DNA of 64,000 bases. Origin: Dryococelus australis. Lineage: Eukaryota > Arthropoda > Insecta > Phasmatodea > Phasmatidae. Of the stretch, positions 1 to 64,000 are shown in pieces. Within the stretch, counting starts at the first letter, position 1. Every line of letters begins with the position of its first letter. The stretch spans positions 230,731,265-230,795,264 of the forward strand of contig CM056993.1 in the NCBI GenBank assembly GCA_029891345.1. The letters are read 5' to 3'. The notes beneath the pieces were generated by a model. It had not been told where the DNA came from. It made no database searches and was given only the letters and a program-made list of their open reading frames with translations. A program made the translations under genes and the position numbers.

Positions 1-315
1 AAAGGAGGAGGAAAAATATTTTACGCGCATGCGTGGGGAGAATTTAATCTATGGAATTCCAGAGAACAGCTGTTCATCAATCATTGCCGTGCCGCTCATC
101 ACGTCTCTGTCAGCCGCGCCTTTATCACAGAGCGCAGCGACTATGCGAGGACGTCGGCAACACATTCAATTTGAGTACTCATCTTTCGTGACGCTTTCTT
201 CTGCCTAACTGCCGGCAGCCACACGGCGTTACTGTCACTCTCAACTCATTAATACAAGTCAAGAAAAATTACACGTTCGCTTTATTTAATTGGGTTCCTT
301 AAATGCGGACACTGT
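1..315 (+). other. promoter-like region with possible first exon
   Basis: This stretch is richer in G+C than the DNA after it. It carries a GCGCATGCGT-type palindrome near position 26, the kind of site bound by NRF-1/EWG factors at housekeeping promoters. A good 5' splice donor, CACTGTAAGT, lies near 307-316. Together they could be a promoter and a non-coding first exon of a host gene on the plus strand. No coding frame or downstream exon was recognised, so this is inference from two short motifs only. Confidence 0.22.
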
Positions 316-504
316 AAGTTTATTACAGATAAGTTATATTATATTTATTATTTTTATAAATTCTTTGTCGTATAGCATGGACAAATAGCACAGGACTAAT
401 TAGAACTGAAAGAATACAATTGTTATCATATATAATACTCAGATAATTAAGATACATTTTAAATAAAGTGAAGAAAAAATGTTGCATTCTTTCAAACACC
501 CGTA

Positions 505-1175
505 CACTCTAAAATCGAATCAGTGAGAAACCACTGATTCGCAGTGAAATAAAACTACTCGGATCAGTGGAAATGTCTCCACTTAGAATAAGCGAAAAAC
601 CATTCACACAAAGAAGGCTTTTTGGAAAAACGAGAGGAAATTATACATCATGTTCTTATAAGCGAAATCGTGAAGATTCAAATTATATGCTCATACTTTT
701 CGTTTTTGGTTTATTTGGTATCATTAGGATTTTAAAACGAATAGTACTTTTGAGTTCACGCTCTCCCACCATATTATATGCTGTTTAAACCTTCATACAG
801 AGCGCTGTGATGATTACATGAAAACGAAATTAAATACGTAATAGCGGATATAAGGACTGAATGCTCATATTAGCTCTTAAAATGGTGTTTTGAAAGACAA
901 AACAGATTAAAAAAGATTTTGTATTGGTTTTATTAGTGTATTCCGTACTTCACTTGATACATGTTGTTTAACAGCTCATTTTAAACGTAGTTAGATGGCT
1001 ATTTACACGTTGTTTAACTGATTCACCAGTGAAAAATAAACCACTGAAAAACAGTGAGAAAAATGACTGATAAATCGGTGGAAAATATCACTGAATTAAT
1101 TAGTGAAGGAAATGTGGCATTTTTCACTGATTCATCAGTTAAATTCACTGGAGTGACTGCTAAATCAGTCAGGTA
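505..1175. repeat. cluster of CAGTGA / TCACTG motifs, possible MITE
   Basis: Two blocks, about 515-580 and 1015-1170, are studded with the hexamer CAGTGA and its complement, often as CACTGATTC or ATCAGT. The two blocks lie about 450 bp apart and the motifs face both ways, as in subterminal repeats of hAT- or CACTA-like non-autonomous elements. The outer edges share only a few bases (CCGTAC on each side), so the ends are not secure. No coding sequence was recognised between them. Confidence 0.3.
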
Positions 1176-1180
1176 CGGTT

Positions 1181-2060
1181 GATTGATTGAAACATTGAAA
1201 TTCTCACTTATTCGTATTTTGAATGTATACTATAAGACACATTTCATAAGCGTCTCTATACTTCGTAAGTGAAGAGTTTGAAATCAGTCTGCAAAAACCC
1301 CGACCCGTAAAATGTATTAGTATATTTTAATGAGAACCCGGTAATAAAGAGTAATGTTTCAATGAATGACCACTCAAACTAAGAATTTTATTTCTTAAAC
1401 TTTAGAGCAAAAATGGCGCTATATAATATTTATAATTAAACTAAATCTGTCGTGTTGCCATAGACAAATGGTAATGTTAAATTTCAGATACGGTGGAAGG
1501 TTACACACAGGAATTGGTGCGAACAGAAATTAGTGAGAAGCTCAAAAGTTCTGGGTTATGTGTGAAACAGCAAAACTAATGCTTATTCCCACAATCTTGC
1601 CAAATTAGATAGATATTGTAGAACATTTCTACAGATGCATTTTAAAGCCCTCAACTCTTCAATTGACTTCCCAGACATGGCGTACAACACACATTCCAAA
1701 TAAGTTAGGTATTTAAGTTCTGCTGCAACATACTAAGTTTGGTTGAAATAATTCCTGTGGTTCATGAGACGTCATTACACCCTAGAATACTTCTAACTCT
1801 AAAACTCGGAACAAGTATCTGTTTCTTTTACTGGTTTATATAATGACTTTTGCAGTACTACTTCTATATCAAGTATGATTATAGGGACGTGCCAGTTTAC
1901 GAGAAATAGCATATAAAATACATTTTTCAGGAAGCAGGTTTTACCTAAAATAGCGTCGATTAGCTTGTTAGTCAAGTATGCTCACTACGTACTGCCAGCA
2001 TATCAGTTTTCTTTTAAAACTGAAGCCGTGTTTTCTGAGATACTATAATTTACCCTAAAA
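1181..2060. other. anonymous AT-rich spacer
   Basis: No gene, RNA gene or repeat boundary could be recognised here. Reading frames are short and the base composition is that of neutral intergenic or intronic DNA. Confidence 0.5.
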
Positions 2061-3255
2061 TACACTATCGACCAAGAAGTAATTGGGCACTAATGAAGGT
2101 AGATAATTCAGTACGTCAGTTGACTTGTGTGGCCGCCATACGCTGCAGGCCGGTGTAGAACCAGTTGACAAGGAGATGGCACGAGGTACAGAGCTATTGG
2201 ACTTCGATAAGGACGTGATTGTGGGCTGCCATCCCAGTGGGCTGTCTATCCGAGCGATTGCACGGAAAGTAAACAGGACCAAATCAATGGTCGCATTCGT
2301 CCTGCGTAAGTGAAAGATCGATGGGCATTGTGCCAATGTCGCACGTTCTGGGCGACCTGCAATCTTGACCGACAAAAATCGCAGAACCTTGAAACGTTAA
2401 ATTGTCAAAAATAGGACACAACCCATGGCTACAATCCGACAGGAGTTTCATGCAGCACCAGGAGTATCGGTTTCCATTGGAACATTGCGTACAGCGGCCC
2501 ACCGACTTGGATATTTCGGAAGAGCAGCTGCACATAAGCCCCATATCACAACAAGCAATAAAGCTCGGCGACTCAGGTGGTGTTTGGACCGTCGCATCTG
2601 GACACTGGAGCAGTGGAAATCGGTTCTGTGGAGTGATTAGTCGAGGTTTACATTATCCCGGTCCGATGGATGTGTATGGGTGTGGTGTCTACCCGGGGAA
2701 CGGCTTCTGCCGGAGTGTATAGTGCCAACTAGGAAATTCGGTGGTGGTGGAGTGATGGTGTGGGGGTGTAGGACCGCTTGTGTTTGTCTGTGATAGCATG
2801 AACACAGAGGCCTTTTGTAACATTCTGGATAATGAAAAGCTCCCAACATTGTGGCGTCTTTGCGGAATGGACCCGTGTTACTTCCAGGATGACAATGCCA
2901 GGTGACATGTTTCAAGGGCTAATATGCAGTGATACGCCGACAACAATGTTCGCCGATTGGACTGGCCAGCCCAGAGCCCCGACCTCAACCTTAAAGAACA
3001 TCTTTGAGACGAATTGGATAGCCGGGTGAGGGCTCATCAGGCGCGGCCAAAATCCATTGCTCAACTCATGGAATGGTTGCAAGAGGAATGGTAACGAATC
3101 CCCGTTGATGTGCTGCAAACTCTCTTAGAGAGCATGCCAGACAGGGTGGCTGCTGTTATAGCCACAAGAGGCAGCCCTACTAGGTTCTAACGGGGTGACA
3201 ACCACCGAGCAAACATTGTGGACAGGTGCACAATTACTTTCTGGTCAATAGTGTA
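2061..3255 (+). mobile_element. Tc1-type DNA transposon, full length, decayed
   Basis: Both ends are present. The left end TACACTATCGACCAAGAAGT (2061-2080, continuing to 2090) matches the inverted right end at 3226-3255 over about 30 bp, and each end carries the TA that Tc1/mariner elements duplicate. The interior encodes a transposase in pieces: an N-terminal helix-turn-helix (2175-2312, with GLSIRAIARKVNRTKSMV), a second HTH (2425-2638, with MATIRQEF), the first catalytic Asp in LWSD (about 2637), the GGGGVMVWG motif (2740-2766), the second Asp in QDDNAR (about 2888) and the C-terminal block WPAQSPDLN...EHLWDELD (2960-3020). It ends in LESMPDRVAAVIATRG (3128-3173). Several stops and frame shifts break the gene, so it is inactive. 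The strand is set by transposase order. Confidence 0.88.
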
Positions 3256-4004
3256 ATTATCAAGACTTCCATTTTGAAAATAAGTGTTTGATACCTTAAA
3301 AATTATTAAATCTTGATGAATTTTGATTATTAGTCTACTTTCAAATTCGACAACATCATATCTGAGAATTGTAAAAGAATTAGACCATCAATAAGCGAAA
3401 CAAATAATTTATTTTCATATTACTAAGTTTGATGAAAAAAGGCGGATTGGTTCCTGGGATTTATTTATTTATGAAGTAAGTTACTTTAAGAAGGGAACAC
3501 ACATGTATACGCACAGATATATACTAATAGTATGCAATTCAACAGTTCGCGAATTTTTAAAATGATTATTTACGCTTCCTGTTAAATGTACATTTTTGTT
3601 TCCGTTAGAACTTACTTTACAAATTACGTTTGTAATATGGCACGAGGCATAACTCAAAATGATGACTAAAAAGTTGTTTAAATATATACCTCATCTCTCC
3701 CAACACATGGGTTAATATTTCGGAAAATTTGATAAAAACCATTACACCTTTTAATAATTGTGAACCTCAATGAAATTGTAGTATTTTAACAGATTCACGA
3801 CCATCAAATTATTTCTCAGCCAAGCCTTTTAAAAGAACTTTCTATACATACACACATTATCAAAATGGGGTAAGCTGTGTCGTCTACACGGCCGTAGGTA
3901 TTTTACGTGAAGTCTATGGGTTGATGATAGGGGAAAAACTGAAACTTCATTGAAGTATTTGCTGGAGACGTGTCTATCGAGTTCTTCCTTCGTTTTGGAT
4001 TTAA
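3256..4004. other. anonymous AT-rich spacer
   Basis: No recognisable gene or repeat. A short CACGGCCGTAG string near 3888 is also found at the end of the inverted-repeat unit at 7.38 kb, but it is too short to link them. This stretch would hold the 3' untranslated part of the small minus-strand gene next door if that gene is real. Confidence 0.45.
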
Positions 4005-4452
4005 TTATCTGAGTTTTTGTAATCTATTTTGGTGCTTTTTACGTTTTCGCTGGTTGTGCCGTTGTTGTTTAGTCTTATTACTGTCACGTGATGTGGCACG
4101 AGATGATGACGCAATTGCCACGCCCGCATTTTTTCGCTGCTGCGTAGAATAGTCATTTTCTTCTGCATATGACTCAGGAATAGATTGAAGTAGCTGAGCC
4201 GTCCTTTCTATATTAGATTTGTTTTGTTGAGCACTATTAATGCTGATAATATCATGACTGTCCTTTTCGCCTAACTCGTAAATTTGAACTACTTATTTTG
4301 TAATCTGCAAAGAAAATGATTATTGATTAGAAAGTCACTATGTGTGTTGAATATTTATGATTCTTGGTTATCTTTTTAGTTACTCTTTTTTTACTCACAA
4401 ACTGGCACCATAATTTCTCCGATCGGATGAGCAGTTCGGTTGCTACAGCCAT
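4005..4452 (-). pseudogene. small two-exon gene or recent pseudogene, unknown product
   Basis: Exon 1 (4452-4399) starts with ATG and reads MAVATELLIRSEKLWCQF. It ends at a strong donor, TTT|GTGAGT. The 94-bp intron (4398-4305) has a CTAAT branch-point sequence and the acceptor TTTTCTTTGCAG. Exon 2 (from 4304) has a 95-codon open stretch to a stop at 4007-4005. That stretch is protein-like: VVQIYELGEKDSHD near its start, a Gln/Ser-rich middle, and a very basic tail (KTKQQRHNQRKRKKHQ) that resembles a nuclear localisation signal. The join reads ITK then TAA before VVQ. Either one nonsense change (for example CAA to TAA) has hit it, or the true exon structure differs. No family was recognised. 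It could be a host gene or the accessory gene of a DNA transposon. Confidence 0.42.
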
Positions 4453-4560
4453 CTTAATCACACTAAACCGCTCAAAAACAGAGGTTCACAGCGCGGCTCC
4501 CAGCACGGCCTGATGACGTCAGAACGATACGTTTGTGTGTGAAGCATGAAGCCAAAGGAC
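4453..4560 (-). promoter_or_regulatory. promoter-like region with full CRE
   Basis: The block just upstream of the minus-strand ATG at 4452 is GC-rich against its surroundings. It holds the complete palindrome TGACGTCA at 4514-4521, a CREB/ATF site, 62-69 bases before the start codon. The position fits a core promoter for the small two-exon gene. No TATA box is evident. Confidence 0.4.
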
Positions 4561-5227
4561 CGACCTATACTATCGTATATTTAAATTTCACGTTCTGCTC
4601 ATTCGCAACGAATAATTTCCACGGACCAGGGAGCAAAATTTTGTGACGCTCTTTTTCTGAACATAAGGGGCTGAGTTGTAAGACATCAACATTTTTTTTT
4701 TTTACGCAAACGCTTACACTAATTTGGAAACGACGCATGACAACGGGCATTTTCATATCGTATTATATCATACCGTTATGTTACTTAAAGTTAAAATTAA
4801 TGGCAAGCTCTAGGGTGAATGAGTGAAAAGGTTTAGGCGGATCTTAAACTCGACGTCTTGAGAGCCGATTAAGTGATTGGGATAACCTTAGAGTATACAT
4901 GTAGCTAACATTTTGTCGCTTTACTGACGTGGGAATATTAGCGGATATATTGATGGCATCTTTACTCTTTACAAGTGACTATGAGCTAAAACTTTTTGTT
5001 TTGTGTGTGAGTGCACCTGCGCCTGCGTATGCATAAATTACGTGTCTGCTTGCGCAGTGTTCATGAGGAAGGAAGTAATATTTAGTTTTATTACATTCGT
5101 ATCGTCCAAGATGGAGATCCAGAGCAGTACTGTTACAACGAACGAAGCATGCAAATTCTTCAAACTTGTGCTTTCTGGAATAGTTGTATAGGTGTGTGTC
5201 AATCTACATCCGTCCACTTAGGCGATA
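4561..5227. other. anonymous spacer
   Basis: No recognisable gene or repeat. The reading frames here are short and lack family motifs. Confidence 0.4.
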
Positions 5228-5345
5228 CCTATAGTCCATCCACAGTTACTTCCAACTTTTCTGAAGCGCTGCTAAAGTTATAATCTCAGAATATCCCTCC
5301 ACCTCATTCAAACAAAGATTAAACGAGTATAGAAAATTTCATCAA
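5228..5345 (+). repeat. solitary arm of the 6.4-8.1 kb foldback element
   Basis: This segment starts near CCTATAGTCC and runs through CTGAAGCGCTGCTAAAGTTA to GTATAGAAAATTTCATCAAA. It matches the left arm at 6424 onward and the inverted right arm ending near 8080. It is therefore a third copy of the outermost 115 bp of that long inverted repeat. It stops where the SINE at 5345 begins, so the SINE insertion or a deletion removed the rest. Confidence 0.6.
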
Positions 5346-5590
5346 AGGGAGCGATTAGCACTCTCGACTCCCACCAAGGCGAACCGGGTTCAATCCCCGG
5401 CCGGGTCACCGGATTTTCGCAAGTCGAATCGTGCTGGAGGATGCAGTTGGTCGGCGGGTTTTCTCGGGGATATACCGTTTCCCCCGTTCCTTCATTCAGG
5501 CGCTGCTCCATGTTCAGTTCAATCACCCGCATCGGCTCTCAAAACCTTGCTGTTAAGAGCCTCCCAAATCTCTTCACTCACTCACCAGAA
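5345..5590 (+). mobile_element. tRNA-Gly-derived SINE, copy 1
   Basis: The head resembles a tRNA. It contains GACTCCCACCAAGGCGAACC, corresponding to the anticodon arm, and GGTTCAATCCC, the pol III B box. The A box (GCGATTAGCACTCTC) is worn. The body GTCACCGGATTTTCGCAAGT and the downstream blocks GGTCGGCGGGTTTTCTCGGG, TTCATTCAGGCGCTGCTCCA and CTCTTCACTCACTCA are shared with the copies at 41.05, 53.16 and 53.68 kb. The family was not matched to a named SINE. It sits at the broken inner edge of a foldback arm. Confidence 0.8.
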
Positions 5591-5699
5591 TACGATTCAA
5601 AAAAAGAATACTTTAAATGTGAAACGTAGCAACATGCAGGAAGTCACGCACTTATGGATTTAGAACATTTTGCAAGGTTTGTAAAAAGAATGTAAATTT

Positions 5700-6370
5700 T
5701 AGTTAGGCAATCCGAGGGCAGGTTTTCAGAATCGTGATAATGTTGAGGATGAGAAGCCGAGTGAAGTCGGGGAACGTATATCGGACACGAGGCACGCAGC
5801 TCTCGTGTGGGAGGGTTTTTCTTCTGCGTGGGTTCGCAGAACTTATTGCCTCAATTACGACGTCACAAGACGGCGGCGAAATAAGAATAAAAGCCACCTG
5901 ATGTGCGAGGTAAATCATGTTCGTTTGTTTGCAGCGCCGTTGTTCTCCTTAGGCCAAGCGAGCCGCGGCTGGCCGGCGCGCGGAAGAAATGGGCCATTCC
6001 CTCACGAAGACGTGGCCTCGCAGACGGAATACCAAGGGCGACGTGGCCAGGCAAAGTAGGGCCCTCCCTACTCCTCGGCTTTCTTCTTGAATGTTAATTG
6101 CGGAATTATGCAATTTACCTCCCCTACTCCTTCCTCACCCTTGGCCGCACAATTCCCCTTTTTTACACGTTTCCTTTCTTCGTCGCGACCACTTGTTTTG
6201 CCTTGATACGGAGGGGAAAAACCTGACGAGAGGTTTTTAAATTGCGTGGAATGAACTCTCTAAATGAAATTCAAGATAAGCGAGCAGTTCTCGCGGCTTG
6301 AGATGACGAACTGGAGCTGCGCAGGGACGAGGCGTCGCGTCGACCCGCGAAACATCGTCTCACCACTGTA
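5700..6370. other. GC- and CpG-rich island
   Basis: This stretch is markedly richer in G+C and CpG than its neighbours, for example GGCCGGCGCGCGG near 5973 and TCGCGTCGACCCGCGAA near 6332. It contains ACGACGTCAC (CRE-like, near 5858) and AGACGGCGGCG. A donor-like GAGGTAAAT (near 5908) is followed closely by an acceptor-like TTGTTTGCAG. It may be a promoter or an unmethylated exon of a host gene, or part of an unrecognised element. No reading frame shows a known domain. Confidence 0.3.
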
Positions 6371-7133
6371 ATAACACGAACACAGATAACTGCATGTCCT
6401 ACGTTCTTATTTGATGGCGCCTCGCTAAAGTTCTACTTCCAAGATATTCCTTCGCTTCATGCAAACAAAGCTCAACCGAGTCTAGAAAATTACACCGAAA
6501 AGACAACGCACCACACCCGTTCGCACTCAGTGTAATAATATTTTGTATAAGAACTATTTATTTCTAGGCATTATCAATACCCACTCTAATTTATCAATAA
6601 AATATGAATAGAATTTTACTTTAACAAAAATTAAGGTACATTTACTTTAACACAAATGTAAAACGCTTGTGATGGGTGGCATATCTAAGAAACAACCAAA
6701 TACGCAATACATGGGGTTATTTTTCAAAGTTTTGATTCGAAAAGTGTGATGAAACTGCGAATAGAGTATATCTATAGGCATCCGAATGTCGTGAATATAT
6801 TTCACAGCCACTTGTATTTTATAACCGTGAAGCTCAGATCCACTTTCTTTATTGGACTATTTAAGTGTTACGCACCTTAGGTGTATGCCCGCGAATTGCA
6901 GACGTACAATATCGGAGCTGCCCCCAATTAGAGAAAATAAATCTGCAGGCATGTCTGCTGTGTACTGAAATCTAGCAGACGCGTAGATCTTTCCGCGATA
7001 TTCAAATGTCGCTAGCTACAGAGAATGGGCCGAAGCTTAGCCGATACGCCCTGCACGACTGGCACAGAGAAGGTAAGTATACAGAGACAAAATGGCGTGG
7101 CAGTGCTTTTGATGTGGGCGCGCGCCTTCTATG

Positions 7134-7359
7134 ATTGGCTGTGTAAGGCTGTGGAGCCAGCTTGGCGCCTGATTGGTGCGTGAGACTGCCTATTGCCCGC
7201 GCTGCCGGCTGGCGAGTAGCTTACCAGGAACTGATTGGCATTCCAACATGCCGCTGTCCAGTGACGTCACTCTGCCGACGTGTGCGTGCGGCTGGACACC
7301 GCAGCCCAAGAAGCTGCTCCACCTCTGTATACTTACGCACTCTGTGAGTGTGAGCCAAT
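7134..7359. promoter_or_regulatory. CCAAT-box and CRE cluster
   Basis: Three inverted CCAAT boxes (ATTGG at 7134, 7172 and 7234), one forward CCAAT (7355) and a GTGACGTCAC CRE palindrome (7261-7270) occur within 226 bases of GC-rich sequence. A consensus donor AAGGTAAGT lies upstream at about 7069-7077 on the plus strand. NF-Y and CREB/ATF sites are commonly paired in TATA-less promoters. The cluster lies in the core between the foldback arms, so it may be the element's own promoter or a captured host promoter. The direction of transcription is not clear. Confidence 0.45.
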
Positions 7360-7381
7360 AACAATTATAGTTTTTTTTTTT

Positions 7382-7654
7382 CCCACGGCCGTAGAACACA
7401 GGTCTGGACACTAGCTTGAAAAGTTGACGCCTTTATGGATCTATTTAGTTCATGAACACAGCCGCAGAGCGCCGCTACCGAAGTAGTGCTCTTGACATTG
7501 CTAGCATAGGGAGGGGGATTGCAATTTTTTCTTAAAATAGGAAAATTACGTTCATATCTCTATGGTGTTATCCCTATACCAGCAACGCTAACAACACTAG
7601 ATTGCTTGCATTGTTAGATAGGCGAGTGTCCAGACCTGTCTTCTACGGCCGTGG
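7382..7654. mobile_element. 273-bp inverted-repeat unit (MITE) nested in the foldback core
   Basis: The first 30 bp, starting CCACGGCCGTAGAACACAGG (7382-7411), are the reverse complement of the last 30 bp (7625-7654) with a single mismatch. The interior has no reading frame. The unit abuts the right arm of the larger foldback element. It is either a separate MITE that inserted there or an inner layer of the same palindrome. Flanking duplications are unclear because the left flank is a T run. Confidence 0.6.
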
Positions 7655-8089
7655 TCTTTTCGCAGTTTATTCACTCTTATCGAATCAAACCTTTGAAAAA
7701 AAAAAAACGTGTATGACGGTTTTGGTTGTTTTATAAATATTTCATGTATCACAAGCCTTTTATATGTGTAATATAAAATACGATATCTGTTATTAAATTG
7801 AACTTTTATTTATGTTTGACCTATAAATTTTAACATTTTACATGTTTAATAACTACAAATAAAACAAAGAGAAAATAGGTGTGTTGGTAATACCTAGTAA
7901 GAAATAGTTATCATGACAAATATGATTACACTGAGTGCGCATGAGTGCGGTGCACTGTCACTTTGACGTAATTTTCTAGATTTCATTAAGCTTTATTTGC
8001 ATTAGGCGGAGGAAAATACTGTAAGTAGAACTTTAACAGATCTTCAGTAAAGTTATAAATAACCGCGAGTGGACTATAGGCTTTTCTCA

Positions 8090-8569
8090 AAAGCGTGGCT
8101 TAATCATTTGCAGTACTTTCGCCCGAGAAATATCTTACAGCCATGAAGGGCATCAATGAACGTATCATTTCATTCCGAGATTGCAGACAAGTTTTAACTT
8201 TGAGGTGTTACTAAATAACAAAGCGAATTTTCTGTGTATGAAATCATGAGTAGTTATGAGATTCCTTCAACTTTATTACAGAAAAATAGTTAATGGTTCT
8301 GACATTGAATCCTTATCTGTATATCTATGGAACATGATCACAAGTATCAGCACTGCATATTTATTTAACTGTTAATATTTTCAACATATTACTTGTTCTG
8401 ATTTTATCTGACAATATTGTGCACAAGTTCAAATTAAAAGGCCGTTATATTCGCAAAAGACGCCAAACATTTTGTGCACTGGTTTGGAGTTTCAATACTG
8501 CTCAATGCTGTAAGTTGATAGGGCGTGGTAGACGATAACAATGATGTTAGGGAAAACTGTGGTTTTATT
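8090..8569. other. anonymous AT-rich spacer
   Basis: No gene or repeat recognised. It ends at a run of 13-14 G residues near 8571-8584 that borders the SINE. Confidence 0.4.
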
Positions 8570-8725
8570 CGGGGGGGGGGGGGTAGGGAACAAGCTACGC
8601 CGACCAACAGCAATGTCCGACAAGCTTTCCACACACAAAAATCTGCATGACTCCGTCGGGAATAGAACCAAGGTTGCATTAGCGAAATGCAGGTAGTCTG
8701 ACCACTACACCACCGCTGCCCCGTA
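8570..8725 (-). mobile_element. tRNA-Gly-derived SINE, 5' part, copy 2
   Basis: Read on the minus strand from 8723, the head is GCAGCGGTGGTGTAGTGGTC followed by AGACTACC (A box). The B box appears as GGTTCTATTCCC and is followed by GACGGAGTCATGCAGATTTT. This is the same family as the other SINE copies but keeps only the tRNA-like head and a short piece of the body before a G/C homopolymer. Divergence suggests an old insertion. Confidence 0.75.
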
Positions 8726-9009
8726 TGAGTGGGTTTGGGGTCTAAAATCGTTCATTGCCGCTCGACTTTCTGTTAAATTTGCGTGTTCTCTATTGCAGTT
8801 AGTGAGACACCCATTATTAATTATTAATTTTGAGTCTAAATAAATACTTTAATTTGAAGGCAAGAGATAACATTAAATATTACAACTTTTTAAAGCCCAA
8901 AGTCCTTGTATAACGTGAAGCGATGTGGTTTCAGGTTCATTTTATTTTCGTAACATAAAAAATATTTGTTAGACTTAAGAAATGGTGTAATGTCATGTTC
9001 TTGTATTTA
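8726..9009. other. anonymous AT-rich spacer
   Basis: Nothing recognisable lies between the SINE and the Tc1 end. Confidence 0.4.
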
Positions 9010-11645
9010 CCCTGACATAACAAAAGTCATGGGATACCCGTAGAATAACGTGTAGGGCCCCATATAGCTCGAAGAAGTGTATTAACTCGTCATGGCATGG
9101 ACTCCACAAGTAGACGGAAGAGCACTGGAGAGATGTTAAGCCATACTGTCTGAATATCTGCCCAAAGTTCCCTGGTATTGCTAGGTGCAGGATCTTGGGT
9201 GCGAATGGCTCTCGCCACCACGTCCCAGCATAAATGCTCGATTAGGTCGGGGGAACGTGCTGGCCCCTCCATTCGCTGGAACTATCGAGAATGTTCTTCG
9301 ACGTCCGCAGCCCGCTAAGATGACGCATTATCCTGTCGGAACATCGCATCGTTGTCATAAAAACTGAAATCCATGAACTGCTGCAAATGGTCACCAAGGT
9401 GAGTTTTGTAGCGGTTACCATTGAGTTTTGTGGGTATATGGATAAGTGAACCCAACCCATGCCAAGTGAACACACCCCATACCATTACGGTGTAACGCTA
9501 GGGCGTTACTAGAGCCGTATATGACATTTAGCTTTGAACTTAACCGTCTACACCAGCGCCCCCTGCTTAGTCTCGTTGCTCGCCGCCGCTCGCCGCGCTT
9601 TCGCCCGACCTCTATGAACGCCTCCAGTTGCCCTCCTATCTCCTGTCCTTTCCCCTAACCCTTCTGCTTGCCATCCTCTTGTGTCACACGATGCATTTCT
9701 GTTATTGTACCGGCATTCGGCTTTGAGCTCTAGTCGTCACTTTGCCTGTTATTGGGAAAGCTACACTTTCGCCACCATGGATTTTGACGTGATATAGCTG
9801 CTAGAAGGGCACACGGAAATGACGGCAGTTAGGCGAAAAATTGTAATCTTTTATTCTTGTAAAGAATTTAAGTGAATTGTAACCGGCGAGGGAGAGATAG
9901 TGCGACGGCGGAAATATGCGGTGAGCTGAGGTCGCACCTTAATTTCTAAATATGCTTTTAACTTAGAGTTGGATTTTCTCTGTCACGTAAGATTTTGGTA
10001 TTGCTGAGTTTGTGGTGATGTGTAGTTATGTTTTGGTAAGTCCCTTCAGGACTCAGTTTGAAACGCGTTTATTATTGGTGAAAGTAGTTGGACTTTATCG
10101 ATTGCTATGGGTGTGCTGGCTGCCCAAGTTGTCCCTAGTAGTGAGTTATATTAGATTTTGTTGCATCGTCTTAACTCACCGCACTGTATCTTAATTGAGT
10201 GTTGTCTGTTTTACGATGTACGGCCTTGGTGGGCGAACGAAATATTTGCGGCCCCTACATTGAACACATATTTTATTTTGAAAGTTTTAAAATGTTTATT
10301 TTTATTCTGAAGGTGCTTTGTAAGGTCACTCGTCGCCACTTTTGGGAGTGCATGCATTGTTATACTGTTCAATTTTAAGGGTCGTTAATGTTCCGCACGG
10401 CGTTATATTTTGAAGATTAAATGGCTGAGCCGTGCAGTGAAAGTGCTCTCGAGCCCTAAATATGTATTTGAGAACAAGGTTTAGTTACCTGTACGTATTG
10501 GTGCGACACGTATGTAAATTTCTGCCAGGCATTTGTCCATTGCCGTATTATCTGCTTTTGCGTCATTTCATGCTCATAGTTGAAATTGGATATAATTTTA
10601 CTCCGTAGTCATGTGAGTCTCGTGTGTTGGTGTCCCATTTGAGGGTTGATGCACGTTCAACTTTAGTGTAAGGCCGCTTTCGTGTACGGTTCATTAAGAA
10701 AAATGTAATTTGTGGTGATCTCCTGTTATTTAATTTTTATAAGCCTGGTTGTTTTGATAAAGAGGATTTTTGATCATGGTAAAACATTATCAGCGTGAGG
10801 CTGAAAACTTGGTTGTGGATGTATTACAATCTGAGCAGGCCTTAATGTGCCCATGTTAGTACGTACCAATTTAATGTGTGGTTGTTTCGGCAATTCTTGT
10901 GCCGTTCTTGGAAATGAAATTAACTTTGTAATTTTGTTTCTGGTAATTACCTAGTTAAAGGTTTTGGAATTGACATTCTAGTCAGCCCTTAGTGTTGCTA
11001 AAAATACACGAGTACCTGTTTAATTTTTCATTGAACGACACTTGTTGTTAATTTCAAGGTAATATTCTCAACATGTTATTAGTTGTTTTACTTGCTAAGG
11101 CGGCAAGAAATTGCTTTTAATAAGCTTAAATCTAGTCAGTCCTTAGTTCAATCCATTGGATAATCCTGGTAGACGTGTCATTTTATACTGCTTTCTATTT
11201 ATATTGTTCTCGTGCTAGAATTTAATTTTTGGAATCATACCTCTAATAAGACATCTTAATATCTTTATTATGAATATTTTATTAAGCTCTGTAAATTAGT
11301 AATTTATCATGGAAAAAATAGTGATGACATCTTTGTTGTCATATGTTATATGAATTTAAAGAGAGTAGTAAACAAAATTATACAAGAAAATTCATGTTTG
11401 TCCTTCTTGTATAGTGAATAATTAAGATATTCTTATTGTGTTCATAGTTGTATTGTTTATACACATTTGCGCCTTGAATGGTGCAACGGAACCACCACCA
11501 GCCTGTACGGTGTCGTGTAGACAACTGGGATCCATAGCTTCATTGGGTTTGTGCCATACCTGAACTCTGCCATCAGCCAGAAACAGCCTGCATCGTGACT
11601 CATCGGACCAGGCCACATGTTTCCGGTCCTCCAGGAGTATCAGGG
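9010..11645 (-). mobile_element. Tc1-type transposon, minus strand, split by a later insertion
   Basis: The lower-coordinate end carries the typical Tc1 terminus CCTGACATAACAAAAGTCAT at 9011. On the minus strand the transposase runs from 11640 (LEDRKHVAWSDESRCRLF, first catalytic Asp in WSD) to TVQAGGGSV at 11490, then resumes at 9488 with VMVWGVFTWHGLGS. It continues through the second Asp (MFRQDNAS, near 9330) and ARSPDLIEHLCWDVVARAI (near 9230) to VESMPRRVN near 9090. The 2-kb gap falls exactly between Ser-Val and Met-Val-Trp-Gly of one conserved motif, so it is an insertion. The N-terminal third and the other inverted end are missing beyond 11645. The gene also carries ordinary stops. Confidence 0.85.
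9491..11485. mobile_element. 1,995-bp TG...CA insertion, solo-LTR candidate (fossil)
   Basis: The inserted segment begins TGTAACGCTAGGGCGTTAC and ends TTGAATGGTGCA. It is flanked by the direct 4-bp repeat ACGG (9487-9490 and 11486-11489), and removing it restores the Tc1 transposase motif at both sides. TG...CA ends with a 4-bp duplication are the signature of LTR retroelement integration. There is no long coding frame, so a solo LTR of about 2 kb is the simplest reading. It is GC-rich in its first 500 bp and AT-rich after. The family is unknown. It is younger than the Tc1 copy that it interrupts. Confidence 0.65.
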
Positions 11646-12563
11646 ACAGGATGGTTCTAGATAAAACGTAGTCCCATAAGATTAACCTAGAACCTCAATT
11701 GGCACACCACCTTACTCCACAATCTGCTCCACATGCTCCAACCCATCACCTACCTATACACCCACCCCCTCCCCGTCTATCCTTCTTCACAACAATCTAT
11801 ACAGGAGTTATCTACATCTGATACACTATCACCTCTTTTCTCTACCTACACCACCTCCCCTCATCGTCCTCCTCTCTACAGAGATGTTTAACACCCTCCC
11901 CACACCATCCCCATACATTCCTTCCCAGCGACATAGGCTTTCTTCAGTTCCAGACTTGACAGATAGGCAACACTGCCCATCATAGGCCACCACCCTAGTT
12001 GTAGAGTTGACCACCAGGAGCGCTGATGTCTCTTGTTGACATCATTGGCTGGTAGGTAGCGCACAAGTTCTCGCAATGCCTACCAGAGGGTGGGCGAATC
12101 GCTCGCGCTCCAAGACCCAATCTTGGTAATGCTTTTAAATGTTATTATAACTCTGAGATCGGCTGGAAGCTTAAGACAATTCTCTCCATCATATATGTAG
12201 TGCATTAGAACACTATAAAAAAAAACTTTGCTTTTGGATGGTTTTGAACCACGAATTCTTAGGTTGCCAGATTTACTGACGCCTTTGCCAACTTTTTTAA
12301 ATACATTTTTTTGTCACCCACAATATACAGAGGTGTTTACCCTTAACCTATTATACAGTACACATTCAAACACACAGTATAAACAATAACAAAATACGCA
12401 ATAAAATGTCTACACAATTCTTACATGGGGGCACAAAACGATATGAACATTTGGTGAAATGGTGTTACTGACAAAGTCGAAGAACGCACAAAAAATCATG
12501 TAACGTGAGGGGCAGCACAACCCAACCTCGGTAATATACACGCACTTCCAGTAGGCGTAAACG
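11646..12563. other. unassigned sequence, pyrimidine-rich then LINE 3' flank
   Basis: From about 11700 to 11960 the plus strand is strikingly rich in C and T (many CACC, CCTCC and CTACC words), unlike its surroundings. No domain was recognised on either strand. From about 12120 to 12560 lies AT-rich sequence that may be the 3' untranslated end of the minus-strand LINE next to it. A weak tRNA-like B box (GGTTCAAAACC, minus strand near 12248) is present but stands alone. Confidence 0.3.
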
Positions 12564-13782
12564 TCAGAATGAAAATAAATGATTGCCGTACCACTGACGC
12601 AATGTGCCACGCCACGCCATGTTCCAACTATCTTGACGAAGAAGCTGGACAAAGTCTTGAACTGTCACCGGTGTCGAAAGGTCCACCAAAAAAACCGATC
12701 GCATGAAGTACAAACCAGACCGCAGTTCTTCGTCGAATTGAGGGGAAGGTGAAGAAATTGCAATGAAGCATGTGCGTATCGCTGACATCTCCACGTTCAT
12801 CGCGAATTATTTTTCGTACTCGCACGCGACACCACTGCCAGATGGGAGCTGCATAAACACAGGAAATTACCCTATGAAGGGCCGTGTCGGTGTTGCCACA
12901 CAGCTGACATGCAGGGTCAGCTGTCAGGTGAATGCTGTATTTATGCTGCTGAGTTGCCACGATATTATTGTAGAAACCGAATTCTGCAGCTCGAATATCC
13001 GAGAAAAGGTTAGGATCGGCAAGTATTTTCCATGGGCGCCTCCAGCCGATGGTTGGGGTGAGATTCACAACAGATGGTATGACTGGCGACATTTTGGAAG
13101 CCCGAATGCACAAATATCTCGCCGATACGACTGTCCCTTCCGGTAAGTGTTCTACTAGAGTTGCGAAAGCTTCCTTTGCCTGACGGTATTGAAGTGGCAT
13201 GCGTCTAACTTCAGACCACATCATTTTCTGTAATGCTCCGTAAATGTCCTTTGGGTGCAAAATTGTTGCAATTGCGGAAGACTGATATAAGGCCTCACAT
13301 TTCAAAACGTGATTAATAAGACTCAGGCCTCCGTCTTGCAAAGAAAGATAAAGTTGCGGCCTAGACAATTTAAATATATAAGAATTCCACAACATGCGGC
13401 CAACAATCTGTTGTATTTGTGCACTTTGTTGACGTGGTAGTGGGGATATATGTGACACATACCACAGCTTCGCAAGTAAGAATACATTTATTAAAGTAAC
13501 CTTCTGTATAATATTTGTAAGACGATAATTCATTTCTATTTTACGAGCACGGAGTTTATTTACTGCCTTGTTCCAGTTATAATGCAACATAAGAGTGGCG
13601 TCTGCGTGGAAGTATATGCCCAATATTTTCACAGTTTCGGCCCTCCGAAAAGGAAAAACGTCGTCAAATGGCTCGCTGGTTGCGCTGAGCTCCAGTACGG
13701 CAGTTTTGTTAGCATAAGCAAAGTTAGTCATAATATCCGAACACTTGTTGCTACAGTCATCGAATTCATAACACACACATGA
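12564..13782 (-). mobile_element. LINE (non-LTR retrotransposon), 3' part of ORF2, 5' truncated
   Basis: A reading frame of about 380 codons on the minus strand matches the carboxy-terminal part of a LINE reverse transcriptase. It has the post-catalytic block VKILGIYFHADATL (near 13630), the thumb-like stretch RLTNIIQKVTLINVFLLAKL, then LSLQDGGLSLINHVLKCEAL (near 13330) and a zinc-knuckle-like CQLCGNTDTALHRVISC (near 12895). It runs on to a C-terminus near 12564 (RQWYGNHLFSF) after one frame slip near 12690. The catalytic YADD block and everything upstream are absent, as usual for 5'-truncated copies. The clade is uncertain, L1/Tx1-like or I-like. A single disruption over 1.2 kb makes it relatively young. 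Confidence 0.82.
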
Positions 13783-13785
13783 ACC

Positions 13786-14085
13786 CTAATAACAAACAAG
13801 ACTACAATGTCAAACACACATAATACGTTCATGAACATAGTAACTATTAATTCCCCATATACCAAATCTACAATCATAATAATCATAACATAAACTTAAA
13901 GCCCAACAGAAAACAAAAATGCAAGGACAAAAACATCTAAGCCCCTTTTATAAGCATAGGTACTCATAATTTCCCATATAACCAAAGCTACAAACATCAA
14001 ATTCTTAACATAGTCATCAACCCCAACAACAAAGAAAACTACAATGTCAAACACAACTTAAAACCTTTTGTAAGCATATTTAAGC
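13786..14085. repeat. two-copy tandem repeat, period about 237 bp
   Basis: AACAAACAAGACTACAATGT near 13790 returns as AACAAAGAAAACTACAATGT near 14027. The intervening words CATAGT, CCCATATA and ACCAAA recur as well. The copies are AC-rich and diverged. The repeat begins where the LINE fragment stops. Confidence 0.5.
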
Positions 14086-14089
14086 ATCA

Positions 14090-17000
14090 ACTTATCAAAT
14101 GAATACTCGTCAAAGAACATTTTTACCCACATAATATTTATTTTATTTACGATTCTAAACAGATTTTATTTCTGAGTTAGATACCTGCTTAGAGCAATTA
14201 ACGTAATGGTAGTTTTGGATTATCAAGTTAGATTCCCGATCAGAACACCTAATATTATTTCATATCCGATTAAAAAAAAGTTGAGTGTTGTTTTGTATTC
14301 CTGCTTATAATAATGAATTTATTGCTATTTTTGGATTACCGAGATTGATTCCCAAGCGACTCACTTAATAGTTTTAAAAAATTCTGGGAAATATAATCTT
14401 AACCATTCGCTTATGCTCAATGTCTATCATATTATCTGATCAGTGTATACTGCTCAACTTATGCATTACATGTTCGATGTGAACTGTTGAAGGTCGAAAA
14501 TGGTGGAGGGGAATGCAGTTATATGATGTAATCGTTTAATTAACATAATAGTGAACATATATACTTACATAAACATGCTATGGATATTTACTACGGATGC
14601 ACGTACACACATGAATAATTAACAACTAAATACTCACCAAAGTAATAATATATCATCCTAGAAAAACAGCCAAACTTCAACTTCTCATTTATTTCAAAAT
14701 TTGCAATTAGTATTAGTATTATTATTTTTATAATTATTAATATTATGTAGGGGGGATGGTATTGCACTTAAACCTACCAGCATTCACTATACACGCTTAT
14801 CAAGCATGCACATTATATGTAGAGAGACATATGCCCACTCCTGAGAAACGACATCTCAGTACTAAAGTCTTACCATAAACATATTGTCCATACGTTATTT
14901 TCAAGCGAGAACACTTTATGCTTTACTCCTGTCAGATCAACGTACCCTAACAGGAAGAAAAAGAAGGTAAAGTTATGAAATGTTACATAAGTTTGCTGAC
15001 ATTCAAAGCTCTGATCTCGCATACCATTTTATGTACTTATAACAGTTTATTTGCATGAGATACAGATTCCTATTTGCACGCCAGGTGGTAGCAATAATTT
15101 CGAATAAGTTTGTCATTTCAAAAATGTTTCCATAGTAAATGTAATAGTTGTCTTGTTTAAAGGAAAAATTGAAAGTTTCATTACAACTTCCTGTATGTGT
15201 AACACTTCAGTAAAGACAATTGCTGGAAAAAACAAAACATGGAATTTGAGAGCTGTTGAAATAAAAAGTTAGTGAAACAGAATGTTGGATGGAATGTTTA
15301 AGGAAGGACTTCGGGAAAAAAACTCTACGATGACTGCTAAATGAGTTTTTGAGCTACAGGAAATAATTTTCGCCGAACACCAATAAGATGGAGATGTACG
15401 GGGGAACCGAGAGCTTCCAACAGGAATGTGCGACGGCGGAGTGCTTGATTTGGTGACCCGAGGACGGCTGAAACTGCTCGAGGTACTCTGAATCCGAGGT
15501 GCCAAATAAACTGTAATTCCTGCATCGTCCCCTAGATGAATTAAGAAAGCCGGCATCAGAGTAAATTTGCTTTCACAGTATAATTCTTTTCTGCACGTTT
15601 AATTGTATATCAGTTAATGAAGAAGTCCTTACATGGATACAGTGCTCGAGAACTTGAAAATAAAAGTTTTATTTTAAATTTTTTTTGTTGAATCTCGTTT
15701 TGAACAACTAGAGGTCCCAAATGCCTCCGACGTAAGCTAGCAGGACTCATTTAAATAATACTTTTTTTTTTTTTTACGAAACTGAGGCAACCAGAAGAAA
15801 ACTTACCTAATTAAGTTCTCGAGGTCTTGATATTTTATCTGGTGTTGGCAGCGCCAAGTTACAATTTGATTGCCATGACAGCCGATTTTCGTGTTTTCCT
15901 TTAACTTCAAATGTTTGTTTAGGTCTTTTACATTCTTCATTAATATAATTTAGGCGTATCAGTTGTTAATTAAGAGAGTATGTGTGATATTTTATTTATT
16001 TAAATGTCTTCATTAAAATAGCATTGTCTATGCTTATTCATGTCGCTTTTTCGGTGTAGTGTAGATGCTTGTTTAGTGAATATTTTTATTGTAGTGATAT
16101 ATAGTAGTGATTGCAGTGTCCAGTGTACGTCTGGTTAACTAATGAAGTTTATCATTCTTCGGACACACTTACCTTAAAATGATTAACAAATTCTCTCGTG
16201 GCACACATCACACACATATCTTATATATTTAACTTTGAATATATTTAGACACAATAATAAGTAAAGAACACATTTAGTACAACATGTATACAATTTCACA
16301 ATATACCAACACCCACAGGCAGAATTCCTCCAATTAATTACACTGTTAAACCATTTCATCACGTAGTAGCAAAACACACACACAGACACAAAATATACAA
16401 ACTCACACACACACAAAAGCCTAAAATATTCAAATTGTAAAACCCGCTCCACCCAAGAATTGCTCCTAATGAACCAAATTAACCCGTATCTAATCTAAAT
16501 TCACCCAAAACGACCAAAATCTACTCCAAAACACACACATACACTCATATATCTCATTTGCACATATAATACCAGGCAACTGCAAAACCCCATACCATCA
16601 AACTTTACAAGCAAAACTAAATACTTGACAATTATATCAACATATCATACAACTCAAATGAAAAATCATACAAAACAGACACGCTCATATTATGAAACCA
16701 CTTCAAACTATATTACCCACAACATAACACCCACTTGCAAAACCCCTAAAATCAAACTTTACAAGCAAAACTAATTACTTGACAACTATATCAACATATA
16801 ATACATTACAAATGAACAAATCTCCATCATCTGTCTTCCAATACATACTATCACACATATTTAATCTGAAGTATAATGATATACAAAAAGAAAAATGCCT
16901 TACTAAAATTACATTTTTCTAATCCGGTCATTTTGACACTAGGATTTTCTGTTTACTTATGCACACAGATGATGTGGAGTCCGATTCTTCATAGAATCCA

Positions 17001-17290
17001 GATACGTAATGTACAAAACCGCATTGAAGCCATATAAATTCTTCTGTAAATTAATAATATCCTGCTTTTATGCTACCAGTGCAACAAAACCGTGCGAAAT
17101 ATAACAGGAAGTAACCTATACAACAAATTAGCCTACTTTTCTGTACATGGATGCAAATAATCGTGACGGACTTCCTTATCTATTCGGTCACACATAAGTT
17201 TCTTAGTTCAAGTATTACAATCGCGCAATATTTGGTACGCACTGTACTTGTGTTCAACACTTGTCTTACAACCAATGAACAACGAGTTGT
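14090..17290. other. AT-rich spacer with no recognised gene
   Basis: Mostly AT-rich sequence with no family motif. A slightly GC-richer patch at 15300-15560 gives an open frame of 95 codons on the minus strand without recognisable domains, and was not accepted. From about 16380 to 16800 the plus strand is strongly A/C-biased with CACACA words and includes the tandem repeat listed separately. Confidence 0.4.
16582..16805. repeat. two-copy tandem repeat, period about 154 bp
   Basis: TGCAAAACCCC followed by ATCAAACTTTACAAGCAAAA occurs near 16583-16616 and again near 16735-16770, with TACTTGACAA and TATATCAACATAT following in both. The copies are highly similar, so the duplication is fairly recent. 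The unit is A/C-biased and non-coding. Confidence 0.7.
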
Positions 17291-17466
17291 GTGCTCGACG
17301 ATATTGGCAACACGCATTCATGTGAAAGAGGAGTAGAGAGTTCCACCGATAAGATTAGCCGCAATGGGCAACGATGCCAATATCCGAGCGGCGGAGCGAG
17401 CCATCATCCGCGGAGGAAGGGTTGGAAAGAAGGTGGGGGGAGGGGGGGTCGAGGGCGCGGCCAGAG

Positions 17467-17474
17467 TATAAAAG
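17467..17474 (+). promoter_or_regulatory. TATA box ahead of the 137-bp array
   Basis: TATAAAAG sits in a GC-rich setting (GGCCAGAGTATAAAAGCGCG), preceded by a G-rich block with GGTGGGGGGAGGGGGGG and followed about 30 bases later by the first repeat unit. The spacing and context are those of a real pol II core promoter. It would start transcription into the tandem array on the plus strand. Confidence 0.5.
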
Positions 17475-17484
17475 CGCGGAGCAA

Positions 17485-18720
17485 GCGGTGGCCAGGGGTC
17501 GCCATTACTGTCCGTCTACCTCGAGCTCCGACGGCTGCAGAGATGTCGTCCAGGGGAGGCGAGCGGCTACAACATCCCAGTGGCGCGGGCCTCACCGACC
17601 CAAGCCTGAGGGACGTTGACAGCGGCAGCCAGGGGTCGCCATTGCTGTCCGTCTACCTCGAGCTCCGGTGGCTGCATAGACGTCGTCCAGGGGAGGCGAG
17701 CGGCTACAACATCCCAGTGGCGCGGGCCTCACCGACCCGAGTCTGAGCGACATTGACAGCGGCAGCCAGGGGTCGCCATTGCTGTCCGTCTACCTCGAGC
17801 TCCGGTGGCTGCATAGACGTCGTCCAGGGGAGGCGAGCGGCTACAACATCCCAGTGGCGCGGGCCTCACCGACCCAAGCCTGAGGGACATTGACAGCGGC
17901 AGCCAGGGGTCGCCATTGCTGTCCGTCTACCTCGAGCTCCGGTGGCTGCATAGATGTCGTCCAGGGGAGGCGAGCGGCTACAACATCCCAGTGGCGCGGG
18001 CCTCACCGACCCGAGTCTGAGCGACATTGACAGCGGCAGCCAGGGGTCGCCATTGCTGTCCGTCTACCTCGAGCTCCGGTGGCTGCATAGACGTCGTCCA
18101 GGGGAGGCGAGCGGCTACAACATCCCAGTGGCGCGGGCCTCACCGACCCAAGCCTGAGGGACATTGACAGCGGCAGCCAGGGGTCGCCATTGCTGTCCGT
18201 CTACCTCGAGCTCCGGTGGCTGCATAGATGTCGTCCAGGGGAGGCGAGCGGCTACAACATCCCATTGGCGCGGGCCTCACCGACCCGAGTCTGAGCGACA
18301 TTGACAGCGGCAGCCAGGGGTCGCCATTGCTGTCCGTCTACCTCGAGCTCCGGTGGCTGCATAGACGTCGTCCAGGGGAGGCGAGCGGCTACAACATCCC
18401 AGTGGCGCGGGCCTCACCGACCCAAGCCTGAGGGACATTGACAGCGGCAGCCAGGGGTCGCCATTGCTGTCCGTCTACCTCGAGCTCCGGTGGCTGCATA
18501 GACGTCGTCCAGGGGAGGCGAGCGGCTACAACATCCCAGTGGCGCGGGCCTCACCGACCCAAGCCTGAGGGACGTTGACAGCGGCAGCCAGGGGTCGCCA
18601 TTGCTGTCCGTCTACCTCGAGCTCCGGTGGCTGCATAGACGTCGTCCAGGGGAGGCGAGCGGCTACAACATCCCAGTGGCGCGGGCCTCACCGACCCGAG
18701 TCTGAGCGACATTGACAGTG
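17485..18720 (+). repeat. 137-bp GC/CpG-rich tandem array, nine units
   Basis: The landmark GA(C/T)GTCGTCCAGGGGAGG recurs at 17542, 17679, 17816, 17953, 18090, 18227, 18364, 18501 and 18638, exactly 137 bp apart each time. A partial unit lies in front (from 17485). Each unit has about a dozen CpGs in otherwise AT-rich DNA. Two variants, CCCAAGCCTGAGGGAC and CCCGAGTCTGAGCGAC, mostly alternate, giving a 274-bp higher-order unit. Since 137 is not a multiple of three, the reading frames through it (up to 151 codons) are chance products. It could be promoter monomers of a retroelement 5' UTR or LTR, an intergenic spacer repeat, or a young satellite. Units differ at only a few positions, so the array is recent or homogenised. 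Confidence 0.95.
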
Positions 18721-18892
18721 GTAACCACAGTTATAAAGATAGGTCTGAGCTGACACTTGCCGCCGTCGTTCTTCGTACGCCTAGTGAAGATCGAGTATAA
18801 TTAGTAATAGTAGAAGCGTGACCCAAAATAATCGGGATTTCTCCCATAACAATACATTCACTACAAGTGTCATACCGGTAAAAATTATCGAA
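18721..18892 (+). other. junction between the GC-rich and AT-rich arrays
   Basis: After the last 137-bp unit comes a unique stretch (GGTAACCACAGTTATAAAGA, then GCCGCCGTCGTTCTTCGTAC near 18760). It leads into the AT-rich repeats. If the TATA box at 17467 is used, this would lie inside the transcript. No reading frame of note. Confidence 0.35.
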
Positions 18893-19380
18893 ATTTCGTG
18901 TTTTATATTTCTTAAATTGTAATAATTTTTGCGTGACAATTAAAAGAATTTTTAAATTTGTGTTATAGTGTTCCGATTTAACGAAAACAATCGTGTTTAT
19001 TCAGAATGTAAACATATTACATAAGTTAGCAAGTGTCAAATGAGTTGTAATTAACGCAATTTCGTGTTTTATATTTCTTAAATAGTAATAATGTTTGCGT
19101 GACAAGTAAAAGAAGATAAAATTTGTGTAATGCAATGATTTTTGTGGTATAGTATTCCGATTTAACGTAAACAATCGTGTTTATTCCGAATGAATACATG
19201 CAGGCTAGCAAGTGACAAACTAGTTGTAATATTAATTAGCAGAATTTCGTGTTTTTTTATTTTTTAAACTGTGACGTGTTTATATGTGACATTGGGACAA
19301 GAATAAATTTCCATAACGCAATAGTTGTGTTGTAATATTGTGATTTAACGTAAATAAAATGTGCCTTTTAGAGATAACCT
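18893..19380 (+). repeat. AT-rich degenerate tandem repeat, three units of 166-185 bp
   Basis: ATTTCGTGTTTTATATTTCT or a close variant starts at 18893, 19059 and 19244. Each is followed by GTAATAAT...TGCGTGACA-type words, then TTCCGATTTAACG and ACAATCGTGTTTATTC (first two units) or their decayed forms. The third unit is the most diverged. It directly follows the 137-bp array and may belong to the same element. Confidence 0.7.
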
Positions 19381-20337
19381 ATAACACATTAAATTACCTA
19401 ATGGTTTCCTTTCCACATGACATGTTTTCATAGCAACTATAGTTAATATTCGGTTTTTGTCCAAAGAATGTACTTGGAATCGAGTCAAAATTTGTTACCC
19501 AATTATTAATGTAACTAAAATATAATAGAAAATAGAAAATAGCATATTTAAGAAGTACAGAAATTGCTCAGTCATCCCCCGATATTTCATTTTTGAATTA
19601 AGCTTAAATTATAGCCAAAAATTCCACACAGTAAGGATAGTTGCAAAGATCAGGGAGATTATGAAGTAAAAATTTTAAAAAGTATAATGGAATCCTTTAT
19701 AAAAAAATTCCAAAACTACAATTTATTGCCATCCACTCTTAACAGTCCCCTTCTGGAAAAGTTCGTTTACATTGAAGTAAATATATTCTATTTTCAAATA
19801 CTCATTCCTTCAAAGCTGTATTTCACAAAAAAGCATGAGTAGGTACTGTTAAAAGAAAAAAATGTTCACCATATTTCAGTGTTCATTCACAAAGTAACAC
19901 GTTCGTTTAAACTAACTTAATGTGTGTTCTAATTTACAAGCCAAGAGCCCTTGCCTGGCTGTGTGTTCCTGAAAAGTGTATCATGGAAGTGACGTTGAAT
20001 TGTCATAGCCTGAATTTTCAGTAAGGGCATGAATGCACCTTGAATATCCCATTTGACTATGGCCAAGAGCGATCTCCACTACACATGCCCGACACTGTAA
20101 GTTTAATTGTTCATAACAATTATGCAGCTTATTCCTGTCGTTTGCTGAACACTTGTTCGTACAGGCACCAAGACAACATAAGAAAATGTGTTTAGTTCAT
20201 TGATTATTCAATCGCTTATGAATAGGAACTTAATAATTTCAAAATAAAGATAATATTTGGAATCATATCCCTTCCTCAAAAAGGGATCAAGGGAATGCAT
20301 AGAACTGTGGGTGTTGAAGGGAAACAAGGGCAAGTAT
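19381..20337. other. anonymous AT-rich spacer
   Basis: No gene or repeat recognised. Confidence 0.4.
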
Positions 20338-20757
20338 AGGTTGTTCACGGTAAAATTAGCACTTTTGAAAGCCCTTCTTAAGATCTACTTGTGTGCAACT
20401 TGTATATTCTTCCGCCTTATGTAAAATTAACATTGCCACGGGCCTCATCACTTTGTACATGCGTCGGTCAAGTGAAACTGTGGAATTATTTAAAAAGTAA
20501 ATATTTTACAAATCCGCTCATTTTTACATTTCGGTGCACTAAAAACAGAAAGCGAAAGAAATAATTTAAGTTATTACAAAGGTTACCTAACATTTATTTA
20601 TTTGACGTTAAGATATGGAACTACTTTCCATCCATCGTTACCAACATTACTGAGTGCATGTCACTCAGTGCGCACGTTAAATGTATATGCAGGCAGGGCC
20701 AGTGACTTCTATCTAAGGTGGATTTCAAAAGTGCTCACTTTATCGTGAACAGCCTTT
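20338..20757 (+). mobile_element. 420-bp MITE, family A copy 1
   Basis: The left end AGGTTGTTCACGGTAAAATT and the following AGCACTTTTGAAAG are the imperfect inverse of the right end (TTTCAAAAGTGCTCACTTTA, then TCGTGAACAGCC). The interior (TATTCTTCCGCCTTATGTAA, GGTCAAGTGAAACTGTGGAA, TACTTTCCATCCATCGTTAC) is shared with copies at 21416 and 41368. It has no coding sequence. A palindromic CACTCAGTGCGC lies near 20665. The superfamily is uncertain; TA-rich flanks would fit a Tc1/mariner-type target but the duplication is not clear. Confidence 0.85.
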
Positions 20758-20758
20758 A

Positions 20759-20760
20759 AC

Positions 20761-20829
<69 letters not shown>

Positions 20830-20900
20830 TATAGAGAGAGAGAGGAGAGAGATATAGAGAGAGAAAGAGAGAGGGAGTGTGTGTGTGTGCGCGCGCGTGC
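20759..20900. repeat. compound microsatellite (TA)n-(GA)n-(GT)n
   Basis: About 75 bases of nearly pure TA are followed by GAGAGA tracts and then GTGTGT and GCGCGC. It starts at the right end of MITE copy 1. The reading frame through it on the minus strand is a repeat artefact. Confidence 0.95.
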
Positions 20901-21415
20901 ATGCGGATGTGTGAATTAGAACACAGCTCTAGAGTAGTGGGGGAACAAATGTTCAAACTTACGTACTGTATAAATACGTCAAAATAAAAACTAATCTTAA
21001 GTAAAGTTTCTGTGACATGGCATTTACATAACTGGTAACTTTCAGTAAACTTTTGAAATGCAAATATAATGCCATGCTAGAACTTTGCATAGCATAAAAG
21101 ACAAGATGATGTGACATAGCAATAAAAACTATTATGAATTTAACAAGAAAATGTAACAGAAACTCATAGGCTACTGCACTTTGAAACAACAAAAAAGTTG
21201 AAAACAATGGCCGATTTGATTGAATTAATGTTTTTTTCTTTAAATACAACAATCCGAAAGAGGAAAGAAAAAACATTTGCCAAAGTGCCATAATGACTAT
21301 TTTTTGTGGAAAGAAAAAGAATGTAAAGACTGATTTTGGTTTAACATGTTACGTACCACAAAAGTATTTTCAGTTAACAGTTACATTGGTCTACATTTGA
21401 TAGTAGGGCAGCTAT
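20901..21415. other. AT-rich spacer between two MITE copies
   Basis: The stretch lies between directly repeated MITE copies. A 110-codon open frame on the minus strand is hydrophobic and K/F/L-rich, as expected of random AT-rich DNA. No family was recognised. Confidence 0.35.
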
Positions 21416-21842
21416 AGGTTGTTCACAATAATAAGCAATTTTGAGAGCCCTGCTCAAGATATACTCGTGTGCACGTTACATATTCTTCCGCGTTATGTAA
21501 AACTGACATTGTCACATGCCTCATCACTTTATTTATGCGCCGGTCAAGTGAAACTGTGAAATTGTTAGAAAAGTAAATATTTAAAATAATCTTCTCCTTT
21601 TTACACTTCGATGCACTGAAAAACCAGAAAACGAAATAAATAGGCTTAATTTACGTTATCGCAAATAGTTACCTTAACACTTTATATTTGATGTGAAAAT
21701 ATGGAATTACTTTCCATCTATCATTACTATCTTTACTGGGCGCATATCACTCAGTGTGTCCGTTATAGTATATGCAGACATGGGCAGTGACTTTTTTCTG
21801 AAGTTGATTTCAAAAGTGCTCACTTTATCATGAACCACCTTA
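21416..21842 (+). mobile_element. 420-bp MITE, family A copy 2
   Basis: Same family and orientation as the copy at 20338. It has AGGTTGTTCACAATAATAAG at the left and the inverse end CTTTATCATGAACCACCTTA at the right. The shared interior blocks include TATTCTTCCGCGTTATGTAA and GGTCAAGTGAAACTGTGAAA. The copies differ at many positions, so they inserted or duplicated long ago. Confidence 0.85.
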
Positions 21843-22599
21843 CACTAAAACTGTTTTGTATTTACATGGCTGGTTGTATATACAGTACATATTTGACCCC
21901 ATGTTTATTCATGTTGTGTGTGATGTATGGTGACCTACTTACACAGATCTCCAAGGAAATACTAGACACCATAGGATGCAAGCTGATTGTTACGCGAGTC
22001 AAATACATTGATTGTTAATGTGAATGGCTCTCCTTCATGTCCTCATTTGGCAGTCGACGTCCTGCTACATGTCAGTATTTGATGAGCCACAATTGACTGT
22101 TGTACTGACAATACCTGGAGCAGTTCAGGTGGTCAAGTTTCCAACCGCCTAATGAAAGCCTAGGATCTCACACTAGCCAACTTTAAGACGCATCCAGTCA
22201 CAGTTGCTGAAGCTGCTTTTCAACATGCGGCACGCTGCTGTTTACAGCAATGCCTCAAGACACTGCGTCTTCTCAGCACTGACCTTGAGCTACATTGATT
22301 CACACCACAACGGGCAAGTTCTTCATTGTAGCTAAATGGTTTTCAGAAATTAAAATACCCAAAATAATACACGAAACTTAGAGCAAAAAGAAATTAATAT
22401 TTTTTTGTGTTTTTATTTGCCAACCTTGAATAATAATATAACTTTTAAAATTTTCAGAAACCTATATAAAAATTACTGATGCTACACAAAAAAAAAGTTA
22501 TTTATTTTAAAATCCAAGATACTCAAAAGAAAATTTCGAACATAGGATATAGGCTTATATTTTGTCTTCTTAAGACAAAATTTCATGCACTGTAGTAGA
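21843..22599. other. anonymous spacer
   Basis: No gene or repeat recognised. The stretch 22020-22310 is GC-richer than its flanks but shows no open frame with a known domain. Confidence 0.4.
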
Positions 22600-22812
22600 A
22601 ATATTAGGGCAGCTCTTAACATTGTGGTCTTGAGAGATGAGAATGGAGCCATGCCAGAATGCAAGGGCAGGGGAAATAAGAAATCCCAGTGAAAACCTGC
22701 CGGTCAGCACAGTTCCCAAGTGTAAAAATTCTGGAATGACCCCGCCGGGAATCGAGCCTGGTTCACCTTAGAGGAAGGCAAGTAGTCTGACCACTACACC
22801 ACCACAGTTCAT
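22600..22812 (-). mobile_element. tRNA-Gly-derived SINE, copy 3
   Basis: On the minus strand from 22812 the head GTGGTGGTGTAGTGGTCAGA (A box) leads to GGCTCGATTCCCGGCGGGGT (B box). The body follows with CATTCCAGAATTTTTACAC, CCGGCAGGTTTTCACTGGGA, CCCTTGCATTCTGGCATGGC and TCTCAAGACC. It is nearly full length but diverged, and shares all blocks with the other copies. Confidence 0.85.
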
Positions 22813-23973
22813 GCTCTTATCCACCACAGTTGTCACTTTCCAATTCTGAATTCTCCTTATTCCCTAGGCCTCGTATCCTGCTAGGGATGTTCGACAGGAT
22901 GTTTTTTTACATGCATTAAAATTAATATCAGCATGTTGTGTACATGTACATTACACATGTACAGGTATTTTTTGCGTAACAAAATATTTTTGTGTAAAAG
23001 TTTCATTTTTATTTTAGAAAGTAATAAGACTCCTTAGGAACACCATTTATTTATTCACTGCAAAATCCACCGCAATTTGGCACTGTTCTATAATGCAAAT
23101 TCTGAGAGGTATAAACATACCTGCATAAAAGACGAAAAGCAACTTTCACATGTCGTGATTGGCCAGGCAAATGTTTGTTCCAGAGCAAAAATAGTTTTGA
23201 TTGTGTAAACATGGACAAAATTATAATACAATGAAATATTGCTGCGTTAAAAAGCTCTATGTTATACAATTACTGAATCCAAATCAGGTAAGAAGTTACC
23301 AATTTATTTACTGATTGTATGGCAGCGTTCAGTTAGCATACTTTATGTCCCACACATCGCAGTCACGTGACACTGGCATCAGGAGGCGGGACCTCTCGTC
23401 AGCCATTCGCTAAGTTCAAAATGCCATGGTTAAATATTGCAACCTTAAATCTAATTATTAAAACTTGAGATGTGGATTTTCGCCAAAATATTTTCTTTAG
23501 TCCCCATAATGGGGAAGAAGTAAAAAAATAAGCAAATGCTATGTAAACATTGCACCAACAGGTTTCTTATCTGATGCATAATTATCATATTATTTTCCAT
23601 CGATGTCTCGAAATTGCTAGTAGGACTTGCTAACCACGTGATTAATCACAAGTAAAACATATTAAAAAAATTCTATTGTAAAAGTGGATGTGAAATTTGG
23701 ATCATCACTTAAGTTCAAGATTTCACAATGTGCATGACCAGTGGTAGATCTACGATGGGTATGGAGAATGGTTTCCAGTAGGCATTGTGGACTGCAAATT
23801 ATGCCTACCACTTTTAATGGAAATTCACTTTTATCTACCAAACACAGAAAAAAAAAAAAGACAAAAATGTAGCAAATGTGCAGAACAGGAAGGGTATTTC
23901 CCAACAATTAGTAAAAGTTGAATCTCCAGCATCGAAGTAGCATAAAAAAATATTATAAAGAACAAAAAAAAAG
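22813..23973. other. anonymous AT-rich spacer
   Basis: No gene or repeat recognised. Confidence 0.4.
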
Positions 23974-24225
23974 AACTTGTGATATTAGCCTACAAATTTT
24001 TTATAATGAGCTGGTATTCCACCCTCATTTAGATCATACAGAGTAGTTCTGGTCTCACACTAACAATTTTAAACAAAATTCAGGTTCTGGACTGAAAACA
24101 ACTTGTGATATTAGCCTACAAATTTTTTATAATGAGCTGGTATTCCACCCTCATTTAGATCATACAGATAAGTTCTGATCTCACACTAACAATTTTAAAC
24201 AAAATTCAGGTTCTGGGCTGAATAT
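23974..24225. repeat. recent tandem duplication, two 126-bp copies
   Basis: AACTTGTGATATTAGCCTAC begins at 23974 and again at 24100. The two copies differ at about four positions over the unit. No coding function is visible. The near identity shows that the duplication is recent. Confidence 0.92.
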
Positions 24226-25980
24226 TCAGTTCATAAAATTGTATTTTATCCTAATCTTGATCCACAACATACAAAAGTGGAGATGTCATAAGCTACAACT
24301 GTTCAAAGTTAATTAAGTTAAGAATTGGAAGGTTCCGGTAGTAAATACTATTTTTTGTAGTTTGAAGACAACCAAGACTTATCATCATTAGGACCTGAAT
24401 CATATTAAATACAAGTACACTATAAGTAGTCCTCCTTACACACCAAACCTGTTTTTTAATTATTAAATACTCTAATAAAGTATACCTACCACCTCAGTGA
24501 GCATCAGCTGCACTACTGCTGTTTACACCAAATAATGAAACTACTTGACAGTATAAAAGTATTATGTAACAGTATGTTTGTAGAACTGTCCAGGAAAGCA
24601 AGAGATTTTATTGTTTAATAATACTTTCAGCACAGTATAAAAACACTATGGTCAGTACGTTGTTACATTTTTAAATAAATGTTTGTTTTGTCAAGTTGAT
24701 AATGACTGAACAATAGGTATATTCTGAAAGTTTGAAAAGTATGGAACAGAGCTTACAGTTTGAGAGCAGTCTGAAAGCATTATGGATACTATTCCGACAG
24801 ACACAAACTCATATCTAACAGTTAAGAAACAATTAAAAACAGAACACAAAACTGTTTTCATGCCATTTTCATAGTGTTTTTTCAGTAAGGGTGGCAATGG
24901 CTACTACATCCTTATACGGGTGACACAGTATTCACCAGCGAGACACCATTATTATACTTTGATATTTGTTGTTATAGTCAGAGGATCTCTCTATCATAGT
25001 TCTATAACTGTTTACAGTAAAATGAATTTGAGAGATTAGTGTATTTTGATATTGTGTCATTCAACTTGTGGAGACTCAGATCACAGTAATCTTATATCTA
25101 GTGCCAGTATTTCTGTGTCCTATATCCATTATCCATGCATGCTTGACAGAAACGTTCATGCATTAACAGGTCCTGTGACCCATTCGCTAACGGAATGCGC
25201 TTATCAGTGCAATGTCTCTTTGTCACGTAGAGAAAACTCAGTAACTATGTCAAAATGTGTTTTAATCATACGTAGTTTAAAGCCTACGGGCAGATGTTAG
25301 AATCAGCACATAAGGCACCACGTATTTGAACAGACTGATTATTGTACAATGAGTTAAATAGGAATTAACAAGTGTTAACGGATGTAGCAAGTCAGTGCAT
25401 TATGTGGGATTATTTTCAGTGTTTGTTTTAACTGGATTGCTCCAGTCAAAGTATGGCCCAGTTGGTCGTATCCAGCTGGCCGTATGTGTTGCACACGAAT
25501 CGCGTCACAGAGAGTGATCTAATTTTGTTCCAATAATTTTTGTGTGCCATAATCGTTTAACGTTAGTAACCTGAACTTTGTTTTTGTGTAACCTTCAGTG
25601 TTCACAGCATCCCTCCGTCGACTCACAGGCTTTTTATTTCTAACTTTATGTCAAGTGATTTTGTTTGTGCCATTTTGGGTTTTTTTTTCCGCAGCTATGG
25701 CCACTTGCAGGTCTTGTGAGCCAGATCAGTTTTCGTTCACCTGTACATGTGTGTTTTTTATACATATTTATTCAATAAAATATTTGCTGTACTTCAAAAC
25801 ATGTTATACTCACCGAACCATGTCAAGTGCAATATCACAATTGATGCAGACAAGAAGCCAATTATAACACTATATTTATGTTCCCCACCTCAGATCAAGC
25901 AATTATCCACATTGACAGTATGTCGTGGTCTCTGGAGTGGGGGAGGATGGAGGTTTGACTTACGATACCAGGTTTTAGAA
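24226..25980. other. AT-rich spacer with no accepted gene
   Basis: No family motif was found. A start codon preceded by an acceptor-like TTTTTTTTCCGCAG (near 25695) opens MATCRSCEPDQFSF, but the frame soon becomes AT-rich random sequence and was not accepted. Confidence 0.35.
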
Positions 25981-26401
25981 TACAGTAGAAATTCGATTAT
26001 CCCAACGTTAGTTATACGGACAATCAGATATCCGGACTCGTTTTAAAAATAAAGAGAATAGTAAAATCATGAAAGTTTCTTTTGTCATAGTGTTTCCCTT
26101 ACCCACGGAGGAGGGACAAGCTCTTATGTGTGCTCTTGTGATGTGTCCTTACACGTGTTGTTCACAATAAACACGTCTGGAAGGATGATGATTACTTGTT
26201 AACTGATTTCATTTTTATTTTTTATACAGTTTCTGTTTTGAATAAGTTACAGTTCTACACATGACTAATAAATGTTACGTTGAGTGAAAAAGTTTTTTTT
26301 TTAATCTTCATTTTCAACATATTTCCATAATCCGAATTTTCTATTACCTATCTGAATTACCATTGGTCCCTATTAGTCGGGATTATCTGCACTCTACTGT
26401 A
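25981..26401. mobile_element. pogo/Tigger-like MITE
   Basis: The left end TACAGTAGAAATTCGATTAT and the right end GGGATTATCTGCACTCTACTGTA are inverted copies in the style of pogo/Tigger termini (CAGTAGA...TCGATTATCC). Each is flanked by TA, the expected target duplication (25981-25982 and 26400-26401). The 421-bp element has no transposase. Subterminal words such as ATATCCGG and ATAATCCGAA recur in inverted form, as usual in this family. Confidence 0.85.
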
Positions 26402-28734
26402 TTCGTAGAGTTGCGAAGTGTGCCAGAGCACGATAGAATCTTCCAGGGTGTGGGCCGTTCGCCCACGTGGCTCTCCTCAGTTCACCCTGCGATGAGATGA
26501 CATCGTTGTAATGATGCAATAAACCTACTAAATGTTGAGTGAGACTGTTGAATGGCCATCTCACATGCCAGACACACACAATAAGTTGAAACGCTGTCAG
26601 GAGGCTGCAGTGATGCAGCGGGTAGATGACCCAAAACAGTTATATGGCTGTAAAGCGACCTGCAGTGAAGTAAAAAGAACCACTTTCCACTGAATTGCTC
26701 TTTACTCGCTGAATTCCCTCCAAGGAGGCACGCACTTTATTATGGTTTACATCTTATTAGTCTCATAGATATCAGCAAGTTGCAATAAATTCAGATAGTA
26801 TAAATACAAGTCTAAAAAAAGGGTTAGGTAATCAATCACTGCTCCCAAAGGTTCCATCCTTTTCCCTCTATTATATTTATTTATTTTTAATATGCTAGAT
26901 ATAAATTATATGTATTCCAACATCATATTGTGTATGATGCATACTAAATTTTCATTTAAATATGAGAATCTGACAGCACTTATGGTGTCATTAAATGAGA
27001 CTATTCGTCACTAGATAAATAGTTTACAGCAAATAGTCTTTCTTTAAAAGGAGATCAAAAAGTAATTCTCCACATAAAAACAACAGGACTATAACTTTTT
27101 AATGAAATATAGAAACTATGATTAAAGAAAGCCTTCCTACAATATTTTAGGCTTACATAATGACATTCATCTTTATGGGAATCCTCACATTGATAACATA
27201 TTCCCGAAACTAACTGCAGCGTGTTACACTTTACATAATTTATCATATCGTCTAAAGACATCCTCCCTTAAACAAATTTATTTTTCATATTTTCATGCTG
27301 TTATGTTATATTGTATGATTCGGTGGGCACCTTCTTCTCAAACTATCTAAAGTTTTCAGATTCCAAAAAGGGCCAAAGGAAATACTTACAAATATTTTGT
27401 GTAGGTATATGGTTGTGTTTAATATTTTTGACTAATGCTATATTCCAGAGCTCCTGCTCATCGTAGGATCGCTGGAGAGATTTGATAGTAAATAAATAAA
27501 TAAATAAATAAAACTACTTTAGCAACAAAAATTCTGTGTATGCAGTTACAAAATTTCCGAGGTTTGCATAGTCCCCTGCTGTGAAAATTGTTAGTTTTTT
27601 TGATTGCAAGAAATTACTATACATACTGGGTCATATCTGTGTTTGACAATATTTGTGATTTTCCCTGTGTTGTAGACTAACGAGCAACAATTAGCTGAAA
27701 AACAGTTTTCACTACATAGAATGAACAGTTAATGTGTTGATATTTGTGAATATAGAATGGAGGCTACAAGTTCAAGAGCTTCACAGGTTGTGTATTAGCT
27801 GTGCATTTATGAATTTGGTTGTGCAATCCTGGCCAGATATTTTTTAATATTTGTTATATTACAGGTTTTTTCTCATTTAAGGTGAAATGTGACTCGTATG
27901 AGAGCTGTTGAATTGGCCAACGACAGAGAATATTTTCTTCGTCAGCTGTCTGTTAGAAACCTGTAATAGTGTGCAGTGTAAATGTGCACATTTATTATAT
28001 TGAACCATACGTTACTAATTAACCGCAATGCGAATCACTTGGTTTTGCTTTATCATTGCGCATTGGTAAGTTTTGTACATGTCCCATTCTTTGCATACCC
28101 GTGACAAATTATGTTACATTCAATTCTACTGTACATACATTTAATTATATATGTAGCTCCTGGAAACTGTTGACATACAAATATACACAACTCTGATTGC
28201 TCGAGCTCTAGTGAAGCACATAATGCCCCCCCCCCCCCTTTTCCACTCTCTTCACTGTACTCTACAAGCTAATTGGGGCAGATTTGAATGTCATCAGTTT
28301 TATGGAGCTTGACTTTGGTTTTCAGGTTTTTCTTTGGCCATAACTTATCCGCTTCTATCTTTAAATAGATACATTTTACATAACATGTTTTGGTACGAAG
28401 TGTTTTTCACATAGCCCAACTGCTTGCACCAATTTCAACTCAAAATTATTTTGCGGTATTGCAGATTGCCACTTCGCTCTTTAAATGGATCATTTGGAAC
28501 AATAAAAAAAAAGGAAAAATTTTACGGGTTCAGTATAGCGGAAATATAAAAATACAGTTAGTTTGAAACCATAAAATTATATCGAGACCACTATGTTGCT
28601 AATGAATTTAATAACTATTTTGTAAATATTGCCACTACCCTAAATATGGCAAATAATAATGATAATACATCCAAATAAAATAGTTATGCATCACACATAC
28701 TAGTAGAAGTATTACAACCCCAATACCTTTAACC
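26402..28734. other. AT-rich spacer
   Basis: No gene was recognised. A short (TAAA)n tract at 27489-27512, after CTGGAGAGATTTGATAG, looks like the simple-repeat 3' tail of some retroposed element on the plus strand, but no body upstream could be identified. A C run lies near 28228. Confidence 0.35.
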
Positions 28735-28740
28735 AGTGTT

Positions 28741-29400
28741 TTGTGGCTTGAGCAATGCATTATCATCATACGGTTTATTATTTTGGGAATCTGCAACTAT
28801 GATAACACAATATTCGTAGTTAGAAAAACGGTCATTAGAATAACCTCTAAAGTAATTAGGTATAATACAAGTTGCAGGCCTTTATTAAAAAAAAGAATTA
28901 CCATTCTCATCAATCTACATTTTTGAACTTATTAATTTATTCACTCAAACAAAAACGAATATCTTAAAAAAATTAGATTTCCATCACTATTCCACAAGGA
29001 ATATAAATAAGTACCTATAGAGTATATTATCACCGGACAAATTTGTACAAGAGAAGTACCAATTGAGTTGAAAGGAATACATTATACACAATAAGCTACC
29101 AGACTCGATAACGTCAATAATCTTAAATAACTTTTTAAGAAATATATTAAATACCTTCTGCTGAGAGTCTTCTATTGAACAGTTGTTAAACACACTTAAA
29201 ACACATGTTGTCATATGTGCGGACGTGATGAAAATGCAGTAGTATATATTTGTACTATGTACATAATTGTATTTTTACTTTATACTACAAAATATTTTTA
29301 TTCAATATTTATTGACATGTCCTATAACGTTGTTCTGCTAGACACGATGTACAATATTACTGAACAAAATAAACTTGGACTTTTCGAACCATAACCTTCA
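28741..29400 (+). mobile_element. Jockey/CR1-like LINE, 3' end of ORF2 plus 3' UTR
   Basis: The end of a LINE reverse transcriptase is readable in pieces on the plus strand. These are YGLLFW (near 28770), then IFVVRKTVIRITSKV and YNTSCRPLLKKRITILIN (28810-28918), then FHHYSTRN (near 28980, the hxYxTR motif), then NKLPDSI with NFLRNILN (29090-29150). These blocks in this order are characteristic of the Jockey/CR1 C-terminus. One or two frame slips and stops separate them. An AT-rich 3' UTR follows and ends near ACAAAATAAACTTGGACTTT (29365). The 5' part is missing, as usual for target-primed insertions. Confidence 0.75.
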
Positions 29401-30094
29401 TTATAATAAACAAAAACAATAAACATGGTGCAGGAAAAATGCGCTGCAGAGGTTTATACGAACTCGGAATACTGCGCGCGCCAGCAAAACATTATCGTAA
29501 ACAAAACCAACTTCAAACGCACCAAAATGTATCACAATTCTTTATGTCGAACGGGCATATGAAATTATTCAAAAATCTCCGAAACTCCCATATACCGAAA
29601 TGTTTAAAGCTGGTCGGACTGCACTAGCGCTGTTAGTTCACAAGCCGCAGCGAGCTTCACTTAGCGTACGCGTTAGATCAAGGCAAAATGATAGCAGTTG
29701 CCAGACCTAACTTTATGACCTTGGTGGTGAGTCAAGGTGACTTAGCTTTGGATAATCAAGGGGTATTAGAGCTTCCCCTTAACAGCCTTGTAGAGCTTAA
29801 TATCTTACTTCTGATGAAAGAGTTAAACAGTTGTATTCGTTGAGATACAATAAATGCTATTATTTCTCTACTATTGGTTTGAATAATTTATCAGTAACCG
29901 TAAACAGTTAGCTAACTTAGAACGAAAGAGTAGAACAACTAGGAAGGCCGGCCTCTAATGCCGCCTTTATGAGTACAGCAACGGTCATAAATATCATTCA
30001 CGTGCGACGTGCACACAATCGTGGACACTGTGACTGCCCGGGTTAAAATGTTATGATGGTAGGTGGGACTTGACGTCTCGTTGTCGGCGATATT
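29401..30094. other. anonymous spacer
   Basis: No gene or repeat recognised. The stretch is slightly GC-richer than average, with no conserved domain in any frame. Confidence 0.35.
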
Positions 30095-31860
30095 ATTAAA
30101 GATGTGACCAGAAAGAATAGCAATACTAGTGAGGCAATTACAAATACGCGCGTGTCTTACATGGTACTCGAACCCAGAACACTGCGCACTGTAAGATGGT
30201 GTGTAACCAACAGTATTACGGAGGTAAAATTAGGTGCATCAACTTCGGTTGCGATTAGTCTAAAGTTTTGATAGACTGGGTTTACCAACCACAAATATAT
30301 ACAGGAACATCATTTTGAAAACAAGTGTGCGAGTCTCTTAAATCGTGTAAGTTGACATGACGCACCATAGCACCAATTGTATGCAGAATTTGGGGGAAAG
30401 GGGAAATAGGTTGACTGGTGCCCGGGATATGGCTTAAAAGGTTTATTTTCTATTTTAGCGCTATTGTACAAATATGTCTAAAACCAGGCTCAGTATAGGC
30501 ATATATGATGCTTCAAATAAACACCGTCAGCATATAAAGTTTGGTTGATTTTGTCAAACTATGTAATAAATATGATCAACAATTTATATTGCCCCAATTA
30601 AAAAAAGTACACATTTAAATTATGCAAGTTTACATGGCCTACTGTAATACTACGTATGTGAAAAATGTGGTGGGAATAAGTTGGTTGATTCCCGAGATAT
30701 GGCATGAAACTCAATTTTCTCACGTGGTACTATCTTTATTAATGGAGAACCAATTCTATTTCCTAAATCAAAATATTTATATGGCTGCAAATTTTAAAAT
30801 AAGAGCCAGACCTACATAAAACATGCCCGTTTACATGACCAACAATTGTAGTAATGGTTTGTAATATTAGGTAGAAAACGGGTGATTGTTTTTTGAGATT
30901 TGATATAACTTAATTTATTCATGTGGAGATTCTGTGTAGACAGAGTTGATGTTATAAAAGATATTGTCAGCATAGAAAGTTAAGTTTAAATTTCGAAAAT
31001 CAATGTTAGTCCACTGTAAAAAATGGCAATTTACATAGCTTACTGTGGTACTTAAGGTTTGCCGAATTCGATAGCAATCGGTTGATTGTATCCCGTCAAA
31101 TGACAACACCTAATTATTTCGTGTGCTACAATCATTCAAAATTGTTAACAAAAGAGGCTCTGGGTAGAAGCATCTGATGGTTGCAATAAATATTGATAGC
31201 ACACTAAGTTATGTGGAAAATGGTTACGTGGTTTAGTACATATAGCATTTTTATATGACCACTATTTTTAAAATAAGTGTCTGGCCCACTAAAACATGTC
31301 CGTTACCATGACTTACTGTTGCTCTACTAAATTGTCAAATTTGGTATGGATGGGTTACTTTTTTCCCGATATATGGCGTGAAATTTTTTTTCATATGGCA
31401 CACTCTTACAATATATTGGATGAAAGTAATTATATACTGACACGTTTAACACTCGTAATAGACACTTTCACATTCCCAAGTTTGGTAAAAATTAGTCAAA
31501 CGGTATAGTAGATAAATTAATATAATCTTAAATATTTATATTGGTGGCATTTTAAAAAATAAGTTCCTTATAAATATAAATTTAATGCATTAATGTGGTC
31601 TACAACACTATACGTATATGCGGCCCAAATCTAACAGGGATGGTCTGAGTAGTTACCAAGATATAAAGTAAAAGCTTAATGTTTTCATGTTACACTAACT
31701 TCCGAAATGACTGATCAATAGCTTTAATGCTTTCTACATTCTATTCTTACATCATGCGCTACAAACTTACCAAATATGGTTTAAATCAGTTATATGGTTC
31801 CCGAAATATAACTTAGTGCCCTAAAATATTTTGACTGCCTCCATTTGGAAAGCACGAACC
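30095..31860. repeat. unnamed repeat family R285, copy 1
   Basis: This locus and 56245-58495 begin with the same head (CCAGAAA...CGCG..TTAC.....ACTTGAAC-type sequence, then GCATCAACTTCGG). Both then consist of decayed tandem units. The unit carries in order: GTTTACATGACCTACTGT-like, TTTGCCAAATTTGGTAG-like, ATCGGTTGATTGTTTCCCGA, GATATGACATAAAACTTAAT, TTATTCATGTGGCGCTATCT, and GCCAGCATACAAAGTTAAGT. Here landmarks fall at about 30527, 30966 and 31194, with deletions. Both loci also end alike (ACAAACTTACCAAATATGGT, then TATGGTTCCCGA near 31762-31803). No coding function was recognised. Confidence 0.75.
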
Positions 31861-33119
31861 CGGCGTGATATTAAACTTAAAAGTCCCATGTTCTTGCAAA
31901 ATAGTATATATGGACCGAATTGACATTCAGTTCACGGGCTTAAAAGTTATTAGAGCCGAGTATATACGCGAGACAGACATTCATGTCATTGCATAAGCCT
32001 TACTTTCCTTCGGATTATAGGCCAATAAAACGGGTTTCATCATGTTACTGTAAACGTTAAAATATTTAGCGAGCAAGATTTAGTTTGGTTATTGTTTATC
32101 TGAACAAAATATTACTTGTATATCTAGTAGAAAAATAAAAATAAGTATTCACCAAGACAGAAATGTAATAGTTATATAATTATATAGGTTATGCTACAAT
32201 GTTTTAATTTCAATTTTATGTTTTAAATTTGTCGATACCAATTTTTGATAACCTTTCAGGCCAAATAATGTTTTCTTAAGAGAATAGTTTTGCGCAGAAA
32301 CGTTTGAAAATTTAATGTTATTTTTTCTGATAATGGGGCACCACTTTTTTTAGAAATTCAATGTACACATAATATTAACAATTATAACTTAATTATTTTC
32401 ACAGTATACACTTATAGGTTGGTACACCTAACGTGGAAACCCCAAACATTTCCGCACTGGTTGTAGATCATGAAAAGCGGGTTTCGCTAAATGATAGTAT
32501 ACACGAAGGTGAGTAATTTGTCTCTTGTGGCTATTCTTAACACGTATATGGATAGAGAAATTGAACCAAATATGATTTGTTAACTGGAAACGTACACTTA
32601 TTTCAAAAGCCATATGAAAGTATTTACTAAGCGGAGTTCAGCTATATAGAAGTGGCAATAGAAAGACGCTAAGAAATAATGTGCAATTATGATTAAGTTA
32701 GGTGGGCTGGTAGCATGGGGCAGTGGACCTGTACTCACAGCTACAAGTACACAACACGAGCCGTGACACATCCTGGCAGGACCACTTCACATAGCACCTT
32801 AGCGCTTACCTCAATGGCGCAAGGGACACGGAATGCGATATTGGACCAATACTAGCACGCAACAGAGGGAAGACGGTCAATGAGAGTGCAAGTCTGATAT
32901 CAATACGTACATTGATTCAGATAGCAATTTAATTCACAAGATTTGTTTCCTAATTATTAACTGTACTAAGTAACGAGTGCGAACCGATGCATTATATAAT
33001 TAGAACAACCAAACCTTAGAAGAAAAGCAATCGCATCCTCATACATAATAAAAATGAGGACCGCTATGGTAGAAATCATTCACTTTGGGTCTTTACACAT
33101 AACGTTCATTATGTGTTTA
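31861..33119. other. anonymous AT-rich spacer
   Basis: No gene recognised. A GC-richer patch at 32700-32890 shows no known domain. Confidence 0.35.
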
Positions 33120-33670
33120 CTATGGACAACAGTAAACATATATTTGTAAACGCTCACGTAGTGAGCGACGAGTGGCCTGAAATGTTTCTGGCGTAATGCT
33201 GTTGCGAGCTACCACAATGTGTCGATGCATATCATTTGGCGTCGTAGGAACCGTGTTGTACACCCTGTCTGTCGGTGTTCCCCGCATAATAAGATCTAGA
33301 GGTGCGAGGTCATGGGGGCGAGCTGGCCATCTTGCAACACTACTACGCCCTATCCATCGGTTTGTAAACACTTCATTTAACACTTGCCTCGTCACCAAGT
33401 AAAATTCGCAGAGCAAGCGTGATGATGAATCCACATATGACGACGTATGTCGAGCGGTATATCTTCCAGAAGTGCCGGTAACGTATCTCTGAAGGAATGG
33501 GCGTAAGTACAGCCAGCCAGTGTCCCTTGAATGAGGTGTGGCCCTATGACGTAGTCTCCAACGTTTCCACACCTCATGTTCATACTCCACTGCCTCTGGT
33601 GCTCCACATGCCGGACTCAACGCGGATTCTCCGCGGCCCAGTAGTGCATATTTCGTTAATTTACTGCGCC
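33120..33670 (-). mobile_element. IS630/Tc1/mariner-type transposase relic
   Basis: A minus-strand frame of 166 codons (33620-33120) plus a second frame overlapping its first half carry the C-terminal half of a DDE transposase. Recognisable blocks are LPALLEDIPLDIRRHMWIHH, then FTNRWIGRSSVARWPARPHD with LAPLDLIMRGTPTDRVYN, then ITPETFQATRRSLRERLQ near the end. These match the RNRWIGRGGP.AWPxRSPDLTPLDF motif of insect Tc3/maT-like transposases. The SPDL Asp is HDL here and the two halves lie in different frames. The N-terminal domain and inverted ends were not found. Confidence 0.75.
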
Positions 33671-34002
33671 CACGGTAGGTCTATATTAAGGTCGCTTCAT
33701 TAGAGCGAACGTATAGAAGCATATACGCTGCCGGAACTCGCCTTCATGTAATACCCGATAGAGCCACGTGATATGGATGGAATTTCCGTTGGCCCAGTAT
33801 ACGTAACACTCTTTTTATTTCACTTAATCCTACTTACGTGGAAAATTCTCGCTTGCCCACGTGGCGGTTTGCATCGACACGTGGCAACACATCGTGTTGC
33901 TGCGTCTCGCCCGTAGCAGTATTTCATTGCACTCGTGTTGTGGAATCGCCTCATGACAATGTGCATATTCTTCGTCATGTTTGCCGTGAGACGGGCGTCC
34001 TA
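33671..34002. other. anonymous GC-richer spacer
   Basis: Contains repeated CACGTGG/CCCACGTGG words near 33855-33885, but no gene or element could be named. Confidence 0.3.
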
Positions 34003-34005
34003 TTA

Positions 34006-34103
34006 GGCCGGGAACACATGCACCGGAAAACGTCCGGCTGACCCCGTGTTACCCGTACACCGTGCCGGGTCCGGCCCCTGGAGCTTGCCGTGTGTTCCCG
34101 GCC
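34006..34103. mobile_element. 98-bp PIF/Harbinger-like MITE
   Basis: The ends GGCCGGGAACACATGC (34006) and its inverse GCCGTGTGTTCCCGGCC (to 34103) form terminal inverted repeats. TTA flanks both sides (34003-34005 and 34104-34106), the three-base target duplication typical of PIF/Harbinger. The interior is GC-rich (GTGCCGGGTCCGGCCCC) and non-coding. Its small size and near-perfect ends suggest a fairly recent insertion. Confidence 0.8.
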
Positions 34104-34106
34104 TTA

Positions 34107-35725
34107 GGATACCTTTCACCATACATTTCGGCGGCTGGCTTGTTTGTCATTTCTGCTACATTCACTGTAAATACGTAGAGCGTCGAGTTTTTCCTCATTT
34201 TTGAACTTCATTACGTATGAGAAGTCCCACACTGACACACAACTTACCACGACAGATGACGGGGACTGTTGCTGCACTGCTATTAGGAAGCGGTCCCGCC
34301 AGGATGTGTCACGTCGCGTGTTGCTTCCTTATAGCTGTGAGTACAGATTCCCTGCCCCGTGCTACCGGCCCACCTAACTTAATAATATTTGCACGTTATT
34401 TCTTGTTGCATGTGCTAAATCACACAATTACTCTTTGCAAGTTATTTCAGGCGCCATTGAAATAAATGTATGTGGTTCAATTTCTGTGACCATACACGTG
34501 TTTATAATAGCCACTGTGCGGCAAATTACTCGCCCCGTACGTACTAAAATTGAGAGAAAACAGCATTTTGTGGTCTGCAACTGGTGCGGAAATTTTGGTG
34601 GTGCGAGCATTAGGTAGGTTATCTTGTAAATAAAATAATCAAAATATATTTGAGCATGTTCTTTCCTGTAAACAGGCAGTCATATTTCCTAAGCCAAAAA
34701 AGGACACTTCTGTTCTCATTTGAAGAGTGGGACTTAAATATTATTTACGTTTACGCATGAAAGGAAATAGTTGTTATAAAACGAGGAAGCGTATTGTTTT
34801 GCGTTTATTTATGATACTTCACATCTCTTAATTATCGTGGTATATTACTACTAAGTGATCTGGTGAGCTTCAAATATTTAACATTATCATAAGTAATTTA
34901 ATTTAAGGCAATCGGTTTTCTTTTGACATTTTGAAACGCTGATGTTTGCTGATAATATGTTTTAGTTAATAAAACTGTAAACTGTCGTCAATTTGGCACT
35001 TTGACGATCGCAAACGAAGAAAAATTTAACTATTCTACATAAAATATTATTTTATTATTGCATAGTGAGCAGCGAGTAGGAATAAGAAGGTTGGTAATTT
35101 GGCATTTGTATAAAATATCGGGAAACAATCTCAAAACATATGCTATAGCGTAAAATAAATTAAAACTGGTAAAAACATCTTTGTGTGAAGGTGAACATGG
35201 ATATTTTAAGGATTGAGAAAAATGAGTGAAAAACATATTAATAACTGCTAAATGAAATTGTCATCAAATAATTAGGATGGATGCTTTCAAGTAGAGAAAA
35301 ATGTAAACTATTTTATTGTTGTAATATTTTTAGAAAATAGTCGTATGTTATTAGATTTATAAAAAAAATTACTTGCAGATACTATAAAGTTTACCCTTGA
35401 GCCAAGGTTTAATGTAAATGTAGCGAGTGCGAAGTCTCATAAATGGTTAGTAAAAATAAAATAAAAATGTCATTTCTGAGGTCGGGGGTTGGAGAATGTG
35501 TTTGGGTTTGAAAATGCGTAACATTTAAATTTAATAATGTATTTTACATTTTAGTAAAAATTGATTTTAATAAAATTTCTTTGACAAGTAAAATAGTGAA
35601 ATCCATTATATTAAAAACTGAAAATAAAAATGTTTGGATACTTACGTCCACGAGGTGCTGGGTTAAACATTTAATGATCGTACAACCCACGCAATAAGAG
35701 ATCCCAATTGTGACGATGGCACCAA
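34107..35725. other. AT-rich spacer
   Basis: No gene or repeat recognised between the small MITE and the minisatellite. Confidence 0.35.
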
Positions 35726-35921
35726 GGCTGGTAGGCCACTCGTATGTCACTATGGCTGGTAGGCCACTCGTATGTCACCATGGCTGGTAGGCCACTCGTA
35801 TGTCACCATGGCTGGTAGGCCATTCGTATGTCACCATGGCTGGTAGGCCATTCGTATGTCACCATGGCTGGTAGGCCACTCGTATGTCACCATGGCTGGT
35901 AGGCCATTCGTATGTCACCAA
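35726..35921. repeat. 28-bp minisatellite, seven units
   Basis: GGCTGGTAGGCCA(C/T)TCGT repeats at 35726, 35754, 35782, 35810, 35838, 35866 and 35894, each followed by ATGTCACCAT. Units differ mainly by one C/T position. The period is not a multiple of three and no gene spans it. Confidence 0.95.
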
Positions 35922-36123
35922 CCAGAGTCCAGTACATACATGGTGCAGTTCAATGACTGATTTTATTTTGCTGGACAGACAGTGCCGCCAACTATCAGCC
36001 CTAGATGGACATTATTACTATTAAACCTCATGCATAATAAGTGTTAGTGCGTAACGAATACTTGGCGAGCACGAAGTTTTGTTGCATGTGTGTGTATTGT
36101 GTGCGCGAACGGCCCCAGTGAAG

Positions 36124-36237
36124 CAACGAGAGAGTTACGTATTATTCTGCAAGTTTGGTGAAAGAGCAAAAGAAACGTACGAAATGATAAAAACAGAATT
36201 TGAACCGGACATGTCAGACAACATTTCATGGACTTAG
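36124..36237 (+). mobile_element. mariner/SETMAR-type N-terminal HTH relic
   Basis: A 37-codon stretch reads QRESYVLFCKFGERAKETYE followed by MIKTEFEPDMSD. It resembles the first helix-turn-helix (HTH_48) of mariner transposases, where QR..I.FC.KLGK.A.ETYEML...YG is usual. Nothing of the second HTH or DDE domain follows, so this is a small fragment. The identification rests on one motif. Confidence 0.4.
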
Positions 36238-37619
36238 AGAGTTGCTCGCTCCTTGGAGATAATGCCAATGCCCACACGGCTACAACTATATCGCAGTTGG
36301 CTTAATGGCAGGTTACAGTCATCCATCACCTCCCTTTTTCACCTAATTTAGAACAGGCTGAAATTATTTCCGTACCCTAAATAAAAAATACTTAAGTGAA
36401 CAGGATTTTAATGACTTTTGAAAGATTCAGTGTAAAAAAAAAACGAATGATCTGAATGCGATCTCAGAGGACTTCAGCATAGATTTTATTTATTATACAA
36501 GTTATTGTAACACGTTAATTGAGAGGAGGTAACAATGTAGGTGACTAAATACAGAAAGGAAGTCTACAATATCCTAATTTTTTGGCTACCCGTGTTTTGA
36601 AAATTTTCATACGTACTGGCCATTGCTCCCTCCCAGTCGAGTCCCCCCCCCCCCCCACATCGTCCACTCTATTCATATACATTGGCTCGACGTGATGCTG
36701 TGACGTTTATTTTCGCGGAAAATGTAATATTATTTGGACGTACGCACAGGCGCGTTATTTGACTAGGAGCCACAACGCATTGGGACCTCCGATTTACTCG
36801 CCGTTGCTTATTATCCATTTAGTTGCTTACGCTCCACCCACTAACATTCGGTTATGACAAGTAATTTTTACAACATTCGTAAAGTCCCCGATCAAAATTA
36901 ATTATGAAATCAGAAACTAACTATAGCAGAAACCTTAAAAGTTATTCTCCGTTTCTCGTAAGAACTTATTTTATGGAATTTAAACTTTACATAAATCACA
37001 GTATTATTAGACACCTATTAAATGCTCAATTAAAGTAAAATAATAACAAAATGCATGTGTATGACAAGTAATGCTCCTTTTTGTGCTTATAGGTGACATG
37101 AGCGAATTATGTTACAGCTATGGGTCTAGCGTTCCCGGCATTTTTCTAGGGACATAATAAGTCTGCCAGCGAATCCGTCGACACTGTAATGATTGCAACG
37201 AGTTTGAATCCACGATTAAATAAAAAATGCCACAAATAGGTTTTGATAAACAAATAATAATAATAATAATACAACAACGCAAAAGGAAAATCTTTCTCCC
37301 ACCACTGCTACCTTTCCCTGAGAGGTAGGCAGCACGTGACTGAAGTGTGTGACGCAGTTTTCCTACCTGCAAGGCGTCTCGCAACACAACCTATCATGAC
37401 TAGTAGATATCTGTCGCAATAGTACGGAAACTCACATGTTTTATTTATCAGGAATTATTAAACTATTTCGTACTAAACTTTTATTCAAGTAGTGGAATGT
37501 AAATATTACATGAAATTCCATCAGAGGCTTCTGTTTTGAAAATGGCGCCTTACACAGTTAAAACAATGTCATCACCTAGAAAATATTATTCCTAATTAAA
37601 TAAATATGTTTGGTAAGAC
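36238..37619. other. AT-rich spacer
   Basis: No gene recognised. A run of C residues lies near 36642-36655 and a short (TAA)n tract near 37254-37271. Confidence 0.35.
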
Positions 37620-38480
37620 TGAGGTGAAATGACGTCGCTGGCCCGGCAAGCAACATTATCAGTTCCGTGGAATGTTTGTTCAAACACTCGCTCACAACTC
37701 GGGAGCGGTGCATTGTCCTACTGTAAGTACAGGTCTTCTACTATGGAGTGTTGCAGTCGTATGAATCGCTGCACACGATCTGCCAGCAGGTCCCTTTATC
37801 GTCCGCCTGTAAGGGATGATGGTACATGTACCAGGGGACACATTTCATCCCACGTAAACAGCCCCTATAGGAGGGTAACTTCAGTGTTAGTTACACCCTG
37901 CTGACACGAGGGATCCAGCGCTTCATGTATCTGGCGACGCACTCGTACTATGCTTTCGGCGGATACCAACACGAACATCGACTCATCCTTCCAGGCGACC
38001 TTTCCCCATGCGTCGATAGACCAATAGTGGTGTTCCCGCACCTGCATAAATCGCGGAGACGTATGATGTGCGATGAGTAGAGGCGCCCTAATGTGGTGGC
38101 GGCTTCTGTGCCACATAACGAAGATATGGTTCTGGTTGGTATGGCTATTCAAAGATCGCAGTTACCAACCGAGCTAACCAACGGAGACACTTGTCGTCAA
38201 TACGTCGTACGCTGAGGTAGATGTTCCTGGCAGCGATCACTTTACCCGACTCCATGTACTTGTAGTACACTCTTGACACGTTGGCCAATAGGAATACGCC
38301 ATCTGAGACGGAGTACCCCAAACGTATGGCCCAGCGATCTGGCTTCGTCCAAATACGCTATGATCTTTTTTGTTCCCCGTTACGTACTCGACTGTTTATC
38401 AGACGGCCAGAGACGACCACCAAACATTGCATTATCGTATACTCGTACGAAACTCCTTTCAACTTGTAGACATTACTTAC
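37620..38480 (-). mobile_element. Tc1-type transposase relic, minus strand
   Basis: From high to low coordinate the minus strand gives a worn HTH region with VSRVYYKYMESGKVIAARN (near 38270-38210), then SVRRIDDKCLRWLARLV, then WHRSRHHIRAPLLIAHHTSP. Next come AWGKVAWKDESMFVLVSAES (first catalytic Asp, near 37990), VRRQIHEALDPSCQQGV, GLFTWDEMCPLVHVPSSL (near 37850) and YLQ.DNAPLPSCERVFEQTF (second Asp, near 37710). This is Tc1 order. Stops and frame slips break it in several places, and the C-terminal SPDLNPIEH block and the inverted ends were not found. It differs clearly from the Tc1 copies at 2.1 and 9.0 kb. Confidence 0.78.
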
Positions 38481-38922
38481 AAGTACTACTTCTTCCCATA
38501 AGACTATTTTAGATCACAAAGTTTCTCCATTATGGCATTTTGACATCACAATTTTAGTGTTTCTGGAACATACAATTGAAACAAACATAATTATTAACAG
38601 AAAATTTAACCAAAGTAAACTGAAAGAGCATGCCTCAATTCATTATAGGGTACGCTAAGCAAAGGTTATTTTTAAAAAACCACAAACTGCTACAAATCGA
38701 AATATACAAAAAGTACTTATTTAAAATTTTTTTTAATCTCGGAAACATTTCATAGCCTGAATTTAAATATTCCTTCAAGTAACTCGGGACATTTTATTAC
38801 AATGCGAATTATCTCATTTCGGTGACTTAATTTTTTTATTTGTACGTCAAAAAATACTATATTTAATTTTTTTACAGAACACTGTGAAAAAATTATGCCG
38901 TATGAGACTATTTTATACAAGG

Positions 38923-39010
38923 AAATATTACTTGTATGCAATAACAAGTTGAATAGCTTTCCTCACAAATATTACTTGTAAGTAATAACAAGTTGAATAG
39001 CTTTCCTCAC
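38923..39010. repeat. two-copy tandem repeat, period 44 bp
   Basis: AAATATTACTTGTATGCAAT (38923) and AAATATTACTTGTAAGTAAT (38967) start two copies that continue with AACAAGTTGAATAGCTTTCC. They differ at two or three positions. Confidence 0.85.
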
Positions 39011-39359
39011 AAATATGAAATAACGAATTTTTCGGTGAGCAACACATTCAAGGTTCGGCGTCATCCCAGTCCCGCCTGGCTTGACACTATTCCGCCTCAG
39101 CGCCAGTTCTACAACACGCACATATCTCTAATTATACTGCTCATAAGTGTATACGCACGTGAAATTCCTAATCAGAGAGCTCTGGATCAAGGGATTCAAG
39201 TTATTTGCAGCATTTTTATGCGTGGACAATTAGTTTATACAGAATGTGTGACACCGACATTTTTTAACTAGAAATTTCTCCAAAAACACGATAAAAAAAA
39301 CACAAAACCGTATTTTTTCAACTAATTTCCGTAACATCATTTGTCATCAAAAAAATCTG

Positions 39360-41040
<1,681 letters not shown>

Positions 41041-41044
41041 GGGG

Positions 41045-41340
41045 GGGCGGCGGTGGCTGAGCGGTTAGACTACTCACCCTCCACGAAGGCGAACCGTGTT
41101 CAATCTAAGGCCGGTTCATTCCGGATTTTTGGAAACGGGAATCATGCCGTACGATACCACTGGTTGGTGGGTTTTCTCGGGGTCTCCCATTTCCCCCACC
41201 CCTTCATTCCGGCGTTGTTCCATACTTAACTCACTTCATCTCCATCGGCTGTCAAGACTTCGCTTTCAAGATCAGCCCAAATCACTTCACTCAACTCTTA
41301 GCATCTAAGCTTCTCATGAAGAAGAATATCTTTAAGTTTT
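41045..41340 (+). mobile_element. tRNA-Gly-derived SINE, near full length, copy 4
   Basis: GCGGCGGTGGCTGAGCGGTT with AGACTACTC (A box) is followed by CGAAGGCGAACCGTGTTCAA (B box region). The body follows with GGTTCATTCCGGATTTTTGG, TTGGTGGGTTTTCTCGGGG, CCCCTTCATTCCGGCGTTGT, CTCCATCGGCTGTCAAGAC and CAAATCACTTCACTCAACTC. This is the most complete head in the window. It ends 28 bp before a copy of MITE family A. Confidence 0.88.
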
Positions 41341-41367
41341 TGCAGATGAAAGAATCTAGATGTATAT

Positions 41368-41796
41368 AGGCTATTCACTGTAATGTGAACACTTTTGGAA
41401 GCCCTGCTTAAGATCTACTTGTATGAACGTTGTGTATTATTCCGCCTTATGTAAGATTAACAATGTCATGGGCCTCACACTTTACTCATGTGTAGGTTAA
41501 GTGAAACTGTGGAATTATTAGGATAGTAAATATTTTACAAATCTGCTCATTTTTACATTTCGATGCATTAAAGAAGATCAGAAAGCAAAATAAATAATTT
41601 AAATTGTCAGAAATTTTTACCTAACCCTTTTTATTCGACGTTAAGAAAGGGAACTACTTCCCATCTGTCGTTACCAACTTTACCGGGCGCATGCCACTCA
41701 GGGCACCCGTTAAAATATGTGTAAGAAGGGGGGGGGGGGGGGGTGACATTTTTGTGAGGTTGATTTCAGAAGTGCTCACTTCATCGTGTACAGCCA
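41368..41796 (+). mobile_element. 420-bp MITE, family A copy 3
   Basis: Left end AGGCTATTCACTGTAATGTG, right end CTTCATCGTGTACAGCC. The interior shares TATTCCGCCTTATGTAA, GTGAAACTGTGGAATTATTA and CCATCTGTCGTTACCAACTT with the copies at 20.3 and 21.4 kb. A run of about 18 G residues near 41730 has expanded inside this copy only. Confidence 0.85.
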
Positions 41797-43096
41797 TCAG
41801 AAGTAAATTCAAATAATAAAGAGCTTAGAAGGGATGTACTTTCGCATTTTATGAAGGAAAATAGGATGTTTTTCTATAACTTCTTGTTCCCTTATTAAAT
41901 CAATAACTATCAGTGTTTTATTACAAAGAAGCAACTCTAATAAATAACATAGTTATTGTGCAAATTGAAAATGGAAACTATCATCAACTCTACAAAAATA
42001 AACGTTGTCATGAGAAATCTGCCCGTCGTGATATATAATTAACTATTGTGACATCGTCATTTTCACGTTTGAATAATTATATGCTAAATTTATGCACTAT
42101 ATTTCACGTTTGTGGCATAATGTTTCATATTATGTAATTGTTGATCATTTGCATATTTTTTTATTTATTATTCTTCTGGTGATAGTATTTTAATCTTAGA
42201 TGTACGCTTGGAAATATTTATGTTTAAATGGGTTAGTTAGATAGCTTTGGTTTTTGTATTTACACGAATTATATATATTTTATTTTATTTTGGTCTCGCC
42301 CTATTGTTAATGCTTCGGAGTATATTTATGCATTTTTCTCCGTCTCAAGACCTTTTATTCTTTTGTTTTTTTTTTTAAGTAAGGCCGTTGGTGGGAGTCG
42401 TTTTCGGGTAGTTTAAATTGGAAGCCTTCCGGTTGGCTGGCAGGTTTGAACCATGCACTTCCATTGGTAGGAGAGACTACCATCGGGTTAGCCTGGTCCA
42501 GTCGGTTATGTAGCTCACGCTCTCCACGACAATTTTTCTAAGCGAGTAGACGTAAGGTAGGACGCTCGTCCGGAGTGGACGAAGCACAGGTATTTTCACT
42601 TGGATAGCTAGGATGTCCGCTATACTCCAGCTACCACAAGAAATCTGAAATGTTTCCGCGGTTAAGTGTGCGCCTGCTAGCCCCTTCTGCGTTGTAGCTG
42701 TAGGAGATAGCTAGATTAGTAGACGACGTACGTCCATAAAGAGAACACCCAACACTAGTAGTGAATCTGCAGAATTTGAAGACAGCAGCTTTCCCTGCTT
42801 CCTTCCAAATAAATTGAATTTCCTTCGAGAGCAAAGCTCTGCTACACCTGAAAGTATTGATATTTATCTTTTTCATTATTATGGTGAAGCCCATTGTGAA
42901 ATTCCTTCTAGAATATTTGAACAGATGCCATGTTGGAAACGCGTCATAAGAATACACTGTAAAACAAATTGTGTAATTTTACACGAATGTACGTGGCAGC
43001 ACAATCTCCACACACGTTCGTGTATTTTTACATGTACAAGCGTACGTGTACTTTTACTGTGTGTCCCATGTATATTTTTATAAATACAATACCAGT
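41797..43096. other. spacer with an unrecognised GC-richer patch
   Basis: 42390-42760 is GC-richer than its flanks. A plus-strand frame at 42770-42960 contains SSATPESIDIYLFHYYGEAH, which matches no family that I recognise. The rest is AT-rich. Confidence 0.3.
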
Positions 43097-43560
43097 GTAG
43101 TTTTACTATACTTGTTATTCTATTTGATAATCATTATGTTCAATTACAGTACTATGTATGTCATTTTACTTTATTTGTTACCAATATCAATCCACATAAT
43201 GAAAATTTACACTAACTTGGTTAGTGAAATTTTATCATACCTGTCAGTTTCTTTTACTAATCATCACATTAAATCACACGTACTCTGTACATGTTATTTT
43301 ACTATACTTGCTACTAATTTTCTACCACACATTGTAAATTAACACAATCATTACTATGGTAATTTTACTATACTAGTCTGTTACTGTTTAATGTTCATCA
43401 TCCCTAAATTACAAGTACACTGTAGGTGTAATATTACCATACCACTTTGTAATTTTAACTTATTATGATGTTAAATAACATGCATTCCGTGCATGCAATT
43501 TGGCTATATAAATTATAGATTTCCTGCCACATGCTGTAAATTTACACAAACATCACAATT
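43097..43560 (+). repeat. degenerate tandem array, period about 65 bp
   Basis: TTTTACTATACTTG-like words recur near 43097, 43161, 43226, 43292, 43359, 43428 and 43494, each preceded by ACTGTATGTGTAA-like sequence and followed by AATCATCACATTAAAT-like sequence. Related but weaker units extend back to about 42960. Spacing is 64-69 bp. It lies directly upstream of the integrase-bearing fossil and may be a terminal or regulatory repeat of that element. Confidence 0.65.
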
Positions 43561-43649
43561 GTTATTGTACCACTGTGTATGTGTATTTTCTCACTAACAA
43601 AAAAGTAAAATCACAGATTAACTGCAATTGTAATTACAAAATTTCTGTA

Positions 43650-45370
43650 CATTAACAGAGTTATAAAAAGTTATCTCCAAAATGACTTGAGAGATAAAAC
43701 TGTAAGTAAATTAGATGCAGCTTTAAATAAAATCGATAAGATTGAAAAGACATAGACTGCTCGACGTACTGTAGCAGATAGTCGACCTACTGTACCAGTT
43801 ATGTAACCATCACATTAGCTTATATAAATACTGCAACGTTAATGTAACATAATCAAAAATGCCTGACTCCGCTTTGGAATTACATAACATTACAGCTGCT
43901 GTAAAGGAGAAATGAATGGAATGGGATGTTCTTAACAAAGAAATATTCAAACATGTAATGAGTACTATGGATACATTACATAATGTATTAAATAAATTTA
44001 ATGAAACACCATTGGAAATTAAATAGAAAGAACAGTTAAAGAAGAAGAAGAAGAAGTAAAACCTTTCTCATTTAACCCAACATTATTTTGCTTTAAAACA
44101 TTCTTCACCTACGCGCAATATGAAACTAATGTGAGTGAAGGATTGTTTGAATTATTACTTAAAAATGTTCCAAATGGATATTCCGAATCCCGATTTGCAA
44201 AATATATAGGACTTATCCGCTGTACGACTGCAAATAACTGTTGAGGAGATGAAAACCACCCGAAATTGCATTTATTAAGCGATATTGCTGGAAGTGGAAT
44301 ATATAAAGGCGAAGTTGGTGATCGTTTATCTCCTGTATATTGGAATAATCCTAATGAATTGTTGAACAGATTAAAACTACTCATTGCTTCGAGAGAGTCT
44401 GCGAATAATTCACACACAAAAGAAATTGTATATCTATTATTGAAGAGTTGATGGAAGAAGGTTATATTACTAATGAAGTTCAGTAAGATTGCTCAAGAAC
44501 TTCATGCCCCTGCAAGGACAAAGTTTCCCAGAAGAAGAGTTATTACTCATGGTTTAAATGATATTTTTCAAACCGATTAATGTGAAATGACATTTCTTTC
44601 GAAATACAATAAGGGATACAAATATATTTTAACAATAATATACATTTATTCTAAATATGCTTGGGCCATATCTGTGAAGAACAAGACTGGAAAACAAGTT
44701 ACAGATGCAATTAAATCATTTCTGAAGAAAAAAAAACAAAAATTTCTTCAAACCAATTAAAGGACCGAGTTTGTTAACATTGTTTTCCAGAAACTATTTA
44801 GTGAATATGGGATTAATCATTACATAACATATTCCGCACTAAGCTTCAGTATTCGAGAGATTCAACAAATTGATTAAATAGCTAATATACAAACATTTCA
44901 CATTGTAGGGGGACTTATAATTGGGTGGAATTTTTGCCTGAGATAATTAAATTTTATGATTCGAGATATCATCAAACTATTAAGATGGTACCAGAAAAAG
45001 TTATGGAAAATAGATTGTTGAAAACCACATATAATAATGTTAATGTATTCGACGAGAGAATGCCAAAGTTCAAAGTTGGACAGTATATACGAATCGCTAA
45101 GCTGAAAGGGGTTTTTGAGAAAAAATACACTACTAATTAGTATTAGAAAATATTTAAAATTATTTTGGCTAGACAGTTGTTTACTAGAGTATTTTACCTC
45201 GAAACCTATGAGGGACAGCCTATTAAAGGTGGTTTTTATGAACGCAAATTCTAGAAAGTAGCTTCTCCAAATGAATATTTGGTTGATGAAATCATTAAAA
45301 AAGCGAAACATGCCTCCTAAGTCCACTGGAAAGGTTCCTCAAAAACATAAGATTCGTGGGTGAAGAATGA
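43650..45370 (+). mobile_element. integrase-bearing fossil, probably Polinton/Maverick-like
   Basis: Plus-strand protein traces in order: an upstream conserved segment with NPNELLNRLKLLIASRESAN (44346-44406), then a DDE integrase region (about 44480-44900) with traces such as GYKYILTIIYIYSKYAWAIS, then a C-terminal region (44925-45330) with EFLPEIIKFYDSRYHQTIKM, PKFKVGQYIRIAKLKGVFEK and a chromo-like tail. The C-terminal motifs match integrases of the transposon-derived F54H12.3 group, which I associate with Polinton/Maverick elements. An LTR-element origin is less likely but not excluded. The copy is broken in many places (roughly eight or more) and is old. No polymerase or capsid gene was seen nearby, so only part of the element is preserved. 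Confidence 0.6.
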
Positions 45371-48300
45371 AGATCTTAAAACGTTGTAATAATATGTTTG
45401 CATAGTTATGATGATAAATAAAACATTACAATATAATTGATGTTCTTTTATTTAATAAACCTACTGATATTGATGGGGTTTTCCTGTACAATTATTGTGT
45501 ATTTAGTTTACTACACTTATTGGGCAATCATTCTGCTTGTTTGATTGGATTACCATTTCATTGGATTAGTGTTTGTAATTCACATTAAGGCAGTAATCCA
45601 TTGCATTTGATAAGTAATCCAATTCGCTGTGTTTGATTCATTTTAATTGTGACATAATTATTTTAATTTATAATTCAATTGGTAAATGTGATATATTCGT
45701 ATTTGTAATTCATTGTGTTTGTAATTCATCATGTTAGGGCATTAATTTGTTGAAATTAAATTGGTATTTGTGAATGACTGATTTGTTTAATTGAATGTCG
45801 AATGATTATTAAATGTGATGCAATTTTTGCTTTTAGGTCATTAATGTGAGAGTAATGTTTAGTTTATCGAAATAAGTGTCTGGGTTTTTAATTGTTTGGG
45901 TAAGGTTATATTCGTTTGCTTGTAATAATACATTTCCTGGAATTTGGATACATTTAATTAATTTTGAGAAGTAAATACATTTGGAATGTGATATATTATT
46001 TTTGTTCGAATTTTTGTTGTAATTTCCTGGAAGTGAAATAACATTTCGTGGAATTTTATATTTTAAAGGCATTTGGAGCGCGATTCCATTTTGATGTTAT
46101 TTAAACTATTGACTTGAAACTAAGAAAAAATTGATCTATTCCCTTCTTATATAGTATTCGTATCCAAAATGGCTGCAGTTTTCCTTCCATTTTGCTAAAA
46201 ATAAGGTCTTTTGCAAATTTTTGTAGAATTATTGTTAAATTTGCAATGTTACAACTCTGATAGAGTTAATTTCAGGCTAGAAACATAATATGCAGTTCTT
46301 CTTTAACAATATATTGCTGAAATGAAGAATTAAAAAAAACAGCCATATATTTGATTTAGTATACACATTTCTGATATATACGATGGCGTTTCCAAAAAAG
46401 TCTTGGGTGGAAACTTTATAAAATCATACTTTATTATCAGATACATAAAACTTTGTGTTCAAAAATTTGGTCTTGTCGAGAAATCTATATGCAGACATAT
46501 TTTATTTTCTTGGCTCTAAACTAATATTTGAACAAAATTGTATGCACATTTGTTTAAGGTATCTTCCATCATATTAGTGCTATTTTTTTTTTACAAATGT
46601 ACGACTTATGTAACAGAATGCGACTTTAATGTTTTCTCTGTGTGACAACAGTGTGTAAAGCTGTACTCTTTGCCAGTTGGAAAACAGTTATCGAATATTA
46701 CTTTTTAATGTTACAGTAATTAAACAGTTCAAATAGCTGGCATATACTTAAAATGTGATGTGCACATCTGGGCAGCGGGGTCTTGGGAGGCGTTTTGTGT
46801 GAGAAGTGGATCTCGTAATATTTTATCAAAAGTATTTGTTAAGTTTGTCGATGTATTTCCCGGAAATTACAGCTTAAAGCCATTTGGGATTTATTATATT
46901 TCTTTGCATGTAATGTTACATTTTTAGGATATAATTTTGTGGGTTAAAAATTGATTTTGGACTTAATTTCTTAGAAACGGGATATATTTTCGGGGAAGTT
47001 CGTGGACTAAAGGCATTTGAGACTTAATACTTTGTGATTAGGGAATAATTTTTCAGTGGGAATTGATAAATTATATTTACTAGGAGGGAGCATTCAAAAA
47101 TGGGTGAAACTCTGTGGGCTGCTGGATTTTTGCAACGGTGCTTGTAACAAAGGACAGGGGTCAATGCTACTCTGGTAGCATCTTGGTTCGGACAAAGAAG
47201 TGGGTTGGGAGAGGCAGAGTGAGGGGAGTATTAGTGGGATCTTCCAAGCCCACCCGCCCACTCGCCTGCAGTCCAGCAAAGCTAAGTTAGTTTCTCGACA
47301 ACCCTTGGCTTGGATGGTGGCTGCAGAGCTCTGGAGATCATACTTAACTACCTGTCATAACATTAAATGCGAAAAGACCCACAGTAATAAATACGCGTGT
47401 TAATATAATAATTTCAGTTTTTATCAAACGTCTGATATCGGAAAACATGTGTGTGTGTTTTGGATAAAGTGTTCGCTACGAGAGTTGGTAGGCTTTCAAC
47501 TGTGCTTGTGTTAAGAAATGTGCTTCCATAAAGACATTTAACATATATATGCATTTATTATTATTTAATCGTAAAATCGTTTTTAAAAATTAAATAATTT
47601 TTCTAGGAAATGTGTGGGATGTTTAATTTAAATCGTTCGGCTAGACCGTAATTAGCTAGTGTTTGTACATTTCTTAATTTCCTCACAAGTTTTTGAGATA
47701 TTTTAATAATTTTCTCACGTTATTATTTATAAAACGTCTGATATCAGAAAGTGTGTGTGTGAAGTACGTTTATGAGACCGACATATGTCTGGATAAAGTG
47801 TTGAATACGCACCGCGAGACTCTGTAAGCTTTCACTGTGATGGGCTTTCGAAAGATGTTTGTGTTAAAACTATTTTTAAATATGTCTTCTCACGCTAGGG
47901 AAAATATTCAGACTGATAAACTACATTTGTGGATACATAGAATGATTATTACGGCTAAAGATACTTATCATGGATTAAAATACAGTTCCGCATGACCAAG
48001 AATATGCATTTCAGCAGTAGTAGCAACTAACTTCCGATACAACCAAATTTTATCACCAAGTTCTAATTTCATATTTTATGCAAGAACTTGGATGCATTAC
48101 CAAATACACTAATAACAGTAGTATTATCTGAATGATTTTATAGCTAATATTTATTTGCCAATGATTAACATTACATTTCAAATGTCCTGTGTAATTGTTT
48201 TATAAGTTGTAGATCGTTCTGTATTAAATTATATGCGATAGTAAAATAACTTTGTAGGTAGTTCAAATATTACATTGTAGAGCTCAGAGCAGATGAGGAT

Positions 48301-49500
48301 GTGGCATGTGTGTGTCTAATACGCTATTGTGATTAGCTACCATTGGAAATGTCAACCAGTGACTTGAATTTGTGCTCCATTTGTAAGCAGGGATAAATTA
48401 TTTCCATTGTGTAGTGACTTTCAATTTAGACTTGTGAATTTTTCATAACTCATATTTGTTAATTACTTCTTTGTAAGATACATCGTCCTTGTGTTGTAGG
48501 ACTTTATGTATTCCATCAGTTTACCTATTTCGAATGTATGTACATCTAATAACTCATTAATTTATAACACCTAAGTTGATAGGGAAATACGATACCTTTT
48601 AATCTTTGTTGTAGATATAACTATATTAATTCGTTCCTTGTTTGCTCTCCTTTAACACCAGGATTTCTGAGGCGGTAATTGAGTTTTCATGAGGCACTGT
48701 TGACTGTAATTCATTTGGACTTGGCATCATTCCTTTATGGTCTCTTGTGTTCAAATAATTAAATATGTGCTATTCGAGCAGTGATCCGGATTTTTAAACG
48801 TTCATGTCATTACAATTGATTTGTGTCGCAATAGGGGTGAGTCCTTTTCATTTATTTGTGATGTGTTCTATAAAACATAAAGTTTGGTACTTTGTTATTT
48901 TAAATCATTAATTTATTACAGATTTCCACTGTTTCACATAATACAGTCCACATTCTGATATCGCTGCACATGTCTTATCCTCAGTCAATACACTAATAAT
49001 ACTTAAGAATAGTAATTCGTTACCTGACATATATTCATTTGTAATTCAATAGGTTCTGTTTGTCGAGATTGAGTATGTTGTGTGCATCGTATGAGTCTCT
49101 GTTGTTTGTTATAAATTACATTCCTAGTATACAGTGTGGATTAGTAAACTGTCATTGTGAATTTCAGCATAAATCACATTCATTTTCAATAAACTACTAT
49201 AATGCTTTATTTACAAATACGCATTTCCGCTGTTTCACATGACCTCAGTGGACATTCAGACGCCAGCCACGCTGCATGTATCTTGGTGCTGTTCTCTTTC
49301 CCCTCCCTCAGTCACCCGCCAGACGGCGAAAGAGGAGTGACTTCTATGCCCCTCCTCAATACCATAACTAAATATTACACAGTACATATATATCCGTTCC
49401 TCAACATATCACACCTCAGTATGCCAGACGTCCAAGGCAGAACATCAATGCTGCCACTCTCCAACAAAAAAAATTAAGGACCCTCATCACATACCAAATG
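45371..49500. other. AT-rich region without recognised genes
   Basis: 45540-45830 repeats the short word TTTGTAATTCATT and relatives at low order. 47100-47350 is a GC-richer patch (AGGCAGAGTGAGGGGAG; CCCACCCGCCCACTCGCC) with no known domain. 49240-49350 is another GC-richer patch. The tandem duplication at 47.4-47.9 kb is listed separately. Confidence 0.35.
47426..47890. repeat. diverged tandem duplication, period about 306 bp
   Basis: AAACGTCTGATATC with GTGTGTGTG, then TGGATAAAGTGTT, GAG(A/-)-(C/G)T, GGCTTTC and TTGTGTTAA, occurs near 47426-47515 and again, in the same order, near 47732-47870. It is non-coding. Confidence 0.55.
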
Positions 49501-52429
49501 TATACAATCATACAAAATAAAAAAAAATCAAAGAAATTGGATCAAATAACTTTGATACAGTTACTTTCATCGAATTTCTTTGATCAATGAAATTTTAATC
49601 AATCACATAAATATTATAAAATTGATATTATAGATTAACGATAAACCATTTTTGATCGAATCAGTAACGGATTAATTACAGGATTAATTGGGTTAATCAA
49701 TTTAATATCAAATAGACAATTTGATTAATAAAATGTGGGTTTAGGATCCCCCTGCCCCTACTATTCACATTACAAGAACGAATAGCAATATTTCAGCATT
49801 AACTACAGACCATTAGCACATGGGCTTTTTCAGTATTAGTAAATACCTACGTCTACGTAGCTCGAACTGTCACAAAATGCTGACGTGGTCCAAATACAAT
49901 CAGTGTAAAGGAAACAGTATCTTTACACAAATACGAAAATTGTAGCCTAGTAACTAAGCAGTTAAGCAGTTAAATGGAGAAGCGAACTGTCGGTATTTAA
50001 CATTGCCATTTTACAATAGCACATACACTATAATCCTGCAAAAACACTATTGACATTCTAATTCCCTCTTTTTGTATTTTCTTGATGTGAGTAGGCGATG
50101 TTCCATATGAAAAAAAAATATAACTGTGTTTAAGAAATACATAGGCTATTTTAATACTTATTAAAATCTTTGTCTGGACTGCAATTACGAACCCTTGTGT
50201 AAAGTTCAATTCTGTGAAACCAGCAATTCAACAGCACATTTCATTTCCGAATTACTTGCGGTGATGCGTAATATATGTATACATATGAATCATGTTTATT
50301 TCTCTTAATATGAATCATGAAAATTATTTGTGAATCATATTTTATAATACGAATTTGTATAGGAAGTAAATTTTGTATTTTAAATATAAGTTGGAAGATT
50401 TCCATTTGTTTTCTCTCAATTATCCTGTTTAATGAACGATCACTTGCTATTTTTTAATATTAATTTAATTGTTTTCCACGAAAATAACACATTTTCTTCG
50501 GAATATCATTTTATTTATTCATGAGGATGCTATTCCACTATCCAAAAGAAATCTTTTTGTTTCTTAATATTTGTTTGCATATTATATTAATGTCTTATTA
50601 ATTTGTTTTATTAAAATATATTTGTTTTCATGTCTTATTAGTTTCAGTCGATGAACTGAGTGAAAACTGAATCTATTTAGTTTATGTTCACGAATATGTT
50701 TTGTAATTTATATTTATGAGTCATTATAAATTTATTAAGAAAACTTTCAAAAATCATCTGTTACATCGAAAGAGTGATATTGATCTGTATCATTTGTAAC
50801 ATACTGTCGATCATCTGGTGACACTTCTTTAAATATTTTCTTATGAATGCAAAATTTAATATGTCAATTAAATTTTACTTTATTATAAAATCTGCGAATA
50901 ATATTTTAGAGATTGTTCGTATGTTTATTTCCTTTATGAGTTTGACAACATAGTTTATCAAATAATGTACCTGAGTTCAAAAGCGATATTAACTAATAAG
51001 TTAAATATTGTGTTAATATTTACAAAAAATTAATTAATGCAGCGAAAATACAGCAATGAAGGCAATATATCACTCATATTAAAACAAAATAACGACATAC
51101 TTAGATAACGGGATTAAGATATAATTTATTAACTTGATTATTTTCAGTTCATGATATGTTTTCAGTATAAAAAATTAGAAGGTATTAGGATTATTTTGCT
51201 AGTAATCTTTATAAAGCTACTAAAATAAAATTTTACAGCATTTTCTGTTAACATAATAATGCACTTTAGAAAGCCTTGTTGGAAATTTTAATTTTTATAC
51301 AGGTAAATTTAGATTTGTAAACAAATACGAGATAACTTCGGAACTGTAACTTGACTTTTACTTGAAAAAAAAATAGAGTAATAATGAGGAAACATAAGCT
51401 ATGTATCATTAAATTACTCTTAGTTCACTGGAGCGGTTTCAAAATTGCTGTATATTTCGGCGGAGTGATCATTCTTCTGTCAATCTTATATAGGCCCCAG
51501 TCTTCTTCTACTGCAAGAGGTTCTTGAAAAATTAACTCACCCTGCCGCCATTGTTACCAACTTATCTTACGACACTGCCCCGTCTTATAAATTTCTATTT
51601 CGCTCATTCTTCCCCTTTAAGTTATTTTCGTCTTCTGCATCTAAGCATCGCGCTGTAGGCCGCGATATAATTTCGTGCCACTTCAGTTGCCGTCGTTTCA
51701 CGTTCGAGGATGGGGGCAAATGTCCGGAAAATATGTTTACTTACTACTCCGTGGTTCCATATAATCCAAAAACCACCTAAAGCGGATATGACACGAAACC
51801 TGCAGCCGTACTAGGTTCTTGTTCAAGTTTCTACAAGCCCTGGTGTACGAGCCGGTATACGAGCCGATATTTGAGCCGCCATGGAAGATTCATATTACAC
51901 AACAGCAGTTCGTGTACTAGCATCTGGCACCATCGGTGGGGCGCAGTGTGTGGTTTGTAGTATACGTGAACACCATTCGTAGAACTGCTACCAGTAAATA
52001 ACTTGTGAAGGCCTATAAAATACTAGCTAGCACATGTTAATATTGCTATATTACTGTTCGCCTTCTACATAAATTGATTGCTTACTAGTTCAGTTTCATT
52101 CATTTTCTTGAAAATGTCTAGAAGTCACTAAGTGTACGAGTGTTTTATTTTTAATTTTGACGAAAATTACTAACCGGTTGCAAAATATAGGTTTTTTACG
52201 TACCGGAATATAATCAGCATGTAAAATGTAATAATAAATACAAAGTTGTGGTCCGGTGGAGTTCAGAACTCACGCCCAAATTTACAAGAGATTAGTGAAC
52301 GTCGCGGCTTCGCCACTGCACTAGCAGTTCACACACCAGGTGCAGCGTTTATATACTGTAGATGTCGTAACTGTTTGAATTAATTTTTTCATACAGCAAG
52401 TAACGGTAGTTAGGGACCGGTCCGAGTAT
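49501..52429. other. AT-rich region without recognised genes
   Basis: 49500-49740 is dominated by TTGATTAAT/ATCAAAGAAATT words on both strands, without a clear period. 51640-51960 is GC-richer and contains GTACGAGCCGGTATACGAGC. Similar words (TACGAGAGCCGGTATGG) recur near 52730, but no shared element could be delimited. Confidence 0.35.
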
Positions 52430-52555
52430 GAGCCTGGTGAGATTTCGGGAAACTATGGAAGATTTAAATCAGGATGGCCTGGCCGGGAATCGCACCCGGG
52501 TCCTCCCGTACGTGAGTCCAGCGTGTTACCACTGCGCCATCTCGCTCGGTACATC
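52430..52555 (-). mobile_element. second tRNA-derived SINE family
   Basis: On the minus strand from 52551 the head reads CCGAGCGAGATGGCGCAGTG, then GTAACACGCTGGACTCACGT (A-box region and anticodon arm), then GGACCCGGGTGCGATTCCCG (B box). The short body contains ATTTAAATCTTCCATAGTTT, then CCCGAAATCTCACCAGGCTC. This head and body differ from the tRNA-Gly-like family found elsewhere in the window. The copy is well preserved in its tRNA part. Confidence 0.82.
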
Positions 52556-53159
52556 AAGTAATGTTTCAAGTATTCAGAACGCTTTAAACACCAATTGAAA
52601 GTAGTTATAGGCAATATTATTCGTCGACGTCGTATTTTAAATACTTTTCTGTTTCTTCATTAACTCGTTTCAAGTAGTGCCCATGGGGAGCGCCCTAAGC
52701 TCTGAAACTGTAATGTAATTGGCCAGGTACGAGAGCCGGTATGGATAATTCCTCGAAAAATAGGACGTGTCCAATTACCAAACCTGATACGAAATCTGGC
52801 CGTACAAGGCGGGAAATGCCATGACGGGTGCCACACTAGTCCGTATACTGGCCGCTATGGCGGAACTTGCACTAGCTTTTACGGAATCTGGTATCGTGTA
52901 ATATCGCATTAAGAAACACATTCTGACAAACGAGAAGACATGACACTTAAATGGTAAAATTGTAAAACGAAGACAAATTTCTTAGTGGGCTTATTAACGC
53001 CCATGATTTTATGCGAGACCGTTTACATGCGAAACTAATCTAATATTAAAACCGACAACTACACACACGTGCACATATTCATGGCTTCAACTCCGTCTTC
53101 AATCACTTGAGGTCATAAGATTTTTCCTTACGAAATTAGAATTTTTTTTCGATTGTTGA
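52556..53159. other. anonymous spacer
   Basis: No gene recognised. A GC-richer patch lies at 52725-52880. Confidence 0.35.
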
Positions 53160-53432
53160 GGTTGCAACACAAGTGGTGGATGTGAGTGAAGATATTTCGG
53201 CGACTCTTAACATCGCGTTATGAGAGTCGATGAGGTTGAAGCAAGGCAAGGGAGCAATGCCGGAATGTAAAGGGCGCGGGGAAACGGATATCCCCGGAGA
53301 AACCCGCCGACCAGCGACATCGTCCGGCACGATTCTCACGTGCGAAAACTTGGGGGCGGTCCCGTTGGTAAAGGAACCCGGTTCGCCTTGGTGGGAGGCG
53401 AGTAGTCTATCCACTACACCACTGCGGCCCCA
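53160..53432 (-). mobile_element. tRNA-Gly-derived SINE, full length, copy 5
   Basis: From 53432 on the minus strand: GCCGCAGTGGTGTAGTGGAT with AGACTACTCGCC (A box), then TCCCACCAAGGCGAACCGGG (anticodon arm into B box). The body has TTTTCGCACGTGAGAATCGT, GCCGGACGATGTCGCTGGTC, GGCGGGTTTCTCCGGGGATA, CATTCCGGCATTGCTCCC and CTCATCGACTCTCATAACGC, and ends in TCTTCACTCACATCCA. Anticodon-arm sequence TCGCCTCCCAC resembles tRNA-Gly(CCC). It is one of the best-preserved copies here and faces the next copy head to head. Confidence 0.92.
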
Positions 53433-53677
53433 CCTGATGGTTGTGGTGACGTCAACTAAGAAGCTGCTGATGTCATCCAAGATGGGTCCCATATTAATAG
53501 AAATATTTTTAACTTTTTAGGATTTTGGTAAATTTTACATGGAAATTGAACTTTTCCTTTAAAATATAATATAACGTTATCTAAATTTTAAAATAATTAT
53601 CAGCAAAATTTCGACTAGAAACTCTGCCGTGTTGTAGAGATTTTCTCGTGGTACTTTAGTATACTCTTAGACCTTAG
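53433..53677. other. AT-rich spacer between head-to-head SINEs
   Basis: 245 bp without features. Confidence 0.35.
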
Positions 53678-53960
53678 GAGCCATTGTTTCGTAGTAATCA
53701 GAATACTCGACTCCCGCCAGGGCGAACCGGGTTCCATTACCGGATAAGTAACGTGGCGGACGTTGCCCTTGACACGCGGGTTTTCTCAGAGTACTACCGT
53801 TTGTCCCACCCTTGCATTCTGCCGCTGCTCCATCGTTACCTCGCTTCGCTTTCACTGACACTCCAGGCCTCTCTGTTAAGCACCGGCAAATACGTACTTC
53901 TCCACACAAAGCATCCCTGCCTTCATTCCGCCACAGCGAACATTTCCCCAGTGTACGGCA
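53678..53960 (+). mobile_element. tRNA-Gly-derived SINE, copy 6
   Basis: The worn head GGAGCCATTGTTTCGTAGTA and ACTCGACTCCCGCCAGGGCG lead to AACCGGGTTCCATTACCGG (B box). The body keeps ACGCGGGTTTTCTCAGAGTA, TTGCATTCTGCCGCTGCTCC and CAGGCCTCTCTGTTAAGCAC. It is more diverged than the copy at 53.16 kb and lies in the opposite orientation. Confidence 0.85.
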
Positions 53961-54485
53961 GCAGACATTATACATTTGCCAAAGGAAAAAAATAAAATAA
54001 AACACGGAATTTATTTTTTAATACGTAGATTTAATCGAAGATCTGAAAAACACAATAGCAAAATATAAGTCTAATCAAATGTGTGTAATATGTCTGAATA
54101 ATCGATGATTTCGGCCTGAATTTTAAATGTGATTTAGTAAACGTGTTTGCATAGTACTTACGAGTTTTTAGAGGTAAATAACACAGTCTTCAAAAGCCGT
54201 GCGTTGCCTGGGAGCAGAACCCAGAGCTTCTCTGAAGTGTGAGTGGCGACTGTATAATGGAATTACAACAAGGAGTTTGAGACAGGTGGAACCCGTGATA
54301 CACGAGTTGTGTTTCACAACTCGTGCCTTGTTTCGCGATGCGATTAGCGATGAGATTCGCCGACTGATCTGCATGTAGCGACGCGTTCCGCTAAGTTCAT
54401 CGCAAAGTGTGGGTAAGACAAGACTTCACAAGTGGTATTTCACGATTTCAGTATGAAGACATGCAAATATACATCAGTTAAATAT
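53961..54485. other. anonymous spacer with a weak tRNA-like patch
   Basis: Minus-strand GCTCTGGGTTCTGCTCCCAG near 54225 resembles a pol III B box but the rest of a SINE head is not convincing. No gene recognised. Confidence 0.3.
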
Positions 54486-55706
54486 AATACTTACTACACG
54501 CAGTGGAGCTGAACTCTACCAACAAACTTCGGCAGCCGATTCCTCATCAAATAAAAGGTCTAAAATATAAACACGACATATAGCTTAAGAATATTCCGAA
54601 GGGGTGAAAACTGCCCTCGTATGTGTCGTTGAAGCAGATGTGTTTTGCTACAAACACATCCAGAATAAACGATAAATTTCTGAGTTTCGGGATACTGCAT
54701 TATTAGACGACAAAGTTCAACGCACAAAAATATGGGCTCAACTCCATCCATGAAAAGTGAGGGGTTACTAGCACATTTGTGTAAAGAAAAATATAACTGT
54801 ATCGCTTTGTTTGTTGTTTCCTGTGGAATCGTAACCAGCATATATGGTGAACAAAAATTCCTTCTTGTGTGTTTAAGCATAAATTACGCCGTTTTCGAGA
54901 AACTAATTCATGGCGATAAAGCGTCACGTGGGGTGGGGATGGAGCAATTTCTATATTATACAGTGATGCAACGGGCGTGCCCTGAAAAAAATCCACTGGC
55001 CAATAGTAACGTCTGCCACATTCCCCAGATACGTATATTCGTGTAGACCCCACCGGGAATGGAGTCTGATTGGCTGTGGTGGGATGCGAGCAGTCTGCCC
55101 ACTGAGCCACCATGGGCCTTACTTGCATATCCGCAATAGTTTGTTGGGGTAGGCGTGGATAACACGTGACACACGACTTGTTCCAACAATACATGGCGTC
55201 ATGAAATACAGCAATATCATGCACCAACAACAAAATGTGTTGCTATGTGCCACAAGTCCAAATTCATTGCTGAAATATACTGAATTAATTTCTCAAAAAT
55301 GGCGCCATTTGGGTTAAAAATACAAGATGGAATTTTTGTTCACAATGTAGGGTAGATTACCAATCCACAGGAAACAACAAACAAAGAGATACAGACAAAG
55401 TTTTATTTGCACAAGTGTACTGCCAAACCCTCACTTTTCATTGATGGAGGTTAGTATTGGAGCCCATTTTTTTTGTGCTTTGTACTTCGTCGTTTAATAA
55501 TGCAGTATTCAGAAACCCAGATATTAATTCAGACTGTGTTACTAGAAAAAGTAATCTGCTTCAACTACACTTTCAAGGGTGGTTTTCACATTTTCGGAAT
55601 AGACTTAGGCTATATGTCTGTAAATATTTTCGACCCATTTTTGATGAGATATCACCTGCCGAAGTTTGTCGGTAGAAATCAGTTCTACTCTGTATATGTA
55701 ATCTAA
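54486..55706. mobile_element. second foldback element, arms of about 425 bp
   Basis: The left arm (54486-54912) and the right arm (55281-55706) are imperfect reverse complements along their whole length. Landmarks on the left are ACCAACAAACTTCGGCAG, GACATATAGCTTAAG, TGCATTATTAGACGAC, GAAAAGTGAGGGG, TTTGTTTGTTGTTTCCTGTG, GTGAACAAAAATTCC and GAGAAACTAATTCA. All return inverted on the right. The two arms seem equally old and are perhaps 75-80% alike by eye. The loop of about 370 bp holds a SINE. No transposase is seen. Reading frames of about 70-106 codons run through both arms in the same sense relative to the arm and share words (for example PIF, NNAVF/LIMQY, RNxLxLYV), which is the arm homology itself rather than proof of coding. 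Confidence 0.78.
54985..55125 (-). mobile_element. tRNA-Gly-derived SINE head, copy 7, inside the foldback loop
   Basis: From 55122 on the minus strand: CCATGGTGGCTCAGTGGGCA with GACTGCTCGCATCCCACC (A box and anticodon arm), then GACTCCATTCCCGGTGGGGT (B box) and a short body. It is strongly diverged and truncated. It sits between the two arms, so it either inserted into the loop or was carried with it. Confidence 0.72.
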
Positions 55707-56244
55707 TGCCGAGCCATCATTGTCAGGGCTAAATTATTTAAACTGTGGATACATGATACTAAGATATATCGCCTACATTAAAGGTACATATGCTTGGATG
55801 TAAAGTTTTATGTTACGTTGTTAAGGCGAAGAATAGAACAACTTAATGCAATAGTTATGTAAACTCAGCTGGCTGTGAGACATGAAAAATAACCAGGGGG
55901 AATAATAACGTAAATGAATAGCTTCATTACGCCTTATGAAAGGAATGAATACATTACCATGAACCAAACCGAATTTAAAAATAATAAATGCCTTAATTCG
56001 AATGTAAGTAAGCTTTTTTAGAATTGATGTATTAAGGCTGTATATTGTCTTCTTATTCCAACTGACACGAGGGTAAATAATGCTACCTACATTAAATTGA
56101 ATTTGTTTATAATGTGCTGAAATAAAAACCAAATTTACTGATATAACTAAGATGCCTACTTTCCTCAACATAGGTAATATTAATTTTTAAGTTCTTAAAC
56201 GTTGAGTTCGTAAGTAGGACTTGACTTATCTTCTTGAAAGTAAT
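55707..56244. other. AT-rich spacer
   Basis: An open frame of 116 codons on the minus strand (56171-55821) has no recognised domain and AT-driven composition. It was not accepted as a gene. Confidence 0.35.
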
Positions 56245-58495
56245 AACATTAGAAATGAAACCAGAAACGCATACATTAGAGAGAATTACTAATACACACG
56301 CGCCTTACCCGTTACTTGAACACAGAAAACCTCGTACAATAAGATGACGTGCAATGCACTGCATTATGTAGGTCGAATTCGGAGCATCAACTTCGGACCT
56401 AATCAATCTAATGCTTCGAATTATGGGATTTACTAAACCAAAATATTTAGAGGACCGTCATTCTGAAAATGAGTTACTGAGCTTTATCTACCGAAGCGTT
56501 ACATGTGTGAAGAATTTTGTGGAAGTCGGTTATTTGGTGTCTGAGATATGCCCAAAAAAAACTTTAGATTTTATTTGATGCTATCGTACAGACTTTCCAA
56601 AAAAAAAAAAAAGGCTCTATATACGATGCTTCCAATGTGTAATGCCTATATACTAAAGTTGGTTGAGTTTGGTTAAACTGTTTCGTATAAGTGGCAAATT
56701 TACCTAAATTATTTATGATTCCGCCATTTTGATACATCGTTTTCTGACCAATTTTAATGATGATCTCATGTAACATTTATGGTGTGCACAGTTTGGTACA
56801 AATTAATTGAAATGTTTCAGTGAAACGTTTGGTGGGAATTGATTAATTGGTCCTCGACATATAGTATAAAACCTCCATAATTTTCATTTGGTGACCTTAA
56901 TAAGTTGAGAATAAGAGTAATCTAGTACCACATTCGATGATTATGTACTGCCAATATACAAAGTTAAGTTAAAATAGATTACATAACTTCGTAGATATAG
57001 CACAATAACTGAAAAGCCGCCATTATGAAAATTAATGTCTCAGACTACAAAAATACATGTACTAATATGGCCTGCCACATTATATCTTCGCCAAATTTCG
57101 TAAGAATTGGCTTATTGTTTCCTAAGATATGAGATTAAAACATTATTTTTTACTGGTGGAGCTATCATACAACTTGGTAGAGAACTGAGTCTGCACAGAC
57201 AAATTGGATGATTGTAATAGGCACAGCTAGCATACAAACTTAAGTTGTAATTTTTTTCGTTGATAAAATATGCTAAGCTAAAATATCTATATAGCTACCA
57301 TTTTGAAAATAAAAGTATGACCTACTTAAAACACACCAGTTTACACCACCTGTTGCAATAGGCCTACCATTTGTTTGCCAAATTTGGTAGTTATCTTTCG
57401 TGAATTTCCTGATATATGACATAAAAACTTTATTTATTCCCACGTCGCTATCTTACAAAAGGAGGACAAAAGATGATGTGTGTAAATACAGTTTAAATTT
57501 GTAATACCTACTGCCAGCATACAAAGTTAAGTTGAAATTGATTACATGGTTTCGACAATATATAATTCTAAGCTAAAATTGGCTATATGGCAGCCAGTTT
57601 GAAAATATGGGTCTGATGTGCTTAAAACATACCAATTAACTGCATCTTCCTTAGTACTACTTGTTTGAAAAATTTGATAGTAATCAGTCAATTGTCATCT
57701 TGAGATATTACATAAGAACTTAATTTATTCGCATTGCGCTCTCTTGCAAAATGGCGTATAACATTTGCTCCGTGTATATAAAATTGTTAGATTTAATATC
57801 TTCTGCCAAAATACACAGTTATTTTGTAATTGATTACATAATTTCGACGACATAACATTCTATGCTTAGTTGGCTATATGGTCGTCATTTTAGAAATAAG
57901 TGACTCGCATGCTTAAAACACATCACTTAACATCATCTGCAGCAGTACTACTTGTTTGGCCAATTTTGTAGGAATCAGTAAAATTTTCACCGAAATATGA
58001 CTTTATTTATGTCGTATAGCGTTATCTTCCAAAATGGCCAACAAAAGTGGCTATGTGTTAATAGGTATATGATATGCTTCAAACATATACTTTCAGTATA
58101 CAAACTTGATCTAGATTTATTTAATTGCTATGGTCGATATACCAAACAAACCTAAAAACATTTGTATGGCCACCATTTTGTAAGTAAGAATCAAGTCAAG
58201 TTCAGTAATTTATGTTTACTTGGCCTATCAGAGTATTATTTACTTGCTAAATTGGATGAGAATTGATTTACTAGTTTTCGTGATATAGTGAAAAATCTTG
58301 ATTTATGACTTGGTGTTATTTTACAAAATGGATGATCAACAACAATATCTATCTCAAAATTTTATGCAGACACGATGCTCTGCCAGCAAACAAAATTTGG
58401 TGTAAATCGGTTGAATGGTTCCTGAGATATGACATATCGCCCCAAGTATTAAAAGGGCTGTCATTTTGAAAGTAAGTGCACGACGTGGTCTAGAA
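56245..58495. repeat. unnamed repeat family R285, copy 2
   Basis: This copy shows the internal period best. The landmark GCCAGCATACAAAGTTAAG (or a close variant) occurs near 56950, 57227, 57513, 57805, 58093 and 58382, that is every 277-292 bp. Between landmarks lie the same ordered words as in copy 1: TTGATTACATGGTTTCGACA, GGCTATATGGCCACCATTTT, CTTAAAACACACCAGTTTAC, TTTGCCAAATTTGGTAG and GATATGACAT. It starts with the same head as copy 1 (near 56255-56400, GCATCAACTTCGGACC) and ends alike. No gene or terminal repeat of a known class was recognised. Confidence 0.82.
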
Positions 58496-58522
58496 TTATA
58501 TGTCAGTTGTCCTTACTAATGC

Positions 58523-59106
58523 TGTAACCCTTCCAGGGGGAGAGGTCACGCACTCAAAAGGGGTTAAGCGTAGAAAGAATGTAAACACTCTTACCAGAAA
58601 CTCTACTTTTCTTCAATACTAATTGAGACAATTCTGACGCCCAAAGAGCGTCTCACTTGAGGCAGTGGTCTGCCTGGAAAGCATTAACTCTGAATAGCTA
58701 TATCGGGGAATGAGTTAGAAGAGTTATAAGTTGCTCTAGCTCTTATGGAGCTGCTATTAGTAGCCTTCGCTGTCCGTTCACCTCACGACACCTATCACGC
58801 CCAAATGGGAATTATATGTACCTTGTGTTACTTCGTCGGCAACGTGAAGGCTCTTGACAGCGGCTTCTTCTGCCGTTAACCCAGGACTGTACGAACAGGC
58901 AGAAGCGTTCCAGGCAGGGAGGCGTAGCAGGAAACAAGATGGCCGCGAGCTACCATCGCTCCATGCTTATATACACTGGGACCCAACCTTGACTGAATAC
59001 CAATCCCCCAGCTGTTGACATAACTTGACGGGCAGGTTACCGAGGCCGCATTCCCTCCAGCGTTAACGCCTGGCCTGGCTACCCTTGCTAGTGGCGACCA
59101 CAGCAT
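58523..59106 (-). mobile_element. LTR-like unit with promoter, candidate (fossil)
   Basis: On the minus strand this GC-rich segment starts TGCTGTGGTCGCCACTAG and ends CTGGAAGGGTTACA, so it has TG...CA edges. It carries a TATA box (CCAGTGTATATAAGCATGG, near 58973-58963) in its first third, followed by AAGATGGCCGCGAGC-type initiator-like sequence. No coding frame. Flanking target repeats are not convincing (only GCA/GCAT near both edges), and a long C run sits at the right edge, so a solo LTR is a suggestion only. It could be a host promoter instead. Confidence 0.35.
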
Positions 59107-61299
59107 GCCCCCCCCCCCCCCCCCCGTCTACAGAAACTTATGTGTCCTCCCATGAGAAGACCTGGAGGCCGGACAATGTGGGAAAAGATATCAGTAAGGT
59201 CAGGCCAGCATCGCAGCATTGTAGCGTCATGGCGTGAGGACCCCAATCTGAAGCCTGAACTTAACATAAATGTGCTGTCGGAGAGCCTTTCTTCCGTGCG
59301 AAAGCCAACAGAGTAATGAATTTAATAGTGTCCATCGAGCAATTGTTTGGTTTATTTCCCTAGGGTGCTGTCAGTATCGTGAGGCTTGGGATACCGTTAC
59401 ACTTGGGATAGAAGTTAGGATGAACTTGCATCTTAGTGAGTAATGAAATTCATAATACTGTGTATAAAGTACAAAAGTATTCTTCAGTAATACATGAGTA
59501 GCGTGTAATTATACAGCTTAAAGTATATATTTGTTAAAATACTACAGTATATATATTTGAAAAATTCAATGATTTGTTTTTGAACTAAACATTGTAAATG
59601 CGGAAGTATAAGGAATAAGTGAAATTATTGTATGAACACATATGTGAGTAATAATTTACAATACTAAAATACATTTTTAATATATAGCAAGACATGTTCC
59701 CATTCTTGTGTGGCACTATCCAATTAGTTAATAAAATTGTTATACAGTATGTTACGTATATGGTATTTACGAACACATTATACTTGATAATATTTCGCCT
59801 TATGGTGAGGTGCTACTCCTATGAAGTACCGTTTATTTGAGGTACAAGATGCAAATATACATTTTAACCTTGACATTTAATGTACAAGTCTTTAATTGTC
59901 TTGCTGGCACGTTATCAAGTAATGACTAAAACAAATATTGTTTCCTGTTGACCATGGAAGGGGAGAGGAGTGCGGTCGGCACCGATAGAGAAATCCCAAA
60001 ACGTAAAAGAAAATTAATTCCGGTGCCGAACATATGGGTATGGGACTTTGGATTTCCGGTGCACCGAATTTTTGGTCAACTTTCCGCAATAGTGCTACTA
60101 TTAAGGGAGAAAATGAACAACTGAACATGTACGTGCAGTGTTACGGTTGTCTTTAAAAATACAAAATTTACTGTGAAAACTATGTGACAATGGAAATAAA
60201 CTGTATAACAATTTTGTACATCAGTCTTGATTCTCTGAGCATATATTGAAATTATGATTACTATATTCAAATTAGTACGAGGTACAACCTATAAAATACA
60301 AGGGGCCCCCCTTGTTAAAAATTTAAAATGTACTTGCGTTCTCGCCACATGGAACTTTTCTGCATATGAATGCTCTCTAGAGCTAAAACAATGAAATGAG
60401 TACGGTACTGCCGTATGCTACTACCCTCTGTGGAGGAATTTGCACTCTTCACGGCCTACAGAATCTGATGTGTGTACACATTCTATCCGTCGCTGCAATA
60501 GTGAGCTACCAGTTTCGCTGCTTGCAAAAATCGTGTGTGCCAACCTTTGATGGTAAATGCAAAAACGAAGCCTGAGGCTACCTGCTGTACATGTGGCGCA
60601 TCATATGTTATATTTTATCGGTTTTTGCACGTGTGTAATAATATGGTGCACATGCTTTAAATAAATATATATATATACACACACTTAGCGGGAAGTGCGT
60701 TTAGTTACGGCTTCTTATCATACTGGGCTATCGCGCAACTCTTTACTGCGCCCTAATATCCTGCAAAAAACAAACGTGTGCGATATTGGTATTGGAAAAT
60801 TGGCTGTGCGCCTTTACTAAAGTACCTGTACGCCGAAGGCCTGCCAAATATTAGTCCATATACACATTAACTTATGCAGCTTGGGCTGCTTTGTTTAATA
60901 TGATCACTATGTATATCGATCAATTTATAGTATACCCAAGCTAAATCGACAATAAGACCTACAATGGTCGCTATATTGATATAATTGAAATTTTCTTGCA
61001 AAAGAACAGAAAATACACCTCTTTGCAGCAGAGTGGGATTAGTGTGAACATACTCTACTGTTGGGAGCTCTGCCTGCAAAACTTTCCACTTATAATTTAT
61101 TCTGTGAATCACAGAGTAAAAGGATATTCCCTCGTCAAACTACAACTCTTTAAACACTGAGAGTGCGGCTTCGCCGACACCATTAAGATGGCGGCATGCT
61201 GTGTTTCGAACTTGCCATGTTTACCTGCACCGCACGTGGCCTCGTGCTCCATCCACATGCTCGTTCTATGCATCTGTAAAGGGAAGGGTACACATATGT
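59107..61299. other. spacer without recognised genes
   Basis: It starts with about 20 C residues (59107-59126). 59140-59330 is moderately GC-rich without a domain; the rest is AT-rich. 61150-61270 could include the 3' end of the Gypsy-type fossil that follows, but no LTR boundary was identified. Confidence 0.35.
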
Positions 61300-64000
61300 T
61301 AATTTTTATTCACTTGACACAATAAGTTATCAGTAGCGATGTTGTTGTGTGCTTTTGTCTGACATAATGGTGCAGCCAAACAAGACAACTGAACTTCTCC
61401 CTGGGGCTGCGATTGTTTCTTCCGATCGGGGTTGACTCCAAGTGACTGCTGCAGCGGTATACTTTGCTGGTTGTGGTATGCTGCTCATCTGGAGATAATT
61501 TAGCACAATAGAAGGACAAGGGACACCGTACTGGCTGCCACATGTCCCATTCTGGATGCGTAAGACCTTGTAACAAATGGTTTGAGATTATTGTCGGACA
61601 TTGGTGATTTTATATTTCTCGTGTTGAACATGTCTTTTTTATTTTGGCGACATTGACGGACTTCAATGGCAATGGTAGACGGTACCAATATATCGTGAAT
61701 ACAGTATGGACCATGGTACTTAAACCTAAGGGCGTTTTGTCTGGCATGGTTTTTAACTGAAACAAATTTTCCTATTTTAAGGGCATTTTTTCTTAATTTC
61801 GTGTCAAAGAGTTACTTTTGCTTTTGCTGTGATGCTATCAAATTAACTCGAGCCTGTTGGCGCGCTAGCTTCAATTTCTCGCACCATTCATTCCCACATT
61901 CTGAATATTTATGTGTTATATAGTATGATGGTCATTTGCACATGACATGAGCTGCTGGAAAAGGACTTAATTTATTTGCTCCGTCAGTCCATTGCCAGCG
62001 GGGTTATATTACGTTGTTTGAAGTTTTTTTATTTGAAGATTTCTAACAATTCTGCCATCATCGCATTTGGGTATCCGAATTGGAGGATGGCATCTTCAAC
62101 AAAATTTGCACAGGTTAGGGCGTCAATTGATTTAACTGGTTGGGTGGCAATATAGCGATTGAAAAATTCCGTCATAACTAGTATGTACTTATTGCCTTCA
62201 GCCGATGTCTCAAAAGGCCGTTTGTCATCCAGGCCCCAAGAATGTTGCAAAAGGGGAGGGGGGATGGGCGTCATCTGACCTATCGGCTTCTGGTTGGGGG
62301 ATTTAATTTTCTGGCAGACAGGACAATTCTTAATGTATTCTTTGACATCTTTATTAATTGTATCCCAATAGTAGGCATTTCTATTTTTTCTGTGTTTTAA
62401 ATTGCCCAAGGTGGCCTCCGCCTAAAAGTGCGTCGTGGTGTTTGGTTATTTTCTCCGGTACATAATACTGTGGAACAAGAGTTAATTTTTTGTTGCCCGA
62501 TGGCGTGAGTAACTTCATAAAAGTCTCACCGTTGCCAGCAATGGCATACCTCCTCACTTAAACAACGATATTTGGGGGCTTCTCTATCGGGTTAGATGAG
62601 AGCAATTTTGATTTGTTGTATATGAGGGTCGTTAGTGAATTCGTCGAGAAAGGGGGACATGTGATTTTGAATGAGGGGTGCTATTAGTAAATGTGAGTCG
62701 TTCTCAATTTTGATATACTCTTGCTCGTTTAGGTATATGGGAAGGTAATTTGGGATGTTGTTTTCGGGTCTGATGACAATCTGAAAGTTTAGTCGTCGAT
62801 CAATGCATGCTGTTTTTATTTTGCTGTTGTGTGCATTCATGGAGACTTCTACATTTACTTGGTATATTGTAGTGATAATCTTGGCAATTGCCTGTAAGGG
62901 TAGATACTCCTCGTTTATAACTATTTTGGCCACACATACCTTATCTGTTGTGTGGAGATTGTTCTTAATGTGCGGTTTAATATCTAGCCAATCATTTGAG
63001 ATGTGCTTGGCTATAGTTGATTTAATTTCCTCATGTTTGTCGGGATTTTGAAACAGGGCTTCCGCCAATGCTTTGAAAAAAGAAGTGCAGGTGAGGAATC
63101 CCTTTTTAATAGTGTATGAAGTCGGTAAATTACTCATGGCATCCACCCGAAAGTTGAATTTACCCTTGACTATTTTTGCCTGAAAGTCATACTCGGTAAG
63201 CACTATTGACATTTTCTGTATCCTGATATTATGCTCGGCCATGGTTTTTAAATAGTGTAGACTTGCATGGTCCATTTCAGAAATAAGTTTCCGGCCGTAT
63301 AAATATTGTTTAAAGTATGTCACAAAGTACTTAACTGCGGAAAATTCCCACTCTGTAACTGACCACCTTTTTTTATTCATAGCTAATTTCTTTGATGTGA
63401 AGGCGATAACGGCGCGCTCCTTACTATCTGGTATTTCCTGCGTTAGCACCACGCCTATCGCTGTTTGTGACGCATCACAGGCTAAGATGGTTCGGTGGTT
63501 CTCATTAAATTGAGCTAATTCTGGGGAATTGTGTATTGCTGTTTTTAATTTTTCGAATGCTTCGTGTTCGTGTGGTTTCCATTTGAATGGTACAGTTTAC
63601 TTAGTAAGTTCTGTTAGTGGTTCTGCCAAGTGAGCGTAATCTTGAATATACCTACACAAGTAGGACGTGAGTCCAAGAAATGTACATAATTGTTTGACGA
63701 TTTTGGGTGGTGTTATGAGCTGTATAGTGTAAGATTTTTCTGGGTATGTTTGTATTCCAGAAGGTGTGATGTAGTGTCCAAGTATTTTTATTTCTTCCTG
63801 AGCAAAAGTACATTTCTTTGTTTTTATTTTTACATTGAATTTACGTAGTCCTTACATTGCTTTTTTAATGTTTTGTAGATATTCTTTGAAAGTGTTCCCA
63901 ATTATAAATATATCATCAATGTTGGCGACCACCATGTTCCAATGTAAGGGGCTAGAATGATGTCAACTAAGTTCTGAAAGTAATAAGGGCTTGTTGCTAA
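61300..64000 (-). mobile_element. Gypsy-type LTR retrotransposon, pol fossil, runs off the window
   Basis: On the minus strand, from high to low coordinate, the pol parts come in Ty3/Gypsy order. First is reverse transcriptase (64000 to about 63500, with the IDDIFI block near the edge). Then RNase H (about 63500-63100) with VIAFTSKKLAMNKKRWSVTE, and a linker. Then integrase with its zinc-binding NCPVCQKIKSPNQKPIG region and the start of the core, GNKYILVMTEFFNRYIATQP (62400-62060). Traces of the integrase C-terminal part lie below that. Gag, protease and the 5' LTR would be beyond the right edge, and no 3' LTR was recognised. The copy is broken in about four or more places but long stretches remain open, so it is of moderate age. 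Confidence 0.85.

Follow-up and report, generated by a model that had tools for sequence, protein, structure and literature searches.

A nine-fold tandem array in Dryococelus australis that probably derives from the leader of a Ty3/gypsy-type LTR

A tandem array in a 64,000-bp stretch of the Dryococelus australis genome (the window) very probably represents the leader of an old, probably solo, Ty3/gypsy-type LTR that would have been amplified to nine copies and then split by a transposon. The LTR has homology to its relatives on both sides of the insertion, the junction between units was found at this locus only, and the insertion is flanked by a target duplication (Table 1). Taken on sequence, the unit and the TATA box ahead of it are the start of the approximately 430-bp LTR of a decayed Ty3/gypsy-type retrotransposon, and the array is the predicted transcribed leader of that LTR, beginning close to a predicted start site, rather than a set of promoter monomers.

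Table 1 Features of the split LTR in the window
Feature	Position	Strand	Basis
5' part of LTR (U3) up to the array	17360..17483	+	Homology to relatives starts at 17361-17366; relatives TGTTATGGGCAACGATG-like at start
LTR TATA box, TATAAAAG	17467..17474	+	Homologous place in 20 relatives (by eye): TATAWAA 8, near-matches 6, other sequence 6
Nine tandem copies of a 137-bp LTR leader stretch (approximately from the predicted start to GTGAGT)	17484..18718	+	TRF; unit comparison; single copy in 20/20 fetched relatives
First 6-bp target duplication, TGGTAA	18719..18724	+	
11-kb inverted-repeat DNA-transposon-like insertion of a dispersed family, CCACAGTTATAAAGATAGG ... CCTAACTTTATGACCTTGG	18725..29724	+	End matches elsewhere
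AT-rich subterminal direct repeats of the insertion, spacing 166-185 bp, 2-3 degenerate copies	18864..19357	+	Off-register matches in other copies show the same
Second copy of target duplication, TGGTGA	29725..29730	+	
3' part of LTR, TGGTGAGTCAAGG..., AATAAA at 29849, ...GTAGAACA	29725..29937	+	3' halves of relatives match

The array and its single-unit relatives

TRF reported a period of 137 with 9.0 copies, 96% matches and 0% indels, in agreement with the nine 137-bp units described in the initial annotation. Comparing the units with one another, we found 0-6 differences per 137 bases between units 2-9, with unit 1 the most divergent (7-11 differences per 137 bases from the others). Three linked sites (119, 122 and 128) divide the units into types A and B, whose succession along the array is A B A B A B A A B. 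Neighbours alternate in 7 of 8 cases, and 7,149 of 100,000 shuffles get there; taken alone, this is only suggestive of a non-random alternation and is not significant. A coding array was rejected, as the unit length is not divisible by 3 and the longest reading frame to enter the array stops at 17746, and searches of the window returned no Rfam match and no tRNA. Elsewhere in the window, a 28-bp minisatellite occupies 35716-35920 (7.3 copies, 96% matches).

We searched the assembly (3,415,067,245 bases in 646 contigs, with the window in contig C1) using the inter-unit junction ACAGYGGNNNCCAGGGGTCGCCATT, a pattern that junctions with other letters would escape. All eight matches in the 3.4-Gb assembly fell in this array, and the reversed control gave none. 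The long arrays at one or many loci that define a satellite were not seen, there being nine units with their junction at one locus in an assembly that may have collapsed longer arrays. The unit itself is dispersed: with 40 of 108 candidates scored, it had nine matches in the array and at least 39 elsewhere at 73-93% identity, 38 of the 39 outside matches beginning at query position 28-35, which is the GCCAGGGG edge. A 22-base piece of the unit, allowing up to two mismatches, matched the genome 144 times (9 in the array, 135 elsewhere; reversed control, 0), and inspection by eye of the listed matches revealed no pair outside the array within 1 kb of each other.

Sequence was fetched for 20 of the 39 outside places, every one of which carries one unit. 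Fourteen of these relatives were aligned; the other six (L011, L012, L018, L019, L021 and L028) were dropped for an LTR that is interrupted or different upstream, and in several of them the interruption or difference lies near the start site or the GTGAGT site. The 14 aligned relatives proved to be copies of one common element of about 430 bp, running from a TGTTATGGGCAACGATG-like start to a TAGAACA-like end, in which a TATA box roughly 100 bp from the start is followed by the unit and then by AACAGTGGTGAGTC-like letters. Most have the TGTT...AACA ends of an LTR, and nine have a polyadenylation signal (AATAAA in six, ATTAAA in three) 257-275 bp after the unit start. The GTGAGT site at the end of the unit, read by eye in all 20 relatives, is exact in 11, GCGAGT in 3 and altered, lost or interrupted in 6. 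A genome search with the unit had been named beforehand as a check on the initial annotation, with plain satellite blocks that lack a TATA box and a common downstream sequence as an outcome that would count against it; this outcome was not observed, since the relatives share the position of the box and a common downstream sequence.

Directly ahead of the LTR, in the position of a purine tract, AGGAGGG and more was seen at four loci (L009, L017, L024 and L025), and directly after it, in the position of a primer site, CTGGTGGAGGCACC or close variants at four others (L022, L026, L027 and L043). The assignment of these loci to 5' or 3' LTRs rests on the same features, and no tRNA was matched to the primer site. 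Three of the loci (L026, L027 and L043) have an interior in common. The complete element on contig C17 (L043) has the direct repeats of an LTR retrotransposon, its two LTRs being 82% identical (351/428 aligned) and about 7.4 kb apart. Between them lies an RNase H domain (PF17919/PF17917) at L043:5349-5609 (PF17919, 4e-22), followed at L043:6571-6861 by an integrase-like piece, which is 46% identical over 95 residues to a piece in the window that matches Integrase_H2C2 and itself had no Pfam or PDB match. A reverse transcriptase domain (RVT_1, 8e-19) was detected in L046, within a stretch common to the L043 interior upstream of RNase H. The order reverse transcriptase, RNase H, then integrase is that of Ty3/gypsy elements, and the pieces from L046 and L043 together follow it, in pol frames that are short and were left unmended. 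A literature search by topic words found no report of the LTR family, by which we do not claim its absence from print.

Other remnants of this kind lie in the window. Minus-strand fragments at 51774-52913 are 76-82% identical to the interior of the C17 element (L043:3131-4096), and a minus-strand Ty3/gypsy-type element at 62029-63851 has RNase H (PF17919, 6e-27) and Integrase_H2C2 (1e-8) matches, its pieces being 46% and 57% identical to pol of the LTR family. An open minus-strand frame of 385 aa at 12628-13785, with no Pfam match, presumably resembles the end of a non-LTR retrotransposon protein.

The LTR in the window and its insertion

The LTR in the window is recognizable on both sides of the insertion. 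U3 pieces of 13 of the 14 aligned relatives match 17361-17433 and/or 17451-17487 at 76-96% identity, and the 3' halves of all 14 match about 29724-29937 on the same strand at 72-86% identity (best, 86% over 213 bp, E 9e-67). Similarity of unit 9 to the relatives ends around the GTGAGT site (18719-18724), and when short flanks were joined across the insertion, 14 of 20 relatives matched through the joint. The copy has both a TATA box and an AATAAA signal; its first four bases have changed to CGCA from TGTT, and its own target duplication (ATTAG before, ACTAG after) needs a 1-bp shift. Since no element interior turned up in its flanks (15001-17360 and 29938-34000) on comparison with fetched stretches of six loci (L041-L046), the copy is probably an old solo LTR. 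A match to L021 in the right flank, at about 33.2-33.8 kb of the window, lies a long way from the LTR.

The two halves now lie 11 kb apart because an inverted-repeat transposon split the LTR later. With 40 of 395 candidates scored, its left end gave at least 40 matches elsewhere, including 39 long ones that are 81-88% identical; with 40 of 390 candidates scored, its right end likewise gave at least 40, of which 39 are long. In all 11 fetched copies, CCACGGTCATAAAG-like letters mark the start of the similarity, and what precedes them is mostly unrelated; L035 and L038 have a short further stretch in common ahead of that start. By eye, five left and right ends pair on the same strand at distances of 9.4-11.7 kb. 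Of six copies whose two end regions were read by eye, two are flanked by exact 6-bp duplications (TGTAGC and TATAAA), two agree at 5 of 6 bases (the window copy, TGGTAA/TGGTGA, and one on C13), the copy on C5 fits only with a changed end, and the copy at C1:204.9 Mb has no recognizable 5' terminus. The family combines, as read by eye, inverted CCACGGTCATAAAGATAGGTC-like termini and a duplication of fixed length with AT-rich subterminal repeats. A gapped local alignment of the two ends of the window copy scored 27, no higher than the best of 100 shuffles, so its inverted termini rest on position and family. No transposase was recognized among ten chosen open reading frames (ORFs) of the insertion, none of which exceeded the Pfam cut-offs (best below cut-off, Cation_ATPase_C, 0.0026). 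As the alignments place it, the transposon landed at the conserved GTGAGT site, which is the edge of the array.

A separate element of about 430 bp with inverted ends of about 39 bp occurs three times in the window (20335-20759, 21408-21841 and 41364-41795), and it matches the insertions in the LTR copies L012 and L019 and part of that in L028.

Origin of the array and the promoter question

The array very probably grew within this one LTR. The LTR would have kept its TATA box while the 137-bp stretch from about the predicted start to the conserved, splice-donor-like GTGAGT was duplicated once, probably through short similarity between AGCGGTGG directly before the unit and AGTGGTGA directly after it. 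The former precedes unit 1, and an undisturbed LTR would read the latter after unit 9; this microhomology is short, at 6 of 8 bases. Unequal exchange or slippage may then have brought the array to nine copies, with the 11-kb inverted-repeat transposon inserting at the array end, and so splitting the LTR, in a later step. At the internal junctions the left-hand letters recur in the form AGCGGCAG, which would leave a GTGAGT site at the end of the array only. Back-splicing or exact exon joining was considered as the source of the junction and set aside, in that the retained AGCGGCAG, resembling the left flank, suggests no joining at GTGAGT.

Repeats made in reverse transcription, by repeated strand transfer within R, would have entered the genome already multiplied. 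Such an origin fits the position of the units, which begin close to the predicted start and so to the beginning of R, and for the tandem repeats of plant Ogre-type elements illegitimate recombination or abnormal strand transfer in replication has been hypothesized (PMC7004042). We nevertheless consider it unlikely here: R would be expected to extend past the AATAAA 257-275 bp downstream, of which the unit takes up only about 140 bp, and no other copy with the junction was found in the 3.4-Gb assembly.

The initial annotation had instead read the array as a possible promoter module, likening it to the monomers of mouse L1. Mouse L1 5' UTR monomers are promoters, and the array resembles them in having tandem units near the start site of a mobile element. 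A promoter of this type, with monomers stacked ahead of a mobile element or gene and each adding promoter strength, would accord with a TATA box placed 18 bp before the first CCAGGGG of unit 1 (17492), the spacing the annotation had given, and the mobile-element promoter context is real. The octamer TATAAAAG is by itself not rare, occurring five times in the window counting both strands. From a box at 17467, usual TATA spacing puts the start near 17495-17505, so the units lie downstream of the predicted start, and the 137-bp unit has no TATA box of its own. Unlike the mouse monomers, the array stands behind one TATA box in one copy of its family; a monomer-type promoter needs a family-wide array, whereas the relatives have one unit each and all eight junctions are here. 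The sequence now downstream of the array belongs to an unrelated transposon that inserted into the LTR. We therefore regard stacked promoter monomers of the mouse L1 kind as very improbable. The annotation was right in placing a TATA box in the promoter region of a mobile element, namely the LTR of a dispersed Ty3/gypsy-type family; the array itself, its junction being found nowhere else, is no family-wide promoter module.

Co-option of the LTR by a host gene, to which it would supply the promoter and a first exon with the array as 5' untranslated sequence, is also very improbable. There is a TATA box, and 11 of 20 relatives have GTGAGT at the unit end, but in this copy the array is followed by GTAACC owing to the transposon insertion, 0 of 10 ORFs tested in the insertion reached the Pfam cut-off and the relatives are dispersed LTRs.

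The CpG content of the array had been taken as a sign that it is unmethylated or young. Its CpG count was confirmed: the 1236-bp array has 116 CpGs, or 12-14 per unit where about 12 had been estimated, and they are many because GC content is 66%. The observed/expected ratio is 0.857, against 0.902 for the whole window and a mean of 0.86 (sd 0.23) over its 64 1-kb bins, of which 33 reach the value of the array. Among the 20 fetched relatives, C-to-T or G-to-A changes were found at 55 of 593 CpG positions (9.3%) compared with 45 of 1152 other C/G sites (3.9%), a 2.4-fold difference whose p-value of 1e-5 is optimistic in treating related copies as independent. Other changes are also somewhat higher at CpG (27/593 versus 34/1152). 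With a ratio like that of the window bins and this excess of transitions, the conclusion drawn from retained CpGs does not hold; the changes in the relatives are the opposite of what protected CpGs would give, a comparison qualified by the relatedness of the copies.

Nothing in these data indicates a present function or activity of the array. Should the TATA box still be active, transcription would cross the array into the transposon. There is little reason to expect that the expanded leader is functional, in the sense that a GC-rich nine-fold array behind a live LTR promoter might belong to a non-coding transcript and recruit chromatin proteins or proteins that bind RNA; were it so, it would parallel the leader repeats of ZAM, which are reported to interact with HP1a (PMC5408687).

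Comparison with known systems

Tandem repeats in the leaders of insect gypsy-type elements are described for Tirant (2-6 x 102 bp) and ZAM (2.3 x 307 bp) (PMC5408687). The array here is likewise a tandem repeat of an insect gypsy-type leader, with units in the range of about 100-300 bp, but the Tirant and ZAM repeats are family-wide and lie in the 5' UTR, whereas here the repeats lie in the LTR and the junction is in one copy only. In maize, the CRM1TR and CRM4TR repeats of centromeric Ty3/gypsy retrotransposons also derive from LTR/UTR sequence, with illegitimate recombination proposed as the start and with arrays later hit by insertions (PMC3648361). Those repeats are centromeric, with a unit that runs from LTR into UTR and growth ascribed to gene conversion, and differ in this from nine units inside one LTR. 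In Lathyrus, satellites have been derived from tandem subrepeats of Ogre retrotransposons (PMC7004042). Both cases present short arrays inside LTR retrotransposons as satellite seeds, although the Ogre subrepeats are in the 3' UTR, family-wide and expanded mainly at primary constrictions.

That retrotransposons seed tandem repeats is thus already established, and the array is a clean but ordinary example. One locus and its single-unit relatives would together show the birth of a tandem repeat from part of an LTR, including the stretch that was copied, the similarity flanking it and the later insertion. Of the D. australis repeats, 1.56 of 2.17 Gb are unclassified (PMC10268593), and the LTR and the transposon that split it offer two families for description among these mostly unclassified repeats.
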